64,000 nt of DNA. Origin: Candidatus Marithrix sp. Canyon 246. Its GTDB lineage: Bacteria > Pseudomonadota > Gammaproteobacteria > Beggiatoales > Beggiatoaceae. The stretch spans positions 124,001 through 188,000 of the forward strand of contig NZ_MCBX01000003.1 of NCBI RefSeq assembly GCF_001723685.1. The letters run 5' to 3'. The notes below the pieces were generated by a model. It saw only the letters and a list, made by a program, of their open reading frames with translations, was not told where the DNA came from and made no database searches. This document shows positions 1 through 64,000 of this stretch, one piece after another (within the stretch, counting starts at the first letter, position 1; the number at the start of each line of letters is the position of its first letter). A program made the position numbers and the translations under genes.

Positions 1-1051
1 CTGTCCATGATACCAAAACCCTTTTAATCTTAGGATCTAATAAAATTGATATTATTTCTTTGTTTGCTTGTGACTTATAAGGTAATTTTATGTCTTTTTT
101 GCCGAAGTTTCCAGCTTTAAAATCTGCTAGCGCATCATAATGTAATTGTGCTAACTCTGGTTTTCCTATTAGATGATAGTATAGGGCTTTTTTGAGGATG
201 TAGCCTTGCATTCGTTTGAGAGTGGCATTGTCAGCTCCGTGTTTTTGTAATAAGTCTAATATGTTGCGATTATCGTAATATAATACCCATGTAGGAACTT
301 TAGCTGCTGCTGATAGGTGCCAAATCAATGACTTAGCTGATACTACTACGCGATGTCCCATTTTTGCTATGCGTAAGCACCATTCGACATCATCAAAATG
401 AATAAAATAGTCGCGCCATAAGCCAGCGTCTCTAGCTACATCTGCACGAATTAATAAGGAAGCAGCTGCTACATATTCTATATCCATATAAGGCTGGCAG
501 TGCATTAAATATTTGCTTAAGTCTATGTCTATATTTAATAATTCCTGTGCTGAACGCCCTTGCCATGCTGGAATTTTTTCTAAGTGACGATTTAAGACTA
601 ATAAGCCGGTGCCACGATCAATAAAGGCTCCCATTTCATTAATTCGCCAAGGGTAGTCAAGTTGCATCATGGTAGAACCTGCTACTGCAATATCTGGTTT
701 GGCTTCTAATAAATTGACTAGTTCGGTTAAGGCGCGTTGATGTACTAACACATCATTGTCAAGTAACCAGAGGTATTTATAATTTTCTAATGGCTGTTCA
801 AATGCCCAGCTTAAACCGGTATTAAATCCACCAGTGCCACCGATATTTTCTTTATTGCAAATTAGGTTTATGTCTGGATAATCTTGCTTGATAGCATCAA
901 CAGTACCATCAGTACTAGCATTGTCTATTACTAAAATATCCAAATTTTCTTTAGGATATTCTAAGGTATTAACTGCTGCTAACAGATCTAAGACGTATTT
1001 TTGTTTATTCCAAGTAACAATTATTATTAGTATTTTAGCTGTATTGGTCAT
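1..1051 (-). CDS. GT2-family glycosyltransferase (3' end outside window)
   Basis: The reading frame starts at the ATG at 1051 (MTNTAKILIIIVTWNK) and runs off the left edge after about 350 codons. It has the GT-A fold signatures of family 2: the nucleotide-binding start ending VTWNKQKY, VIDNASTDGTVD, the metal-binding LLDNDV and the acceptor-site HFDDVEWCLR. The order and the DDVEWCLR block are typical of rhamnosyl- or galactofuranosyl-transferase-like GT2 enzymes, which add sugars to surface polysaccharides in the cytoplasm. Donor and acceptor cannot be read from sequence. No transmembrane segment is evident in the visible part. Confidence 0.9.
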   Translation of the reverse strand, partial: MTNTAKILIIIVTWNKQKYVLDLLAAVNTLEYPKENLDILVIDNASTDGTVDAIKQDYPDINLICNKENIGGTGGFNTGLSWAFEQPLENYKYLWLLDNDVLVHQRALTELVNLLEAKPDIAVAGSTMMQLDYPWRINEMGAFIDRGTGLLVLNRHLEKIPAWQGRSAQELLNIDIDLSKYLMHCQPYMDIEYVAAASLLIRADVARDAGLWRDYFIHFDDVEWCLRIAKMGHRVVVSAKSLIWHLSAAAKVPTWVLYYDNRNILDLLQKHGADNATLKRMQGYILKKALYYHLIGKPELAQLHYDALADFKAGNFGKKDIKLPYKSQANKEIISILLDPKIKRVLVSWT

Positions 1052-1114
1052 AATGTTATCAATGTTTCAAAAGACGCACTTATGATAACAGCTAAATTAT
1101 AGAAATTGTTATTT

Positions 1115-2428
1115 TTAACGCACAATTTCATACTCAATAGTGCTTAATGACCAACGCGCTGAGCGATTTAATTGTTGAGTTAATTTTTGTAATGTTGCTG
1201 TTGCTTGTTTGGCTGGTATTTGTGTAAATGCTTTGGGAATTAGGTTTTGATATTTTGATATGTTATCTTCTATCAAGATGGCTATTAATGATCCTTTGCC
1301 TATCGGTTCTCCGGTAATGAATTTAAAGCCATAAAATCGGTCTGGAATTGTTATTGTTGATCTTGCTTTTATATAACGTCGCTTGTTTTGTTTGGGAAAT
1401 AGGCGCATTAAGTCACCTTTACTATTGATTTCAAATAGTAATAAATAGCCGTTTTTATTGCTACGTATTCTTATTTTCATGCTTTTGCCAATTTTAAGGC
1501 GGCTATTTGGTAAGACGCTTATTTGTAGATTAGCCTGATTATTATCTCTTGAAACTTTCCAAGTGCTAATATCCGCCGCTAGCATTTCTGGTTTGGCTTC
1601 TAGTTGTGGGCTGAGTTTTCCAAGTCGGCATTGCCACGGTTTTCTATCACAATAGGCTTGTGATTCTCGGCGTATATAATCTAATAATTCAGCATGAGTA
1701 ACTTTGCCATCTTTATTATTATCAGCGCGTTTGTTTTTAATGCCTTCAATAAAGCGAGAAGTAAATACTCCACGATAGGGCTTTTCTACATCTACTAAAG
1801 CCACTTGGTTAGGAGCTACGGCACTATAAGCAATTATATTTTGCTGCGTAGCAATAAAACCATCCCGTTCAACATATAAACCGCGTGTTAATTTGGGTAG
1901 GCGACTAAAAACGGGAACTTTGATAGTTGGATTGGCAATGCTGCGTGTTATGGTGCCAGAATGACAAGCATCAATAACTATCATCACTTGTCGCCCTTTT
2001 AAGTGTTGCAAACGAGCGTTAATTTCATCATCAATAATCATACGTGGAAAATCGACAGGCAATAAGAATTCATCATAACCATCGCTTTCGTCGCCATTTC
2101 TATCATTAGTATGAGAACCATGCCCACTGAAATAAAATAATATTTTATCACCACGGCTACTACCTTTGATTAGCCAATTATCAAAGGCATTTAAAATGGC
2201 TTGACGAGTAGCTTGAGCATCGGTTAAGATGCGAATTTGATGATTTTTATAGCCCCATACAGATTTAATAAATTGTTGCATATCTTTGGCATCTTGCTTA
2301 CTGCCAACTAAGTTGCTAGCATTTTGGTATTTATCAATGCCGATTAATAATGCACGATCTTGAGCGTTGGTGGGAATATTAAGTATGAAAAATAAGAATA
2401 TGCTAGTAGATATGTTTTTGATTGTCAT
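1115..2428 (-). CDS. Secreted caspase-family (C14) protease with C-terminal DUF4384-like domain
   Basis: This 437-residue protein starts with a signal peptide (about residues 1-22, ending TNAQ) followed by RALLIGIDKYQ, the first strand of the caspase fold. The catalytic dyad is visible: His in FYFSGHGSHT and Cys in VIDACHSGT. An Asp-rich stretch NRNGDESDGYDE lies between them. Residues about 290-430 resemble DUF4384, with YLLLFEINSKGDLMRLFP. Bacterial caspase homologues of this type (orthocaspases/metacaspases) are peptidases with a Cys-His dyad. The signal peptide places this one in the periplasm or outside. A decayed caspase-like gene lies about 1 kb away. The substrate is unknown. Confidence 0.88.
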   Translation of the reverse strand: MTIKNISTSIFLFFILNIPTNAQDRALLIGIDKYQNASNLVGSKQDAKDMQQFIKSVWGYKNHQIRILTDAQATRQAILNAFDNWLIKGSSRGDKILFYFSGHGSHTNDRNGDESDGYDEFLLPVDFPRMIIDDEINARLQHLKGRQVMIVIDACHSGTITRSIANPTIKVPVFSRLPKLTRGLYVERDGFIATQQNIIAYSAVAPNQVALVDVEKPYRGVFTSRFIEGIKNKRADNNKDGKVTHAELLDYIRRESQAYCDRKPWQCRLGKLSPQLEAKPEMLAADISTWKVSRDNNQANLQISVLPNSRLKIGKSMKIRIRSNKNGYLLLFEINSKGDLMRLFPKQNKRRYIKARSTITIPDRFYGFKFITGEPIGKGSLIAILIEDNISKYQNLIPKAFTQIPAKQATATLQKLTQQLNRSARWSLSTIEYEIVR

Positions 2429-2473
2429 AAGAGTTGTAGTTAATATTGTTATTTGATAAATGGAACTGTATAA

Positions 2474-2551
2474 CTACAGGGATTGCATATAAGCAGGGAT
2501 AAAACTAATATATATACCTATATAATCCCTGCTTATATGCAATCTCTGTAG
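2474..2551. repeat. 27-bp inverted repeat
   Basis: Arms 2474-2500 and 2525-2551 are complementary with one mismatch around a 24-nt A+T-rich loop. It lies upstream of the caspase gene start. There is no T run beside it, so it is more likely a miniature mobile repeat or a structured leader than an intrinsic terminator. Confidence 0.7.
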
Positions 2552-2594
2552 TTTTTAAGATTGAAAGTAGTGATGTGAATTGAAATCATGGATT

Positions 2595-2627
2595 AGACCT
2601 GACAGGTTTTTAAAACCTGTCAGGTCT
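2595..2627. repeat. Dispersed 33-bp palindrome, copy 1
   Basis: A nearly perfect palindrome with arms AGACCTGACAGG / CCTGTCAGGTCT and an A/T centre. The same unit occurs at 15169-15201, 47059-47091, 47110-47142 and 50657-50689. All copies lie between genes. This one is 7 bases beyond the stop of the barrel pseudogene. Confidence 0.9.
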
Positions 2628-2634
2628 GTTGTGG

Positions 2635-3096
2635 TTAGAAGTGAAGATTCACACCAAAAACCAAACCATTTATTGTATTATTATAATTGCTATTTTCATA
2701 GCCTAACGCTTGGAACCGATATCCCAAATGGATAGAAGCAGCTTCAAATACATTAATATAATCTAACTTAGAAGAATATATTAGTCCTAACTCTCCTAAC
2801 TTATATTCAACATCACTACTATCATCCTTCAACCACCCAAAAGAAAAGTTTCCATACATGCCAAATTTACCTCTTAAGGGAGCTCAAGTTTAAACTGGGT
2901 ATCAATACAAGTTATTTTTTATCCACAAATCCATCAAACTCAGTGTGCCACGCCTTTACACCAACCGAAGCAGAAAAATCCTTCTTAAAATGAGACTTAG
3001 AAAGGGAACTTAATAAAGAACTTTCATCTGCAATAGCAGAGTTTCCTAACCCGATACAAATCAGGCTTGTTATTGTAATGTAAATTGTTTTTTCAT
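2635..3096 (-). pseudogene. Decayed outer-membrane beta-barrel protein gene
   Basis: The ATG at 3096 begins a signal peptide (MKK), but one A seems missing from the A run, so the frame breaks. The next frame continues TIYITITSLICIGLGNSAIA, then DESSLLSSLSKSHF and ASVGVKAWHTEFDGFVDKK, before a stop. After further breaks the last 74 residues are open (2635-2859), with alternating beta-strand pattern and a terminal aromatic residue (LVFGVNLHF) typical of an outer-membrane barrel. At least two lesions make it non-functional, unless the A-run change is a sequencing error. The substrate class is not recognisable. Confidence 0.65.
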
Positions 3097-3116
3097 AGTT
3101 TATTTTTCCTCAGAAA

Positions 3117-3259
3117 TTAAAAAGCAATTGGTGCTGTAATAAAATCATAATCTCTTTGTGATGCTTGTCTTTCTGCCTCTTGTGCCCGTCTTTCAGCTTT
3201 TTCGATTTGCGGATTTCTACAACCTGACGGTGAAAAACATAATTTACGATATAATGAGG
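3117..3259 (-). pseudogene. Short open fragment with Ala/Glu/Arg-rich helix
   Basis: An open stretch without a clear start encodes ...NPQIEKAERRAQEAERQ and ends QRDYDFITAPIAF before a stop. It lies between the barrel pseudogene and the caspase-like pseudogene and could be the displaced tail of either. No function is assigned. It is listed so that the stretch is not taken as empty. Confidence 0.3.
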
Positions 3260-3301
3260 TGTTATTTCACATTACATGTTGAAATTATTAATTTTTAAAA
3301 T

Positions 3302-3901
3302 TTATTGTTTTACATTTGGTCGCACTAATATCAACATGTCTTGAATTGATAAATGACCATGTTCCTTTATGCCATTCAATAGGTGTTTGGTAAATACACC
3401 ATTGCTTCCATGACCATCATAAGCCTGTTTGCCTGGAGCTGTAGAATAAATCAGAATTGAGCCTGCCGGATTATCCATTTCTGCTAAACCATTTTTTGCT
3501 ACTAATTTAGGTCTTATACTTCTAGTTTCACTTTTGACAGGAAGAGGATTGTCTCTACAAGCATCTAATACAATAATATTAAGAGCATTTCGAGCGAACT
3601 TCATATTATCAAGCACATAATTGGCTGACATCGCCCTATCTTTAAGTTTTTGTTGTGTTGGAATACGAGTTTTGGTAGGAATTAGATAATTTTCTCCCTC
3701 TGCTTGTATGCCATGACCTGCGTAATAAAACAAACCGATGCCTTTTGCCCGCTTTAATTGCCAATAATTAGCGCATAACGTTGCATTTCTTGAGTGTTTA
3801 TATCGGTGCTGAAATGATTACTTATGCTATCTTTTAATTGGTTACAACTAGATAGTATGAATATCAATGTAATACCAAGAAATAGTCTATTTATTTTCAT
3901 T
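3302..3901 (-). pseudogene. Decayed caspase-like lipoprotein gene
   Basis: The ATG at 3901 gives a lipoprotein signal peptide (MKINRLFLGITLIFILSSC) and runs to QRYALIIGN, the first caspase strand, then a stop. A frameshifted continuation resumes with AKGIGLFYYAGHGI, which carries the catalytic His. It goes on to IIVLDACRDNP (catalytic Cys) and ends at NVKQ (3302). In intact homologues some 60 residues lie between the first strand and LFYYAGHG, so an internal deletion plus frameshift is inferred. The 3' end is also short. Both catalytic motifs survive, but the fold cannot form. Confidence 0.8.
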
Positions 3902-3910
3902 ACATTTCTC

Positions 3911-4130
3911 CTATTGAGTAATAATTTCCACTCGTCGATTAAGTTCATCAATTTCTTCTTGTGTGTAATTGTCAGAATTTTCTAACAGTAATGGTGCTTT
4001 TTCTCCTCTACCAGTTGTGGAAATATCAATTGTTACAGCTTCAGTTTTCAAATAGTTTCTTAAAAATCAGCGCGTTTAAGCGATAATTTATCATTAAACT
4101 CTCGACGATAGGAGAGACCTTCATCTTAGA
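3911..4130 (-). pseudogene. OmpA-family C-terminal domain remnant
   Basis: Read with one frameshift near 4062, the minus strand encodes SYRREFNDKLSLKRADF, then LRNYLKTEAVTIDISTTGRG, and ends IDELNRRVEIITQ. This is the end of an OmpA-type peptidoglycan-binding domain, with the NxxLSxxRA-like helix, the G-R-G-E loop and the conserved NRRVEI. The upstream part is missing. It lies directly before the caspase-like lipoprotein remnant (about 10 bases), so the two may once have formed an operon of envelope proteins. Confidence 0.65.
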
Positions 4131-4167
4131 TGGTTTTCGTTCAGACATTAGTTAAGTATTTGATCTA

Positions 4168-4342
4168 AGCCCTGAAGGGGCGAAATAATATAGCCTAGGG
4201 CAACTTTCGAGGCAAAAGTTTTTTGAAAAAAAACATTTGCCTCGAAACTAGGATGATATATATTATCCCAACCAAGCCCTGAAGGGGCGACATATATGAC
4301 ATATATATATAAATGCCTCATTATTTCGCCCCTTCAGGGCTT
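4168..4342. repeat. GCCCTGAAGGGGCG repeat cluster
   Basis: AAGCCCTGAAGGGGCGA occurs at about 4167-4183 and again at 4274-4290, and in inverted orientation at 4326-4342 (CGCCCCTTCAGGGCTT). Outer copies 1 and 3 both extend into GAAATAAT and face each other, so the whole block can form a long hairpin. It occupies the gene-free stretch between the OmpA remnant and gap. No coding potential is seen here. Confidence 0.7.
4205..4247. repeat. 12-bp perfect inverted repeat
   Basis: TTTCGAGGCAAA (4205-4216) and TTTGCCTCGAAA (4236-4247) flank a T6/A8-containing spacer. It is nested inside the GCCCTGAAGGGGCG cluster, which suggests a composite repeat. Confidence 0.7.
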
Positions 4343-4352
4343 ATAAATTTGT

Positions 4353-4384
4353 GGGGGGGGGTTTCCACGCGGAGCGCGTGGAAA
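4353..4384. repeat. G9 run and 9-bp hairpin after gap
   Basis: A run of nine G (4353-4361) is followed by TTTCCACGC / GCGTGGAAA arms (4362-4370, 4376-4384). The hairpin lies 19 bases beyond the gap stop codon. On the gap strand it is followed by C9 rather than T, so it is not a classical intrinsic terminator, although it may stabilise the mRNA end. Confidence 0.5.
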
Positions 4385-4403
4385 TTAAAGAAGGGAGACT
4401 AAA

Positions 4404-5417
4404 TTATTTAGCGTTCATTAAAGCTACTGTGGTGTCTAACATTCTGTTAGAGAAACCCCATTCATTATCATACCAAGATAGTACTTTTACTAATGTACCA
4501 CCTGTGACTTTAGTTAAACTAGCATCATAGGTTGATGATACTGTTGTATGATTGAAATCAACAGATACTAATGGTTCGTCATTGTATGCTAACACGCCTT
4601 TTAAATCACCTTCAGAGGCTTCTTTCAATATGCTATCAATTTCTTCTTTGCTAGTGTCGCGAGCGGCTACGAAGCATAAATCAACTACTGATACATTGAT
4701 TGTTGGAACGCGCATAGCAAAACCATCTAATTTACCATTTAATTCTGGTAATACTAAACCTACAGCGGCAGCAGCACCAGTTTTAGTTGGAATCATTGAT
4801 TGGGTTGCTGAACGAGCGCGACGTAAGTCTGGATGATATACATCAGTCAACACTTGGTCATTAGTATAAGAATGAATAGTTGTCATTAAACCATGCTTAA
4901 CACCAATTTTGTCATGTAATGGTTTAATCATTGGTGCTAAGCAGTTGGTGGTGCAAGATGCGTTAGAAATAACAGTATCACTAGATTTAAGTACACCATG
5001 ATTAACACCATAAACAATAGTAGCATCAACATCATTACCACCCGGTGCTGAAATAATAACTTTTTTAGCACCACCGGCGAAATGCGCACTAGCTTTTTCT
5101 TTGCTAGCAAAGAAACCTGTGCATTCATGTACTACATCAACACCTAATTCACCCCAAGGAAGTTTAGTTGGATCACGTTCTGCTAATACGCGAATTTTAT
5201 CGCCATTAACAACCATGTAATCACCTTCCATTGACACTTCAGCATTAAAACGTCCATGTACAGTATCATACTTGGTTAAGTGAACATTAGTGTTGACATC
5301 ACCTAAATCATTAATAGCGACGACTTGAATTTCATCTGTACGCCCAGCTTCATATATCGCACGTAAAATATTGCGACCAATACGCCCATAACCGTTAATT
5401 GCGACTTTAATTGCCAT
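4404..5417 (-). CDS. gap: Glyceraldehyde-3-phosphate dehydrogenase, type I
   Basis: At 337 residues this has full family length. [10 protein letters not shown] starts the NAD(P)-binding fold and SNASCTTNC carries the catalytic Cys. The end, [15 protein letters not shown], is standard. The enzyme oxidises glyceraldehyde-3-phosphate to 1,3-bisphosphoglycerate in glycolysis and works in reverse in gluconeogenesis or the Calvin cycle. The start has an AAGGA ribosome site. The gene follows tkt after 22 bases on the same strand, so they probably form one operon. Tkt-gap pairing is common where carbon is fixed or pentoses are shuffled, but no other Calvin-cycle gene is seen in the window. Confidence 0.97.
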
Positions 5418-5439
5418 TAATTTTTCCTTTTTATGTAAT

Positions 5440-7431
5440 TTAAATTATTGATTCTACTGAACTTACAACATTTTCAACGGTAAAGTTAAACAATTTGAAT
5501 AAATCACCTGCTGGTGCAGATTCACCAAAGCGATCCAATCCAATTACTTTACCTTGAAAACCAACATATTTGAACCAAGCATCAGTAACACCTGCTTCAA
5601 CTGCTACTCTTGCAGTTACATTTGAAGGTAATACAGATTCACGATAAGCATCGTCTTGAGCATCAAACATATTTGTTGATGGCATGGAGACTACGCGAAT
5701 TTTCTTGCCTTTTTCTGTCAATTGTTGAGCTGCATTCATAGCCAATTCAACTTCTGAACCGGTAGCTATAATAATAGCTTCTGGAGTACCATCACAGTCA
5801 GAAAGGATATAACCACCTTTTTCAATGGCTGCTATTTGGTCTGCGCTACGATTTTGAGGTGCTAAACCTTGACGTGAGAAAATTAAACTACAAGGACCAT
5901 CCTTACGTGCAATCGCAACTTTCCAAGCAACAGCAGATTCAACCGCGTCACATGGTCTCCATACAGACATATTAGGTATTAAACGTAAAGTGGCTGTTTG
6001 CTCAACTGGTTGATGAGTTGGACCATCTTCACCTAAACCTATGGAATCATGGGTATAAACAAAAATACCTTGAATTTTCATTAAAGCTGCCATGCGTAAA
6101 GCATTGCGAGCATATTCTGAAAACATTAAGAATGTTGCGCCATAAGGAATGAAACCGCCATGCAGACTAATACCATTCATTATAGCGGACATAGCAAATT
6201 CACGTACACCATAGTAAATATAATTACCATCGGCATTGTCTTGTATGCCCTTACAACCAGACCAAAGTGTTAAGTTTGAACCGGCTAAATCTGCTGATCC
6301 ACCTAAAAATTCTGGTAATAATGGTCCAAAACCATTAAGGGTATTTTGTGAAGCTTTACGTGAAGCTATTTTTTCTGCTTTAGCATCAACATCAGCAATA
6401 AAGGCATCAGCTTTTTCTATGAAGTCTGCTGGTAAATCACCTTTTAAGCGACGACTTAATTCAGCACCAAGCTCTGGGTATGCTGTTTGATAAGCGGCAA
6501 ATTTGTCATTCCATTCTTCTTCTATACGACTACCAGCTACTTTAGCATCCCAACCTTCATAAACCTCATCAGGCATTTCAAAAGGTGCTTCTTTCCAACC
6601 AATAGTTTCTCTAACTAAAGCGATTTCGTCATCACCTAAAGCGGCACCATGACAATCTTCTTTGCCTTGTTTATTTGGTGAACCCCAACCAATAATGGTT
6701 TGGCAACAAATTAATGTTGGTTTGTCGCTAACAGCGCGAGCTTCTTCTATCGCTTTTTTGACAGCATCAGCATCATGCCCATCAACTTTTGAAATCACAT
6801 GCCAACCATAAGCCTCAAAACGCTTAGGGGTATCATCTGTAAACCAGCCTTCGACTTCACCATCAATGGAAATACCATTGTCATCATAAAACGCGGTTAA
6901 TTTACCTAATTTATGTGTTCCTGCTAATGAACAAGCTTCATGAGAAATACCTTCCATCATGCAGCCATCGCCTAAGAATACATAAGTATTATGGTCGATT
7001 ATTTCATTATCTGGCTTATTAAATTGTCCAGCTAAGACCTTTTCGGCAATAGCCATACCAACAGCATTGGTAATACCTTGTCCTAAAGGACCAGTGGTAG
7101 TTTCAACGCCCGGGGCATAACCATATTCTGGATGTCCCGGTGTTTTAGAATGCAATTGACGGAAGTTTTTAATTTCTTCCATTGGTAAGTCATAACCGGT
7201 CAAATGCAATAAGGAATAAATCAGCATTGAGCCATGCCCATTAGACAATACAAAACGGTCACGATTTGCCCAATTTGGATTAGCCGGATTGTGGTTCATG
7301 TAATCGTTCCACAATACTTCGGCAATATCAGCCATACCCATTGGCGCACCGGGATGCCCTGAATTGGCTTTTTGTACGGCATCCATGCTTAAGGCACGAA
7401 TAGCATTAGCGAGTTTTCTTCTCGAAGTCAT
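5440..7431 (-). CDS. tkt: Transketolase
   Basis: This 663-residue protein has the full TPP-enzyme layout: [18 protein letters not shown] at the start, TPP/metal site [13 protein letters not shown], the pyrimidine-domain [17 protein letters not shown], and a C-terminal transketolase domain ending about residue 663. It transfers two-carbon ketol units between sugar phosphates in the pentose phosphate and Calvin pathways. The ATG at 7431 has an AGGAG site six bases upstream. It is the first gene of a probable tkt-gap operon. The 193 bases before it hold an A+T-rich divergent promoter region shared with the gene at 7625. Confidence 0.97.
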
Positions 7432-7624
7432 TGACTTCTCCTGTGGCTAGCTATAATAATAATTAAAAATATTGATTATACATTTGATTATGTAATGTAT
7501 AATGAATTTACTATTGTATGATGTTTTTTCAATGATGTTGAGATTAAAATGTTTTTGTAAGAACAAATTTTGCTTATATTGCTTAAATTGAATTAAAATT
7601 AATTAATTATTTGGAGTAAAAAAC

Positions 7625-8896
7625 ATGGGTGTATTTGAGATCGTAGCTGGTATATTAGTACTAGCAATAGGGGCTTTTAGTGTTAAAATTAAGCGGGATT
7701 TAAATGAGGTTTCGGTAAAATACCAAGATGTGCAAAAAAAACATCGAGATGTTGAACAAAGCCTTAAAGATAATCAAGCTAAATTATCTGCAACTTCAGA
7801 TAAATTGACAAAAGAACAACAACAAAATAAAAAGAATGAACAATCTCTTAAAGACAATCAAGCTGAATTAGCTAGCACAATAAAAAAATTAATTAAAGTT
7901 CAAACTCAAAATACCAAATTTGAACAAACGTTAAACGACACTCAAGCAAAATTGACAAAGGCAGAAACTAAGCTTCATGATATACATACAGAAGCTGCTG
8001 GATTAAAACAAAGCTTAAACGACACTGAAGCAAAACTGACACAAACAGAAACTAATCTGAAGAATAGCCATAAAGAAGCTGAAGGATTTAAGAAATCGTT
8101 AGAAGCTGCTGAAGCTAATCTTAATAATAGCCGCACAGAAGCTGAAGGATTTAAGAAATCATTAGAAGAAGCTGAAGCTAATCTTAATAATAGCCGCACA
8201 GAAGCTGAAGGATTTAAGAAGTCTTTAGAAGAAACTGAAGCTAAATTAGTTGAAACAGAAAATAATCTTAATGATAGCCATAAAGAAGCTGAAGGATTTA
8301 AACAATCATTAGAAGCTGCTGAAGCTAATCTTAATGATAGCCGTACAGAAGCTCAAGGATTTAAGCAATCATTAGAACAAGCTGAAGCTAAAGTAGAAGA
8401 ACTTAAAAAATCTCTTGCTGAAACTAATGAAAAATTAAATAAACTTAGTGAGACTCCAGAAATTATAGATGAAGATTTGATTTACAGTATTAAATCAGTA
8501 GCAACTGGTAAAGTTTTATTTATTCCGCAGGGTTCATTAAAGAATAATACGCCCATTAAGCAAGATACTTGGCGCGGTGGGCAAAATCAACAATGGCGTT
8601 TACAGTTATTAGGTGGTGCTGATCAAGGTTATTGTTATATTTTTTCGGTTAAAAGTAAAAAATGTATAGTCGCTTCACCGAAAGCAAAAGATAATAAAGC
8701 TGAAATTAATCAATATCAATGTAACGCTGAAAATCATCAAAAATGGAAATTAGTTCCTGTAAATGATGAACATTTTGTGATTGAATCTAAAAATAGTGGC
8801 AAAGTCTTAACGGTGTCAGATAATAAAATTATTGAAGACACATTACATGATGATGAGAATCAATACTGGATTTTAAATCAAGTAAATTCAAAATAA
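7625..8896 (+). CDS. Membrane-anchored coiled-coil protein with C-terminal ricin-type beta-trefoil
   Basis: This 423-residue protein has one N-terminal membrane segment (residues about 5-21, IVAGILVLAIGAFSV). A coiled coil of about 250 residues follows, built from repeats such as EAEGFKKSLEAAEANLNNSR. Residues about 290-423 form a ricin-B type lectin domain with three lobes, each ending in a QxW-like motif (QNQQWRL, NHQKWKL, NQYWIL). Ricin-type trefoils bind sugars. A stalked lectin facing the periplasm is the likely layout. The gene has a GGAG site and is followed after 14 bases by a bacteriohemerythrin, suggesting co-transcription. The repeats are near-identical in DNA and may vary in number. 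Confidence 0.8.
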   Translation: MGVFEIVAGILVLAIGAFSVKIKRDLNEVSVKYQDVQKKHRDVEQSLKDNQAKLSATSDKLTKEQQQNKKNEQSLKDNQAELASTIKKLIKVQTQNTKFEQTLNDTQAKLTKAETKLHDIHTEAAGLKQSLNDTEAKLTQTETNLKNSHKEAEGFKKSLEAAEANLNNSRTEAEGFKKSLEEAEANLNNSRTEAEGFKKSLEETEAKLVETENNLNDSHKEAEGFKQSLEAAEANLNDSRTEAQGFKQSLEQAEAKVEELKKSLAETNEKLNKLSETPEIIDEDLIYSIKSVATGKVLFIPQGSLKNNTPIKQDTWRGGQNQQWRLQLLGGADQGYCYIFSVKSKKCIVASPKAKDNKAEINQYQCNAENHQKWKLVPVNDEHFVIESKNSGKVLTVSDNKIIEDTLHDDENQYWILNQVNSK

Positions 8897-8910
8897 ATTG
8901 GATAAATATA

Positions 8911-9318
8911 ATGTCATTTATAGAATGGGATGATAAATATAGTGTTAATATCACTAAAGTTGATGATCAACATAAGCATTTTATGTCTATAATAAATAAA
9001 TTATATGATGCACTAATGGTTGATCAACATCCAAAACCAGTAATTGAGAAAATAGTTAATGAATTAGTTGATTATACTGACTATCATTTTAAAACTGAAG
9101 AAAACTGGTTTGAACAACATAATTATTCAGATAAAGAAGCTCATAAACAACAACATGATAATTTGCGAGCTCAGGTATATAAATTGCGAGATGATTTTGC
9201 TGCAAATCGCGTAGAAATAGATTTATCAGTTTTGAGTTTTTTAACAGAATGGCTGGTGGAACATATACTGGGTAGTGATATGGAATATTCTCCTTATTTA
9301 ATTTCTAAAAACGTATGA
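8911..9318 (+). CDS. Bacteriohemerythrin
   Basis: This 135-residue single-domain protein has all di-iron ligand motifs in order: the start WDDKYSVNITKVDDQHKHF (first His), YHFKTEENWFE (His and Glu), HKQQHDNL (His) and WLVEHILGSDMEY (His, Asp). The family binds O2 at a non-haem di-iron site and acts in oxygen delivery or sensing in the cytoplasm. The stop overlaps the next start (ATGA), so translation is probably coupled. A second hemerythrin, split by an intron, lies at 51922-54522. Confidence 0.95.
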   Translation: MSFIEWDDKYSVNITKVDDQHKHFMSIINKLYDALMVDQHPKPVIEKIVNELVDYTDYHFKTEENWFEQHNYSDKEAHKQQHDNLRAQVYKLRDDFAANRVEIDLSVLSFLTEWLVEHILGSDMEYSPYLISKNV

Positions 9319-10007
9319 AATATATTAATCTTAATCCTTCAGTGCAAGGTGCTGAAGATAGCGAAGATACACTAGTTGCTAGTGAAATCTTAGAAACAAA
9401 ATTAGCCGATATTGAGCAAAAGTTGGCACAATTACCTGCTAATTCTTCTATGGAACGCGCTAATCTTTTGTTAGATTCAGCTTATACTCGCTTAGAGTTA
9501 GAAAAGGATGTTGAAGCTTGGCAATTAGGGCATGAGGTTTTTAAAATCTTTGCAGATGCTGAGGATTGGGAAGCGGCTGTGCAAGCGGCTGATATTATTT
9601 ATAATGCTAATCAATCAGATGCTTTAGTTGCATTAGGTAATGGCGTATGGTTGGCAGTTACTTTTCCTATTGATCCTGAACTGACAGCTGTGATGTTAGA
9701 TCATATTGTTGAGGAAACGCCTGCTGATTCTGATGGTGCAGCAGTAGCGGCAGTGACTGCTCATTATATCGCAGATTTACGTTCTGAAAATGAAAATTTA
9801 TTGTTTTTCACTAATCAATTATTGGCAAAAGTAGCGCGTCGTCATAGTAATGTTGAAAAACAAGCCGATTTTGAAGCATGGATGAAAAAAATGGAGCTTG
9901 ATTCTCCACCTGATTTCTTGGGGCGTTTATCACAGGTATTAAATGTGATGGTTCAAGATGATTGGTGGGTAAATAGGGATGCGCTTAGAGAGAAGATTGA
10001 GCAATGA
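9315..10007 (+). CDS. Uncharacterised helical protein
   Basis: I do not recognise this 230-residue protein. It is acidic and predicted helical, with repeat-like paired helices ([15 protein letters not shown]..., [17 protein letters not shown]) that suggest a TPR- or HEAT-like solenoid. It has no signal peptide or membrane segment. It overlaps the hemerythrin stop by four bases and its own stop overlaps the proA start (ATGAG), so it is embedded in a tight operon. A link to proline synthesis or oxygen handling is possible only by context. Confidence 0.75.
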
Positions 10008-11254
10008 GTGTACAGGAATATATGTTGCGTATCGGCAAACAAGCTCGTGCTGCCGCTAAAGTTTTAGCTCGTGCTGATACTGGTATTAAAAATAAAGCCT
10101 TAGAATCAATCGCGCAACAATTGGAACAACAGCAACAACAATTACTTATCGCGAATGCCAAAGATTTAGAAAAAGCTAAAGGTTTGGATAGTGCCTTATT
10201 GGATCGTTTAAGTTTAAATGAGTCTCGCATTGCTAGTATGGTAGAAGGTTTACGCCAAATGGTGCAGTTGCCTGATCCAATTGGTACTATTACTGATTTA
10301 AGCTATCGCCCCAGCGGCATTCAAGTTGGAAAAATGCGTGTAGCTTTAGGGGTAGTGGGAATTATTTATGAATCGCGCCCTAATGTTACTGCTGATGCCG
10401 CTGGTTTATGTTTGAAATCTGGAAATGCTACGATTTTACGCGGTGGTTCAGAGGCTATTCATTCTAATCAAGCTATTGCTGAATGTATTTATGCTGGTTT
10501 AGAAGCCGCTGGTTTACCTCGTACTGCTGTACAAGTTATTGAAACTACTGATAGAGCTGCTGTTGGTGAATTAATTGCGATGCCAGCTTATGTGGATGTT
10601 ATCATTCCACGAGGCGGTAAGGGTTTAATTGAACGTATCAGTGCTGATGCGCGTGTTCCTGTAATTAAGCATTTAGATGGTGTTTGTCATGTATATATTG
10701 ATGATCAAGCAGATATTGATAAGGCAATTAATGTAGCTTATAATTCTAAAACTCAACGCTATGGTACTTGTAATACTATGGAAACTTTGTTAGTTGCTAA
10801 ATCTGTAGCTGATGAGGTATTACCTAAATTAGCGGAAAAATATCAAGCAGCAGGTGTTGAGTTGCGTGGATGTGCTGCGACACAAGAAGTATTAACTAAT
10901 ATTAAAGCGGCTACCGATGAGGATTGGCAAACAGAATATTTAGCTCCAATCTTATCAATTCGTACAGTGACAGATATAGATGAAGCAATGGAACATATAC
11001 ATCAATATAGTTCCCAACATACTGATAGTATAATCACAGAAAATTGGAGTAAATCGCGACGCTTCTTAACAGAAATTGATTCAAGTTCTGTGATGGTAAA
11101 TGCTTCAACTAGATTTGCTGATGGCTTTGAATATGGCTTAGGTGCTGAAATTGGTATTAGTACTGACAAATTTCATGCCCGTGGTCCTGTGGGATTGGAA
11201 GGCTTGACTTCTCAGAAATATATTGTCTTGGGTGATGGGCATATTAGGCAATAA
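10004..11254 (+). CDS. proA: Gamma-glutamyl phosphate reductase
   Basis: This 416-residue protein belongs to the aldehyde dehydrogenase superfamily and has usual ProA length. The nucleotide-binding start [26 protein letters not shown] and the catalytic Cys in [13 protein letters not shown] are present. It reduces gamma-glutamyl phosphate to glutamate semialdehyde, the second step of proline synthesis. proB is not in the window. The ATG overlaps the preceding stop, implying coupling. It ends 22 bases before the queE start. Confidence 0.97.
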
Positions 11255-11276
11255 GTTGAATTTTAATATTATTAAT

Positions 11277-11897
11277 ATGAGTTATACAGTAAAAGAGATA
11301 TTTTATACCCTTCAAGGTGAAGGCAGATATGCAGGGCGAGCGGCAGTCTTTTGTCGCTTTACTGGTTGTAATTTATGGAGTGGGCGTGAAAAAGATCGCG
11401 CTATTGCTAATTGTAAATTTTGTGACACTGATTTTATTGGTGGGGAAAAATTTAAAACCCCTCAAGCTTTAGTTGATAAAGTCATTAATACATGGGCTGC
11501 TACAGAAAATGATCATAAATTTGTAGTTTGTACTGGTGGTGAACCTTTATTGCAATTAGATACTCCATTAATCAATGCTTTTCATGAAGCTGGATTTGAA
11601 ATTGCTATTGAAACCAATGGCACCTTAGCGGCACCACAGGGAATTGATTGGATTTGTGTTAGCCCAAAGGCTAATATGACATTAAAAATAACAACTGGTG
11701 ATGAATTAAAATTAGTTTATCCTCAAATTGAAAATACACCTTCCAATTTTGAACACCTTGATTTTAAATATTTTTATTTGCAAGCTCTGGATGGACCAGA
11801 ACTAGACAATAATATCAAATTAGCCATAGATTATTGCTTAAAGCATCCACAATGGCGTTTAGGTTTACAAACTCATAAAATCATTGGGCTTCAATAG
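11277..11897 (+). CDS. queE: 7-carboxy-7-deazaguanine synthase (radical SAM)
   Basis: The ATG at 11277 (MSYTVKEIFYTLQGEG) is preferred over the frame's upstream ATG, which lies inside proA and adds 18 non-conserved residues. This gives 206 residues. The iron-sulfur motif is CX14CX2C (C-NLWSGREKDRAIAN-CKFC), the Escherichia coli-type QueE variant, followed by TGGEPLLQ and a conserved end LGLQTHKIIGLQ. The enzyme makes 7-carboxy-7-deazaguanine in queuosine precursor synthesis. No other que gene is in the window. Confidence 0.95.
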   Translation: MSYTVKEIFYTLQGEGRYAGRAAVFCRFTGCNLWSGREKDRAIANCKFCDTDFIGGEKFKTPQALVDKVINTWAATENDHKFVVCTGGEPLLQLDTPLINAFHEAGFEIAIETNGTLAAPQGIDWICVSPKANMTLKITTGDELKLVYPQIENTPSNFEHLDFKYFYLQALDGPELDNNIKLAIDYCLKHPQWRLGLQTHKIIGLQ

Positions 11898-11908
11898 CCG
11901 CACGAGGC
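11889..11908 (-). repeat. 20-bp copy of the AI-2E permease gene tail
   Basis: CTTCAATAGCCGCACGAGGC across the queE stop is identical to 23550-23569, the last codons of the AI-2E-family permease gene (ending PRAAIEE on the minus strand). Both copies lie beside fragments of the same nuclease family, so a past rearrangement is likely. Confidence 0.6.
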
Positions 11909-11936
11909 GATGATAATTAGAAAACCCGAGAACAAA

Positions 11937-12276
11937 CATTATCAAATTTCCATATAGCATAAGTAATTATTATCGAATAGTAACGGAAAATTTTTTTAAA
12001 ATCCCTAATTTAGTAGCACGTAAGCTTTATGTTGAGCGGCTATTTGAAATGCACTTGACAAAGTCAGAACGTGAATAAACAGGTAAACTTGCTCAATAAT
12101 TTTTTCAAGGTTTTTGACAATCGTGATTATAAGCTCGCCAATATATAAGTTTATCAGAAGTGAATCTAAGCGGGAAAGAACTTAGAAATATGAATGTTGA
12201 TAAATTAAAATTGAAATTGATTAGTGTTGTGGCTGTGGGGTTTGATCGCTTGGTTTGGGAAATTGTTGGTGAATAG
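11937..12276 (+). pseudogene. AAA-ATPase-like/PD-(D/E)XK nuclease gene remnant, copy 1
   Basis: A collapsed copy of the gene at 20042-21361. The start codon is changed (ATT at 11937 where copy 2 has ATG), then IKFPY-ISNYYRIVTENFF can be read. The sequence jumps to the middle (NLVARKLYVERLFEMHL), and after two more deletions reaches the end ISVVAVGFDRLVWEIVGE (stop 12276). The family pairs an AAA-ATPase-like domain (PF09820) with a PD-(D/E)XK nuclease domain (PF08011). The ATPase core and nuclease motifs are gone. Confidence 0.8.
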
Positions 12277-12283
12277 TTAGTCA

Positions 12284-12322
12284 TAGCGTCATACACCAAT
12301 GAAGTTTTGTTGTATGACGCTA
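12284..12322. terminator. 12-bp perfect hairpin between convergent ends
   Basis: TAGCGTCATACA (12284-12295) and TGTATGACGCTA (12311-12322) form a perfect stem with a 15-nt loop just beyond the 3' end of the 547-residue lectin gene (minus strand) and of the nuclease remnant (plus strand). No strong T run follows on either strand, so termination is possible rather than clear. Confidence 0.4.
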
Positions 12323-12337
12323 TATAGCTTATACAAG

Positions 12338-13981
12338 CTACTTCACTATATACCATAGTGCTCGATTATAATAATTGGCATCCGCTCCTACAAGCTCGGG
12401 ACTTTTGAGCCAACCACCCTCATTTCCGTCAGCACCAGTATGTTTCTTCCCTGTTGAAAACAGATATCTATTTGTCTTGAGGTTTTTCAACATATAGGCA
12501 TCTCCTCTTTTAATAAGTGTCCACTGTGCTCGGTTATAATAATTGGCATCTGCTCCTACAATAGTAGGACTCTTAAGCCAACCACCCTCATTTCCGTCAG
12601 ACCCAGTATGCTTGCTCCCTGTTGAAAATAAGTAGCGTTTAGTTTCTTTGTTTTGGAACTGGTAGATATTTCTATATGTAGTCATACACCAGCGTGCTCG
12701 GTTATAATAATTGGCATCTGCTCCTACAATATTAGGACTTTTTAGCCAACCTCCTTCTTTATTATTCACCGGTTTTCCTGTTGAGAATGCATAACGCTTA
12801 GTCTCTTGATTTTTCAAAAACACCGCATTTGCACACTTCAGAGGAGGAGTACTTTGTATTTCATTATTCTTACAACTATCAGCTTTTGTTTCTTTAACAG
12901 AATAGATTGCAATATTATATTGACCAGCATTTTCATCAAATCCACCATCTGACACGCCGAAAGATAACTTACCAGCATCTTTAGGAACTTCAATCACAAA
13001 ATGATAACGATTATTGGAATTATAAGTTGGAAGATTTGCTTTTCCTATACCATCTACAAACTTGATAAAGTTTGCAATATTGCGTGGTTCGCCTGCATAG
13101 GGTTTAAGCGGAGCACCATTCCAACCTATATTTAATTGATAATATTGTGGATCAAGAGGTTTACCAGTTTTAACACCAAAAAAAGCATCATTAACTGTCA
13201 TTCCATAACTGTATCCAGTTCCAGAAACTATCACTTCAACTAAGCCACTATAAGATTTAGCTGTAGAAGTAGATGGAGATGTAAATGGAGCTACTAAGCT
13301 TTCACCAGTACCAGTACGAGTGTAGGCTTGTGAAATATTCTTAGTGTTGCAATTTTCCACATACACAGCAGCACTTTTCATATAAGTAGTCATTTTCCAG
13401 TGCCCAGTACTGCCATCTGTACCCTTAGAACCGCCAGCACCAACATCCCAGTCACCAATAGGTTTATAACCGTTTGGTCCAGGACGAGGAGTTCCTGTGT
13501 TTGATGCGGTTAATTGAACATCTGTCACACAATTTTTTGTACCTGAACCAATTTTGGCTGTATTAGCATACATAGCCATCATATAGTGTCCAGTACTACC
13601 ATTAGTACCATGAGAACCGCCACCATCGACATCCCAATAACCAATCTGCTTATAACCAGCGGGGCCATTTGGAGGTGTTGATGAACTTGAAGCTCTTAAT
13701 TGGACATCTGTTACACAAGTAGAAGCCCCAGTTAAGTTGCCCTTTTTGAGATACAAAGCCATCATATAGTGTCCAGTACTGCCATTGGTTCCCTTTGAAC
13801 CGCCACCATCGACATCCCAGTAACCAACACGTGTGTAACCATTTGGCCCACTTGGGGGTGTTGCAGAGCTTGAAGCTCTTAATTGGATATCAGTTACACC
13901 ATAATTCACATTTTGAGCATTAACGGTACTCACCGCAGCTAAACCAAAAGACACTAAACCAATGATTATTTTTTTTGACAT
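12338..13981 (-). CDS. Secreted multidomain lectin: MABP-like prism, shared jelly-roll-like domain, trefoil-like repeats
   Basis: The 547-residue protein has a signal peptide (to about residue 22, STVNA). Three ~60-residue repeats follow (VTDIQLRASSS...GPNGYTRVGYWDVDGGG...STGHYMMALY). They resemble the three-fold MABP beta-prism. Residues about 215-370 are the island's shared domain (ISQAYTRTGTGESLVAPFTS ... KLSFGVSDGGFDENAGQY), whose end resembles the calcium-site edge of LecA-like lectins. The last ~150 residues are three lobes each ending EGGWLKSP...ANYYNRA(R/Q/L)W, suggesting a beta-trefoil. No anchor is seen. It is probably an extracellular sugar-binding matrix or adhesion protein. Domain names are inferred from pattern. 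Confidence 0.75.
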   Translation of the reverse strand: MSKKIIIGLVSFGLAAVSTVNAQNVNYGVTDIQLRASSSATPPSGPNGYTRVGYWDVDGGGSKGTNGSTGHYMMALYLKKGNLTGASTCVTDVQLRASSSSTPPNGPAGYKQIGYWDVDGGGSHGTNGSTGHYMMAMYANTAKIGSGTKNCVTDVQLTASNTGTPRPGPNGYKPIGDWDVGAGGSKGTDGSTGHWKMTTYMKSAAVYVENCNTKNISQAYTRTGTGESLVAPFTSPSTSTAKSYSGLVEVIVSGTGYSYGMTVNDAFFGVKTGKPLDPQYYQLNIGWNGAPLKPYAGEPRNIANFIKFVDGIGKANLPTYNSNNRYHFVIEVPKDAGKLSFGVSDGGFDENAGQYNIAIYSVKETKADSCKNNEIQSTPPLKCANAVFLKNQETKRYAFSTGKPVNNKEGGWLKSPNIVGADANYYNRARWCMTTYRNIYQFQNKETKRYLFSTGSKHTGSDGNEGGWLKSPTIVGADANYYNRAQWTLIKRGDAYMLKNLKTNRYLFSTGKKHTGADGNEGGWLKSPELVGADANYYNRALWYIVK

Positions 13982-14084
13982 TATTTAAACAATTTCCAAG
14001 AAAAGAAACTCCAATTCTACAACATAAATTAATAATTAATACTATTAATTATTAATAATAACCATTACTAATTTTAATAAATTG

Positions 14085-14170
14085 CAAAAATATCTCATAT
14101 TCCCCACAAATGACCAATTTTATTGTTACTTGATAAACTATTTGATAATCTCAAAATAGACTGAATGAAG
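14085..14170 (-). promoter_or_regulatory. Conserved upstream block of lectin genes, copy 1
   Basis: About 85 bases lying roughly 100-190 bases before the ATG at 13981. They match 18129-18213 and 22877-22962 closely, including CATATTCCCCA, CTTGATAAACTATTTGA and TCTCAAAATAGACTGAATGA. The block lies upstream of three of the four genes that carry the shared lectin domain, so a common promoter or operator is likely. At the other two copies it also faces pgaC. Confidence 0.55.
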
Positions 14171-14183
14171 TCACTTTATTTAA

Positions 14184-14267
14184 TAGAGTTGTCCGGAAAT
14201 AAGTATTTTATAGGTTTGTTTAAATAATTGTTTTTATTCAGTGAAAATTTATTTCCGGACAACTCTA
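14184..14267. mobile_element. Miniature inverted-repeat element (84 bp)
   Basis: Perfect 19-bp terminal inverted repeats (TAGAGTTGTCCGGAAATAA at 14184-14202, complement at 14249-14267) enclose an A+T-rich core with no reading frame. The terminal TA could be a duplicated TA target, as in Tc/mariner- and IS630-type miniature elements, but this is inference. Confidence 0.6.
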
Positions 14268-14278
14268 ATAAACAAAAA

Positions 14279-14415
14279 GGCGTTGTTGCATAAATATAAA
14301 ATCAATGATATATCAAACGAATGATTTAGTTATGAGCAAGAAACAACGTTATAAAGTAAGAAATTGGAAATAATATAATGAGGCTTTGGTAAAACGAGGT
14401 AGTGTGATCTTTAAA
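14279..14415 (+). mobile_element. IS903-like (IS5 family) 5' end remnant
   Basis: GGCGTTGTTGCATAAATA at 14279 resembles the terminal inverted repeat of IS903-type elements. The ATG at 14332 opens MSKKQRYKVRNWK, a stop, then YNEALVKRGSVIF, which matches the conserved start of IS903-group transposases. After about 28 codons the similarity ends abruptly. No right end is seen, so the element is an immobile fragment. Confidence 0.65.
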
Positions 14416-14428
14416 TCACACTTTGCAT

Positions 14429-15112
14429 TTAAATGCATGATGCTGGCAAATTGCTCTTCACAGGATAAACTTTAATATTATATTGACCACCATTATCAGC
14501 AAAATCACCATCTGCTACGCCAAAGGATAAACGACCAGCATTTTTAGGAACTTCCATTACAAAATGGTAACTGTGCTTATTGTTATAGGCTGGAAGAGCA
14601 GCTAATCCCATACCATCCACAAACTTGATGAAGTTTGCAATGTTACGTGGTTCACCTAAGTAGGCTTCAAGTGGAGCACCATTCCAACCAAGGTTTAACT
14701 GATAATATTGTGGATCAAGAACTTTACCTGTTTTAACACCAAAAAATACATCATTAACTGTGGTTCCATAACTGTATCCAGTTCCAGAAACTACTATTTC
14801 AACTAAGCCACTATAAGATTTAGTAGTGGAAGTAGATGGAGAAGTAAATGGAGCAACTAGATTTTCACCAGCACCAGCGCGAGTGTAGGCTTGTGAAATT
14901 TGCTTCGTTTTGCAGGGATTTGGCACTTTTATGAAAGTGTTACCAAAATCTATATTTCCAATACTATCACCAAGCTTCACGACTATTTTATAACCACCAG
15001 CACTTGAATTCAAGGCAGTGTCTGCCTGAGCAATGTTGCTGATAATAGTTATCGGCAGAAGGCTTGTAAGAACTGCTACCTTACTGTAGTGCCATATTTC
15101 TCTTTGTACCAT
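14429..15112 (-). CDS. Secreted protein: SdrD-like tail plus shared lectin-like domain
   Basis: The 227-residue protein has a signal peptide (to about residue 30, IAQA). Residues 38-62 (GGYKIVVKLGDSIGNIDFGN) match the closing strand of SdrD B-type repeats and occur almost identically in the next gene (15232-16674). The remaining ~155 residues are the shared domain (QISQAYTRAGAGENLVAPFT ... RLSFGVADGDFADNGGQYNI). It looks like a shortened, recombined member of the family. No anchor or catalytic motif is visible. An extracellular sugar-binding role is inferred. Confidence 0.7.
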   Translation of the reverse strand: MVQREIWHYSKVAVLTSLLPITIISNIAQADTALNSSAGGYKIVVKLGDSIGNIDFGNTFIKVPNPCKTKQISQAYTRAGAGENLVAPFTSPSTSTTKSYSGLVEIVVSGTGYSYGTTVNDVFFGVKTGKVLDPQYYQLNLGWNGAPLEAYLGEPRNIANFIKFVDGMGLAALPAYNNKHSYHFVMEVPKNAGRLSFGVADGDFADNGGQYNIKVYPVKSNLPASCI

Positions 15113-15168
15113 GTGAATACCTAAAATTGAATGATTTTAGCAGGAGTGATGATAAAAACAAAACTATC

Positions 15169-15201
15169 AGACCTGTCAGGTTTTAAAAACCTGACAGGTC
15201 T
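15169..15201. repeat. Dispersed 33-bp palindrome, copy 2
   Basis: AGACCTGTCAGG/CCTGACAGGTCT palindrome. The flanks (TTTAGGCCAAAA on one side, CTATC on the other) also match, in reverse, those of the copy at 47059-47091. So the mobile unit is about 45-50 bp. It lies 31 bases beyond the stop of the SdrD-like gene. Confidence 0.9.
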
Positions 15202-15231
15202 TTAGGCCAAAATATTTAGAAAAACTATATA

Positions 15232-16674
15232 TTAGTTACGAGGACCGGGAAAGGTTTGTCTGTAGCCTTGAGGAACGATTTCGCGTACCACATATGTGCC
15301 AGCTTCCAAATTGGAGAATTTGTATTTACCGTTTTTATCAGTAACTTGACTTGGTTCACCTTTGTCGAGTTTACCATTCTCATTAACATCCAGATAAATA
15401 GTCACGCCGGCTATTCCAGCTTCATCCTTATCGCGTAAACCATCGCTATCTAAGTCATTCCACTTAGTACCCCAAATTTCAGCTAACTTGATTAAAGTAT
15501 TACCAAAATTGATATTTCCAATACTATCACCAAGCTTAACTACTACCTTATGACCACCTGCAATAGTTTGTTGTCCCATAAAGCTGGTAGGAGAAGTGGT
15601 TTGGTTTGGAAGATTATAAGAACCTGAACAACCGTTTATAACTATAGAATCAAGAGCAAAGTTGACCCCAGTACCGACTTTGTTGGGATTATTAACTACA
15701 CTTAGTGCCTTATGATTGTATCTTGTCCAGTAAATTTTACCATTATGGGCTAACTTTGGACCACCAAAACCAGCAGTTAAACTCAACTGGGTCTTGATTT
15801 TATCTTTTAGATCGAATTGCCATGCTTTGCCATTATATCCATTAATACCATCAGTATAATACAATTTGCTACCGTCTGGAGAAAAAGCTGTTGCATATCC
15901 AACTGTGCCGGTTATTATCTCTTTGAGATCAGAAATTTTACCAGTGGAACGGTCTATTTTAGCAGTAGCAATACGTTTATTTCCCCAACCCAAAGCAAGT
16001 GTATCATAATTAGGGCTATGAACAATAGAACCAGAAGCTATATTGCCAGTAAAACCAGTGTTGGAAGTAACTGGTAAGCGGGCTAACCCAGAACTATTTA
16101 GTTTGTAAGCATCTATTTTATCAGCTTTGTTAAAGACAAGTATCCATAAATCAGTACCATTGGTATGTGGTACTACACCAAGTGTATGACCAGTATTATT
16201 GGCTAGCAACTCTTTTTTTCTGATAACTGTGCCGTTAGATCCCATAGACAAATCAGCAACAGAGAAATATACAATGTTGCCGTTGCTAGTGAAAACATAG
16301 AACAAGTCAGGATTGGTGCCTATAGCTGGCACAATCATTGCTATCCCCAAATGATTTGTCGTGCCACCCAATACAGTTCCGTTTTCTAAAGCTTGATTAG
16401 TTTGTCCATTGAAAACTGTATTTCCATCAGTGTAGAGTATTAGTTTGCCAGAATCTGGATCAGTAAAGTTGGCGCTGCCCCCATAACTCGCGCTTTGACC
16501 AACTGGAGTTTTGCAAGTTATTTTAGGATTTTCATCAGTGAAATCAATTAAGAACTTTTTATTTTGATTACCAGAATACCAGATTTGTTCCAAAGATGTG
16601 TTCGCCTTAACAACACCAGTAGCAAGAGCTATCGGCAGAATGCCTGCAATAAGTTTGGTAGAAATTCGTACCAT
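15232..16674 (-). CDS. Secreted beta-propeller protein with SdrD-like B domain
   Basis: The 480-residue protein has a signal peptide (to about residue 24, GVVKA). A propeller-like region of about 320 residues follows, with YGGSANFTDPDSGKLILYTD and repeated DGSKLYYTDG/GNIVYFSVAD blades. Then comes an SdrD tail (KVVVKLGDSIGNINFGN) and one SdrD B-type repeat (IWGTKWNDLDSDGLRDKDEA ... GTYVVREIVPQGYRQTFPG). It stops where a typical repeat would continue, so the C-terminus is probably truncated. It carries no shared lectin domain, but its SdrD tail is duplicated in the neighbouring gene. The role is likely surface adhesion. Confidence 0.75.
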   Translation of the reverse strand: MVRISTKLIAGILPIALATGVVKANTSLEQIWYSGNQNKKFLIDFTDENPKITCKTPVGQSASYGGSANFTDPDSGKLILYTDGNTVFNGQTNQALENGTVLGGTTNHLGIAMIVPAIGTNPDLFYVFTSNGNIVYFSVADLSMGSNGTVIRKKELLANNTGHTLGVVPHTNGTDLWILVFNKADKIDAYKLNSSGLARLPVTSNTGFTGNIASGSIVHSPNYDTLALGWGNKRIATAKIDRSTGKISDLKEIITGTVGYATAFSPDGSKLYYTDGINGYNGKAWQFDLKDKIKTQLSLTAGFGGPKLAHNGKIYWTRYNHKALSVVNNPNKVGTGVNFALDSIVINGCSGSYNLPNQTTSPTSFMGQQTIAGGHKVVVKLGDSIGNINFGNTLIKLAEIWGTKWNDLDSDGLRDKDEAGIAGVTIYLDVNENGKLDKGEPSQVTDKNGKYKFSNLEAGTYVVREIVPQGYRQTFPGPRN

Positions 16675-16867
16675 ATTAATACCTTAAATTAATGTTAATT
16701 GAATAATAATAGTAGTTGCAAAATCTATAGATTCTGCTTTCAGTGGGCTTATTGACTGACAGAACTGTGCAATTCTAGCCCACCCGAGACACTACTAATC
16801 TCGGGTTCGATGTGTGATTGAAAAAACAATGTGAAAACTTAGAAGAATTCAATCACTAACTAATTTC

Positions 16868-17946
16868 CTATTTTGAGCATGATGCTGGCAAATTGCTCTT
16901 CACAGGATAAACTTCAATATTATATTGACCACCGTTATCAGCAAAATCACCATCTGCTACGCCAAAGGATAGGCGACCAGCATTTTTAGGAACTTCCATC
17001 ACAAAATGGTAACTGTGCTTGTTGTTATAGACTGGAAGAGCAGCTAATCCCATACCATCCACAAATTTGATAAAGTTTGCGATATTACGTGGTTCACCTA
17101 AGTAGGCTCTAAGTGGAACGCCATTCCAACCAAGGTTTAACTGATAATATTGTGGATCAAGAGGTTTACCTGTTTCAACACCAAAAAATACATCATTAAC
17201 TGTGGTTCCATAACTGTATCCAGTTCCAGAAACTATCACTTCAACTAAGCCGCTATAAGATTTAGTTGTTGAAGTAGATGGAGATGTAAATGGAGCAACT
17301 AGATTTTCACCAGCGCCAGTGCGAGTGTAGGCTTGTGAAATTTTCTTGGTTTTGCAATCAGGCTTGACACCAATTGGCTCAAATCTATCACGATATGTCC
17401 ATGATAGAATGTCATGATTTGCAAAAGCAGCACCGGTAGCAGATGTAAAACCTATAAACGCTTTAGGAGCAGCACCGATGATTTGTGAGAGATTCAACGA
17501 ACGCGCCAATAAAGCTTTGGCTGGACGCTTGCCAGTAGTGTTAGCACGTACTTCCATCTTGCCACCATCATAGTCTATCCACACATGCCAAATTTGACCT
17601 CTTTCAAAAGCGGGATTGACTACAACCGTAGGACCATTAAAACCGCCATTAATGTTGATACCGACATGGTTGTCGTTAGGATCGTTCCAAGAGCGACTAT
17701 TGTTCCATGTGTCAAATTCTACATTTGAACTGATGGGTTGTACCACAAAAACGATACCATCTGCACCGCCATTACCCGGGCTACTTATTTTAAATTTAGT
17801 TAAGCGTAGTACCACACCATCTTGTGTTCTTACAGTTTTGGCGTGTCTATTTAAGCTACAGTACTATTCGCTATAGGAGAAAATGCTGTTAATACACCTG
17901 TCATGATTAATGTTGACGGATTAGTCATTTTTTTTACTATCTTCAT
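16868..17946 (-). pseudogene. Broken L-type lectin gene with shared domain
   Basis: The ATG at 17946 opens a signal peptide (MKIVKKMTNPSTLIMTGVLT), the same as in the gene at 22693. The frame stops after NSTVA. In another frame the sequence goes on with RHAKTVRTQDGVVLRLTKFK into an L-type (legume) lectin domain: GGADGIVFVVQ, VEFDTWNN, DPNDNHVGININ and FTSATGAAFANHDILSW. The shared domain follows and ends SNLPASCSK. The lectin's first strands are also missing. The part from 17815 onward is open (315 residues) but would lack a signal peptide. It may be a recent pseudogene or a misread indel. Confidence 0.7.
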
Positions 17947-18128
17947 AAATAATATAATTATTAATTGTTTAAATGAAACTTTTTATTAAAATAGGGTGAC
18001 CAATTCAATTATACAGCATAAATTTATAAATAATAATAATTTTTATTAACTGACATTATTAATACATGAATATAACTTAAAAAAACAATATATTAAGATT
18101 GTAATTATTTTAATTAGTGTTTCTAAAT

Positions 18129-18213
18129 AGCAAAAAATACCATATTCCCCATAAATTACAGTTTTATTACTTCTTGATAAACTATTTGATAATCTCAAAA
18201 TAGACTGAATGAA
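18129..18213. promoter_or_regulatory. Conserved upstream block, copy 2 (divergent lectin/pgaC)
   Basis: Matches 14085-14170 and 22877-22962. Here it lies between the divergent starts of the L-type lectin pseudogene (17946) and pgaC (18266). The whole 18-kb intergenic stretch (about 17947-18265) is nearly identical to 22694-23004. Confidence 0.55.
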
Positions 18214-18265
18214 CTTTTTTAAAAAACATATTAAATAACTGGATAATATAATAATTATAATAATT

Positions 18266-19510
18266 ATGGAAGTTTTCTCTTTTTTATTTAACTTTACTTT
18301 CTATTATCCTTTATTTATGGCATATGTCTGGATGCTTGGTGCTATATATTATTACTTTTACTGGGAGCGAAAAGGCACTACAGAATTACCTACATTATCT
18401 CAATACCCCCCAGTTTCTATTCTAATACCTTGTCATAATGAGGGTGATAATGCACGAGAAACTATTCATTATGCCATACAGCAAGTATATCCAAATTTCG
18501 AGGTGATTGCTATCAACGATGGTAGTACCGATAATACCGCTGAAATATTGGATGAATTGGTCAAACAATATGACAAATTACGTGTAATCCACTTAGCTAC
18601 TAACCAAGGTAAAGCTATGGGATTGTGCATGGCTACTTTAGCATCATCCTGTGAATATCTGATTTGTATTGATGGTGATGCTTTATTAGATCCTCATGCA
18701 ACTCATTGGATGATGAAACATTTTGTGGACAATCCTTCGGTAGGAGCAGTCACTGGTAATCCACGCATTCGCAATCGTTCCAGCATACTAGGAAAGCTTC
18801 AAGTTGGCGAATTTTCCTCTATTATAGGACTGATAAAACGGGCACAAAGATTTTATGGGAGAATATTTACAGTGTCAGGAGCTATTGTTGGCTTTCGTAA
18901 AGTAGCTTTACAACGTATTGGTTATTGGAGTTTGGATATGATAACTGAAGATATTGATGTTAGTTGGCGACTACAATTAGATCATTGGGAACTCCATTAC
19001 GAACCTCGTGCCTTGTGTTGGATACTCATGCCTGAGACTTTAAAAGGACTATGGAATCAACGCCTACGTTGGTCTCAGGGTGGTACAGAGGTTTTAATTC
19101 GATATTTCAATAGGTTGTTTGAATTAAAAAGCTGGCGCATGTGGCCCTTATATTTGGAATACCTTATCAGTATATTTTGGGCTTATTCTATGGTTTTGAC
19201 TGTAATTATTTTATTAATAAATATATTAATATCAAATATGTCAGATTCTTTAAATCAACCCATTTTGATCTCAGGTTGGAGCAGTATGTTACTTGGTGTA
19301 ACTTGTTTGTTGCAGTTTTTACTTAGCTTAGTTATTGATGGACGCTATGAAAAAGGTTTAGCTAAATACTATTATTGGATGATTTGGTATCCAATTGCTT
19401 ATTGGTTAGTAAATGTAGCAACCTGTGTAATTGCTACACCTAAAACTTTTTTAACGAAACGTGGTAAACGAGCCACATGGGTTAGTCCAGATAGAGGTAA
19501 GAAAATATGA
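18266..19510 (+). CDS. pgaC: Poly-beta-1,6-N-acetylglucosamine synthase (PgaC-like GT2)
   Basis: The 414-residue processive GT2 enzyme has an N-terminal membrane segment (about 8-30), then VSILIPCHNEGDNARETI, VIAINDGSTDNTAEIL, the DxD-type IDGDALLDP, TEDIDVSWR (catalytic Asp) and the processive QRLRWSQGG motif. Two or three membrane segments follow at the C-terminus. PgaC polymerises UDP-GlcNAc into the biofilm polysaccharide PNAG across the inner membrane. pgaD follows with a four-base overlap. pgaA and pgaB, for deacetylation and export, are not seen in the window. A decayed second copy lies at 23005. Confidence 0.92.
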   Translation: MEVFSFLFNFTFYYPLFMAYVWMLGAIYYYFYWERKGTTELPTLSQYPPVSILIPCHNEGDNARETIHYAIQQVYPNFEVIAINDGSTDNTAEILDELVKQYDKLRVIHLATNQGKAMGLCMATLASSCEYLICIDGDALLDPHATHWMMKHFVDNPSVGAVTGNPRIRNRSSILGKLQVGEFSSIIGLIKRAQRFYGRIFTVSGAIVGFRKVALQRIGYWSLDMITEDIDVSWRLQLDHWELHYEPRALCWILMPETLKGLWNQRLRWSQGGTEVLIRYFNRLFELKSWRMWPLYLEYLISIFWAYSMVLTVIILLINILISNMSDSLNQPILISGWSSMLLGVTCLLQFLLSLVIDGRYEKGLAKYYYWMIWYPIAYWLVNVATCVIATPKTFLTKRGKRATWVSPDRGKKI

Positions 19511-19932
19511 ATTCAATTATAATTGAAACACCTAATTTGCAAATACTGAAACAACACTATCAAGATAGTACATTAGTTTTAATCGGTTGGATAAGCTGGT
19601 TTTATTTCTGGCGACCAATATTGAATTTAATATTGTGGGGAGGCATGATATGGTTTGTTTACAATAAAGTATTGTTTATAAATTTTACCAGCATCTTTAA
19701 TGAATATATTGTAATTATTTTAATAATTGGAATTCTGATGGCTTTTTGGTTGCTTTATACTCATTTCAAATACCAATATCAGAATAATCAACAAACTCTA
19801 ACAGCGAATCATCAAAACATTGCTAATGATTTTGGTGTTACAATACAGACATTGGGGACATTACAAATGGCACAACGGATGATAATCCATTTAGATGATA
19901 AAGGCTGTATCCACCAAGTTGATGTTTCATAG
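19507..19932 (+). CDS. pgaD: PgaD-like subunit of PNAG synthase
   Basis: The 141-residue protein has two membrane segments (about 21-50 and 65-87) and a short cytoplasmic tail. It overlaps pgaC by four bases (ATGA). Size, topology and position match PgaD, which supports PgaC activity and in other bacteria responds to cyclic-di-GMP together with PgaC. Sequence similarity is weak by eye (FYFWRPILNLILW), so context carries the call. The last codons merge into a small hairpin (19924-19943) that also ends the nuclease copy at 21353. Confidence 0.75.
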   Translation: MNSIIIETPNLQILKQHYQDSTLVLIGWISWFYFWRPILNLILWGGMIWFVYNKVLFINFTSIFNEYIVIILIIGILMAFWLLYTHFKYQYQNNQQTLTANHQNIANDFGVTIQTLGTLQMAQRMIIHLDDKGCIHQVDVS

Positions 19933-19945
19933 CAATTATGAAACA

Positions 19946-19996
19946 AGTGTAGTGGCAGTGGGATTTGATCGATTGGTTTGGGAAATTGTAAATTAG
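19946..19996 (+). pseudogene. Nuclease C-terminal fragment
   Basis: Encodes SVVAVGFDRLVWEIVN and a stop, matching the last 15 residues of the PD-(D/E)XK-type nuclease at 20042-21361. It is preceded by the same palindromic GTTTCATA...TATGAAAC sequence that follows the larger copy, suggesting an earlier tandem duplication. Confidence 0.7.
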
Positions 19997-20041
19997 TTGT
20001 ACTATAATATATTTCAATTATTAGAAAATCCGAGAACAAAC

Positions 20042-21361
20042 ATGATCAAATTTCCATATGGCATAAGTAATTATTATCGAATAGTCACAGAAAATTATTT
20101 TTATGTAGATCGTAGTCATCACATTAGACTAATTGAAGAAGCAGGGGATTAATTACTTTTTTTACCCCCTCGTCGCTTTGGTAAAAGTCTGCTATTATCA
20201 ATGCTATAAAATTACTACGACGTAGCCAAAGCTGATGATTTTGATAAATTATTTGGTATGTCGGTATGTATAAATCTTAATGCATATTTACATAATATTA
20301 AGTACAGCGAATTACGTGGATAAACAAATTATTTAAATTAAACTTTATTAGTTTATCCACGTAATTCGTTGTACTTATTTTTGTAAATTAATATCAATCC
20401 TAAAGATGCTTTAGCTTCATGGCAATCATTATTAACTGCAATACAAAAAACTTCTTACAAACTCTATTTATTGACGAATATTGCCAATGAAGTAATGATG
20501 GGCAAACAGAAAATCAGCTACTAGCGGGCAAGGTTTAGAGCGAGTTTTTATTACTGGTGTTTCTCCAGTTTTAATGACTGATATTACCAGTTCTTATAAT
20601 GTTGCAAAAGATATTTATTTAAGATCAGAATTTAATGATTTATGCGGATTTAGAGAATCTGAAATTAAATCACTTTTAAGCCTCTAAACAAAAAGAACAA
20701 GATGCCTTACATCTAATCAAAAGCTTTTATAATGGTTATTGTTTTAACGAAACTGCTCAGGAATTTCTTTATAATCCCTAATTTAGTAGCACGTAAGCTT
20801 TATGTTGAGCGGCTATTTGAAATGCACTTGACAAAATCAGAACGTGAACAAACAGGTAAACTTGCTCAATAATTTTTTCAAACTGCTGATTTGCAAGCAA
20901 TCTGCGATTTTATGGAACCGCATTATTTCAAGGTTTTTGACAATCGTGATTATAAGCTCGCCAATGAATTAACTATAAAAACAGCATTTTTAACCATTTT
21001 ATTTAATGACGTTCTTTATGTAATGGATTCAGAATTTTCAACCGGGCGACGCTATGTAGATTTGAGTATGATTATTCGCCCAGAGCGACGTAAGTTTCCA
21101 ATTTTTGATTTTATTTTAGAATTCAAATATATAAGTTTATCAGAAGTGAATCTAAGCGGCGAAGAGCTTAAAGATATGAGTGTTGATAAATTAAATGATT
21201 TGGCTCTTGTTAAGAAAAATGCTGCTGATGCTAAAAAGCAATTGCTTAGCTATAATGCTAGTTTGCAGAAAAAATATGGTGATGAATTGAAATTGAAATT
21301 GATTAGTGTTGTGGCGGTGGGGTTTGATAGATTGGTTTGGGAAATTGTTGGTGTTTCATAA
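20042..21361 (+). pseudogene. AAA-ATPase-like/PD-(D/E)XK nuclease gene, copy 2 (largest, inactivated)
   Basis: From the ATG at 20042 the family features can be read: MIKFPYGISNYYRIVTENYF, YVDRSHHI and the ATP-binding LLFLPPRRFGKSLLLSML. Later come ERVFITGVSPVLMTDITSSY, LCGFRESEI, SFYNGYCF and, in an open 156-residue stretch (20891-21361), the nuclease domain (MDSEFSTGRRYVDL..., FDFILEFKYIS). Several stops, frameshifts and a central deletion that now holds an inverted repeat (20300-20376) break it. This family (PF09820 + PF08011) is often amplified in large-genome bacteria, and its function is unclear. Confidence 0.85.
20300..20376. mobile_element. AGTACA-type miniature inverted repeat, copy 1
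   Basis: 26-bp arms (AAGTACAGCGAATTACGTGG... at 20300-20325 and its complement at 20351-20376, one mismatch) enclose 25 A+T-rich bases. It sits inside the nuclease pseudogene. Related elements are at 49615-49684 and, more distantly, 48302-48374. No transposase is present, so it would be moved in trans. Confidence 0.75.
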
Positions 21362-21490
21362 TCGCAATTATGAAACAGAGTGTGACCTAAATTTGAGGTA
21401 ACATAAAATTATATGTCACAGTATAATTTTTTAAATGTTTTATAAAAAATTATTCTACACAATGCCTAGATTTATTACTATAATCGGCTA

Positions 21491-22693
21491 TTATGGAGCA
21501 ACTACTTTGAAACTACTAAAAGCCTTAGTAGTAGAATACCCATTCTTTGCAAACATACGCAACTCATATTCTCCAATACCAAGCTTGGCTAAATTAAACG
21601 TTAATCTACCGGAGATATTACCAGAATATTGAAAATCAATATACTGCTTATGATTATTAACACCCTTTTTGTATATACCAATCCAGTCCTTCGAGTTGCG
21701 GTTTAATTTATTTTTATAGCTAACTACTATATGATCACCATATTTGATAATAGCTTCATTATTTATAAAAACTTGTTTTGCATTGGGGTTAGGATTTGCA
21801 ATCTTGTAAACACTATTTGTCCAAGAGTCACCGCATTTTTGGCTTGGATTACCCTTACAAGGCATATTGCAATTACTGGCAGTCCCATATTTGCCATAAC
21901 TATTCCCACAATGACAGTAGCTACTATACTGAGTCCCAGCATAGGCATATCCCAGAAGTTTACAGTGTTCTATGCACTTTTCAGTTGTCATTTGAGAATT
22001 ATCAATCCACTGGACTCCATTTAAATCACGATCATTTATTGTAGAACCACTGTCTTTAAAACAACCGAGTGCTTTAGCAACTGCTTCTGAATCGGGTTTA
22101 TTATTTTCAGAGTTACAAACAAGCTGATTGTTAATAGGATAGATTTCAATATTATATTGACCATCATTTTCATCAAATCCACCATCTGACACGCCGAAAG
22201 ATAACTTACCAGCATCTTTAGGAACTTCAATCACAAAATGATAACGATTATTGGAATTATAAGTTGGAAGATTTGCTTTTCCTATACCATCCACAAACTT
22301 AATGAAGTTTGCAATATTGCGTGATTCACCTACATATGGTTTAAGTGGAGCACCATTCCAACCAAGGTTTAACTGATAATATTGTGGATCAAGAAGTTTA
22401 GCAGTTTTAACACCAAAAAAAGCATCATTAACTGTCATTCCATAACTATATCCAGTTCCAGAAACTATCACTTCAACTAAGCCACTATAAGACTTCGTTG
22501 TTGAAGTAGATGGAGATGTAAATGGAGCAACTAAGCTTTCACCAGCACCAGTGCGAGTGTAAGCTTGTGCAATTTTTTTACTTTGGCAATTTTCCACAGA
22601 CACATCAGCACTATTAGCTATAGGCGAAAATGCTGTTAATACACCTGTCATGATTAATGTTGACGGATTAGTCATTTTTTTTACTATCTTCAT
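21491..22693 (-). CDS. Secreted lectin: shared domain, WSC domain, C-terminal Ig-like domain
   Basis: The 400-residue protein has a signal peptide (to about residue 28, ANSAD). The shared domain covers about residues 35-190 (KIAQAYTRTGAGESLVAPFT ... SFGVSDGGFDENDGQY). A cysteine-rich WSC domain follows at about 210-305 (LGCFKDSG, CIEHCKLLGYAYAG, YCHCGNSYG, CNMPCKGNPSQKCG). The last ~90 residues (VSYKNKLNRNSKDWIGIYKK ... GEYELRMFAK) resemble an Ig-like domain of secreted phosphatases and lectins. WSC domains bind polysaccharides. The divergent neighbour is a decayed pgaC, so this gene pair duplicates the 17.9/18.3-kb arrangement. Confidence 0.8.
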   Translation of the reverse strand: MKIVKKMTNPSTLIMTGVLTAFSPIANSADVSVENCQSKKIAQAYTRTGAGESLVAPFTSPSTSTTKSYSGLVEVIVSGTGYSYGMTVNDAFFGVKTAKLLDPQYYQLNLGWNGAPLKPYVGESRNIANFIKFVDGIGKANLPTYNSNNRYHFVIEVPKDAGKLSFGVSDGGFDENDGQYNIEIYPINNQLVCNSENNKPDSEAVAKALGCFKDSGSTINDRDLNGVQWIDNSQMTTEKCIEHCKLLGYAYAGTQYSSYCHCGNSYGKYGTASNCNMPCKGNPSQKCGDSWTNSVYKIANPNPNAKQVFINNEAIIKYGDHIVVSYKNKLNRNSKDWIGIYKKGVNNHKQYIDFQYSGNISGRLTFNLAKLGIGEYELRMFAKNGYSTTKAFSSFKVVAP

Positions 22694-22876
22694 AAATAAT
22701 ATAATTATTAATTGTAATTAAATACTTTTTGTTGTTTAAATAGAGTCACCAATTCAATTCTACAGCATAAATTTATAAATAATAATAAATTTTATTAACT
22801 GACATTATTAATACATAAATACATTTAAAAAAACAATATATTAAGATTGTAATTATTTTAATTAGTGTTTCTAAAT

Positions 22877-22962
22877 AGCAAAAAATACCATATTCCCCAT
22901 AAATTACAGTTTTATTACTTCTTGATAAACTATTTGAGAATCTCAAAATAGACTGAATGAAC
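22877..22962. promoter_or_regulatory. Conserved upstream block, copy 3
   Basis: Nearly identical to 18129-18213, between the divergent lectin gene (start 22693) and the decayed pgaC (start 23005). The block is intact although pgaC is not, so the lectin gene may be what maintains it. Confidence 0.55.
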
Positions 22963-23004
22963 TTTTTTAAAAAACATATTAAATAACTGGATAATATATT
23001 AATT

Positions 23005-23497
23005 ATGGAAGTTTTCTCTTTTTTATTTAACTTTACTTTCTATTATCCTTTATTTATGGCATATGTCTGGATGCTTGGTGCTATATATTATTACTTTTAC
23101 TGGGAGCGAAAATGCACTACAGAATTACCTACATTATCTCAATACCCCCCAGTTTCTATTCTAATACCTTGTCATAATGAGGGTGATAATGCACGAGAAA
23201 CTATAAATATTGGATGAATTAGTAAAACAATATGACAAATTACGTGTAATCCACTTAGCTACTAACCAAGGTAAAGCTATGGGATTGTGCATGGCTACTT
23301 TAGCATCATCCTGTGAATATCTTTCGGTAGGAGCAGGATCTGGTAATCCACGCATTCGCAATCGTTCCAGCATACTAGGAAAGCTTCAAGTTGGCTTTCG
23401 TAAAGTAGCCTTACAACGTATTGGTTATTGGCAACTCCATTACGAACCTCGTGCCTTGTGTTGGATACTCATTTCTTGGGAAATTGTTGGTGAATAG
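23005..23497 (+). pseudogene. Second pgaC copy, collapsed by several deletions
   Basis: The first 70 codons match pgaC at 18266 almost exactly. Four internal deletions then remove the region after ARETI, the DxD segment, the segment from EFSSIIG to AIVG, and the TEDID catalytic segment. The last bases switch to the nuclease C-terminal tail (SWEIVGE, stop 23497). At least one junction falls in a short repeat present in the intact copy (GTTGGC). No active enzyme can be made. Confidence 0.88.
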
Positions 23498-23505
23498 TGA
23501 GTCAA

Positions 23506-23536
23506 ATCATCAACCTTAAAGTGTTAGGTTGATGAT
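23506..23536. terminator. Hairpin beyond the AI-2E permease gene
   Basis: ATCATCAACCT (23506-23516) pairs with AGGTTGATGAT (23526-23536). It lies nine bases beyond the permease stop on the minus strand and between convergent ends. The downstream tract is not T-rich on either strand, so confidence is modest. Confidence 0.4.
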
Positions 23537-23544
23537 CTACTTGC

Positions 23545-24600
23545 TTATTCTTCAATAGCCGCACGAGGCCATGCTGCTAACAATGCTTTAACTAATGTGG
23601 CCAAAGGTATGGCAAAAAATACTCCCCATACTCCCCACAAATTACCGAATACTAAAATTGATACCATAATTGCTACAGGATGTAAATTTACGGCTTCTGA
23701 AAATAGTAGAGGTACTAAAACATTACCATCAAGTGCTTGTAGAACCAAATAGGCACCTACTGCCCAGAAAAAATATGGATCAACTCCCCATTGAACATAA
23801 GCTACTATCATAACAGGAAATGTTACTACTACAGCTCCAATATAGGGAATTATAACTGATAAACCTACTAGCACTGCTAATAAAGAGGCATAATTCATAT
23901 CTAAATATGCAAATAATAAGTATGCCGCAATACCAACTAAAAATATTTCATATACCTTACCACGCACATAATTACCCATCTGACTGTTCATTTCAGTCCA
24001 AACTTGTGCAGCAACAGTATGTTCATTAGGCAAGAAAGCTACCAACCAATCTATAATTTTATCTTTATCTTTTAAGAAAAAAAAGACTAACAAAGGAACT
24101 AAAATCGCATATATAACTAAAGCAATTAAAGTTGGAATTGACGATAAAGAATAAGATAATACCTGTTTGCCTAATTGATTCACGCGCTCACGTATTGATT
24201 CTATAATACCATTAACCTGATCAGCAGAAATAAACTCATATTTTTCTGGCAGATCTTTTAATAATTTATGTCCCTCTACAACCATTGTAGGCAGTTCTTT
24301 AATTAATTGTGTTAATTGATATGATAATAATGGTAATAATACCACCATAAAAAATAGCAATATTGTTATAAAGCCACTATAAACTAAGAACATTGCTAAA
24401 AAATTTGGAAAATGCCAATGCTTTAAATTTTTAATTAAACCATCTAATAAATAAGCAATTACAATACTTGCTAACACTGGAGCCAATATTTGACTCATTG
24501 TCATCAATACAGTAAAACTAACGATCAATAAGATAGCTAGCAATACCGCTTGCGGATCAGAAAAATAGCGATGGAACCATTCTTTTATTACTTTAATCAT
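23545..24600 (-). CDS. AI-2E family transporter (PerM-like permease)
   Basis: The 351-residue inner-membrane protein has about eight membrane segments: two at the N-terminus, a soluble region around 90-150, then paired helices. It shows the family end pattern (NLHPVAIMVSILVFGNLWGVWGVFFAIPL). The family (PF01594) includes Na+/H+ antiporters and exporters, and the solute is not predictable. The ATG overlaps the stop of the small gene upstream, so 24935, 24597 and this gene look like one operon under the LysR gene. Confidence 0.9.
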   Translation of the reverse strand: MIKVIKEWFHRYFSDPQAVLLAILLIVSFTVLMTMSQILAPVLASIVIAYLLDGLIKNLKHWHFPNFLAMFLVYSGFITILLFFMVVLLPLLSYQLTQLIKELPTMVVEGHKLLKDLPEKYEFISADQVNGIIESIRERVNQLGKQVLSYSLSSIPTLIALVIYAILVPLLVFFFLKDKDKIIDWLVAFLPNEHTVAAQVWTEMNSQMGNYVRGKVYEIFLVGIAAYLLFAYLDMNYASLLAVLVGLSVIIPYIGAVVVTFPVMIVAYVQWGVDPYFFWAVGAYLVLQALDGNVLVPLLFSEAVNLHPVAIMVSILVFGNLWGVWGVFFAIPLATLVKALLAAWPRAAIEE

Positions 24601-24935
24601 GTCGTTTGTTCTTTATAATGTCGTAAAAAAACAGCTTCTAATTCATCAATGATTTCAACTGAATCCCGTCCTTTTAACATATGTTCAGTCATTAAATTAG
24701 ATGTTTCATCAAGCATCTTTGCCTTATCCAGCATTGGATAACTTTTAGATAGACGCTTGATAGCAGCAATTACTGATTCATTAGGTGGACGGGGTTTAAT
24801 TTGAGGTTTTGCAGGAGATTCTGGAATTGTTTGTGCAAGCAAAAACTCTGCAAAACTCAATATAGTTTCTTTATGTTGCGGCGGTAATTGTTTAAAAATA
24901 TTTTCTAGCCGCCGCTGTGCTTCTAATGATGCCAT
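24597..24935 (-). CDS. Uncharacterised small helical protein
   Basis: A 112-residue charged protein without signal peptide or membrane segment. The N-terminal helix (LENIFKQLPPQHKETILSFA) followed by EFLLAQ resembles short DUF2281-like regulators, then a Pro-rich linker and a helical C-terminus. It overlaps the LysR stop by one base and the permease start by four, so all three are probably co-translated. Function is unknown. Confidence 0.7.
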   Translation of the reverse strand: MASLEAQRRLENIFKQLPPQHKETILSFAEFLLAQTIPESPAKPQIKPRPPNESVIAAIKRLSKSYPMLDKAKMLDETSNLMTEHMLKGRDSVEIIDELEAVFLRHYKEQTT

Positions 24936-25840
24936 TAAGCCTTAGAATTTTTTTCGCAATGATTAGTAGAAAATTTTAATAACTCTTCTATCGCACGTAA
25001 ACGAAATTTTTGTTTTTGATGAACAAAAGACAGAGGACGTTCTAGTATCGGACTCAGCTTCAATTCTTTTAAAGTTCCTAATTCTATATCTTTTTGAATT
25101 GCTGCATGTGACAAAATTGATATTCCCATACCAGCCGCTACTGCACCCTTGATTGCTTCTGGACTACCTAATTCCATTACAATATCTAAATTGTCAGCAG
25201 ATAAACCAGCTTGAGCAATATATTCACCAATTACTTCACGAGTACCTGAGCCTTCTTCTCGGGAAATATAGGGATAACTAATTAAATCTTTCGCAGAAAC
25301 TTTCTCACGACTTGCTAACTTATGCCCCGGTGGAACTATAGCAACTAGTTGATCCATACGACAAAGATTCACAACTAAATTTTTATTATTAACAGGTGAT
25401 TCAACCATACCTAAGTCAATAATATTATTTTCTACCATTGAGACTATTTCATCGCTATTAGCAACTTTTAAACGAATATTTACATCTGGATATTTAGCTT
25501 TAAAATCACCCAATAAGACTGGTAATAGATATTCTGCAATCATGGTGCTAGCACCAATCATCAAAATTCCATCAACATCACCAGTCATTTCTTTAACGGT
25601 GTTTTCCATTTCTCCATATAACTGAAAAATATTCTGAGCATATTCATAAACTCGCTTACCAACTTCAGTCAAGGTAATACGGTTATGGGTGCGATCAAAT
25701 AAACGTGTATTAAAATGTTCTTCTAATTGACGAATTTGAAACGTCACTGCCGGTTGAGTCATGTGTAATGCTTCAGCAGCTTTGGTAAAACTTAATAAAC
25801 GAGCCACGGTATGAAACACCTGAAGACGACGATCTGCCAT
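24935..25840 (-). CDS. LysR-family transcriptional regulator (CysL-like effector domain)
   Basis: 301 residues. Residues 1-62 are the winged helix (LQVFHTVARLLSFTKAAEAL, MTQPAVTFQIRQLEEHF). The effector domain starts at about 90 (IGASTMIAEYLLPVLLGDFK), a pattern seen in CysL/CbbR-like members. SREEGSGTREVIGEY is the phosphate- or sulfate-loop region. It probably controls its own operon or the amidohydrolase upstream. The 68-base gap before 25909 has room for little else, so other targets are likely. The effector is unknown. Confidence 0.88.
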   Translation of the reverse strand: MADRRLQVFHTVARLLSFTKAAEALHMTQPAVTFQIRQLEEHFNTRLFDRTHNRITLTEVGKRVYEYAQNIFQLYGEMENTVKEMTGDVDGILMIGASTMIAEYLLPVLLGDFKAKYPDVNIRLKVANSDEIVSMVENNIIDLGMVESPVNNKNLVVNLCRMDQLVAIVPPGHKLASREKVSAKDLISYPYISREEGSGTREVIGEYIAQAGLSADNLDIVMELGSPEAIKGAVAAGMGISILSHAAIQKDIELGTLKELKLSPILERPLSFVHQKQKFRLRAIEELLKFSTNHCEKNSKA

Positions 25841-25908
25841 AATTATTTTAATCCTTCAATTCGTTTTATAAAACCATTTATCATAACATATTTATGACTT
25901 ATAAATCC

Positions 25909-27138
25909 TCATAATCTTGTACCCAGTGTCCAAAATGAGCGTGTATGAAATACAATTGGACTCAATTTTTGATTTTCGACTTTTAAATGACGATTTAGCA
26001 CAAAATTAAATAATAAAGGGTTATGTTGACGCAATTGTGCTAATACTTTTACTTGTTCTGCTGTCAGAAGTTCTTGTGCTTGTAAATCTTTTAATGAAAT
26101 TAAGGGTATTATACCGGGTAATGGGTAATCAGAACCATATAATAAACGTGAATGCCACTCTTTACGACTAATAACAGTTTTAAGCGCTAACATATCATCA
26201 CGATTAACTTGTGACATAGCAGAAATATCACCAAACAATAAACCTTCATAACGCGGTTCTTCCATTAGTTGAGTAAATAACTCAAAATTATTTTTACCCA
26301 ATGAGGCGCAATGAGCAATTATTACTTTAACTCCGTGATCTAAAGCGCGTCGTACCAATAATGGATTACCATAAGCATAAGCTTCAATATTAGCTCCATC
26401 AACAGCTTCTTCATCACCGCAATGACATAACAAAGGAATATTCCAATGTACCATTGCTTCATAAAATGGATCACATAATGCTGAATCTGGATTAATATTC
26501 ATAGCTTGTGGCAACCATTTTACTCCTAATGCGCCATCAAACACTGCTTGTTGTAAAGCTTCAAGACTATCTTTACGATAAGGATGAATTGAGGCTAGCC
26601 ATTCAAAATGTTGTGGTGACTCTTTATGAATCTGTGCAGCATAACTATTAGGTGTATGAAAAGCAGTTTGATCTAGCAAACGTTCACCTTGTTCATCATA
26701 ACTATAGTCAAATGCGAGTAAAATCACACGTGATCCTCGTCCCCATTTTAAGGTTTTTAAACGATTCACAAAAGCTTCATCTACAGAGATACCCGGTTCT
26801 ACACACGAAGCATTTAGATAAAAACGAAATTGAATATATTTTTTTAACTCGAACACATCCTGATAATTAGGATTCACAAAAATTCCACTATCAGTATCAC
26901 CTAAACCGATTAAATGAACATGCCCATCCCACATGTGGGTACTATCAATTCCTTCCAATGCTGATAAAATAACTTCATGTTTTTCTAAGCTTTCTGGTAA
27001 TTTACTATCTAAACAAGGATTAAAAAATTGATTATCATTAGGCCAATATTTAGACTTTTGTAGTTTTTGAAAACCAAATGCAGAAAGACCTCCTACTCCT
27101 AATACTCCTAATAAACTAAGGAAATTACGGCGTTTCAT
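25909..27138 (-). CDS. Tat-exported metal-dependent amidohydrolase
   Basis: 409 residues. The N-terminus has a twin-arginine signal (MKRRNFLSLLGVLGVGGLSA). The TIM-barrel amidohydrolase ligands are visible: WDGHVHLIG (HxH), VKWLP (the Lys position), LCHCGD, IIAHCAS and the metal-site Asp in YGSDYPLPG. The fold matches amidohydrolase_2-type (PF04909) enzymes. The substrate is unknown. It is separated by eight bases from the lipoprotein gene upstream, so the two are likely one transcript. Confidence 0.82.
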   Translation of the reverse strand: MKRRNFLSLLGVLGVGGLSAFGFQKLQKSKYWPNDNQFFNPCLDSKLPESLEKHEVILSALEGIDSTHMWDGHVHLIGLGDTDSGIFVNPNYQDVFELKKYIQFRFYLNASCVEPGISVDEAFVNRLKTLKWGRGSRVILLAFDYSYDEQGERLLDQTAFHTPNSYAAQIHKESPQHFEWLASIHPYRKDSLEALQQAVFDGALGVKWLPQAMNINPDSALCDPFYEAMVHWNIPLLCHCGDEEAVDGANIEAYAYGNPLLVRRALDHGVKVIIAHCASLGKNNFELFTQLMEEPRYEGLLFGDISAMSQVNRDDMLALKTVISRKEWHSRLLYGSDYPLPGIIPLISLKDLQAQELLTAEQVKVLAQLRQHNPLLFNFVLNRHLKVENQKLSPIVFHTRSFWTLGTRL

Positions 27139-27146
27139 TTATATTA

Positions 27147-28667
27147 TTACTCAGTTTGAATTAATTGACTTAATAATCTTAATGGATTATCTACTATATA
27201 TTTACCATTATGAAATAATGATATTAATTTTAAAGGGCCTTTTTTTAAGGCTTTTGAAGCAACATTATCTGGGCTAATAGTAAAACGACCTAATGTTTTA
27301 TTAGTAGGCCAACTTATTCCCGTATAAACAATATAAATTAATTCAGAACAAACTATTTTATCTGTAGTTTCAACATCAAAATTAAAGTCATATTCTTTAC
27401 CTAGTTGACGTAAAGCCAAAATAATACGTTCAGCCCGTGTGTTATTATCCATTTTAGTATCACGTAAAATTGCTAAATCATCAATATTAAGAAAGTGTTG
27501 TAAAGAATTTAATTGAACACCGGGGCGTAATGCTTCTACAACTAATTTGGCTTGTCTAATCTTATGATGATATTTTTTTACCACTGGATGATGCCAAATT
27601 TTTAATTGTTTTAATTCTGACTCAGTTCCAATCCAAATAGCAGCATGACCCCAATGACCGGGAATAAATTTATCAGTTAAACGAAATGGTGTTTTTTCTA
27701 ACAGAATATCACCGGCTTTTAGCTTGTTATTCAGAAATGTTAATACATCAGCGCGATTGTACAATAATCCCTTACGAGATTCTATTAAACCAATAGAATT
27801 ACCAAAAAATTTACTAAATAAATTTAATCCATCATTACCAAATGAATATAATTTATCACTACCAATAGCGTTCATAAATTGTAACTTTCTACCAAATATA
27901 TAAAATATCCCTTTCTTTTTTAAAGTTAAATGATAAGATGGACTTTGATCTATTAATAGTTTTAGAGATCTGAAGGATTGATCATTTTGCATCTGCTTTG
28001 ATAAGGCTACAACACGCTTAGAATAAAATCTTAATGCTTTTTGAATACGTTTGCGTTTACGGTAGGAATTATAAGAACGAGTAATTTTTTGCAATTCATC
28101 TTGTCCAATACCATAACCAGAATCTCGTGTATTAAGAACGCGACGTAATTTTTCATCTTCTTCAAATATAGAAATAGCCAATAAATAATTATCATATAAA
28201 AGCAAAGCGGCAGACAATGATAACATTACAGCTTTTAATTGTTCTTGATCTGAAATGGGTTTAATTGTAAGGGATTTAAAAGCAGAAAGATTTAACCAAC
28301 ATTCATGCAATTCAGCTATTTTATAGAATTTCTTGCGAATCTTTAGATATTTTAGTAAGGATTTATTCAGCTCGTCTAAATCAGCACCTGATAATGGTTT
28401 ATCTTCGCTAATTTGTTGTTTTAAATGTTTAGCAAGTCTGATTGTTTTAGCTCTATGAGTCAGAGACATTTCAACTAATGATTCATAATCATGAATTTCA
28501 TGATTTATAACTGCTGTCATAGATTCGTCAGTATTACCATGAAATTTCATTAAATGTTGCCAACAAGGCTGGTTAGGATTGATTTTTGCAGTCGGAGCTA
28601 TATGTTGATGTGAGCATCCTATTAATAATAACGGTAGAAGCAATTTTAAAAAATTTTTAGTATTCAT
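27147..28667 (-). CDS. Lipoprotein with YiiX/C92-like permuted papain domain
   Basis: 506 residues with a lipoprotein signal (LLPLLLIGC). A long helical region covers about 40-290. The C-terminal third holds a permuted NlpC/P60-type fold: KAGDILLEKTP, the His motif PGHWGHAAIWIG and the Cys motif DKIVCSELIY. This matches the YaeF/YiiX group (PF05708, peptidase family C92), thought to act on envelope amide or ester bonds. The start lies only 11 bases from the divergent mlaA start, with no visible ribosome site. Confidence 0.8.
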   Translation of the reverse strand: MNTKNFLKLLLPLLLIGCSHQHIAPTAKINPNQPCWQHLMKFHGNTDESMTAVINHEIHDYESLVEMSLTHRAKTIRLAKHLKQQISEDKPLSGADLDELNKSLLKYLKIRKKFYKIAELHECWLNLSAFKSLTIKPISDQEQLKAVMLSLSAALLLYDNYLLAISIFEEDEKLRRVLNTRDSGYGIGQDELQKITRSYNSYRKRKRIQKALRFYSKRVVALSKQMQNDQSFRSLKLLIDQSPSYHLTLKKKGIFYIFGRKLQFMNAIGSDKLYSFGNDGLNLFSKFFGNSIGLIESRKGLLYNRADVLTFLNNKLKAGDILLEKTPFRLTDKFIPGHWGHAAIWIGTESELKQLKIWHHPVVKKYHHKIRQAKLVVEALRPGVQLNSLQHFLNIDDLAILRDTKMDNNTRAERIILALRQLGKEYDFNFDVETTDKIVCSELIYIVYTGISWPTNKTLGRFTISPDNVASKALKKGPLKLISLFHNGKYIVDNPLRLLSQLIQTE

Positions 28668-28678
28668 AACAAAATCAA

Positions 28679-29431
28679 ATGAAACAAAATAATTTAATTA
28701 TAACATTATTACTATCGTGGCTGGTTTCTGGCTGTGCCACTACGACTCCAAGCGATCCATTTGAAAAATTCAATCGTGGTGTATTTGCTATTAATGATGG
28801 TATTGATAAAATCATGATTAAACCAGTAGCAGTATTTTATAAAGAAGTTGTACCAACAAGAGTTTTAACGGGAGTTACTAATTTTTTTAGTAACCTCGAT
28901 GATGTTTTTGTTGTTGCAAATGACGTTTTTCAATTTAAATTTAAACAAGCTGGTTCAGATACAGTACGTTTGTTATTAAATTCTAGTGCTGGAGTCTTAG
29001 GTTTATTTGATGTAGCTACTAAAATGGGTTTTGAAAAACATTATGAAGATTTTGGACAAACTTTAGGTTATTGGGGAATTGGTAGTGGTCCTTATATAGT
29101 ATTACCGATTTTTGGCCCTAGTTCAGTACGTGATACTATCGGTTGGGCTGGAGATATTCTATTAAGACCTGATTATTATTACGGACAATCAAAAAATAAA
29201 TCAGCGCGTTATATATTATTAACTAGTACTAGTATTGAATTTGTCGATGAACGTGCAAAGTTATTGCAATTTGAATCAGTACTTAAAACCGCAGCTTTAG
29301 ATAAATATAGTTATATTCGTGATGCGTATTTAGCTAGACGTAAATATTTGGTGTATGACGGTAATCCACCAGAAGAAGATGCAATTTTTGAAGAAGATGA
29401 TATATTTGATGATGAAGATGAAGATGAATAA
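28679..29431 (+). CDS. mlaA: MlaA (VacJ) outer-membrane phospholipid-transport lipoprotein
   Basis: 250 residues with a lipoprotein signal (LLSWLVSGCATT). The conserved start DPFEKFNRGVFAINDGIDK, RVLTGVTNFFSNLDDV and the GYWGIGSGPYIVLPIFGPS block define the family. MlaA removes mislocalised phospholipid from the outer leaflet and passes it to MlaC. The other mla genes are not in the window. The C-terminus is unusually acidic (EEDAIFEEDDIFDDEDEDE). The ATG is 11 bases from the divergent lipoprotein gene, so its promoter must lie inside that gene. Confidence 0.92.
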   Translation: MKQNNLIITLLLSWLVSGCATTTPSDPFEKFNRGVFAINDGIDKIMIKPVAVFYKEVVPTRVLTGVTNFFSNLDDVFVVANDVFQFKFKQAGSDTVRLLLNSSAGVLGLFDVATKMGFEKHYEDFGQTLGYWGIGSGPYIVLPIFGPSSVRDTIGWAGDILLRPDYYYGQSKNKSARYILLTSTSIEFVDERAKLLQFESVLKTAALDKYSYIRDAYLARRKYLVYDGNPPEEDAIFEEDDIFDDEDEDE

Positions 29432-29432
29432 T

Positions 29433-29615
29433 ATGTCTGAGTTAAAATCATTAGAAACTAAAATTGATAGTATCATCCAAATTTGTAAAAGATTAACTGA
29501 AGAAAATAAGCATTTAATTTCTGAACGCACCGCTTTGTTAGAAAAAAATTCTTTAGCTAAAACACATATTGAAGATATGATTAAACGGCTAAAAATCATG
29601 GAAGAAGATCAATGA
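29433..29615 (+). CDS. TIGR02449-type small coiled-coil protein (ZapB-like)
   Basis: A 60-residue coiled coil (SELKSLETKIDSIIQICKRL ... RTALLEKNSLAKTHIEDM). The ATG at 29433 is chosen because it starts just after the mlaA stop. The longer open frame reaches back into mlaA and reads an unlikely Met/Lys-rich stretch. A protein of this type commonly precedes zapA in gammaproteobacteria, where a role in cell division is inferred. It overlaps zapA by four bases. Confidence 0.82.
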   Translation: MSELKSLETKIDSIIQICKRLTEENKHLISERTALLEKNSLAKTHIEDMIKRLKIMEEDQ

Positions 29616-29896
29616 TTATAGGTAAATCTATTCCAGTAAAATTACATATTATTGATAAGGATTATGTCATTGCTTGTCCAGAAGAAGAACACGAAACTTT
29701 GATGGCTTCAGCACGTTATCTAAATGAGAAAGTGCAAATTGTGCGTGAAGGCGGTAAAGTGGTTAGTACTGAACGTATTGTTGTAATCAGTGCATTAAAT
29801 ATTATTCATGAATATTTACAATACAAACAATCTACAGAAGAAGATAAAAACCATCTTCAAGAAAAAATAGAACTTGCATTATCTGAAATAAAGTAA
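29612..29896 (+). CDS. zapA: Cell division protein ZapA
   Basis: 94 residues. IPVKLHIIDKDYVIACPEEE, the ARYLNEKV helix and VVSTERIVVISALNIIHEYL match ZapA, which bundles FtsZ filaments at the division site. The ATGA overlap indicates coupling with the preceding coiled-coil gene. The gene's last codons overlap the predicted promoter of the downstream 6S-like RNA, as zapA and ssrS are adjacent in many gammaproteobacteria. Confidence 0.92.
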   Translation: MIIGKSIPVKLHIIDKDYVIACPEEEHETLMASARYLNEKVQIVREGGKVVSTERIVVISALNIIHEYLQYKQSTEEDKNHLQEKIELALSEIK

Positions 29897-29902
29897 TAAA
29901 AT
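29874..29902 (+). promoter_or_regulatory. Sigma-70-like promoter for 6S-like RNA
   Basis: TTGCAT (29874-29879), a 17-base spacer and TAAAAT (29897-29902). The expected transcription start is near 29909, shortly before the closing stem of the RNA. Confidence 0.5.
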
Positions 29903-29909
29903 GTAGTCT

Positions 29910-30109
29910 AAAGTTTTTAGCATTCGCTCCATATTGTAAATTGGATAAAACACTTGAACCTAACATTATTGCATAAGGGACTAGGTGTAGTGGATGTTGT
30001 TGAGCAAATTCAGTTTAAATGAATAGCCTGATACATCTCTCGAAGGACCCGAATTATCACGCTGTGGTTCAAAGCGGCAACAATTTTACAATATGGCTGT
30101 GAATGCTTC
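29910..30109 (+). ncRNA. ssrS: Candidate 6S RNA
   Basis: The stretch between zapA and the cytochrome gene can fold as one long hairpin. The closing stem pairs 29919-29943 (GCATTCGCTCCATATTGTAA...) with 30081-30107 (...TTTACAATATGG, CTGTGAATGC). TTGAACC (29953-29959) and GGTTCAA (30066-30072) pair inside, around a large asymmetric bulge. Length (about 190 nt), rod shape and the position after zapA match 6S RNA, which binds sigma-70 RNA polymerase. Primary sequence similarity to enterobacterial 6S is weak. The plus strand is chosen from gene order and the upstream promoter. Confidence 0.68.
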
Positions 30110-30116
30110 CTATCTA

Positions 30117-30581
30117 TTATTCTCCTAACATATATTCAATAGCAGCCTCTAGTTCTTCATCTGTTAAACTAGGATTACCGCCACGTGCTGGCATGTTATT
30201 TAAACCATTGATCGAATTTTGAAGTAAAACATCTTTTCCTTTGGCAATACGATTAGCCCAATCAGCTTGATCACGAAATTTAGGCGCAGCTAATACGCCA
30301 GTTCCATGACAAGCAAAACACACACCATCATAAACTTCTTTACCTGATTTTGGTGCAGTTACTACTACTACTTCTTCTTCTTCTGGTTTGGAACCTTCAA
30401 TATTGACTTGACCAATAGGTTTTATTCGCTCAACGCGCAAATCTTTGGGTTCTTGATAATCACTATTATCAAGTCCAGCGCTTAATAAGAAATACATTAA
30501 AAATAGTATAAGTACTGATACTACTGTATAAATAATCACTGTCCAGTTACGAGCTGAATCTGTAGTATTTTTATCGGTCAC
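30117..30581 (-). CDS. Membrane-anchored class I cytochrome c (c5-like)
   Basis: About 154 residues from the GTG at 30581, chosen because AAGGAG lies six bases upstream. The ATG at 30587 would sit inside that ribosome site. One N-terminal membrane segment (WTVIIYTVVSVLILFLMYFL) is followed by a linker and a single haem domain: VCFACH (CxxCH) and the axial Met in NNMPARGG, ending LEAAIEYMLGE. It carries electrons in the periplasm, probably towards a terminal oxidase. No oxidase genes are near. Confidence 0.9.
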   Translation of the reverse strand: MTDKNTTDSARNWTVIIYTVVSVLILFLMYFLLSAGLDNSDYQEPKDLRVERIKPIGQVNIEGSKPEEEEVVVVTAPKSGKEVYDGVCFACHGTGVLAAPKFRDQADWANRIAKGKDVLLQNSINGLNNMPARGGNPSLTDEELEAAIEYMLGE

Positions 30582-30626
30582 AAACATCTCCTTTTGGTAA
30601 AAAACCAAATATTATAACAGAAAAAA

Positions 30627-30655
30627 TTGCTCTAAATAAAAAATTATGGTATTAT
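30627..30655 (+). promoter_or_regulatory. Sigma-70-like promoter for tRNA-Arg and rnpB
   Basis: TTGCTC (30627-30632), 17-base spacer, TATTAT (30650-30655). It lies 11 bases before the tRNA. No separate promoter fits in the 10 bases between tRNA and rnpB, so both are probably one transcript. Confidence 0.55.
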
Positions 30656-30666
30656 TGAGTGATAAT

Positions 30667-30741
<75 letters not shown>

Positions 30742-30750
30742 AAAGTTTTT

Positions 30751-31090
<340 letters not shown>

Positions 31091-31134
31091 CCTTTATTGA
31101 ATATAAACATTATTTGATATGTTAATTAATTTTG

Positions 31135-31644
31135 TTACATACTTAATGTAGGTAAATCATTAAGGTTTTTCAAACTGAAATAATTCAAAAATTCACGAGT
31201 AGTACCATATAAAGCAGGGCGACCAGGAGTCTCTCGATGTGCTAATACTCGTATCCAATTATAATCTTGTAATTTTTTGATTATATCTGTACTAACACTA
31301 ATTCCACGTATTGATTCAATTTCCCCACGAGTTATAGGTTGTCTATAAGTAATGATCGCTAGAGTTTCTAGTAATGCTCGCGAATAACGCGGTGCGCGTT
31401 CAGCTTGTAAGCGTTGTAACCATGAATTTAGTGTAGCTTTGGTTTGGAAACGATAGCCGCTTGCAACTTCAACTAATTCTATACCTCGATCAGTATAATC
31501 TTCAGCTAGTTGTTTTAAGCTGGTTCGTATAACTGATCTTTCTGGTTGTTCCAGCTCAGGAAATAATTTTAACAAGTTATCAATTGTTAAAGGTTTAGTA
31601 GCTATAAATAAAGCGGCTTCAATTATTGACTTATGATCTGTCAT
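31135..31644 (-). CDS. scpB: Segregation and condensation protein B
   Basis: 169 residues. The tandem winged helices of ScpB are seen: KSIIEAALFIATKPLTIDNL at the start, YSRALLETLAIITYRQPITR with GEIESIRGISVS, and the end GRPALYGTTREFLNYFSL. ScpB binds ScpA on SMC to condense and segregate the chromosome. It overlaps scpA by 14 bases. It is the last gene of a minus-strand run that starts at thiG. Confidence 0.93.
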   Translation of the reverse strand: MTDHKSIIEAALFIATKPLTIDNLLKLFPELEQPERSVIRTSLKQLAEDYTDRGIELVEVASGYRFQTKATLNSWLQRLQAERAPRYSRALLETLAIITYRQPITRGEIESIRGISVSTDIIKKLQDYNWIRVLAHRETPGRPALYGTTREFLNYFSLKNLNDLPTLSM

Positions 31645-32335
31645 TAATATTTATTATTTCAATTTGTATTAGTGATTCTTTTACTAATTCTAGTATTGCT
31701 AGTAATGTTACTACTACTCCTGCTCGACCTTCTTCAAGTTTAAATAAGCTTATAAAGTTTATTGTTGTGGTTGTGCTTTTAATCTTCTCTAAAATGAAGC
31801 TCATACGCTCTCTGACTGACAGAGCTTCTCGTATGATTTTATGTGAATTTAGCAGTGTAGCGCGTTGCATTACCTCTTTTATTGCTACTAATAGTTCAGA
31901 ATATTCTATAGTTGGAACTATAACAGGTGTTTCAACTTGATTATATTCAACTGATGCAATAAATAAGTCTCTATCTATTCTAGCTAAAGCCTCTATATAT
32001 TGAGCTGCTTGTTTATATTGAGCGTATTCTTGTAATTGTTGTACTAAATTTTTTCTAGGATCAGACGCTGTTTCAGTTGTAGTTTGTGGCAGCAACATAC
32101 GGGATTTTATTTCCATTAATAATGCTGCCATCAGTAAATATTCTGCCGCTAGTTCCAAATCTAATTCTTGCATTAAATCAATGTATTTTACATATTGATT
32201 GGTAATATCTGCAATTGGAATATCAAGTATATCTAACTTTTGGGTTTGTATTAAATGTAATAATAAATCTAAAGGACCCTCAAAGCTTTCAAGAAATACT
32301 TGCATAGCATTTGGCGGAATATAAAGTTCCTTCAT
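31631..32335 (-). CDS. scpA: Segregation and condensation protein A (kleisin)
   Basis: 234 residues. The family start FLESFEGPLDLLLHLIQTQK with LDILDIPIADITNQYVKYID and AAEYLLMAALLMEIKSRMLL is unmistakable, followed by a linker and a C-terminal winged helix. It bridges the SMC heads. It overlaps trpS by four bases and scpB by 14, so translation is coupled. The scpA-scpB-trpS-M50 order is common in gammaproteobacteria. Confidence 0.94.
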   Translation of the reverse strand: MKELYIPPNAMQVFLESFEGPLDLLLHLIQTQKLDILDIPIADITNQYVKYIDLMQELDLELAAEYLLMAALLMEIKSRMLLPQTTTETASDPRKNLVQQLQEYAQYKQAAQYIEALARIDRDLFIASVEYNQVETPVIVPTIEYSELLVAIKEVMQRATLLNSHKIIREALSVRERMSFILEKIKSTTTTINFISLFKLEEGRAGVVVTLLAILELVKESLIQIEIININDRS

Positions 32336-33543
32336 TGATATTTTAAACCCATAACTTCTCTGACTTCGCTAAGGGTTTCACGAGCAGCAGCGCGTGCAAC
32401 TTCGCAACCTTCATTAATTATTGTTTGTACGGATTCTGGATCTTCAGTATAGCGTTGAATACGTTCTTGTATCGGTTTTAATTCTGTTATCACAGCATCT
32501 ATTATTGGTTTTTTACATTCTATACAGCCGATTTCAGCAGTTTTACAACCGTTTTGTACCCACTTTTTAGTATTTTCATTAGAATAAACTTGATGAAATT
32601 GCCAAACTGGACATTTTGCAGGATCACCAGCATCAGTTCGACGTACTCGTGCTGGATCAGTGGGCATGGTACGGATATTTTTTTCTATAATTATAGGATC
32701 ATCACGTAATGCGATAGTATTTTTATAGGATTTGGACATTTTTTGTCCATCCAAACCGGGCATTTTAGATGTTGGAGTTAATAAGGCTTCTGGTTCTGTT
32801 AAAATTGTTTTAGTTTCGCCTTCTAAATAACCTAAAAGACGTTTTTTATCTCCTAGATTTATATTTTGTTGTTCATCTATTAAAGCTTTAGCGGTACTTA
32901 AAGCATCATCATCACCTTGTTCTTTATAAAGTTTTCTTAAACGCTTATAATTTTTACCGATTTTTTTACCCATTTTACGAATGGCTGCTTGTACTTTTTC
33001 TTCAAAATCTGCTTCACGCCCATAAATATGGTTAAAACGTCGTGCTAATTCGCGGGTAAATTCAATATGAGGTACTTGATCTTCACCAACAGGTACACCA
33101 CCAGCTTTATAAAGTAAAATATCTGCCCCTTGTAGTAAGGGATAACCTAAAAATCCGTAAGTAGAAAGATCTTTATTTTGTAATTTTTGTTGTTGATCTT
33201 TATAAGTTGGAATCCGTTCTAACCAACTTAGTGGAGTTGACATTGATAATAATAGATGTAATTCCGCATGTTCAGGTACTTTAGATTGAATAAATAAAGT
33301 TGATTCACTCGGATTAATACCTACAGCTAACCAGTCAATTATCATGTCATAGACACTTTGAGCAATGATTTTGGTGTTATCATACTCAGTAGTTAATGCG
33401 TGCCAGTCTGCTACAAAAAAGTAACATCGGTATTGATGTTGTAATTCTACCCAGTTGTTTAGTACGCCGTGTAAATGTCCTAAATGTAATTGCCCTGTTG
33501 GTCGCATACCAGATAAAACACGTTGCGATATAGACGAATCCAA
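32332..33543 (-). CDS. trpS: Tryptophanyl-tRNA synthetase
   Basis: 403 residues. This class I synthetase has HIGH-type GQLHLGHLHG and KMSKS in PGLDGQKMSKSYKNTIAL. It charges tRNA-Trp. Compared with the usual ~335 residues it carries an insert at about 190-250 (MGKKIGKNYKRLRKLYKEQ...) before the KMSKS loop. Inserts of this kind occur in TrpRS of several gammaproteobacteria. It lies ten bases after the M50 protease gene in the same operon. Confidence 0.95.
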   Translation of the reverse strand: MDSSISQRVLSGMRPTGQLHLGHLHGVLNNWVELQHQYRCYFFVADWHALTTEYDNTKIIAQSVYDMIIDWLAVGINPSESTLFIQSKVPEHAELHLLLSMSTPLSWLERIPTYKDQQQKLQNKDLSTYGFLGYPLLQGADILLYKAGGVPVGEDQVPHIEFTRELARRFNHIYGREADFEEKVQAAIRKMGKKIGKNYKRLRKLYKEQGDDDALSTAKALIDEQQNINLGDKKRLLGYLEGETKTILTEPEALLTPTSKMPGLDGQKMSKSYKNTIALRDDPIIIEKNIRTMPTDPARVRRTDAGDPAKCPVWQFHQVYSNENTKKWVQNGCKTAEIGCIECKKPIIDAVITELKPIQERIQRYTEDPESVQTIINEGCEVARAAARETLSEVREVMGLKYQ

Positions 33544-33553
33544 GAAAGTCTCC

Positions 33554-34213
33554 TTAATTTAAGTTAATAAAGATTAAAAATTGTAAAAGTACTTGCATAA
33601 ATCCAAGAAAGTATTGCATAATTTGTTGCAGAACACCGGTTAAAAGTAATACTATTAATACAATTATACCAAAAGGTTCAAGTCTGCCATATTTATCTGC
33701 CATATTTAGTGGTAACATTGCATGAACCACTCGCCCACCGTCTAATGGTAAAATTGGTAATAAGTTTAATAACATTAATATAAAATTAATAATTACCCCT
33801 GCTTGACCTACGTAAATAAAGAAAATTGCAGAATCATAACTTGAGTAAAAAAAGAAACCTATATTAATTATAATAGCCCAAAATAATAGCATTAGCAAAT
33901 TGGCTCCCGGGCCAGCGAGAGCAACTAATGCCATATCACGGCGCGGCTGATTTAATTGTTGAAAATTTACAGGTACAGGTTTAGCCCAGCCAAATACAAA
34001 TCCAGTAAATATCAATAATAATGATGGTAGTATCACTGTGCCTATTGGATCTATATGCTTAATTGGATTGACTGTAATACGCCCTAGTTGATGAGCAGTA
34101 TTATCGCCTAGTTTGAAGGCAGCCCAACCGTGTCCAACTTCATGTAATGTAATAGCAAATATTACTGGTAATATCCAAATCGCTATAAGTTGTAAAGTAG
34201 TTAATTCATTCAT
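33554..34213 (-). CDS. M50-family intramembrane metalloprotease (site-2 protease type)
   Basis: 219 residues with about five membrane segments. The zinc motif HEVGH is in the first helix (ITLHEVGHGWAAFK) and the third ligand motif in NLLPILPLDGGRVVH. This short form lacks PDZ and CBS domains. The substrate is unknown, and relatives cut membrane-bound regulators. It overlaps the YciO-like gene by eight bases. Confidence 0.9.
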   Translation of the reverse strand: MNELTTLQLIAIWILPVIFAITLHEVGHGWAAFKLGDNTAHQLGRITVNPIKHIDPIGTVILPSLLLIFTGFVFGWAKPVPVNFQQLNQPRRDMALVALAGPGANLLMLLFWAIIINIGFFFYSSYDSAIFFIYVGQAGVIINFILMLLNLLPILPLDGGRVVHAMLPLNMADKYGRLEPFGIIVLIVLLLTGVLQQIMQYFLGFMQVLLQFLIFINLN

Positions 34214-34832
34214 TGGCTAACCAATCTATTAAACCTTTTCCTTGTCTGATAATTTTTGGGGGATCACTAATTAAATCTACAACAGTTGTGGGTTTCAAGC
34301 CACAATTATCTCCATCAATTATAAGATCTACATGTTTTTCTAATAATTGTCTAATTGTTTCTGGATCAGTTTCTGGCATGTCTTGCTCTGGCAAAATTAG
34401 GGTAGAACTCATAATAGGTTCACCTAATTCTGCTAAAATTGCTTGAGCAATAGGATGAGCAGGCACACGTAATCCAATGGTTTTTCGTTTTGGATTTTGC
34501 AAGCGACGTGGTACTTCATGAGTGGCTTGCAGTATAAACGTATAAGGACCGGGGGTTAAGCTTTTCATCAGACGAAAAGCGGCATTGCCTACTTTAGCAT
34601 AAGTTGCAATTTCAGATAAATCACTACAAACTAAAGTGAAATTATGTTCTTTATCGGTTTGACGAATACTATTAATGCGTGCCATAGCGGTTTTATTACC
34701 TATAGAACAACCGAAGGCATAACATGAATCGGTTGGATAGATACATAACGCGCCAGCACGAATGTTAGCAACAACTTGTTGAATAAATCGTGCTTGTGGA
34801 TTTTTTGGGTGAATAGTAACAAATTGACTCAT
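34206..34832 (-). CDS. YrdC/Sua5-fold protein, YciO type
   Basis: 208 residues. GALCIYPTDSCYAFGCSIGN, RPxxK-type KTAMARINSIRQTDKEHNF and KRKTIGLRVPAHPIAQAIL are family motifs. YrdC/Sua5 proteins make threonylcarbamoyl-AMP for the t6A37 modification of tRNA. The gene order with the M50 protease and trpS fits YciO, a paralogue with weak or uncertain t6A activity. Overlaps trmB by four bases. Confidence 0.88.
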   Translation of the reverse strand: MSQFVTIHPKNPQARFIQQVVANIRAGALCIYPTDSCYAFGCSIGNKTAMARINSIRQTDKEHNFTLVCSDLSEIATYAKVGNAAFRLMKSLTPGPYTFILQATHEVPRRLQNPKRKTIGLRVPAHPIAQAILAELGEPIMSSTLILPEQDMPETDPETIRQLLEKHVDLIIDGDNCGLKPTTVVDLISDPPKIIRQGKGLIDWLANE

Positions 34833-35476
34833 TTTTTATGAAATTTGAAATCCCATACCTTATGCCCTAGTTTTAAGCCACGTTGTTCAAATTTTGTTAA
34901 TCGACGTATATCAGGGCGATCTGCAAAACCGCCATTAAATAATGGCGTAGTTTCTAATACTTCATTAATATGTTCAGCATAATTTTGCCAATCAGTAGCT
35001 ATATAAAGCTCAGAATCTAATTTCATTACTGTTGCTAGTAATTTCAGAAATTCTGTTTGTATTAGTCGCCGTTTATGATGACGTTTTTTGGGCCAAGGAT
35101 CAGGAAAAAATATATATACACAATCTAAAGATTCTAAAGGCAAATAATCTGTTAATATTTCTACAGCATCAGCGCAAATGACTTTAACATTAGTTAATTG
35201 AGCAGCTTCTAGTTCTATTAATAGATGACCAATACCGGGATTATAAACATCAATCCCTAAGAAATCATGTTCAGGATTATTTTTTGCCATACTGATTAAA
35301 GCATCACCCATACCAAAACCGATTTCTAAATGCTTAGGATTTGATCTACCAAATATTTGTTCTAATTTTAATACTTTTTTGTCTAAATTAATACCGTATT
35401 GGCACCATAATTTTTCACGCGCTTTTTTTTGTGATGCTGTTATACGCCCACTACGACTAACAAAACTACGAATCAT
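34829..35476 (-). CDS. trmB: tRNA (guanine-46-N7)-methyltransferase
   Basis: 215 residues. The SAM-binding [22 protein letters not shown], the catalytic-site [19 protein letters not shown] and a late [12 protein letters not shown] element match TrmB. It methylates G46 in the tRNA variable loop. The stop overlaps the YciO-like start and the ATG overlaps the thiG stop, both by four bases. Confidence 0.95.
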
Positions 35477-36255
35477 TTGTTTATAAGCCCATCTAATGGA
35501 GATGATGCACTTGCATAGCGTTTACGTGGCATACGCCCTGCCATATAGGCTTCATATCCAGCTTCAATCGCTTTTTTCATTGCTGATGCCATTAAAATTG
35601 GTTGTTTAGCTGCGGCTATGGCGGTATTCATTAATACTCCATCACAACCCAATTCCATTGCTATCGCAGCATCTGAAGCAGTACCTACACCAGCGTCAAC
35701 TAAAATTGGTACATCTGCATTTTCGACAATAGTCATGATGTTTAAGGGGTTTTGAATTCCTAAACCAGATCCAATTGGAGCGGCTAGTGGCATAACTGCA
35801 ACACAACCTAATTCTTCAAAACGCTTTGCTATAATAGGGTCATCATTAGTATAAACCATTACTTGAAAGTCATCTTTAACTAAAACTTTTGCTGCTTCTA
35901 AGCTGGCAGTAATATCTGGATATAGGGTTTTTTGATCGCCTAATACTTCAAGTTTGACTAAATTATGACCATCAAGTAATTCTCGCGCTAAGCGACAAGT
36001 GCGTATAGCATCTTCTGCGGTATAACAGCCTGCTGTATTAGGTAATATCGTATATTTATCAGGTGATATGACTTCTAATAAATTGGGTTCATTTGGGGTT
36101 TGACCAATATTAGTGCGTCTAATTGCGACTGTGACAATTTCGGCACCACTGGCTTCAATCGCAAGCCGCGTTTGTTCTAAGTCTTTATATTTACCAGTTC
36201 CTACTAATAAACGAGAATTATAAGTTTTATTTCCTATAGTGAATGTATTTGACAT
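35473..36255 (-). CDS. thiG: Thiazole synthase
   Basis: 260 residues. [12 protein letters not shown], the [12 protein letters not shown] block, the Schiff-base Lys in LVKLEVLGD and the phosphate loop [18 protein letters not shown] are present. ThiG builds the thiazole ring of thiamin with ThiS and ThiO or ThiH. AAGGAG precedes the ATG. thiS is not adjacent and no TPP riboswitch was seen upstream. It is the first gene of the tight thiG-trmB-yciO-M50-trpS-scpA-scpB run. Confidence 0.95.
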
Positions 36256-36441
36256 ATCACTCCTTATTGTGTGTAAATAAATTCAACATCTACTGATGAA
36301 AATTTGACATATCAGCAGCTTCTAAAATTAGATACTTATATATATAATTAATAAAATCAGCATATTACAATATTGGCAACTATATTGCAATACATATGAG
36401 TATCACAATCAAACTAATCCTACCTAGTTTATATTGTGACT

Positions 36442-36479
36442 AAGGTGCATCTCGTGTTGGTCACATTTAGATGCACCTT
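36442..36479. terminator. Hairpin between ffh and thiG
   Basis: AAGGTGCATCT (36442-36452) and AGATGCACCTT (36469-36479) form an 11-bp stem just beyond the ffh stop (minus strand). The loop-side GTGAC/GTCAC offers an alternative pairing. A short T-rich tract follows only on the plus strand, so its use as an ffh terminator is uncertain. The other ~180 bases before thiG contain only A+T-rich promoter-like sequence. Confidence 0.45.
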
Positions 36480-36492
36480 TCTATTTTACTCC

Positions 36493-37857
36493 TTACCTTC
36501 TTCGCTTTCCCGGCATTGATTTATTTTTTAATCCACGCATCATATTTCCCATACCGCCTTTTTTAGAAACTTTCTTTACCATTTTTTGCATTTGAGTAAA
36601 TTGTTTTAATAAACGATTTACATCCTGTATTTGTGTTCCTGAGCCATTAGCAATACGCTTTTTACGAGAACCTTTTATAACCATTGGTAAACGTCGTTCA
36701 TGTGGAGTCATAGAATTTATTATGGCTTCCATACGAGTTATTTCTTGATCATTTAATTGTGATTTAGCTTGCTCAGGAATTTGTTCTAAACCGGGCATTT
36801 TATCCATTAAGCTGGATACTCCACCCATACTTTTCATTTGAATTAATTGAGTACGAAAATCTTCAAAGTCAAATCCTTTGCCCTTTTTTAATTTCTTAGC
36901 TAATTTATCAGCTTCTTTTTGATCAACTTTACGTTCAACTTCTTCAATTAAACTTAGTACATCACCTTGACCTATAATTCTTGAGGCTATTCTGTCAGGA
37001 TGAAATACTTCTAAGGCATCGGTTTTTTCACCGATACCTAGAAATTTAATCGGTTTGCCAGTTATATGACGTACTGATAATGCCGCTCCTCCACGAGCAT
37101 CACCATCGACTTTGGTCAGAATTACCCCTGTTAAATCTAAGGCATCATTAAAAGCTTTGGCTGTTTTTGCAGCGTCTTGCCCTGTCATACTATCTACTAC
37201 AAATAAAGTCTCAGTAGCTTCAACAGCTTTATGTAATGCCTTGATTTCACCCATCATTTCTTCATCAATATGAAGACGACCAGCGGTATCAATTATTAAT
37301 ACATCAATAAAGTCTAGGCGAGCTTGTTTAAGTGCATTTTTAGCAATTTTAACTGGTTTTTGTGTAGTTTCACTAGCAAAAAAATTGGCACCAACATCTG
37401 CAGCTACAGTTTCTAATTGTTGAATCGCGGCTGGGCGATATATATCGCAACTAGTAACCATAACTGATTTTTTATGGCGTTCCATCAACCAACGCGCAAG
37501 CTTTCCAACAGTAGTGGTTTTACCAGCACCTTGCAAGCCTGCCATTAAAATAACCATTGGTGCCGGAACATTTAAATTTAGTTCATTCGACTCAGCACCC
37601 ATTAATTCAGTTAGCTCATCGCGCACTACCTTAATCAGAGCTTCCCCGGGTGTCAGACTACCAATAACTTCTTGACCAATAGCTCGTTGTTTTACTTGTT
37701 CTATAAATTCTTTAACAACTGGTAAGGCTACATCTGCTTCTAATAATGCCATACGTACTTCACGTAGTGCATCTTTAATATTTTTTTCAGTTAAACGCCC
37801 TTGCCCGCTTAAATTTTTTACCGTTTTGCTGAGACGTTCGCTAAGATTATCAAACAT
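36493..37857 (-). CDS. ffh: Signal recognition particle protein
   Basis: 454 residues with the N domain, the SRP GTPase (GLQGAGKTTTVGKLARWL, DTAGRLHID, TKVDGDARGGAALS) and the Met-rich M domain (about 300-454, ending MMRGLKNKSMPGKRRR) that binds 4.5S RNA and signal peptides. It delivers ribosomes making membrane proteins to FtsY. The start is directly adjacent to the stop of the ABC-F gene. The family length is normal. Confidence 0.97.
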   Translation of the reverse strand: MFDNLSERLSKTVKNLSGQGRLTEKNIKDALREVRMALLEADVALPVVKEFIEQVKQRAIGQEVIGSLTPGEALIKVVRDELTELMGAESNELNLNVPAPMVILMAGLQGAGKTTTVGKLARWLMERHKKSVMVTSCDIYRPAAIQQLETVAADVGANFFASETTQKPVKIAKNALKQARLDFIDVLIIDTAGRLHIDEEMMGEIKALHKAVEATETLFVVDSMTGQDAAKTAKAFNDALDLTGVILTKVDGDARGGAALSVRHITGKPIKFLGIGEKTDALEVFHPDRIASRIIGQGDVLSLIEEVERKVDQKEADKLAKKLKKGKGFDFEDFRTQLIQMKSMGGVSSLMDKMPGLEQIPEQAKSQLNDQEITRMEAIINSMTPHERRLPMVIKGSRKKRIANGSGTQIQDVNRLLKQFTQMQKMVKKVSKKGGMGNMMRGLKNKSMPGKRRR

Positions 37858-39681
37858 TTAAACTCCTTCTAGTGTTTCAGTGGTTTCTAACCACAATAAT
37901 TCTGTTTCTTCTAATTGTTCGGTTAATTGTGCTTGCTTTTGAATATATTCTGTTAATTTTGCTTGATCATCATATAATAATGGATCAGCTAATAATGTTT
38001 CTACAGCTTGTTTTTCATTGCTTAATGTATCTATTTTTTTTTCTAAGGTTTTTAAGCGGTTTTGTAAAGTGCGACGCTGTTTACGTTGTGTATTATCTAC
38101 ACGTTTAGATGAAGATGATTTTTTTTCAGCGCGATGTTTTAGTAACCATTGTCTATAATCGTTTAAATCACCCTCAAAGGCAGCAACCCGCTGTTGTGCT
38201 ACCAGATATAATTGATCAGTTGTAGTGCTTAATAGATGACGATCATGAGATACTATGACTAATGCACCAGCATAGTCTTGTAATGCAAAAGTTAGTGCAT
38301 GACGCATTTCTAAGTCTAAATGGTTGGTGGGTTCATCTAACAGTAAAATATTAGGATTTTGCCACACAATTAAAGCTAAAGCTAAACGTGCTTTTTCTCC
38401 ACCTGAAAAAGGGCTAATTGGTTCATATATTATATCTCCAATAAAACCAAAACTGGCTAAAAAATTTCGTAAATTTTGCTCAGTAGCTTTACTATCAATT
38501 GCTTGCAAATGTTGTAACGGACTATCTTGAGAAGATAATTGTTCTAATTGATGTTGGGCAAAATAGCCAATTTGCAAGCCATCTGCTAAACTAGATTCAC
38601 CATTAATAGATTTAATTTCGCCAGCTAATAATTTTATTAATGAAGATTTACCAGCCCCATTAGGACCCAACAAACCAATACGTGACCCAGCAGAAATACG
38701 TAGTGTGATATTTTCTAATATAGGAATTTCGGTATAAGCTATACTTACTTTATCTAATAAAATTAAATTGTTAGGAATACTTTCAGGCGATTTAAAGCTA
38801 AAATTAAATGGTGATTCTACATGAGCAGGTGTAATGATTTCCATTCGTTCTAAAGCTTTTAAGCGACTTTGCGCTTGTTTAGCCTTAGTTGCTTTATAAC
38901 GAAACCGTTCAACAAATGAATTAAGATGAGTAATTTGACGCTGTTGTTTTTTATAACTAGCTTGTTGTAGGGCAAGCTGAGCCGCTCTTTGCTGTTCAAA
39001 AGCTTCATAATTACCCGTATATAAATTTAGGCTTTCTTTTTCTAAGTGAATAATATTATTAATCACATTATTTAAAAATTCACGATCATGAGAAATTAAT
39101 AATAAAGTGCCGGGATAGTGCTTTAGCCATTGCTCAAACCATAAAATGGCATCTAAATCTAAGTGATTAGTTGGTTCATCTAATAATAATAAATCGGAAC
39201 GGCATATAAGAGCGCGTGCTAAATTTAAACGCATTCGCCAACCACCAGAAAATTCTGCCACTGGTTTATTAATATCATTTTCAGCAAAAGCTAAACCGTG
39301 CATCAATTGTGCAGCGCGTGCTTTGGCGGTATAACCATCAATAGCCTCAAATTGAGAGTGTAAATTAGCATCATCTTGTGCTATGCTTAATTGTTTTTCA
39401 ATGTCTCGTAATTCTTGATCTCCATCTAATATATATTCAAGAGCAGATGTTGAAACAGCGGGAGTTTCTTGAGCGACATGGGCAATGGTTAAATTGTTTG
39501 GTAAAATTACATTACCTGAATCAGCTTGTAATTCATTACGTAGTAAAGCTAAGAAGCTAGACTTACCACTACCATTAGCACCAATTAAACCCAGTTTTTG
39601 CCCTTTATGCAAAATCAGATTAGTATTATTAAATAATATTTTCGTCCCTAATTGTAGGGATAAATTTTCAATAGTAATCAT
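37858..39681 (-). CDS. ABC-F family ATPase (YheS/Uup-like)
   Basis: 607 residues, two ABC domains and no membrane segment. Walker A is GANGSGKSS and GPNGAGKSS. Signatures are FSGGWRMRLNLARAL and FSGGEKARLALALI. Walker B with LLLLDEPTNHLD occurs twice. A linker lies at about 230-300 and a C-terminal coiled coil (LQNRLKTLEKKIDTLSNEKQ) at about 530-600. ABC-F proteins act on the ribosome at the E site. The layout fits YheS. It is one base from ffh, an arrangement suggesting co-expression. Confidence 0.92.
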   Translation of the reverse strand: MITIENLSLQLGTKILFNNTNLILHKGQKLGLIGANGSGKSSFLALLRNELQADSGNVILPNNLTIAHVAQETPAVSTSALEYILDGDQELRDIEKQLSIAQDDANLHSQFEAIDGYTAKARAAQLMHGLAFAENDINKPVAEFSGGWRMRLNLARALICRSDLLLLDEPTNHLDLDAILWFEQWLKHYPGTLLLISHDREFLNNVINNIIHLEKESLNLYTGNYEAFEQQRAAQLALQQASYKKQQRQITHLNSFVERFRYKATKAKQAQSRLKALERMEIITPAHVESPFNFSFKSPESIPNNLILLDKVSIAYTEIPILENITLRISAGSRIGLLGPNGAGKSSLIKLLAGEIKSINGESSLADGLQIGYFAQHQLEQLSSQDSPLQHLQAIDSKATEQNLRNFLASFGFIGDIIYEPISPFSGGEKARLALALIVWQNPNILLLDEPTNHLDLEMRHALTFALQDYAGALVIVSHDRHLLSTTTDQLYLVAQQRVAAFEGDLNDYRQWLLKHRAEKKSSSSKRVDNTQRKQRRTLQNRLKTLEKKIDTLSNEKQAVETLLADPLLYDDQAKLTEYIQKQAQLTEQLEETELLWLETTETLEGV

Positions 39682-39704
39682 TAAAATTATAGAATATTAG
39701 AATT

Positions 39705-42700
39705 ATGGCAAGAAATATAAAAGTTAAAGTTGCGAAAACTAAACATGGTACGAAAGTACAATCTCCAATGATTGTACATGAATCTTCAATTTTTTCATTT
39801 AAAACAGTTTTTTTAATGATGATATTATTGGGATTAATTGTATTAACTCATTTAGAATTAAAAGAACAATTTGTATTAAATAACATTATTGAACCACTTT
39901 TATCAGGCAAGAAGTCAGTTCCTGAAGAAGAAAAAAGGGATTTTTCTTCTACATCAGTGACTTTTCATGACAGGTTACAAAATGCAATGGATGCAGTTGA
40001 AAAAGTTTCTTTAATGGATCCACCTACTCAAATATTTAAACCAGTAATAACACCAACTCCAAATCCAACTGTAACAACTCAAACTGATGTAGTAAAACCT
40101 ATAGTAACAGCATCTGTTTCAAATGTAGTAACTAAGTATCATGCTGTAGTTTCAGGAGATATTTTATATAATATTGCACAAAAATATGGAGTTAATTATA
40201 AGGATTTAGCGGATTGGAATAATATTGATAATCCTGCGGATTTGAAATTAGGACAAAAATTATTACTTTCTGAACCAGCAAAACCCACAGTGGTTGCTGT
40301 GAATAATAAGGGTTTAGAACAACCAGCTTATCATGTAGTAAAAAGTGGTGATTTTTTAGCTAAAATTGCAAAACAATATAACGTGAATTATATGAATTTA
40401 GCGCGTTGGAATAATATTGCTGCTCCTTATGCTTTGAAATTAGAACAAAAATTATTAGTTTCTGAACCTCCCAAAACTAAAAAACCCGAACCAGTTCCAG
40501 TGATTGATAAGCATCATATAGTAAAAAGCGGTGATTTTTTAGCTAAAATTGCAAAACAATATAACGTGAATTATATGAATTTAGCGCGTTGGAATAATAT
40601 TGCTGCTCCTTATGCTTTGAAATTAGGACAAAAATTATTAGTTTCTGAACCACCAAAACCAACAGTGGTTGCTGTGATTGATCATGATAAGGATGGTGTT
40701 CCTGATGATAAGGATTTTTGTCAAAATACTACAACTGAAGAAATTAGTAAGGGAATTGATAATATGGGTTGTGTTATCAAAACGCAAGAAAAACCGAAAC
40801 AATCAGAACAACCAGCTTATCATGTAGTAAAAAGTGGTGATTTTTTAGCTAAAATTGCAAAACAATATAACGTGAATTATATGGATTTAGCGCGTTGGAA
40901 TAATATTGCTGCTCCTTATGCTTTGAAATTAGGACAAAAATTATTAGTTTCTGAACCACCAAAACCAACAGTGGTTGCTGTGATTGATCATGATAAGGAT
41001 GGTGTTCCTGATGATAAGGATTTTTGTCAAAATACTACAACTGAAGAAATTAGTAAGGGAATTGATAATATGGGTTGTGTTATCAAAACGCAAGAAAAAC
41101 CGAAACAATCAGAACAACCAGCTTATCATGTAGTAAAAAGTGGTGATTTTTTAGCTAAAATTGCAAAACAATATAACGTGAATTATATGGATTTAGCGCG
41201 TTGGAATAATATTGCTGCTCCTTATGCTTTGAAATTAGGACAAAAATTATTAGTTTCTGAACCACCAAAACCAACAGTGGTTGCTGTGATTGATCATGAT
41301 AAGGATGGTGTTCCTGATGATAAGGATTTTTGTCAAAATACTACAACTGATGAAATTATTAAAGGAATTGATAATATGGGTTGTGTTATAAAAACGGAAG
41401 CAACACCGGAACAACCAGCTTATCATGTAGTAAAAAGCGGTGAAATATTATTTAATATTGCTAAAATTTATAAAGTCTATTATAAGGATTTAGCGCGTTG
41501 GAATAATATTCCTTATCCTTATGCTTTGAAATTAGGACAAAAATTATTAGTTTCTGAACCAGAAGCACCAGAAGCACCAGAAGCACCAGAAGAAACAATT
41601 ATTGCTGTTCCTGATAATGACAAAGATGGTGTTAATGATGATAAAGATTCTTGCCCCAATACCACTACTGATGAAATTATTAAAGGAGTTGATGATTTCG
41701 GTTGTGTTATCAAAACGGCAGAAAAACCAGCTTATCATATAGTAAAAAGCGGCGATTTTTTAGCTAAAATTTCTAAACGTTATCGAATTTCTTATAAAGA
41801 TCTAGCTCGTTGGAATAATTTACCGCGCCCTTACAATTTGAAACTAGGACAAAAATTAGTACTTTCTGCACCTCTTGATCAAGATCACGATGATGTTCCT
41901 GATGATAAAGATCATTGCCTTAATACCACTATTGAAGAAATAGGTAAAGGTGTTGATGCTATGGGTTGTGTTATTAATACACCTGAAATTTCAAAAAATG
42001 AACCAGTATATCATATTGTAAAAAGGGGTGAAAGTTTATTTAAAATTTCTAGGTTGTATAAAGTGTCTTATACAGATCTTGCCCGTTGGAATAACATTTC
42101 CATATCTTCTTCATTGAATCTGGGTCAAAAATTATTAGTTTCCAAACCTATAGAGTCATTTTTAAGTGTGGATACAGATGAAGATGGGATTGATGATGAC
42201 AAAGATCGTTGTCCAAATAATACTGAAGATGAAGTTATTAATGGGGTTGATGAAAATGGTTGTGCTATTAAAATAGAAGATTATTTTGATTTTCCTAAAA
42301 AAAAAGTTTCTAAACCAGTATTAAGAACTACAAAAAAAAAGTTATTGTTTCATGATCGTTTAAGAAATGGCAATTTAGGACCACAAATGGTATGGATACC
42401 TGCTGGTTCGTTTAAGATGGGTGATCTGCAAGGAGGCGGTGAAAAAGATGAACAACCTATTCATAAAGTAGATATTAAACGCTTTGCAAGTTCTCGTTAT
42501 GAAATAACATTTTCAGACTATGATAAATTTGCTACAGCCACTAGACGCAAAAAACCACATGATGAAGGTTGGGGTAGAGGAATTAGACCAGTTATAAATG
42601 TTAATTGGGAAGATGCCAGAGCTTATTGTACATGGTTAAGTCGTGAAACTGGACATCACTACCGCCTGCCTACTGAAGCAGAATGGGAATATGCAGCTCG

Positions 42701-43100
42701 TGCTGGAAGCAAAACCAAATATTGGTGGGGAAATCGTATTGGAACTAACAATGCAACTTGTAATAAATGTAATTCTAAATGGGGCTGGGATGCTCAAAAT
42801 ATGACTGCACCAGTTGGTTCTTTTAAAGCGAATCCATTTGGATTATATGATACAGTTGGTAATGTTTATGAATGGACTTGTTCTGCATATGGAGTAGAAC
42901 TAAAAGCTAATAAAAAAGAACTGGTAAAATATAATGGCAAAGAACAGACTTGTGTGAATAGAAAAACTAAAAATAAATTCAGAGTTATTCGTGGCGGGCA
43001 TTGGTTAAGCGATCCTGAAGATAATCGTGCCGCACACCGTTTTGAGTCTTGGTTAGGTTATCGGGTTAATTTTATTGGATTTAGAGTTGTAAGAGAATAA
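39705..43100 (+). CDS. Membrane-anchored LysM/TSP3-like repeat protein with formylglycine-generating-enzyme-like domain
   Basis: The 1131-residue protein has one membrane segment (about 29-47, FKTVFLMMILLGLIVLTHLE). Eight LysM modules follow (for example YHVVKSGDFLAKIAKQYNVN ... LKLGQKLLVSEP), the later ones alternating with six short calcium-type acidic repeats like OmpA/thrombospondin-3 (DHDKDGVPDDKDFC ... GIDNMGCVI). The C-terminus (about 890-1131) is an FGE/SUMF1-type domain: MVWIPAGSFKMGD, YRLPTEAEWEYAARAG, GLYDTVGNVYEWT and FRVIRGGHW. LysM binds peptidoglycan. FGE-like domains often lack sulfatase-activating function in such fusions. The repeats are near-identical in DNA (unit 306 bp). 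Confidence 0.88.
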   Translation: MARNIKVKVAKTKHGTKVQSPMIVHESSIFSFKTVFLMMILLGLIVLTHLELKEQFVLNNIIEPLLSGKKSVPEEEKRDFSSTSVTFHDRLQNAMDAVEKVSLMDPPTQIFKPVITPTPNPTVTTQTDVVKPIVTASVSNVVTKYHAVVSGDILYNIAQKYGVNYKDLADWNNIDNPADLKLGQKLLLSEPAKPTVVAVNNKGLEQPAYHVVKSGDFLAKIAKQYNVNYMNLARWNNIAAPYALKLEQKLLVSEPPKTKKPEPVPVIDKHHIVKSGDFLAKIAKQYNVNYMNLARWNNIAAPYALKLGQKLLVSEPPKPTVVAVIDHDKDGVPDDKDFCQNTTTEEISKGIDNMGCVIKTQEKPKQSEQPAYHVVKSGDFLAKIAKQYNVNYMDLARWNNIAAPYALKLGQKLLVSEPPKPTVVAVIDHDKDGVPDDKDFCQNTTTEEISKGIDNMGCVIKTQEKPKQSEQPAYHVVKSGDFLAKIAKQYNVNYMDLARWNNIAAPYALKLGQKLLVSEPPKPTVVAVIDHDKDGVPDDKDFCQNTTTDEIIKGIDNMGCVIKTEATPEQPAYHVVKSGEILFNIAKIYKVYYKDLARWNNIPYPYALKLGQKLLVSEPEAPEAPEAPEETIIAVPDNDKDGVNDDKDSCPNTTTDEIIKGVDDFGCVIKTAEKPAYHIVKSGDFLAKISKRYRISYKDLARWNNLPRPYNLKLGQKLVLSAPLDQDHDDVPDDKDHCLNTTIEEIGKGVDAMGCVINTPEISKNEPVYHIVKRGESLFKISRLYKVSYTDLARWNNISISSSLNLGQKLLVSKPIESFLSVDTDEDGIDDDKDRCPNNTEDEVINGVDENGCAIKIEDYFDFPKKKVSKPVLRTTKKKLLFHDRLRNGNLGPQMVWIPAGSFKMGDLQGGGEKDEQPIHKVDIKRFASSRYEITFSDYDKFATATRRKKPHDEGWGRGIRPVINVNWEDARAYCTWLSRETGHHYRLPTEAEWEYAARAGSKTKYWWGNRIGTNNATCNKCNSKWGWDAQNMTAPVGSFKANPFGLYDTVGNVYEWTCSAYGVELKANKKELVKYNGKEQTCVNRKTKNKFRVIRGGHWLSDPEDNRAAHRFESWLGYRVNFIGFRVVRE
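40647..41564 (+). repeat. 306-bp tandem coding repeat
   Basis: GAACCACCAAAACCAACAGT begins at 40647, 40953 and 41259, an exact 306-bp (102-codon) period. Each unit encodes one acidic TSP3-like repeat and one LysM module. The first two units are almost identical and the third is diverged in its second half. This is the signature of recent unit duplication and a possible site of length variation. Confidence 0.9.
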
Positions 43101-43158
43101 AAATGAAAAGCTCGCCCATCAAATTCAGTATAGTTAATAATATAAGAGGAGATTTAAA

Positions 43159-44181
43159 ATGATTTTTGATCTTGAAATTGAAAATTTTAGATGTTTTGGT
43201 AAATCGTATCTGTCTGGATTTGGTCAAATTAATTTGATCGGTGGTCAAAATAATGTTGGCAAAACGGCTTTTTTGGAGGCTTTGTATTTAAATCATTCGC
43301 CTCAAGTTTCCACTCTAATGCAGCTTAGAGGAATTAATCAAGATGTGATAACTGCTTATCCGGCTAAGGCTTGGAATAATTTATTCTTAAATCAACAGAA
43401 AAATGCTACCATTAATATTAAATCAGTTAATGAGGATAATATTACTAATATTATTAGTATGAATGTTGGTCTGAGATTTTATTACATAATGATAAATCTA
43501 AAATTTCTACCTTAAACTTAATCTATCAAAACGGCGAACCTTTATCTTCTTTAGTGGCACATTCTAAAGGCATTTTAGTCAAAGCCAATAGTGAATACTC
43601 AGATAATCTTCCTTTTAAACAGATTTATTGGATACCAGCGTCAGGTAATTCTTCTGAGCAAAACTTAGCCAGACTTTATGATCAATCTTATTTAGATGGT
43701 AATAATGATAAAGTCATGAAAGCATTCAAAATCATTGATTCATCTATATTAGATGTAAGAACTTTGACACTTGGAACTCCGCTGATTTATTTAGCTAGGA
43801 AAGATGAAAACCTTATGCCTTTATCTGTTTTTGGCGAATCTTTAAATAGGGTAGCTGATTTATTTCTGAAATTGGTGAATGATCGAGGAGGTATTTTGCT
43901 GATAGATGAAATCGAAAATGCGATTCATCATATTCATCAATCCAAATTATGGGAAATGTTATTTGAATTAGCCACTGAATTTAATGTCCAAATATTTGCC
44001 ACAACTCATAGCTTAGAAATGCTTAAAGCATTTACACAAGTATCTTCCGCTCAAGATAAAGTTGTGGTTATTATTTTGAGTTTGCGCGTCATGTTCACAC
44101 TAATCAAATTATTGGGATGAAATATGATATGGAGGTTTTAGATTATGGATTAAAGCGCAAAAAAGGAGTTAGAGGTGAGTA
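43159..44181 (+). pseudogene. AAA/OLD-like ATP-binding protein gene, two frameshifts
   Basis: The frame from the ATG at 43159 has FDLEIENFRCFGKSYLSGFG and Walker A GGQNNVGKTAF, typical of RecF/OLD-like AAA ATPases (AAA_15/AAA_21). A frameshift near 43485 leads into ISTLNLIYQNGEPLSSLV. The next frame holds LSVFGESLNRVADLFLKLVN and Walker B GGILLIDEIENAIHH. A second frameshift near 44085 restores EFARHVHTNQIIGMKYDME and the end KRKKGVRGE (stop 44181). The stop overlaps the GTG of the next gene, so ATPase and TOPRIM-like partner were once coupled. Sequencing error is an alternative for either indel. Confidence 0.75.
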
Positions 44182-44461
44182 ATGTTTTAATAGTGGAAAG
44201 TGAAAATGATAAATACTTTGTAGAAACATTAATCGAACACTGGCAATATGCCAATATTACTCTGAATTCACCTATTTTAGTTGTTTACTATAGTTTTATC
44301 ATTACCACGCGCCTGCTTCCAGTTTTAAGAGAAGAATCTTGACGCTGGCGCGTGGGATACCCAGGAGGTGCCAGCTAACCGGAGAAATTATTGAAAGCAA
44401 GGTAGCTAATTTATTGTCTTATATTGATTTATCTAAAAGAGATTATCCTTGTTATTTTTAA
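44175..44461 (+). pseudogene. DUF3226-like (TOPRIM-type) protein remnant
   Basis: The GTG at 44175 opens MSNVLIVESENDKYFVETLI, the acidic TOPRIM-like start typical of DUF3226/DUF4435 partners of OLD-type ATPases. The frame stops at 44342. A G+C-rich inverted repeat (44305-44313 with 44347-44355) interrupts it, and a remnant frame (GEIIESKVANLLSYIDLSKR) runs to 44461. Such ATPase/TOPRIM pairs include antiphage systems such as PARIS. A defence role here is inference, and the gene is inactive. Confidence 0.6.
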
Positions 44462-44488
44462 TTGAATATTGCAGATATAACAGACAAC

Positions 44489-44773
44489 ATGATTATCCAG
44501 AAAATTAGGTCTATACGCAAGTCAAAAGGTTGGTCACTGTCTGTGAATGGATATGCTAATATTGAACGCGGCGAAACTGATGTACAAGTTTCTAGGCTGG
44601 AACAAATTGCTGAGACTTTCGGGATGGGATTATTGGAATTATTTAATTTTGGTGAAAAAAATGAATTTGAACATGAATTAGAAAAAGCCCGTCTTCTATT
44701 GCAACAACAGCAAAAAGAAAATAATTATCTAAAGGAAATTATAGCTAATCTTATGAAAAATGAAAGCGAATAA
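44489..44773 (+). CDS. XRE-family regulator with shortened helix-turn-helix
   Basis: From the ATG at 44489 (MIIQKIRSIRKSKGWS) this gives 94 residues. The open frame could begin earlier at a TTG. The XRE fold is recognisable: IRKSKGWS, SVNGYANIERGETDVQVSRL and EQIAETFGM. Between KGWS and SVNGYANIERG an intact XRE domain has about 10 more residues (the QEEVAEKL-type helix 2), so an in-frame deletion is likely and DNA binding doubtful. The C-terminus is a short coiled coil. It lies after the ATPase/TOPRIM remnant. Confidence 0.65.
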   Translation: MIIQKIRSIRKSKGWSLSVNGYANIERGETDVQVSRLEQIAETFGMGLLELFNFGEKNEFEHELEKARLLLQQQQKENNYLKEIIANLMKNESE

Positions 44774-44777
44774 TTTT

Positions 44778-44800
44778 ATGACAGGCTTTAATCCTGTCAT
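44778..44800. terminator. Bidirectional hairpin between XRE and DUF29 genes
   Basis: ATGACAGG (44778-44785) pairs with CCTGTCAT (44793-44800), loop CTTTAAT, in the 32-base gap between convergent genes. T-rich flanks are weak. Confidence 0.45.
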
Positions 44801-44805
44801 AACTG

Positions 44806-45243
44806 CTAGCCGGGATAAAATTCATCCAGTAAGATTTGTTTAATTGTATATTCACAGGCTGTTGCAAATTGGCTTGTCGCTAAGCCAGTTTCTGCTTTCG
44901 CTAATTTAACCGCGTCAGGATAGGCTTTTATCATCAAAGTTTCAAGTTGATTCTTAAGACTAGGGCTATCTTCCAATTGTTTTTCAATTTTATAGCGTTG
45001 TTCCACAATTGAGCCTCGCCAACTGTTACTGCGATGTGTTGGCTGATATTGCCACTTGAGTAGATGAGCCAACAATATCACAAGCCGGCTTAAAAGTTCA
45101 CGCCTATCGCGTTTTGCCATACTTTCTAATTCATCAAGTAAAATTTCCGTATTAAGCTCAGACAAACGTCCCTGTTTGAGTAAATTTATTGTATGTTCTA
45201 GCCACCCATAAAAATCTTTTTCATATAATACTTGGTTAAACAT
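44806..45243 (-). CDS. DUF29-family protein
   Basis: 145 residues. The start YEKDFYGWLEHTINLLKQGR, then LLDELESMAKRDRRELLSRL and LLAHLLKWQYQPTHRSNSWR match DUF29 (PF01724), an all-helical family common in cyanobacteria and large-genome gammaproteobacteria, often in several copies. Function is unknown. No signal peptide. It follows the DUF971 gene after eight bases. Confidence 0.85.
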   Translation of the reverse strand: MFNQVLYEKDFYGWLEHTINLLKQGRLSELNTEILLDELESMAKRDRRELLSRLVILLAHLLKWQYQPTHRSNSWRGSIVEQRYKIEKQLEDSPSLKNQLETLMIKAYPDAVKLAKAETGLATSQFATACEYTIKQILLDEFYPG

Positions 45244-45251
45244 CTTTAATC

Positions 45252-45626
45252 CTAAATGGACGCATATGCTGGACCGCGTTTTTGCCCTGCTTTTTCTAAC
45301 TTATCCAAATATTCTTGCCACAATTGATCATGATTTTTACCGATATTATATAACCATTCCCAAGAATAAATTCCTGAATCATGATCATCGTCAAAAACTA
45401 ATTGTACAGCATAAGTACCAACAGGTACAATTTTATCAATATTTATATCAGCCTTACCAACTTGTAAGACAGCTTGATCAGGGGAATGCCCACGCACTTC
45501 GGCTGAAGGTGAAGAGATTCTTAAATATTCACAGCTTAATTCAAACTGTTCACCATTATCAAAGCTGATTTCTAAAATCTTAGATTTTTGATGTAATTCT
45601 ATATTAGTAGGGATTGGATTTTTCAT
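45252..45626 (-). CDS. DUF971 (gamma-butyrobetaine hydroxylase-like N-terminal) protein
   Basis: 124 residues. ILEISFDNGEQFELSCEYLR, SAEVRGH, a Gln/Val-rich strand and VQLVFDDDHDSGIYSWEWLY match stand-alone DUF971 (PF06155), which has His, Asp and Cys positions suited to metal binding and is often linked to iron-sulfur or Mrp-like proteins. The role is unclear. The 5' end and 40 bases upstream are duplicated at 46276-46376. Confidence 0.88.
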   Translation of the reverse strand: MKNPIPTNIELHQKSKILEISFDNGEQFELSCEYLRISSPSAEVRGHSPDQAVLQVGKADINIDKIVPVGTYAVQLVFDDDHDSGIYSWEWLYNIGKNHDQLWQEYLDKLEKAGQKRGPAYASI

Positions 45627-45665
45627 AATATCAAAGATAAGATTAAAAACTGATTTTACAATAGT
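45565..45665. repeat. 101-bp direct repeat, copy A
   Basis: Covers the DUF971 5' end and upstream bases. It matches 46276-46376 with only a few differences. The two copies bracket the toxin-antitoxin remnant. Copy B joins the nfi 3' end, so the ancestral order was nfi directly followed by DUF971. Confidence 0.85.
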
Positions 45666-45703
45666 AAAAGTGTTATAAACAACAGCGAGGTTAAATTATA
45701 TCC

Positions 45704-45958
45704 TTATTCATTGGCAAGTAACAATCGGTCAGCATGTTGATGCTTATATAAAGCCATTGCTTCAAGTTCGCCTTTTCCCAAACCTTGAGCTACAATGATA
45801 AATTTAGATAAATCAATATCAATGATTTTATCAAATAGATAATTTCTTAATGCACTTGCTTGAGGAACTTGTATTTCATCGAATAATGTATCCAGCCAAT
45901 GAAGTCCATTACAAGCAGCAATAGCAATAAGGGCGGATGTGTCTGCAATAATTAACAT
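45704..45958 (-). pseudogene. PIN-domain toxin (DUF3368/VapC-like), truncated
   Basis: 84 residues. The PIN start IIADTSALIAIAACNGLHWL and GKGELEAMALYKHQHADRLL are clear. The family needs further acidic residues in the C-terminal third and normally has about 150 residues. The frame ends at LLANE, and a segment after VPQASALRNYL also looks shortened. PIN toxins cleave RNA. It directly adjoins the UPF0175-like antitoxin gene. Probably inactive. Confidence 0.65.
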
Positions 45959-46212
45959 CAGGAAATTTGGCGCAAATCAGCAAGTTCAGCATCTAAACTT
46001 TCAGGTGAATAATTCAAAATTGGTATATTATGTTTTTTGCATTCTGCTATAAAAGCATAACGATCTATTCCTGCTAATTCTGTAGCTGCTCCTGCTGATA
46101 ATTTACCAGATCTAAATAAAGCTAATGCAGCATAAAGCTTCAATGTAACACCTATTTATAGTGGTGTTTTGTTAAAAGCAAATTGTTCTGGTATATCTAA
46201 TGTAACTTGCAT
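45958..46212 (-). pseudogene. UPF0175 antitoxin gene with in-frame stop
   Basis: The ATG at 46212 (after a GGAG site) reads MQVTLDIPEQFAFNKTPL, then TAA, and the same frame continues IGVTLKLYAALALFRSGKLS with GAATELAGIDRYAFIAECKK. This is a UPF0175 protein (PF03683) with a nonsense codon and about ten missing residues. An ATT-to-ATG-independent restart at 46143 gives 61 residues, which lacks the N-terminal strand. UPF0175 proteins pair with DUF3368/PIN toxins, as here. Confidence 0.7.
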
Positions 46213-46275
46213 GTTAATTACTCCAAAATACATTACAAACTTAAATTACCCAAGTGCGTAACATTAGTTAATACA

Positions 46276-46376
46276 CTGATTTCTAAAATCTTAGATTTTT
46301 GATGTAATTCTATATTAGTAGGGATTGGATTTTTCATAATGTCAAAGATAAGATCAAAATCTCATTTTACAATAGA
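46276..46376. repeat. 101-bp direct repeat, copy B
   Basis: Second copy of 45565-45665, lying at the nfi 3' end. It includes a dead copy of the first DUF971 codons (minus strand ATGAAAAATCCAATCC...). See copy A. Confidence 0.85.
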
Positions 46377-47030
46377 TACATTTTTCGCATAAGCCCTAGC
46401 CATTTGATCAGCGCGGCGTAATGGTTCACAGATTCTATATTTTGGACTTAATTGCAAGATTATATTTATGGCTGTATTAAGAGTTATTTTATTGCCAATA
46501 CTTACAAAAACTGGCTTTATATTATCTTGTGTACGTAGAACTTTACCAACTATTTCTTGTTTTAAAAAAACTGCTAAACAACTACCACGTTTTTCAGCTA
46601 AATTTCCTTGGTATGGCAATAAACTACGCTTAGCACAACCAATAACTGGCAAATTAGTTTGAACACCTAACCAACAAGCCACTCCAAAACGACGCGGATG
46701 AGCAATACCATGCCCATCTACGATTAATAAAGCTGGATTTAAATTCAATTTTTTTTGTACTAACTGTATGATTTCTAAAAGAGGTGGACCCTCTCTAAAG
46801 CAAAAAAATTGTGGAATATATTCCATCTCAACACTGGTTTTTTCTACATAAGTATCAATTATTTCACCAGCATAAGTTTGAATATCCACAGCAACAAAAG
46901 CAATATTATCAAGATATTGAATATCCAAACTAAAAATAAGATCACTTGATTTGAATCTATGATCCTCATTAGGAATAATAACCTGCTTGGCTAATTGTTG
47001 TTGTAAATTAGATAATTTATTTAAATCCAT
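46362..47030 (-). CDS. nfi: Endonuclease V
   Basis: 222 residues. FSLDIQYLDNIAFVAVDIQT, PQFFCFREGPPLLEI, LLIVDGHGIAHPRRFGVACW and KRSLLPY match endonuclease V, which nicks DNA (or RNA) one base 3' of deoxyinosine. The catalytic Asp, Glu and Asp positions are visible (LDIQYL, REGPP, VDGHG). Length is normal. The ATG overlaps what was the end of the formate-dehydrogenase-like gene before the palindrome insertion. A second fragment of nfi lies at 49696-49773. Confidence 0.93.
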   Translation of the reverse strand: MDLNKLSNLQQQLAKQVIIPNEDHRFKSSDLIFSLDIQYLDNIAFVAVDIQTYAGEIIDTYVEKTSVEMEYIPQFFCFREGPPLLEIIQLVQKKLNLNPALLIVDGHGIAHPRRFGVACWLGVQTNLPVIGCAKRSLLPYQGNLAEKRGSCLAVFLKQEIVGKVLRTQDNIKPVFVSIGNKITLNTAINIILQLSPKYRICEPLRRADQMARAYAKNVSIVK

Positions 47031-47050
47031 AATTCTACTGATACCGATTT
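47021..47050. repeat. 30-bp direct repeat A at nfi start
   Basis: 28 of 30 bases match 47177-47206. The copy at 47177-47206 is the true end of the formate-dehydrogenase-like frame (SVLVELWI). This copy still encodes nearly the same end (SVSVELWI) and overlaps the nfi ATG. The pair of palindromes lies between. Confidence 0.8.
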
Positions 47051-47058
47051 TGGCCTAA

Positions 47059-47142
47059 AGACCTGACAGGTTTTAAAAACCTGTCAGGTCTGATACGAAG
47101 TCTATTGTTAGACCTGACAGGTTTTAAAAACCTGTCAGGTCT
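47059..47142. repeat. Dispersed 33-bp palindrome, tandem copies 3 and 4
   Basis: Palindromes at 47059-47091 and 47110-47142, separated by TGATACGAAGTCTATTGTT-type spacer. The 51-bp unit (palindrome plus spacer) is exactly repeated. The array is bracketed by the 30-bp direct repeats 47021-47050 and 47177-47206. Confidence 0.9.
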
Positions 47143-47176
47143 GATACGAAGTCTATTGTTCTAATTTATCATAGCT

Positions 47177-48149
47177 TTAAATCCATAATTCTACTAACAC
47201 CGATTTATAACTAGGTGTTTTGCTACGTTGGTCAGTTGTTTTTGGAATCAGTACATTAGATTCAGGAAAATAAGTTAGCAGATTGCCGGCTGGAATATCG
47301 AAAGAGCGTACTTTCAGAGCAAGCATCTTGCCTGTTCACGATATATGTCTTCTTGTTCATAAATAATCGTATTGAATTGCCCCTCACTGCGCACCGATGT
47401 CATGCGATAAGTTTTATCAGTTTGTCTGTATTCAGGAATCGCAATTACGCGGAAAAAAGCTTTACCATTTGTTGTCGGAAAGTCTGGTTTATGGAAAGTA
47501 CGCCCATCAATTTGAAATTCTTCGCGCTTTTCCATAGCTTCAAATCCGGGAATGCTATTAGCAATGGCATCACGAATGTTGGCATGTTTGGCAAATACTG
47601 AAAAGTCGAAAATATCTTTAGCAATCACCGCGCAAGCAAGCTGATTAATCAATTCCACTTCTGAACGTAGTTCTGGAAAACGATAAATTCCGCCTTCGCT
47701 GATACGCACATAGTTGACGAAGCCATTATGTTGCGTAATCCCCATGCCCCAAGCAAAAACGGCTTTTTTAGCTGTTATATATAACTCGGCTACTTTTTCA
47801 AATGTGGCTTGATCAAGCCCTGATTGTTTAGTGATGCTATGCCAACTGGTATTTTCAATATCAACAGCATAGGCTGCAAAACCTCTGAGCCGCCACCAAG
47901 CATGGAACGCCAATCACTTGGCAAAGTAAAATTGACTAAACCTTTTTCTGTTACTGGATTGATAATAATTACCTGACCATCTGCTTGTTTATAAAGCGGC
48001 GTGGTGAGACGACCATCAAGCTTATCTAAATCACAACTTTTACAAGTATTTTTAGCATATAAGGCTTGTAATGAAGGGCTGATTCCCATCTGGCGTGCAA
48101 CTTTAAGGGTATAAGCTAAAGCTGCTGTACCACCAACTGTTTTTTTCAT
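47177..48149 (-). pseudogene. Molybdopterin oxidoreductase (formate-dehydrogenase-like) gene remnant
   Basis: The 5' part (from 48149) reads TVGGTAALAYTLKVARQMG and KNTCKSCDL, the N-terminus of the TIGR01701 group. After a frameshift near 47910 comes VDIENTSWHSITKQSGLDQ with KKAVFAWGMGITQHNGFVNY and later MTSVRSEGQFNTIIYEQED, a hallmark of this group. A last shift at 47314 gives FDIPAGNLLTYFPESNVLIP and the end VLVELWI. More than half of the ~750-residue family length is missing. Non-functional. Confidence 0.82.
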
Positions 48150-48301
48150 TAGATTTTTCCCTTGCGAATATATTTATATGAACCATAAAAATAAAAAATA
48201 TAACAAAACTCTCCAGCAAGCATTCTATATAAACATAAAGAAAAATTTTTTTTCTATTGAAAACCATTTAATGGCCATTATATTTATAGCAAAGGCCGTT
48301 T

Positions 48302-48374
48302 AATCCGTTTATTCCGTTAATCCGTTGTACTATTTTTTTTATTAAGTACAACGGATTTTCCGAATAAACGGATT
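48302..48374. mobile_element. AGTACA-type inverted repeat, divergent copy
   Basis: Arms 48302-48331 and 48345-48374 (AGTACAACGGATTTTCCGAA...) pair with a few mismatches around a T-rich loop. The tips AGTACA(G/A)CG(A/G)ATT are shared with 20300-20376 and 49615-49684. It lies 32 bases before the LamG gene and could influence its expression. The rest of 48150-48406 holds only A+T-rich sequence. Confidence 0.6.
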
Positions 48375-48406
48375 GACACAATTTAACTCTTAAAGGACAA
48401 ACTTTC

Positions 48407-49504
48407 TTGAAAAAATATACATTTATAAATGCTATGGTCTTATCTGCTGCATTAAGCGGCAATGTTTGGGCTGATTTGAAAGATGGATTGGTTGCTTATT
48501 ATCCGTTTAATGGTAATGCTGAGGATGAATCGGGGAATGGGAATGATGGAACGGTTAATGGCGCGACGCTGATTGAGGATCGGCTTGGGAATAAAGGAAG
48601 TGCTTATAGTTTTGATGGAAATGATGATTATATTTGGATTGGTGATAAAGGCAAACCAGAAAGAATTACTATCAGTGCTTGGTTTAAAACCACATCTGAA
48701 AATGGGTTAGTAATAAGATACCGACTTTATGGTTATGGAATAACTTTGAGAGGAAATTCAATACATACTTATATATCTGTAGATAATAGAAATGTATACA
48801 CTTTGAATACATCAAAAGGTAATTATCAGGATGGTATTTGGCATCATGTAGTATTGAGTTTTGATGGTGAACAAGCTAATTTGTATGTTGATCGGCTACT
48901 AATTACCACTGATAAGCAACATGATTCAAATTCTATATATTATCAAACAGGTGGCTTATCTATAGGAAGAGATGGTGATTATTCAAGTAATTATTTTCAA
49001 GGTGATATTGATGATCTCAGAATTTACAACCGCGCCCTATCAGAATCCGAAATCCAACAACTTTATAAGATTGAAGAGGAAGAACAAGAAAAACCACCAA
49101 AAGAAATTTCATCAAAAGCCATTTACGATATAAAAACTAAAACACTATCTTTAAAAGGTGTTTTAGTTCCATTTTTAGATGGTTTTAGCCGTGAAGAAAC
49201 TGGTGAAAAAGGAATTTTTAATGTTCAATTACAGGAAAAAATTAAAGATGCTTTTGAACTCATACCTTGGAGTATAAATCTCTTAGCTATGTTTGAAGGA
49301 AAAGATACTAGCGGCTATATTAACTATGATCATGAAGCCAGATCAGTTTATATTCCTTGTTTTAAAGTTGCTACAATTGCTGAAATAGGTGATGGAATTG
49401 AAGGAAAAGTTATATTTTACAAGGATGTAACTATGAAGCAATGGAATCAATCCTATCCAATATTTCATATTAAAGATATGACTAAAGCTGATAGTTGTAA
49501 ATAA
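48407..49504 (+). CDS. Secreted LamG/concanavalin-A-like protein
   Basis: 365 residues from a TTG (AAAGGA site upstream). Signal peptide to about residue 22 (SGNVWA). Residues about 25-225 form a LamG/laminin_G_3 domain: GLVAYYPFNGNAEDESGNGN, GSAYSFDGNDDYI, GIWHHVVLSFDG and FQGDIDDLRIYNRALSESEI. The last ~130 residues form an unrecognised beta-rich domain. LamG folds bind sugars or proteins. The protein is probably extracellular, in line with the lectin theme of the window. Confidence 0.85.
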   Translation: MKKYTFINAMVLSAALSGNVWADLKDGLVAYYPFNGNAEDESGNGNDGTVNGATLIEDRLGNKGSAYSFDGNDDYIWIGDKGKPERITISAWFKTTSENGLVIRYRLYGYGITLRGNSIHTYISVDNRNVYTLNTSKGNYQDGIWHHVVLSFDGEQANLYVDRLLITTDKQHDSNSIYYQTGGLSIGRDGDYSSNYFQGDIDDLRIYNRALSESEIQQLYKIEEEEQEKPPKEISSKAIYDIKTKTLSLKGVLVPFLDGFSREETGEKGIFNVQLQEKIKDAFELIPWSINLLAMFEGKDTSGYINYDHEARSVYIPCFKVATIAEIGDGIEGKVIFYKDVTMKQWNQSYPIFHIKDMTKADSCK

Positions 49505-49512
49505 TTTTGTAA

Positions 49513-49538
49513 GTTGGGCTGATGACAGAAAGCCCAAC
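49513..49538 (+). terminator. GTTGGGCT hairpin after LamG gene
   Basis: GTTGGGCT (49513-49520) and AGCCCAAC (49531-49538), eight bases beyond the stop. The same arms occur at 62164-62189 after acpP, so this may be a dispersed short hairpin. No T run follows. Confidence 0.45.
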
Positions 49539-49614
49539 AATGCCACTGCCATAAATTCTACAATTCTGTAAATTCTGATTCAGACAAACAATATTGTAAA
49601 AACTCTTCCATATG

Positions 49615-49684
49615 AGTACAGCGAATTACGTGGATAAACTAATAAATGTGATAAATCCGTTTATCCACGTCATTCGCTGTACTT
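49615..49684. mobile_element. AGTACA-type miniature inverted repeat, copy 2
   Basis: Arms AGTACAGCGAATTACGTGG... (49615-49639) and its complement (49659-49684) with one mismatch and a 19-base loop. The arms are nearly identical to 20300-20376, while the loops differ in sequence. It separates the LamG gene from an nfi fragment. Confidence 0.75.
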
Positions 49685-49695
49685 ATTTTATGTAT

Positions 49696-49773
49696 ATTTT
49701 CATATTCCATTTCAACGCTGGATATTTCTACATAAGTACCAATTATATCACTAGATAATTTCTTTAAACCCAT
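49696..49773 (-). pseudogene. Endonuclease V gene fragment
   Basis: The ATG at 49773 reads MGLKKLSSD, then IIGTYVEISSVEMEYEN. This matches nfi residues 1-8 (MDLNKLSN) fused to residues about 56-70 (IIDTYVEKTSVEMEY), an internal deletion of about 45 codons. It ends there. It shows that nfi, or this whole neighbourhood, was once duplicated. Confidence 0.7.
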
Positions 49774-49782
49774 ATATTAAAC

Positions 49783-50613
49783 ATGACAAACAAAATTAAA
49801 TTAATCGAACAATTGTTACCAAACAAATACAAAAACCATCCAATTTGGATATCACTAACAATTTTATTAGGATTTATTCTATACCAATGTACTGACACTA
49901 ATGTTCAACCTAACTTTCCTGAATCCGCTTGGCTACCAACAGCAAATAATTATCCAAACCCAATTACACCGCTTGATCGTATTGGTTATGTAGTTGGTTA
50001 TGATGAACAGCGTAAAAATCCAGCATGGGTATTCTATCATTTAGCCCTAATAGAAAAAAAACCAGCTGGTATTTCAAAACGACCAAGTAAATTTAATACC
50101 GACATGACTACAGAAGCCAAAGTATCACATAAAGATTATACCCATAGCGGCTATGATCGAGGGCATATGGCACCAAACTATGGTATTTCCACTCGTTATG
50201 GAAGACAAGCACAAGTAGAAACCTTCTTAATGTCAAACATTGTGCCTCAAAAATCTAACTTAAATCGAGGCGTTTGGCGAGAATTAGAAATGAAAGTAGC
50301 AAAATTAGCCAATCGTTTCGATAGCGTATATATATACACTGGTCCAATTTATGATAATCAGATTGAAACAATCGGTAAAAATAAAATAGAAATTCCAGAT
50401 AGCTTCTATAAAATCATAGTAGATTTAGAAAACAATACCCCTCGCGCACTGGCGTTTATAATGCCACAAAACGTCAAGCGCAAAGATGAACCAGAAAATT
50501 TTTTAACTAGCATTGACGAAATTGAAAAACAAACAGGCTTAGACTTTTTTGCAGACTTAGAAGATTCATATGAATCTCAATTTGAAGCTAAAACAGCTAA
50601 ACAAATTTGGTAA
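49783..50613 (+). CDS. DNA/RNA non-specific endonuclease (NUC1 type)
   Basis: 276 residues. A signal anchor lies at about 25-40 (WISLTILLGFILYQC), so it is secreted or membrane-bound. The beta-beta-alpha-metal catalytic motif is YDRGHMAPNY, followed by ETFLMSNIVPQKSNLNRGVW, with the metal-binding Asn. This family degrades extracellular or foreign DNA and RNA. It has no visible inhibitor gene nearby. A palindrome (50657-50689) follows. Confidence 0.9.
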   Translation: MTNKIKLIEQLLPNKYKNHPIWISLTILLGFILYQCTDTNVQPNFPESAWLPTANNYPNPITPLDRIGYVVGYDEQRKNPAWVFYHLALIEKKPAGISKRPSKFNTDMTTEAKVSHKDYTHSGYDRGHMAPNYGISTRYGRQAQVETFLMSNIVPQKSNLNRGVWRELEMKVAKLANRFDSVYIYTGPIYDNQIETIGKNKIEIPDSFYKIIVDLENNTPRALAFIMPQNVKRKDEPENFLTSIDEIEKQTGLDFFADLEDSYESQFEAKTAKQIW

Positions 50614-50656
50614 ATATGACTTATATAGTTATAATTACTATCTGAAGTCGGGTTTT

Positions 50657-50689
50657 AGACCTGACAGGTTTTAAAAACCTGTCAGGTCT
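50657..50689. repeat. Dispersed 33-bp palindrome, copy 5
   Basis: AGACCTGACAGG / CCTGTCAGGTCT arms, 43 bases after the nuclease stop and 35 bases before the M48 protease start. The outer flanks differ from those of copies 2-4. Confidence 0.9.
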
Positions 50690-50724
50690 TGCGCCTAGAT
50701 TAATTCTTAAAACAGGAAAATCTT

Positions 50725-51498
50725 ATGAAACTAAAATCAGCTTTTATGGCAACAATAACACTGCTAGTATTAGTCAGTTGCGCTACATCCCCTTTAGGGC
50801 GCAAACAAGTGATGATGATGCCAGACACTCAATTAAACCAAATGGGCATAAAAAGTTTTGCAGCTTATAAACAAAAACTACCAATAGAAAGAGATTCTAC
50901 TACTAATCGTTATGTTCGTTGTATTGCAAATGCGATTTTAACTGCCGCTAATTTACCTGCTAATCAATGGGAAGTCGTAGTATTTCGTGATGATTCAGCA
51001 AATGCTTTTGCTGTGCCCGGCAATAAAATTGGTGTACATACAGGTTTAATAGATATTTCTGAAAATCAACACCAATTAGCCGCTGTAATAGGGCATGAAG
51101 TGTCTCATGTGCTGGCTAAACATAGTAATGAACGCGCTTCTCAAGGTGCTCTTTTAAATACAGGATTAAATGTAGCTCAACAACTTGGTAAAAATCAAAT
51201 GATAATGGGCTTATTAGGTTTAGGCGCTCAATTTGGAGTAATGTTACCTTTTAGTCGTATTCATGAAATTGAGGCTGATGAACATGGCTTGTATTTAATG
51301 TCAGCGGCAGGATTTAATCCTAATGAAAGTGTGAGATTATGGCAGAATATGAGTAAAGGCGGTGGTAAACCTCCTGAATTTTTATCAACCCATCCATCTG
51401 GGCAAACTCGTATTAGCCGCTTAAATCAGGCAATGCCTAAAGCTATGAGAAATTATAATCAAGCACAAGCGAGTGGCAGAAAACCACGTTGCGGATAA
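50725..51498 (+). CDS. M48-family metalloprotease lipoprotein (LoiP-like)
   Basis: 257 residues. Lipoprotein signal (LVLVSCATSP). The start GRKQVMMMPDTQLNQMG, NAFAVPGNKIGVHTGLI, the zinc motif GHEVSHVLAKHS (HExxH) and the third ligand in HEIEADEHGLYLM define a short LoiP/YcaL-type M48 peptidase. These proteases act in outer-membrane protein quality control in the periplasm. The family end FLSTHPSGQTRISRL is present. The stop lies five bases before the putative small-RNA array. Confidence 0.93.
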   Translation: MKLKSAFMATITLLVLVSCATSPLGRKQVMMMPDTQLNQMGIKSFAAYKQKLPIERDSTTNRYVRCIANAILTAANLPANQWEVVVFRDDSANAFAVPGNKIGVHTGLIDISENQHQLAAVIGHEVSHVLAKHSNERASQGALLNTGLNVAQQLGKNQMIMGLLGLGAQFGVMLPFSRIHEIEADEHGLYLMSAAGFNPNESVRLWQNMSKGGGKPPEFLSTHPSGQTRISRLNQAMPKAMRNYNQAQASGRKPRCG

Positions 51499-51503
51499 GA
51501 GGC

Positions 51504-51560
51504 AAAAAAAAAGCCTTTCACGAAAGTGAAAGGCAAAACCACACAAAAAGGAGAAGTCAA
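51504..51560 (-). ncRNA. Putative small RNA unit 1 (tandem array)
   Basis: On the minus strand, TTCTCCTTTTTGTG (complement of 51545-51555 and neighbours) precedes a perfect 9-bp hairpin (51513-51521 with 51526-51534) and T9 (complement of A9, 51504-51512). This is a textbook intrinsic terminator on the minus strand only. The upstream part (GGAATATATCTTGAATATAT, 51561-51590) resembles the other units. The exact 5' end is unknown. Confidence 0.55.
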
Positions 51561-51604
51561 TAATAAAATATATTCAAGATATATTCCACTTCTTTCTGCT
51601 ACTC

Positions 51605-51665
51605 AAAAAAAACCGTTCAATCTATGAGAGAACGGCTAAATTACATAAAGGAGGAATGCGATTCA
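51605..51665 (-). ncRNA. Putative small RNA unit 2 (tandem array)
   Basis: Minus strand: CATTCCTCCTTTATGTAA (complement of about 51641-51658) precedes the hairpin CCGTTC/GAACGG (51613-51618, 51630-51635) and T8 (complement of 51605-51612). CCTCCTTT is complementary to a strong Shine-Dalgarno sequence. The region before it (GGAATGAATATTGTATATAT) aligns with the same region of units 1 and 3. Confidence 0.55.
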
Positions 51666-51713
51666 AATATATACAATATTCATTCCATCTAACTTCACAA
51701 TACATAAGACAAT

Positions 51714-51775
51714 AAAAAACCCCTTAACCAGAATAATTAAGGGGCTAAATGAGTACATAAAGGAGAAATGTACAT
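51714..51775 (-). ncRNA. Putative small RNA unit 3 (tandem array)
   Basis: Minus strand: CATTTCTCCTTTATGTAC (complement of about 51753-51770) precedes an 8-bp hairpin CCCCTTAA/TTAAGGGG (51720-51727, 51737-51744) and T6 (51714-51719). TTGACT with a 17-base spacer lies just downstream of unit 4's T run and could serve as a -35 element. Confidence 0.55.
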
Positions 51776-51815
51776 ATCGAATATATGCAATATTATTACC
51801 ATATTTATTGAAGTC

Positions 51816-51875
51816 AAAAAAAAACCTCTCGACTAAGAGAGGTTAAAACATAAAGGAGGAATGCAATGATGTTTT
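51816..51875 (-). ncRNA. Putative small RNA unit 4 (tandem array)
   Basis: Minus strand: GCATTCCTCCTTTATGTTTT (complement of about 51846-51864) precedes the hairpin CCTCTC/GAGAGG (51825-51830, 51837-51842) and T9 (51816-51824). TTGAAT (51902-51907) and TATATG (51879-51884), 17 bases apart, could be its promoter. Alternatively it is released from the 3' end of the hemerythrin mRNA, whose stop is at 51922. Confidence 0.55.
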
Positions 51876-51921
51876 AAGCATATAATATGCCATAAAATCA
51901 TATTCAAACCTCACAATAATC

Positions 51922-54522
51922 TCAAGCTGGAATCAATACATCACCAAAATCATCTAATATATCAAATCGTGATTTTTCAACTTTTTGTGTCTTTGCATGA
52001 TCTTGAGCTTGCATTTGAAGAATGCTTAAAATATGCTGATGTAACCAATTAGTAATAAAATTGATTATTTCTTCAGCGGCAAACATTTCAACCTTAACTA
52101 ATTGTGTTTGTGTTTCTAATAACTTAGCTGAAAGCTCATCATATTCATCTTGATGATAATCAAGATTGGAATAATTACGTTCCTTGAAAATTCTTTCTTC
52201 AGTTTGAAAATGATAATTCATAAAGTTAAACTAAACCCTCTATGTCGCCATAAAGAACTCGTCTTCAGAACCGGACGTGAGACTTTCACCTCATCCGGCT
52301 CCCCCCATGTGGTCCTCATCGGTGCGCACCTTTTACTAATCTTTTAGCTCAATATAACTCATCACCGTCATAATATGATTTTCCAGCCTGTACCTTGACG
52401 TGTCTTTTTATCTTGGTATCTGTATATTTAATCAATATTTGATCTACGATTCCGTCTTTTTTCGTGGCAAAGCACCATTTTCTTGTACCAATGGTGTGGA
52501 AATACTTGCCTACTATCCATTTTTTTCCTTTGGAATTGTGCCTTCTTTTGGCCCATGCCCAAAGTTTTTGCCACATCAAATAGTCCAACTTTTGAAATGT
52601 TTCTGAAGCCACGCAAGTTTTGTAATAGTTTGCCCACCCCCTAATTATTGGGTTTAAACGCCAAATTACTTGTTCTTGATTCGCTGCTTTCATTTGTCTC
52701 AGCACTTCTTTGATCTTGTTTGAATGTGTTTCTATGGATTTTTTACTTGGTTTTATGAGTGTCTTGAAACCTTGTTTGTTCGCGAAATTCCTTGCTTCGT
52801 AACCAGTGGTTTTATTCTCGTAGTGCCTGCAATTGAAACCCAAAAAATCAAACCCTTCTGTGCTATGCACAATTTTAGTTTTTTCTTCTGATAATTCCAG
52901 ACCACGAACCTTTAACCATTCAGCTATTATTGGCTTAGAATCTTCTATAACTTTTTTGTTTTCGTGCATTACCACAAAGTCATCGACATATCTTACGACT
53001 CTGATTTGACCATGACTTCTGTATCCTTTCTCTCTTAGCTTTTCACATAAATAACCTTCCATTCCATCTAAGGTTATATTAGCTAAAAGTGGGCTGATAA
53101 TTCCGCCTTGCGGCGTGCCAATATCTGACGCTTGGAATTTTTGGTTTTCCATTACGCCTGCTTTTAACCATTGTTTAATAGTAGCTTTAGCGGCTTTACC
53201 ATCTATTAGACTTAGCAAATGGTTGTGGTCAATGTTATCGAAACAAGCTTTGATGCCCGCGTCCAGTACCCATTTCTGTTTATGAGATAGACATTTGAAA
53301 ATGTCTTCCAGAGCATCGTGGGTACTGTGTGCCGGCCTGAAGCCATAACTATTAGGCTCAAAAGTTGCCTCAAACTGAGGTTCTATAGCAGTTTTGATTA
53401 TTCCTTGAACCACTCTATCTTTGATAGTTGGTATCCATACCCTTCTTATTGGTTTTGCACGATAATTTTTGAATGATGATTGGGCAAGTTCCATTAACTC
53501 TTTAACTAATTCTTTCTTTTGTAAAGAACTTAATGATTTAATCTTCCCAGAATTATCTTGTGTGATTATGCGAACGTTCAAGAGTATCGAGCAACTACTT
53601 CGTAAAAGTAGTTTACTTAAAGCTTTTGCTTGTTTAAGTTGACCAGTTTTGGTGGCTTTATAAATACGCTTTTGCAAATTAAAAACTCTGTTCTCAACTT
53701 TTTTCCAGACAATATCCTGCCATTCCCACTTATCTATTAGATAAGTCTTCTCAATATAGTTTTCGTTTAAAGTTTCTACTGTTATCATTTTACAATGTCT
53801 ATTCACCCTGTTTATCAAGGGATTTACTATTTACGATTTACTCTCCATATGACACTAAGGTAATCCTATATCCATATAATTTCCCCTTAGTTCCTACCCG
53901 GATGCTGCGCTATCAGTTGACTGCTGACCTCGTGTGTTGCAAAACTACCACAACAGAGTGCTTTACTACACCCGTTTTTCCTCGTTCCGATAAAAATGTA
54001 TTCATTGATCGTTTAGGCTTTAGCTTTACGCCGAGGTTCTTGAGTTGATTAAATCACAGACTATGAACTGTGATTTACTAACCTGTTGTGTCCTTTCGAA
54101 TTACCGACGCTTCAAACGCTAATTTCTTGCGTAGCCATACTATCTTGCTTGCCTTTCATCCTTTTACGGCTTTTTACCCTTGCTCAACCAGCAACGTGTC
54201 ATTGCGCCAGCCGGGTAATGCTTTTGAACATATTTCAACTAATGTTCTGGGTTTTTAACCCTACCATTTTTATCAGTTATACTGAACTCCTGTTCAGTAC
54301 TCTAATCCCTGAATACTACTTCGATTTCAGTTAGTTAGAAACGAGTCGCACCATAGTAAATTCATTAAAATACCATCTGAATAAACTATGATCTACAAGC
54401 TTATTCTGCCACGCTTTATAAGCGTTTTCAAGATTATTAATTAAAGTAATTAGTTCTTGATGTTCTTCATCAATATCATTAATATTTACGCAATACTCAT
54501 TAGACCATGTTATCAAAGCCAT
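51922..54522 (-). CDS. Bacteriohemerythrin-type protein, gene split by a group II intron
   Basis: Exon 1 (54352-54522, 57 codons) encodes MALITWSNEYCVNINDIDEE, HQELITLINNLENAY and ends FNEFTM. Exon 2 (51922-52224, 100 codons plus stop) starts FMNYHFQTEERIFKERNYS and holds HQDEYDEL and WLHQHIL. Joined across the intron (52225-54351) the frame is intact at about 157 residues, and all hemerythrin iron-ligand motifs line up (DEEHQE, YHFQTEE, HQDEYD, HQHI). So protein depends on splicing. The C-terminal tail (DILDDFGDVLIPA) is extra. The second hemerythrin of the window is at 8911. Confidence 0.8.
52225..54351 (-). mobile_element. Group II intron (2127 bp) with reverse transcriptase
   Basis: The 5' end is GTGCGACTCGTTTC (from 54351), matching the GUGYG consensus. 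The 3' end is GTTTAAC (AY rule) at 52225. Domain V is seen at about 52263-52301 on the minus strand (GAGCCGGATGAGGTGAAAGT ... CGTCCGGTTC), followed by a domain VI-like helix. The maturase gene lies in the middle (domain IV). Inserted in the hemerythrin frame, same strand, so self-splicing could restore it. Confidence 0.9.
52349..53818 (-). CDS. ltrA: Group II intron reverse transcriptase/maturase (no endonuclease domain)
   Basis: 489 residues. RT motifs in order: RRVWIPTIKDRVVQGIIKTA, EPNSYGFRPAHSTHDAL, PQGGIISPLLANI and the catalytic RYVDDFVVM. The X/maturase domain follows (about 360-430). The C-terminus ends HVKVQAGKSYYDGDELY. Intron RTs with an HNH endonuclease continue about 90 residues beyond this point, so the endonuclease domain is absent or lost. 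The enzyme would splice and reverse-transcribe its intron. Mobility would need endonuclease-independent priming. Confidence 0.92.
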   Translation of the reverse strand: MINRVNRHCKMITVETLNENYIEKTYLIDKWEWQDIVWKKVENRVFNLQKRIYKATKTGQLKQAKALSKLLLRSSCSILLNVRIITQDNSGKIKSLSSLQKKELVKELMELAQSSFKNYRAKPIRRVWIPTIKDRVVQGIIKTAIEPQFEATFEPNSYGFRPAHSTHDALEDIFKCLSHKQKWVLDAGIKACFDNIDHNHLLSLIDGKAAKATIKQWLKAGVMENQKFQASDIGTPQGGIISPLLANITLDGMEGYLCEKLREKGYRSHGQIRVVRYVDDFVVMHENKKVIEDSKPIIAEWLKVRGLELSEEKTKIVHSTEGFDFLGFNCRHYENKTTGYEARNFANKQGFKTLIKPSKKSIETHSNKIKEVLRQMKAANQEQVIWRLNPIIRGWANYYKTCVASETFQKLDYLMWQKLWAWAKRRHNSKGKKWIVGKYFHTIGTRKWCFATKKDGIVDQILIKYTDTKIKRHVKVQAGKSYYDGDELY

Positions 54523-54784
54523 TTTGTGTCTCCTTTTATGTACCAAATAAGAGCTAACTATCTTCTATAGTTAGTACTTATTGTTTTTTTTATGGGTTAA
54601 TAGATATTTTTCACTTAATTAAAATGGTCACTTTTTAAAAAAGTTTATATGCAATTCCTACCCAAATCAGTACATATACTATTATAACAATATCCTAGAT
54701 TGTTATCTAGCTTTTTACATCATATATATGGCAAAGTTCGTGAATATAATAATTCATATTATTTTTTACTATTGAGAGTCAACC

Positions 54785-56491
54785 TTGAAACAATATATAA
54801 GCAATCTTTTTACTCAAGCATTAACTGAATTAAAAAATCAAAACATAATCCCTGAAACCGTCAATGTTTCTATAGAACGAACTCGTGATAAAAATCATGG
54901 AGATTTTGCTTGTAATGCCGCTTTAATTTTAGCTAAAACTGCCGCCATGCCTCCGCGTGCTTTGGCAGAAAAAATTATTAAACAATTAAATAATAATAAT
55001 CCTGCTATAAAAAAATTTGAAATTGCGGGTCCGGGATTTATCAATGTATTTTTAACGCCACAAGCTTATTCTAAAGTCATAACAGATATATTAGAAAATA
55101 AAGACAAATATGGACACAGTAATATTGGTGCTGGGCAATCAGTAATGATTGAATTTGTTTCCGCCAATCCTACTGGTCCATTACATGTTGGACATGGGCG
55201 TGGTGCTGCTTATGGTGCGGCATTAGCTAATTTATTATCTGCTGTTTCTTATAAAGTGCATAAAGAATATTATATTAATGACGCTGGCAGACAAATGGAT
55301 ATTTTGGCAATTAGTGTCTGGTTACGTTATTTAGAATTGGCTGGAGAAACTTTGAACTTCCCTGCTAATGCTTATCAAGGAGATTATATTTGGGATATAG
55401 CAGCTAGTCTTCATCGTGAGCAAGGCGATAAATGGCGACATACTAGCAGTGTAGTATTTGATAATCTTCCAGATATTGCTGATAAAGAATTACATATTGA
55501 TGGTTTAATTCAACGTTGTCAACAATTGCTTGGTGAGAGCGAATATAAGATAATTTTTCAACGCGCTTTAGATGTAATTACAGAAAATATTCGTCTTGAT
55601 TTAGAACAATTTGGTGTGGTTTATGATCAATGGTTTCCTGAATCACGTCTAACTTCTTGCATTGATCGTTTAGCAGAACACACTTATAAAAAAGATGGTG
55701 CTTTATGGTTTAAATCCACTACTTTTGGTGATGAAAAAGATCGAGTGCTGGTTCGTGACAATGGACAATTTACCTATTTTGCTTCAGATGTCGCTTATCA
55801 TTTAAATAAATTTGAACGTAATTTTGATAAAATAATTAATATTTGGGGTGCAGATCATCATGGTTATGTGGCACGAGTCAAAGCGGCAATCACTGCACTT
55901 GGCATGGATGCAGAACGTTTAAAAGTATTATTAGTACAATTTGCGGCACTATATCGTGGCAAAGAACGTTTAAAAATGTCCACTCGTAGTGGCGAATTTG
56001 TAACCTTACGTGAATTACGTCAAGAAGTTGGAACTGATGCTGCTCGCTTTTTTTATATACAACGTAAATCTGAACAGCATTTAAACTTCGATTTAGAATT
56101 AGCTAAATCTCAATCGAATGAAAATCCAATTTATTATATACAATATGCACACGCACGAATCTCAAGTGTATTTCGCAAACTAGATAATATAAAATATGAA
56201 AATGCAAATTTGGAATTGTTAAGTAATAAACACGAACAAGCTTTATTTGTGACATTATCGCGTTATCCAGAAATGATAGAAAACGCAGCCGCTGTCTATG
56301 AACCACATCAAATTACATATTATTTACGTGAACTAGCACAACAATTCCATACATTTTATGATGCAAATAAAATTTTAATAGATGATCAAGACGACTTACG
56401 TAATGCTCGTTTAAGTTTAATTGCCGCTATACAACAAGTATTACGTAATGGTTTAACCATTATAGGTGTAAAAGCACCAGAGGTAATGTAA
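54785..56491 (+). CDS. argS: Arginyl-tRNA synthetase
   Basis: 568 residues from a TTG at 54785. SANPTGPLHVGHGRGAAYGA holds the HIGH-type motif. RLKMSTRSGEFVTLREL is the (degenerate) KMSKS-loop region, and the DALR anticodon domain ends at GLTIIGVKAPEVM. It charges tRNA-Arg, including the tRNA-Arg(CCG) of this window. The SPOR gene follows after two bases, as in many gammaproteobacteria. About 260 bases upstream hold only A+T-rich promoter-like sequence. Confidence 0.96.
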   Translation: MKQYISNLFTQALTELKNQNIIPETVNVSIERTRDKNHGDFACNAALILAKTAAMPPRALAEKIIKQLNNNNPAIKKFEIAGPGFINVFLTPQAYSKVITDILENKDKYGHSNIGAGQSVMIEFVSANPTGPLHVGHGRGAAYGAALANLLSAVSYKVHKEYYINDAGRQMDILAISVWLRYLELAGETLNFPANAYQGDYIWDIAASLHREQGDKWRHTSSVVFDNLPDIADKELHIDGLIQRCQQLLGESEYKIIFQRALDVITENIRLDLEQFGVVYDQWFPESRLTSCIDRLAEHTYKKDGALWFKSTTFGDEKDRVLVRDNGQFTYFASDVAYHLNKFERNFDKIINIWGADHHGYVARVKAAITALGMDAERLKVLLVQFAALYRGKERLKMSTRSGEFVTLRELRQEVGTDAARFFYIQRKSEQHLNFDLELAKSQSNENPIYYIQYAHARISSVFRKLDNIKYENANLELLSNKHEQALFVTLSRYPEMIENAAAVYEPHQITYYLRELAQQFHTFYDANKILIDDQDDLRNARLSLIAAIQQVLRNGLTIIGVKAPEVM

Positions 56492-56493
56492 TT

Positions 56494-56973
56494 ATGGCAA
56501 CTAGAAGGCGACGTACACAACAAAATTCTTGCCCACCGGGTTGGACTTGGTTATTAGTTGGATTTTTTATGGGGGTATTTGTATCATTTTTATTTTATTT
56601 ACAAAAAACGCCTCCTCAAAAAGCCACAATACCAGCACCAGTGTCTGAAAAACCACTGCCATATGGAAAATTTGAATTTTATTATCCTTCAGTAATAAAA
56701 ACTGAAACTAATAAACCAGTAACAGAATTAGTCACAAATCCCGGTAGATATTTATTACAAGTTGGTTCTTATCGAGAACAAGATGGTGCTGAAGGATTAA
56801 AAAGACATATAGAATCATTCGGTATAACAACTAATATTGCAAAAACTAACTTGACTAACAAAGGGCGTTGGTATCGAGTTCAAATTGGACCATTTACAGA
56901 TTTAAATAAATTAAATCAAACCAGCGCGAAATTAAAAGCCAACGGTATAAATGCGATTGTTAGAAAATATTAA
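56494..56973 (+). CDS. SPOR-domain membrane protein (FtsN/DedD-like)
   Basis: 159 residues. An N-terminal basic stretch (RRRRTQQNSCPPGW) precedes one membrane segment (TWLLVGFFMGVFVSFLFYL). A Pro-rich linker follows, then a SPOR domain (about 85-159, GRYLLQVGSYREQDGAEGLK ... GRWYRVQIGPFTDLNKL). SPOR domains bind denuded glycan at the septum. Position after argS is where FtsN-like genes usually lie. The end overlaps the convergent maf gene by four bases. Confidence 0.9.
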   Translation: MATRRRRTQQNSCPPGWTWLLVGFFMGVFVSFLFYLQKTPPQKATIPAPVSEKPLPYGKFEFYYPSVIKTETNKPVTELVTNPGRYLLQVGSYREQDGAEGLKRHIESFGITTNIAKTNLTNKGRWYRVQIGPFTDLNKLNQTSAKLKANGINAIVRKY

Positions 56974-57548
56974 ATAATTGAGAAACCTTCAGCCTCAAGC
57001 ATACGAACCAGACGAATTAAAGGCAAACCTATTATTGCTGTTGGATCACTACCAATCATTCTATCTAATAAGGCTATACCTAAACCTTCTGATTTAAAAC
57101 TACCAGCACAATTATAAGGTTGATCTATTTTTAAATAATTTTCTATTTGTGTGCTTGTGAGTTGGCGAAATTTAACAGCAAAATGTACTACATCAGTTTG
57201 AATTTTATCAGTTTCAGTATTAATTACTGATAATCCAGTCAGAAAATCTACTTGTTTACCAGAAACCTGATTTAATTGTTTCACTGCTTGTTCATGATTA
57301 CCCGGTTTACCTAAAATGGTATTATTATCTACAACTGCGACTTGATCAGAACCTATAACTAAAGCGCGTTCTAATTTAGCAGATTTGGCTTTTAATATAG
57401 ATAAACGAGTTACCAATTGAGTTGGCGATTCATTTTCAAGCGGTGTTTCATCAACTAATGGTGCAACAGTTTCAAAAGCAATATGAAGACGACTTAGAAT
57501 TTCTTTTCTAAATGGAGATGTTGAAGCAAGTACTAAAGTTTTTGACAT
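56970..57548 (-). CDS. Maf-like nucleotide pyrophosphatase (YceF type)
   Basis: 192 residues. LVLASTSPFRKEILSRL, the metal-binding ETVAPLVDE, the catalytic VIGSDQVAV and NCAGSFKSEGLGIALLDRMI match Maf/YceF (7-methyl-GTP pyrophosphatase) proteins. The enzymes hydrolyse modified NTPs. YceF is typically divergent to yceD-rpmF-plsX, as here (34 bases between starts). Confidence 0.93.
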   Translation of the reverse strand: MSKTLVLASTSPFRKEILSRLHIAFETVAPLVDETPLENESPTQLVTRLSILKAKSAKLERALVIGSDQVAVVDNNTILGKPGNHEQAVKQLNQVSGKQVDFLTGLSVINTETDKIQTDVVHFAVKFRQLTSTQIENYLKIDQPYNCAGSFKSEGLGIALLDRMIGSDPTAIIGLPLIRLVRMLEAEGFSII

Positions 57549-57581
57549 ATTTTTCTATTTATTATATAATACATACATTAA

Positions 57582-58076
57582 ATGTTAGATAAATTACCCA
57601 ATTTTATTGATGCAAAGCGTTTTACTTTGCAAGATTGTCATTTAAAAGGAAATGTTGATCTAGCAGAAATGTCAAGATTACAGGATAGTCTATATAATCA
57701 AGATGGAACTGTAGAAATTGATTGGCATTTTACAACTAATGAACAACATCGCTCAATTATTACAGGTAATATACAAACAACTGTAAATGTGTTATGTCAA
57801 CGTTGTTTGCAAGTGATGTTATTACCAATTGAGACAAAAGTTGCGTTAATCATATTAAATAATGAAGATCAAGAAGTACCTCAGAATTATGAAGCTTTAA
57901 TACTTACAAATCCTGAAGTTTCATTATATAATATGATTGAAGATGAACTACTGTTAGCATTACCGATTGTAAGCTATCATACAGATTGTTCATCAAATCA
58001 ATATAAAAGATTAAAATCAGATCCAGAAGATCTGAAAGAAAACCCCTTTAAAATTTTAGAAAATTTAAATTTATAA
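57582..58076 (+). CDS. yceD: YceD-family (DUF177) protein
   Basis: 164 residues. The DUF177 core is visible: GNIQTTVNVLCQRCLQVMLL (CxxC), LVLILN-like strands and MIEDELLLALPIVSYHTDCS, ending NPFKILENL, which is the family's typical end. YceD precedes rpmF in most gammaproteobacteria and is linked to 23S rRNA accumulation or ribosome assembly in plants and bacteria. Starts 34 bases from maf and ends 18 bases before rpmF. Confidence 0.92.
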   Translation: MLDKLPNFIDAKRFTLQDCHLKGNVDLAEMSRLQDSLYNQDGTVEIDWHFTTNEQHRSIITGNIQTTVNVLCQRCLQVMLLPIETKVALIILNNEDQEVPQNYEALILTNPEVSLYNMIEDELLLALPIVSYHTDCSSNQYKRLKSDPEDLKENPFKILENLNL

Positions 58077-58094
58077 TAGGAATATAAATAAAAT

Positions 58095-58280
58095 ATGGCA
58101 GTCCAACAAAATCGTAAAACCCGTTCCAAACGAGGTATGCGCCGTTCCCATGATAGCTTAAAGGGACCAACTTTATCTATTGAACCCACATTAGGAGAAG
58201 AACATCTCCGTCATCATATTAGCCCATCTGGTTATTATAAAGGACGTAAAATCATTACAACTAAGGATGATAATAGTTGA
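58095..58280 (+). CDS. rpmF: 50S ribosomal protein L32
   Basis: 61 residues. [19 protein letters not shown] followed by [15 protein letters not shown] is the L32 sequence, without the zinc-binding Cys form. The stop overlaps the plsX start (TTGA), so translation is coupled. Confidence 0.96.
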
Positions 58281-59305
58281 CACTGCGTATTGCATTAGAT
58301 GCGATGAGTGGTGATCATGGACCATCAATAGTTATTCCAGCCGCTGCACAAATATTAGCAGAATTTGATAATGTAGAGCTAACTCTTGTTGGTGATGAAA
58401 AGGTAATAAATCCTTTAATCGCTCAACAATCTACTAAAATACAACAAAGCTTATCTGTTCATCATGCTACTCAACGAGTAGAAATGGATGAACTTCCTTC
58501 GCGTGCTTTACGTTATAAGAAAGATTCATCTATGCGCGTTGCTATTAATTTAGTTAAGCAAGGTGAAGCAGATGCTTGTGTTAGTGCTGGTAATACTGGT
58601 GCATTAATGGCAACTGCTCGTTATGTACTAAAAACTTTACCCGGTATTGATCGCCCTGCTATAATTAGTGCAATACCTAACATGGAAGAAACAACTACCC
58701 ATGTACTTGATTTAGGTGCTAATATTGACAGCAGTGCCGAACAATTATTTCAATTTGCAATCATGGGTTCAGTATTAGCTGAAGCCGTCGATAATTTAGC
58801 TAATCCACGTATTGGATTATTAAATATTGGCGAAGAAGAAATAAAAGGCAATGAACAAATTAAAGCGGCAGCAAAACGCTTAAATGCGATTTCCGATATT
58901 AATTATATTGGTTTTGTTGAAGGCGATGATATTAACAAAGGTACTGTTGATGTCGTAGTATGTGATGGTTTTGTGGGTAATGTATCTTTAAAAACCACAG
59001 AAGGTGTGGCTAAAATGATCAGCCATTATGTGAAACAAAGTTTTAATAAAAATTGGCTGACACGTTTAGCAGCATTAATTTGTCTGCCGATATTAAAAGA
59101 TATACGTAATAAAATTGATCCGCGTCGTTATAATGGGGCAAGTTTATTAGGTTTACGTGGTATTGTTATCAAAAGTCATGGTAGTGCTGATGTATTATCA
59201 TTTAGCTATGCCATTAGAGAAGCAATAATTGAAGTACAAAAAAACGTCCCATCAAAAATTAGCCAACAATTAGCAACCTTGTTAAACGAACAAAAGGCAA
59301 ACTGA
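58277..59305 (+). CDS. plsX: Phosphate acyltransferase
   Basis: 342 residues from a TTG overlapping the rpmF stop. [20 protein letters not shown], the [14 protein letters not shown] block and [16 protein letters not shown] are the PlsX signatures. It makes acyl-phosphate from acyl-ACP for phospholipid synthesis. It begins the fatty-acid cluster plsX-fabH-fabD-fabG-acpP-fabF. Confidence 0.96.
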
Positions 59306-60265
59306 GTGAGTTATTCTCGTATTATTGGAACCGGTGGTTATCTACCAGATAGAATTTTGACTAATGCAGAATTAGCAACTATGGTAGAAACTAGCGATCA
59401 ATGGATCGTAGAACGCACTGGCATACGTACTCGTCATTTAGCTGCTGCTGATCAAGGAACTTGCGATTTAGCAGAACAAGCGGCTCGTCGCGCATTAGAA
59501 GCAGCTAATCTTGATGCTGCTGAATTAGATTTAATCATTGTAGCTACTACTACGCCGGATCGAATTTTTCCTAGCACTGCCTGCCTTCTACAAGAACGAT
59601 TAGGGAATAATCATGCCGCTGCATTTGATGTACAAGCTGTTTGTAGTGGTTTTATTTATGGTTTAAGCATTGCCGATAAATTTATCAAAACTGGCAGCGT
59701 CAAACGCGCTTTAGTTATAGGTGCAGAAGTTTTTTCGCGCTTAGTAGATTGGAAAGATCGTAATACTTGTGTATTATTTGGTGATGGTGCCGGCGCAGTG
59801 ATATTAGAAGCCAGCTCAGAACCCGGTATCTTATCTACTAGCTTACATGCTGATGGTTCCCATAAAGATAAATTAACCGTTCCTGCTACAGTTAGACAAG
59901 GCAAACTTGATGGTAATGGCTTTACCGAAATGAAAGGTAATGAAGTTTTCAAATTTGCAGTTAAAATATTAGGCAGTCTAGTTGAAGAAGTCTTGACAAA
60001 AAATCAATTAAATACTAGTGATATTGACTGGTTAATTCCCCATCAAGCAAATATTCGGATTATATCCGCAACCGCCAAAAAATTAAATCTACCTATAGAA
60101 AAAGTAATATTAACCGTATCAGAACATGGTAATACCTCAGCTGCATCAATACCATTAGCCTTAGATGTAGGTGTACGTGATGGACGTATTAAACGTGGGG
60201 ATACTATGTTATTAGAAGCAATCGGTGGAGGATTTACTTGGGGAGCAGCTTTAATTAAATTATGA
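59306..60265 (+). CDS. fabH: 3-oxoacyl-ACP synthase III
   Basis: 319 residues from the GTG right after the plsX stop. The Cys-His-Asn triad is seen in [19 protein letters not shown] and [10 protein letters not shown]. FabH condenses acetyl-CoA with malonyl-ACP to start fatty acid synthesis. Overlaps fabD by four bases. Confidence 0.97.
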
Positions 60266-61173
60266 CACACGCATTTATTTTTCCCGGGCAAGGTTCTCAA
60301 TCAGTCGGAATGTTAGCCGACTTAAATGCAACTTACCCAATAGTGCAGCAAACCTTTGAACAAGCAAGTGATATTTTACATTATGACTTATGGAAACTAA
60401 GTCAAAATGGACCAAAAGAAAGCTTAAATCAAACCGAAAAAACCCAACCCGTCTTATTAGCTGCTAGTGTAGCTTTATGGCGTATTTGGCAAGATCAAGG
60501 TGGTAGTAGCAAACCTAGCTTTATGGCAGGGCATAGCTTTGGTGAATATAGTGCCTTAGTTTGTGCTGGTGCATTAGCATATGAAGATGCAGTTAGCTTA
60601 GCCCAAGATCGTGGGCGTTTTATGCAAGCAGCAGTGCCAGAAGGTGAAGGTGCAATGGCGGCTATCTTAGGTTTAAAAGATGAACAAGTGATTGAAGCTT
60701 GTAAAGCTCAAGCACAAGTTGTTTCAGCAGTGAATTTTAACGCCCCCGGGCAAGTTGTTATTGCTGGGAATGCTGCCGGAGTAGAAGCTGCAATTGCAGC
60801 AGCTAAAAAGCTTGGTGCAAAAAAGGCAATTAAATTACCTGTAAGCGTTCCATCTCATAGTAGCTTAATGAAACCCGCTGCTGAACAAATGGCTGAAAGA
60901 TTAAAAGATGTCACTATAACAGTGCCAAAAATTGCCGTAATTCACAATGTAGATACCTCCATAAAAACCCAAGCACCTGATATTGCTACAGCTTTAGTAC
61001 AGCAATTACATAATCCAGTGCTATGGGTAGCAACAATTGAAAAGATGATTGCAGAAGGAGTTACCACATTAATTGAATGCGGAGCTGGAAAAGTATTAAC
61101 CGGCTTAAATAAACGCATTTCGCGTCAAACAACTGCAAAAACACTAGAACAAGCTTTAGAGACAGCAGCATGA
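60262..61173 (+). CDS. fabD: Malonyl-CoA:ACP transacylase
   Basis: 303 residues. [14 protein letters not shown], the active Ser in [11 protein letters not shown], and VPSHSSLM (catalytic His region) are standard. It transfers malonyl from CoA to ACP. Overlaps both neighbours by four bases. Confidence 0.97.
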
Positions 61174-61901
61174 ACTTAGATTTAACTGGAGAAATAGCTT
61201 TAGTAACAGGAGCTAGTCGTGGAATAGGTAAAGGAATTGCCTTAGCTTTAGCCCAAGCAGGAGCTGTTGTTATTGGAACCGCAACTAGTTCTGCTGGTGC
61301 TGATAACATCACTGAATATTTAACTGATTATCAAGGTGAAGGCAAAGTACTAGATATTACAGATACTGATAGCATTAAAAACTTATTTGATGACATACAA
61401 AGTCCGAGTATTCTAGTCAATAATGCTGGTATTACTCGTGATTCATTATTTGTACGCATGAAAGATGATGATTGGAATGCAGTAATTGATGCCAATTTAA
61501 GTTCAGTATATCGCCTATCAAAAGCCGTATTGCGCCCAATGACAAAAGCGCGACATGGACGTATAATTACAATTACCAGTATAATAGGTTTAACTGGAAA
61601 TGCTGGGCAAACAAATTATGCAGCGGCAAAAGCCGGTACAATAGCATTTAGCAAATCACTTGCAAAAGAAGTAGGTAGTCGTAATATTACAGTCAACACA
61701 GTTGCACCGGGATTTATTGAAACCGATATGACACGTGGATTGATAGAAAAACAACAAGAAGCAATGTTAAAAAATATCCCACTGAACCGTATTGGCAATG
61801 TAGATGATATTGCAGCTGCGGTAGTATTTTTAGCCTCAAAAGCATCGGGGTATATTACAGGTGAAACCATACATGTCAATGGTGGCATGTATATGTCATA
61901 A
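61170..61901 (+). CDS. fabG: 3-oxoacyl-ACP reductase
   Basis: 243 residues, short-chain dehydrogenase. [19 protein letters not shown] (NADPH site), NNAG, the Ser of ITSIIG and the Tyr/Lys of NYAAAKAG are present. It carries out the first reduction in each elongation cycle. acpP follows after 14 bases with an AAGGAG site. Confidence 0.97.
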
Positions 61902-61915
61902 GGAGAAAATATAAA

Positions 61916-62149
61916 ATGAGTATTGAAGAAAAAGTAAAAGGTATAGTTGTAGAACAATTAGGTGTTCAAGCAGATCAAGTTAAAACAGATTCCTCTTTTG
62001 TTGATGATTTAGGTGCAGATTCTCTTGATACAGTTGAATTAGTAATGGCATTAGAAGAAGAATTTGGATGCGAAATTCCAGATGAAGATGCAGAAAAAAT
62101 TACAACTGTAAAAGAAGCAGTTTCTTATATACAGGATCATCAAAAATAA
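61916..62149 (+). CDS. acpP: Acyl carrier protein
   Basis: 77 residues, acidic. [20 protein letters not shown] carries the Ser that receives phosphopantetheine. It carries the growing acyl chain. Confidence 0.98.
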
Positions 62150-62163
62150 TTTCATAACAATCC

Positions 62164-62189
62164 GTTGGGCTTACTTTTGTCAGCCCAAC
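62164..62189 (+). terminator. GTTGGGCT hairpin between acpP and fabF
   Basis: GTTGGGCT (62164-62171) and AGCCCAAC (62182-62189), loop TACTTTTGTC. Located 15 bases after acpP. Could partly attenuate transcription and so favour acpP over fabF, since no promoter is obvious in the remaining 16 bases. The same arms are seen at 49513-49538. Confidence 0.45.
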
Positions 62190-62205
62190 CTACAACATAA
62201 ATATC

Positions 62206-63447
62206 GTGACTAAAAGACGTGTAGTAATTACTGGTTTAGGAGCTGTTTCTCCAGTAGGTTTAACAGTAGAAGAAAGTTGGAAAGCTATATTAGCAGGCAA
62301 AAGTGGTATTGCAAAAATCACCAATTTTGATATTTCTAGTTTTCCTAGTCAAATAGCAGGGCAAGTCAAAGGTTTTGATGTAAAACAATATTTGTCAGCT
62401 AAAGATGCAAGAAAAATGGATCCATTTATCCATTATGGAATTGCTGCTGCAACTCAAGCTATTGAAGATGCAGGATTAGAAATAACAGAAACTAATGCAG
62501 AACGAATTGGTGTAGCAATTGGCGCAGGAATAGGCGGATTACCCGGAATTGAAAAAGGTCATAATGCCTATTTAAAAGCTGGAGTACGTAAAATATCCCC
62601 ATTTTTTGTACCTGCTAATATTATAAATATGATCTCTGGTAATTTATCAGTTAAATATGGTTTAAAGGGTCCAAATTATGCAATTTCAACAGCCTGTTCC
62701 ACAGGAACTCATAATATTGGAAATGCCGCTCGCCTAATTCAATATGGTGATGCAGATGTTATGATTGCTGGTGGTGCCGAAATGGCAAGTTCAGAAATGG
62801 GAATGGGTGGTTTTGGAGCAGCCCGTGCATTATCTACCCGTAACGACGATCCAGAAACAGCTAGCCGCCCTTGGGATATTGATCGTGATGGCTTTGTATT
62901 AGGTGATGGTGCTGGCGTTTTAGTATTAGAAGAATATGAAACTGCAAAACAACGCGGTGCCAAAATATATGCAGAATTAGTAGGTTCAGGTATGAGTGGT
63001 GACGCATATCACATGACTTTACCGCCTAAAGATGGCAATGGCGCACGACGTTGCATGTTAAATGCCTTAAACGATGCAAAAATAAATCCAGAACAAGTAA
63101 ACTATATAAATGCACATGGCACCTCAACTCCAGCAGGCGATAAAGTAGAAACACTAGCAATAAAAACAGCCTTTGGCGATTATGCGAAAAATTTAGCAAT
63201 CAGCTCTACGAAATCCATGACTGGACATTTATTAGGAGCAGCAGGAGGATTAGAAGCCATATTCAGTATATTAAGTATTCGCGATCAAGTTGCACCACCG
63301 ACAATTAATATACATAATATTGATCCTGAATGTGAAGGCTTAGATTATGTAGCAAACCAAGCCAAAGAAATGACAATTGAAGTAGCAGTGTCAAACTCCT
63401 TTGGATTTGGAGGCACTAATGGCAGCTTGGTGTTTAGGAAATGTTAA
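62206..63447 (+). CDS. fabF: 3-oxoacyl-ACP synthase II
   Basis: 413 residues from a GTG. The Cys-His-His triad is in [21 protein letters not shown] and [12 protein letters not shown]. FabF elongates acyl-ACP chains and controls the unsaturated/saturated ratio. It overlaps mltG by seven bases. pabC, often between them, is absent. Confidence 0.97.
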
Positions 63448-64000
63448 GAATCCTATTATTCCTCTTCTTATTCATCACTCTCGTAGTTAGCACAATAGCG
63501 GGAGGTGGTTATTGGGTTTATAAAAATAAACTTCATATGCCAATTGCATTATCTGAAGATGTGCATCATATGGTAGAGCCTAATACCACCTTGCGCACCG
63601 TTGCCATTAACTTAATGGATAAAAAACTTCTAAATTACCCAACTGCATTATTATGGGTAAATTTAGCGCGTTGGCAAAAAAAAGCTCATAAAATTAAAGC
63701 TGGAGAATATCTGATAAATGTTGGAATTACCCCTCAACAACTATTAGATAAAATGATTGCTGGTAAAACCGTAAAGTATAAATTAACCATACCTGAAGGT
63801 TGGAATTTCAAACAAGTTTTAGCCGCAATACGTAAACATCCGAAACTAATTCAAACTTTGGATGATAATGATACGATCATGGCAAAACTTGGATTTGCAA
63901 ATCAGCATCCAGAAGGGCGTTTTTATCCAGATACTTATATTTTTACCAGCAAAACTACCGACGTTGCGCTTTTAAAGCGAGCTTATAAAATGATGCAAAG
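63441..64000 (+). CDS. mltG: Endolytic murein transglycosylase (3' end outside window)
   Basis: The ATG at 63441 lies inside fabF's last codons. About 186 codons are visible: a membrane segment ([20 protein letters not shown]), then [20 protein letters not shown] (LysM-like subdomain), [15 protein letters not shown] and [19 protein letters not shown], which is the start of the YceG/MltG catalytic domain. The enzyme cuts nascent glycan strands and sets their length. The catalytic Glu lies beyond the window. Confidence 0.93.

Follow-up and report, generated by a model that had tools for sequence, protein, structure and literature searches.

Four copies of a domain of approximately 150 residues were identified within 10 kb of the window, on differing partners, in an island of Candidatus Marithrix sp. 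Canyon 246 that also holds pgaC and pgaD. This island grew through duplication of a divergent unit, in which a domain gene and pgaC lie on either side of a shared upstream region. The window is the whole stretch of 64,000 nt analysed (GCF_001723685.1, NZ_MCBX01000003.1, positions 124,001-188,000, forward strand); all coordinates are positions within it, the island lying at approximately 12338-23497. The encoded proteins are best read as LecA-like "superlectins" that would serve adhesion at the surface or in the matrix. A reading of the shared domain as a divergent lectin domain of the jelly-roll type with PA-IL/LecA as its relatives, in LecA-like superlectins built by duplication, exchange and decay, is put at about even chances.

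Features of the island

11913-12271, plus strand: PD-(D/E)XK nuclease-family remnant at the left edge, containing stretches that match parts of 19946-21361 at 91-100% identity
12338-13981, minus strand: intact gene, 547-aa protein with a signal-like hydrophobic N terminus, three repeats of ~61 aa, the shared domain and three trefoil-like repeats of 56 aa
12341-12844, minus strand: the three trefoil-like repeats (RicinB_lectin_2, 5.2e-5)
12875-13336, minus strand: shared domain copy 1
13364-13897, minus strand: the three tandem ~61-aa repeats, from repeat analysis
14078-14169, no strand assigned: upstream element copy 1, 88% identical to 18124-18213
14429-15112, minus strand: intact gene, 227-aa protein with a signal-like hydrophobic N terminus, a ~33-aa SdrD sliver and the shared domain
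14441-14908, minus strand: shared domain copy 2, the reference copy
15232-16674, minus strand: 480-aa protein without the shared domain, with a signal-like N terminus, a sub-threshold PD40 propeller and SdrD_B (3.5e-16)
16868-17815, minus strand: remaining open frame in a broken gene, coding for the C-terminal half of a legume-type lectin (PF00139, 8.1e-23) and the shared domain
16883-17350, minus strand: shared domain copy 3
17851-17946, minus strand: orphaned signal peptide with a stop at its end, in a different frame from the 16868 lectin, its leading residues the same as the 21491 N terminus
17859-18465, no strand assigned: duplicated block (signal peptide, upstream region, pgaC start), 94.6% identical over 612 columns to 22606-23204
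18124-18213 and 22872-22961, no strand assigned: upstream element copies 2 and 3, from sequence comparison and whole-genome search
18266-19510, plus strand: intact pgaC (TIGR03937, 626.6 bits, cut-off 422.3)
19507-19932, plus strand: intact pgaD (TIGR03940, 56.9 bits, cut-off 31.45; PF13994, 3e-16)
19946-21361, plus strand: broken PD-(D/E)XK nuclease-family gene (PF08011, 1.4e-7 at 20891-21361), whose repeats recur at the island's left edge
21491-22693, minus strand: intact gene, 400-aa protein with a signal-like N terminus, the shared domain, WSC and a SKICH/Ig-like domain
21830-22069, minus strand: WSC domain of the 21491 protein (PF01822, 8.3e-19; Kremen 1 WSC, 1.9e-7)
22118-22576, minus strand: shared domain copy 4
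23005-23473, plus strand: pseudogene copy of pgaC, the second in the island, with deletions inside it and its 3' part missing

The shared domain and its partner modules

Protein identity to the 14429 copy was found to be 76, 94 and 76% for the 12875, 16883 and 22118 copies, respectively, over some 150 residues, which rules out chance similarity. Values of dN/dS were below 1 in six pairs of domain copies (0.21-0.36). Whole-genome searches returned these four copies, with one search adding a fifth short match, the SdrD sliver of 15232. The domain had no match above chance among Pfam, NCBIfam or PDB sequences, the best PDB values by sequence (0.23 and 0.26, neither significant) belonging to unrelated proteins, and it was not found in a narrow literature search, which is insufficient to prove it unpublished.

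Three of the four copies belong to intact ORFs whose N termini look signal-like, and the island proteins are predicted to be secreted from the hydrophobic nature of these termini. The initial annotation had described four proteins sharing the domain, and the four copies stand, but 16868-17946 is not one reading frame; read as such it contains 19 stops, and the frame of the lectin has a stop upstream. These stops, the signal peptide in another frame and a legume-lectin match that covers only profile positions 121-237 of 250 identify it as a broken gene, and the L-type lectin proposed for it was recovered in part.

Other partner modules were borne out to differing degrees. The supposed MABP-like prism of the 12338 protein corresponds to its tandem ~61-residue repeats, which no match in Pfam or PDB names, while its trefoil-like lobes were recovered as tandem 56-residue repeats scoring slightly below the RicinB_lectin_2 cut-off (24.3 bits, cut-off 25.6); the complete protein had no match among plasmids and phages. 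The SdrD tail attributed to the 14429 protein is a sliver of ~33 residues, 70% identical to part of 15232, with the SdrD_B domain itself residing in 15232-16674, which does not carry the shared domain. The WSC and Ig-like domains of the 21491 protein were both confirmed (SKICH match, 3e-8). The presence of one domain on different partners, together with duplicated blocks and broken copies, supports the domain shuffling that had been proposed.

Relatives outside the genome

One clear relative of the shared domain was found outside the Marithrix genome, in a gammaproteobacterial MAG. Scans of genome contigs gave no relative with alignment A1 and one with alignment A2, these scans being based on short exact peptide patterns that distant relatives may escape, and none was found in viral contigs, phages or plasmids. 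Two marginal hits of the class search, named by eye, were dropped as chance matches: an apparent outer-membrane barrel (G160, 0.003, 54 profile positions matched) and an aldehyde-dehydrogenase-like protein (G213, 0.006, 43 positions).

The tail of the MAG relative matched PEP-CTERM below the cut-off (PF07589, 17.2 bits, cut-off 20.7) and had no NCBIfam match, and the MAG encodes an exosortase above the cut-off (TIGR02602, 273.9 bits). Both fit a sorting system that is linked to exopolysaccharide (PMC1569441). No exopolysaccharide gene was recognised by eye among ORFs of at least 150 aa within 8 kb of the relative. A TIGR02602 match was absent from the Marithrix genome, as was any Pfam match to a PEP-CTERM tail from the proteins of the window.

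Structure model and putative calcium edge

The model of the shared domain had a pLDDT of 55.6, with residues 46-111 below 50, and that of the MAG copy a pLDDT of 42.7. Comparison of the former with PDB gave the N-terminal domain of EclA (6ygq) at Z 6.4 and 3.2 A over 96 of 121 residues, its 20% identity being the highest among the 50 matches listed. PllA (Z 6.0) and LecA (Z 5.8) were also among the matches listed, the three spanning 3.2-4.3 A; jelly rolls of picornavirus capsids and galectins tie in Z with these PA-IL-type matches. Foldseek returned no match for the model at E <= 0.001, and PF07828 (PA-IL) gave no hmmscan match at E up to 10 for the five members tested.

The LecA-type DNxG edge suggested in the initial annotation gained moderate support from these structure matches, from the hhalign score given below and from a motif, D-x4-[DE]N-x-G, present in five of five domain sequences and resembling the D-x6-DN-x-GE of four of four PA-IL sequences, though the model is modest and PF07828 unmatched. 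Relative to PA-IL, the putative calcium loop lacks two residues, and two of the four window copies have E instead of D at one putative ligand position. In the alignment with 6ygq the final residue pair, 151-134, gives an offset of 17, the same as that obtained by placing N139 of the domain on Asn122 of EclA, an equivalence taken from sequence and given in EclA numbering alone; Asn122 is a calcium ligand (PMC11875179). For PllA the end register is one off from the motif (156-122 giving 34, the motif 35). Alignment of the domain with four PA-IL sequences using hhalign scored 20.9 with a probability of only 4.6%; in two sets of 300 column shuffles this score was reached three times and once. Seven control modules scored 11.2-14.9, and the PA-IL profile scored as high as 16.4 against an unrelated control module. 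No further PA-IL sequences were found in plasmids, phages or viral contigs. The likeness to PA-IL/LecA, including the calcium-site-like motif, is suggestive but not conclusive.

It is possible, if rather doubtful, that the domain is instead a structural beta-sandwich that does not bind sugar, acting as a spacer, dimeriser or surface anchor, with the partners binding any glycan. This would suit the conserved stretches, which spread along the whole length of the domain and beyond the putative calcium edge, and the tie in Z with capsid jelly rolls among the matches listed; moreover, the LecA-like domain of EclA has no known carbohydrate ligand, its partner binding fucose (PMC11875179). The agreement of motif and register with the calcium site of EclA argues against it.

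Duplication, decay and the pgaCD genes

Presence of pgaC and pgaD inside the island was confirmed, both exceeding curated cut-offs. A second, broken pgaC and the duplicated upstream region had escaped the initial annotation. Codons 1-68 of this pseudogene are 97% identical to the intact gene, followed by a gapped match to codons 94-255. Across three units pgaC is intact once, a deletion-riddled pseudogene once and lost once. The upstream element had three matches genome-wide, all within the island (40 of 49 first-look candidates scored), and its being a widely dispersed repeat was rejected on this count. Horizontal arrival of the island was also considered from composition, and no clear signal was seen (GC of island genes 29.8-41.1%, window 34.5%).

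The initial annotation had the island proteins binding or organising a PNAG-like polymer. That they are PNAG-binding matrix lectins organising the product of the neighbouring pgaCD is unlikely, although pgaC is paired divergently with a domain gene in two duplicated units, its upstream region persists in the third, and the upstream element was confined to the island within the search scope given above. The best matches in the Marithrix genome to the PgaB deacetylase (53.2 bits, cut-off 321.9) and the PgaA outer-membrane porin (32.4 bits, cut-off 366.65) were below the cut-offs; with only pgaC and pgaD above theirs, PNAG export is unsupported and a PNAG-matrix role weakened, and the proposal of a working PNAG system was not upheld. 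Stretches around pgaC in four other pgaC-bearing genomes contained no match to the island proteins. Duplication alone can yield the pairing with no need of function, and one duplicated pgaC has decayed while its lectin gene is still open, indicating that lectin gene and pgaC are not always retained as a pair. PNAG as ligand is unproven, and any functional tie between the lectins and the pgaCD polymer is putative. A very unlikely reading is that of a new lectin family whose LecA-type calcium loop has been shortened and which evolved to partner an orphan PgaCD, its secreted superlectins capturing or retaining fully acetylated poly-GlcNAc made without PgaA/PgaB and so standing in for the components that normally export and anchor it.

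Palindromic repeats are present in the island. A hot spot of repeat-driven duplication, now in decay and with no present function, would suit these repeats, the PD-(D/E)XK remnants (11913-12271, 19946-19989, 20017-21361 and 37 bases at 23476-23512), the broken 16868 and the broken pgaC. It is very unlikely in view of three intact domain ORFs, intact pgaC and pgaD, and the dN/dS of the domain copies.

Proposed mechanism

Under the superlectin reading, the shared domain would coordinate a calcium ion at its D-x4-[DE]N-x-G edge, and the secreted carriers would join it to other sugar-binding-type modules, namely trefoil-like repeats, WSC with an Ig-like domain and, formerly, a legume-type lectin. 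Because of this joining, any one of the proteins could link a glycan to another of a different kind, in the manner of a superlectin; calcium binding, sugar binding and a part in adhesion or matrix bridging are thereby predicted. The cluster would stem from repeated duplication of one divergent pair, a domain gene and pgaC reading away from a common upstream region, after which partner modules were probably exchanged and decay kept pgaCD once, left pgaC as a pseudogene once, lost it once and broke one lectin. The 11-kb stretch illustrates how multi-module lectins can be put together, with domain and upstream region duplicated, partners differing and broken copies still present.

Comparison with known systems

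Compared with the pgaABCD system, PgaC and PgaD are found here while PgaA and PgaB are not above cut-off, and the locus is a record of such a pair. The MAG relative resembles PEP-CTERM/exosortase proteins in its sub-threshold tail and exosortase, whereas the window proteins and Marithrix genome have neither match. LecA and PllA bind galactose in a calcium-dependent manner. Members of the PA-IL/LecA family (LecA, PllA, EclA-N) are among the best low-rmsd matches listed for the shared-domain model and their calcium-edge motif resembles that of the shared domain; they differ in length (121 versus 156 residues), in the PF07828 match and in the longer loop, and their galactose-binding loop had no evident counterpart in the shared domain. 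In EclA the LecA-like domain is fused to a second lectin-type domain (PMC11875179), an arrangement resembling that of the island proteins. Superlectins or chimerolectins such as EclA and BC2L-C likewise join a lectin domain to a different lectin module in one protein; the island differs from them in that a single domain has several different partners inside 10 kb of the same genome.

Organisation and duplication of the domain island

The shared domain of approximately 150 residues was identified in four copies, in the genes named here by their start positions in the window:

12875-13336, minus strand, shared domain (gene 12338)
14441-14908, minus strand, shared domain (gene 14429)
16883-17350, minus strand, shared domain (gene 16868)
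22118-22576, minus strand, shared domain (gene 21491)

These copies were found to form two pairs, 14429 with 16868 (94% DNA identity) and 12338 with 21491 (91-93%), with identities of 81-85% across the pairs. Values of dN/dS between 0.21 and 0.36 in six copy pairs (NG86) point to purifying selection on the copies. When the whole genome (3,238,828 bases, 44 contigs, 98% complete) was searched, these four copies were returned together with a fifth, short match corresponding to the SdrD sliver in gene 15232.

In the 12338 protein (547 aa), a hydrophobic N terminus is followed by three repeats of ~61 residues that belong to no named family, then by the domain and by three repeats of 56 residues near the ricin-type trefoil (5.2e-5; 24.3 bits, below the cut-off of 25.6). 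The N terminus of the 14429 protein (227 aa) is likewise hydrophobic, and a ~33-residue sliver resembling the SdrD part of 15232 and then the domain follow it. The 21491 protein (400 aa) combines the domain with WSC (8.3e-19) and SKICH (3e-8), behind an N terminus that is signal-like but less hydrophobic. Secretion of these three proteins is predicted, using a hydropathy window in place of a signal-peptide predictor. The initial annotation had described a set of four domain proteins, one with an SdrD tail. All four copies are real, but 16868 is a broken gene, its signal peptide (17851-17946) lying in another frame and ending in a stop, and its lectin match spanning only profile positions 121-237 of 250. 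The SdrD tail of 14429 reduces to the sliver, with the SdrD_B match (3.5e-16) belonging to the 15232 protein, which lacks the domain and also gave a sub-threshold PD40 propeller match.

Other genes of the window include one at 7625-8896, about 3.4 kb away from the island, whose 423-aa product gave coiled-coil-type matches and contains a ricin-type trefoil (RicinB_lectin_2, 2.2e-22). Further genes encode a caspase-domain (Peptidase_C14) protein with DUF4384 (1115-2428), a protein of 1131 aa in which eight LysM stretches accompany an FGE-sulfatase domain (39705-43100), and a reverse transcriptase/maturase of a group II intron (52349-53818).

The block 17859-18465, comprising the signal peptide, upstream region and pgaC start, was found to be repeated at 22606-23204 (94.6%), and after it come more pieces of pgaC, with internal deletions, as far as 23473. 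Gene 12338 has a homologous upstream region as well (box 14078-14169, 87-88%), with no pgaC piece detected beyond it; an inverted repeat like a mobile-element scar was seen by eye at the expected site of a third pgaC (14185-14266). Matches to a 131-base query from the upstream region were confined to three places in the island, the congener G001 giving none; scoring covered 40 of the 49 first-look candidates in the genome and 40 of the 55 in G001. Remnants of a PD-(D/E)XK nuclease gene were also present:

11913-12271, nuclease-gene remnant
19946-21361, nuclease-gene remnant
23476-23512, nuclease-gene remnant (37-base piece, 89%)

A MITE-like imperfect palindrome of ~100 bases occurs at 20286-20388, inside the broken nuclease gene, and at 49612-49703, and a short REP-like palindromic repeat at 15165-15213, 2595-2628, 47047-47146 and 50657-50690.

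Judging from the repeats, the simplest history of the island would be that a divergent pair (domain gene <- upstream region -> pgaC) was duplicated, losses and swapping of partners coming afterwards. There is good support for growth of the island by duplication and by exchange of modules, and the domain shuffling proposed initially is supported by the one domain with differing partners, by duplicated blocks and by broken copies.

Distribution of the domain and the pgaCD synthase

A single-sequence search identified relatives in one of 57 genomes and a phylum sample in one of 398, in both cases the genome of the window. A class search by alignment gave four of 369, namely the same genome, the gammaproteobacterial genome G115 (1.1e-34) and two marginal matches judged to be chance. 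Within the genus and order of G115, only G115 itself was positive (1/3 and 1/6). A genome_contigs search returned a single locus, in the MAG Biocath_Gamma_008, taken to be the same as that of G115.

The domain of this MAG relative is ~42-48% identical to that of the window. Downstream of it a PEP-CTERM match fell below the cut-off (17.2 against 20.7 bits), and an NCBIfam search of the protein gave no PEP-CTERM match. An exosortase was identified above cut-off in the MAG genome (273.9 bits), with no match to the profile in the genome of the window or G001; PEP-CTERM/EpsH is described as a sorting system linked to exopolysaccharide (PMC1569441). Among ORFs of at least 150 aa within 8 kb of the relative, housekeeping-type genes and transporter parts, and no exopolysaccharide gene, were recognised by eye. 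In the 800-aa product of the adjoining gene (L017:8940-11342), GGDEF- and EAL-like motifs were recognised by eye, and it may be a cyclic-di-GMP enzyme.

In the island, pgaC (18266-19510) and pgaD (19507-19932) are both intact. Of 36 genomes, five possess pgaC above cut-off, and PgaB exceeded its cut-off in four, these being the pgaC genomes minus that of the window. PgaA exceeded the cut-off in three of six genomes tested (G008, G013 and G043) and did not reach it in G000, G001 and G042. As G042 encodes pgaB and pgaC with no recognised pgaA, a missing PgaA match is not unique to the genome of the window; with the assembly 98% complete, a gap is an improbable explanation. In five stretches from four other genomes (around pgaC, plus the more distant pgaB of G013), ORFs matched pgaC or pgaD, with no match to the domain or other island proteins (BLASTP, E 1e-3). 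The gene cluster itself is real. The link to PNAG put forward in the initial annotation fared less well: with neither PgaA nor PgaB above cut-off in this genome and no match to the island proteins in the stretches around pgaC of four others, organisation of PNAG by the domain proteins is weakly supported.

Probable relationship of the domain to the PA-IL family

Comparison of the domain to Pfam, NCBIfam and PDB sequences gave nothing above chance. An AlphaFold2 model from four near-identical sequences was of modest quality (pLDDT 55.6, pTM 0.61, residues 46-111 below 50), and Foldseek returned no match to it at E <= 0.001. With VIA-align, the model matched the N-terminal domain of EclA (Z 6.4, 3.2 A, 96 aligned, 20% identity), tied within 1 Z with PllA (6.0), LecA (5.8), a fungal galectin (6.0) and many picornavirus capsids (Z up to 6.5, rmsd about 5-6 A); among the best 50 rows, the EclA domain had the top identity and nearly the lowest rmsd.

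Motif alignment placed D133, D/E138 and N139 of the domain on Asp114, Asp121 and Asn122 of EclA, of which Asn122 is a calcium ligand (PMC11875179), the domain loop being two residues shorter; in the EclA sequence, with numbers six higher by count, the expected residue was present at all five positions checked. The offset of 17 for N139-Asn122 equals that of the last structurally aligned pair (151-134), while for PllA the offsets were one off (34 vs 35), both tests using alignment range ends only. The domain profile scored 20.9 against four PA-IL sequences (PF07828; probability 4.6%, P 0.009) over positions 67-148, a score reached by 3/300 shuffles of domain columns (maximum 25.5) and 1/300 of PA-IL columns (maximum 22.8). 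Seven control modules from the window scored 11.2-14.9 against the domain and 9.0-16.4 against PA-IL, and reversed profiles 13.4-13.5; with two PA-IL sequences only, P was 0.054.

From these alignments and the model, relationship of the domain to the PA-IL family appears probable rather than proven, and the prediction that it is a calcium lectin resembling LecA has moderate support. For the LecA-type calcium-site edge noticed originally, the EclA offset and profile score agree, while the PllA offset and the low probability do not. EclA (PMC11875179), in which a LecA-like domain is fused to a second lectin domain, is the nearest characterised analogue found. Two PA-IL-family proteins of genome G175 (L065:859-1815 and L066:1495-2445), in which another region (DUF642 in L065) precedes the PA-IL domain, represent further LecA-type fusions.
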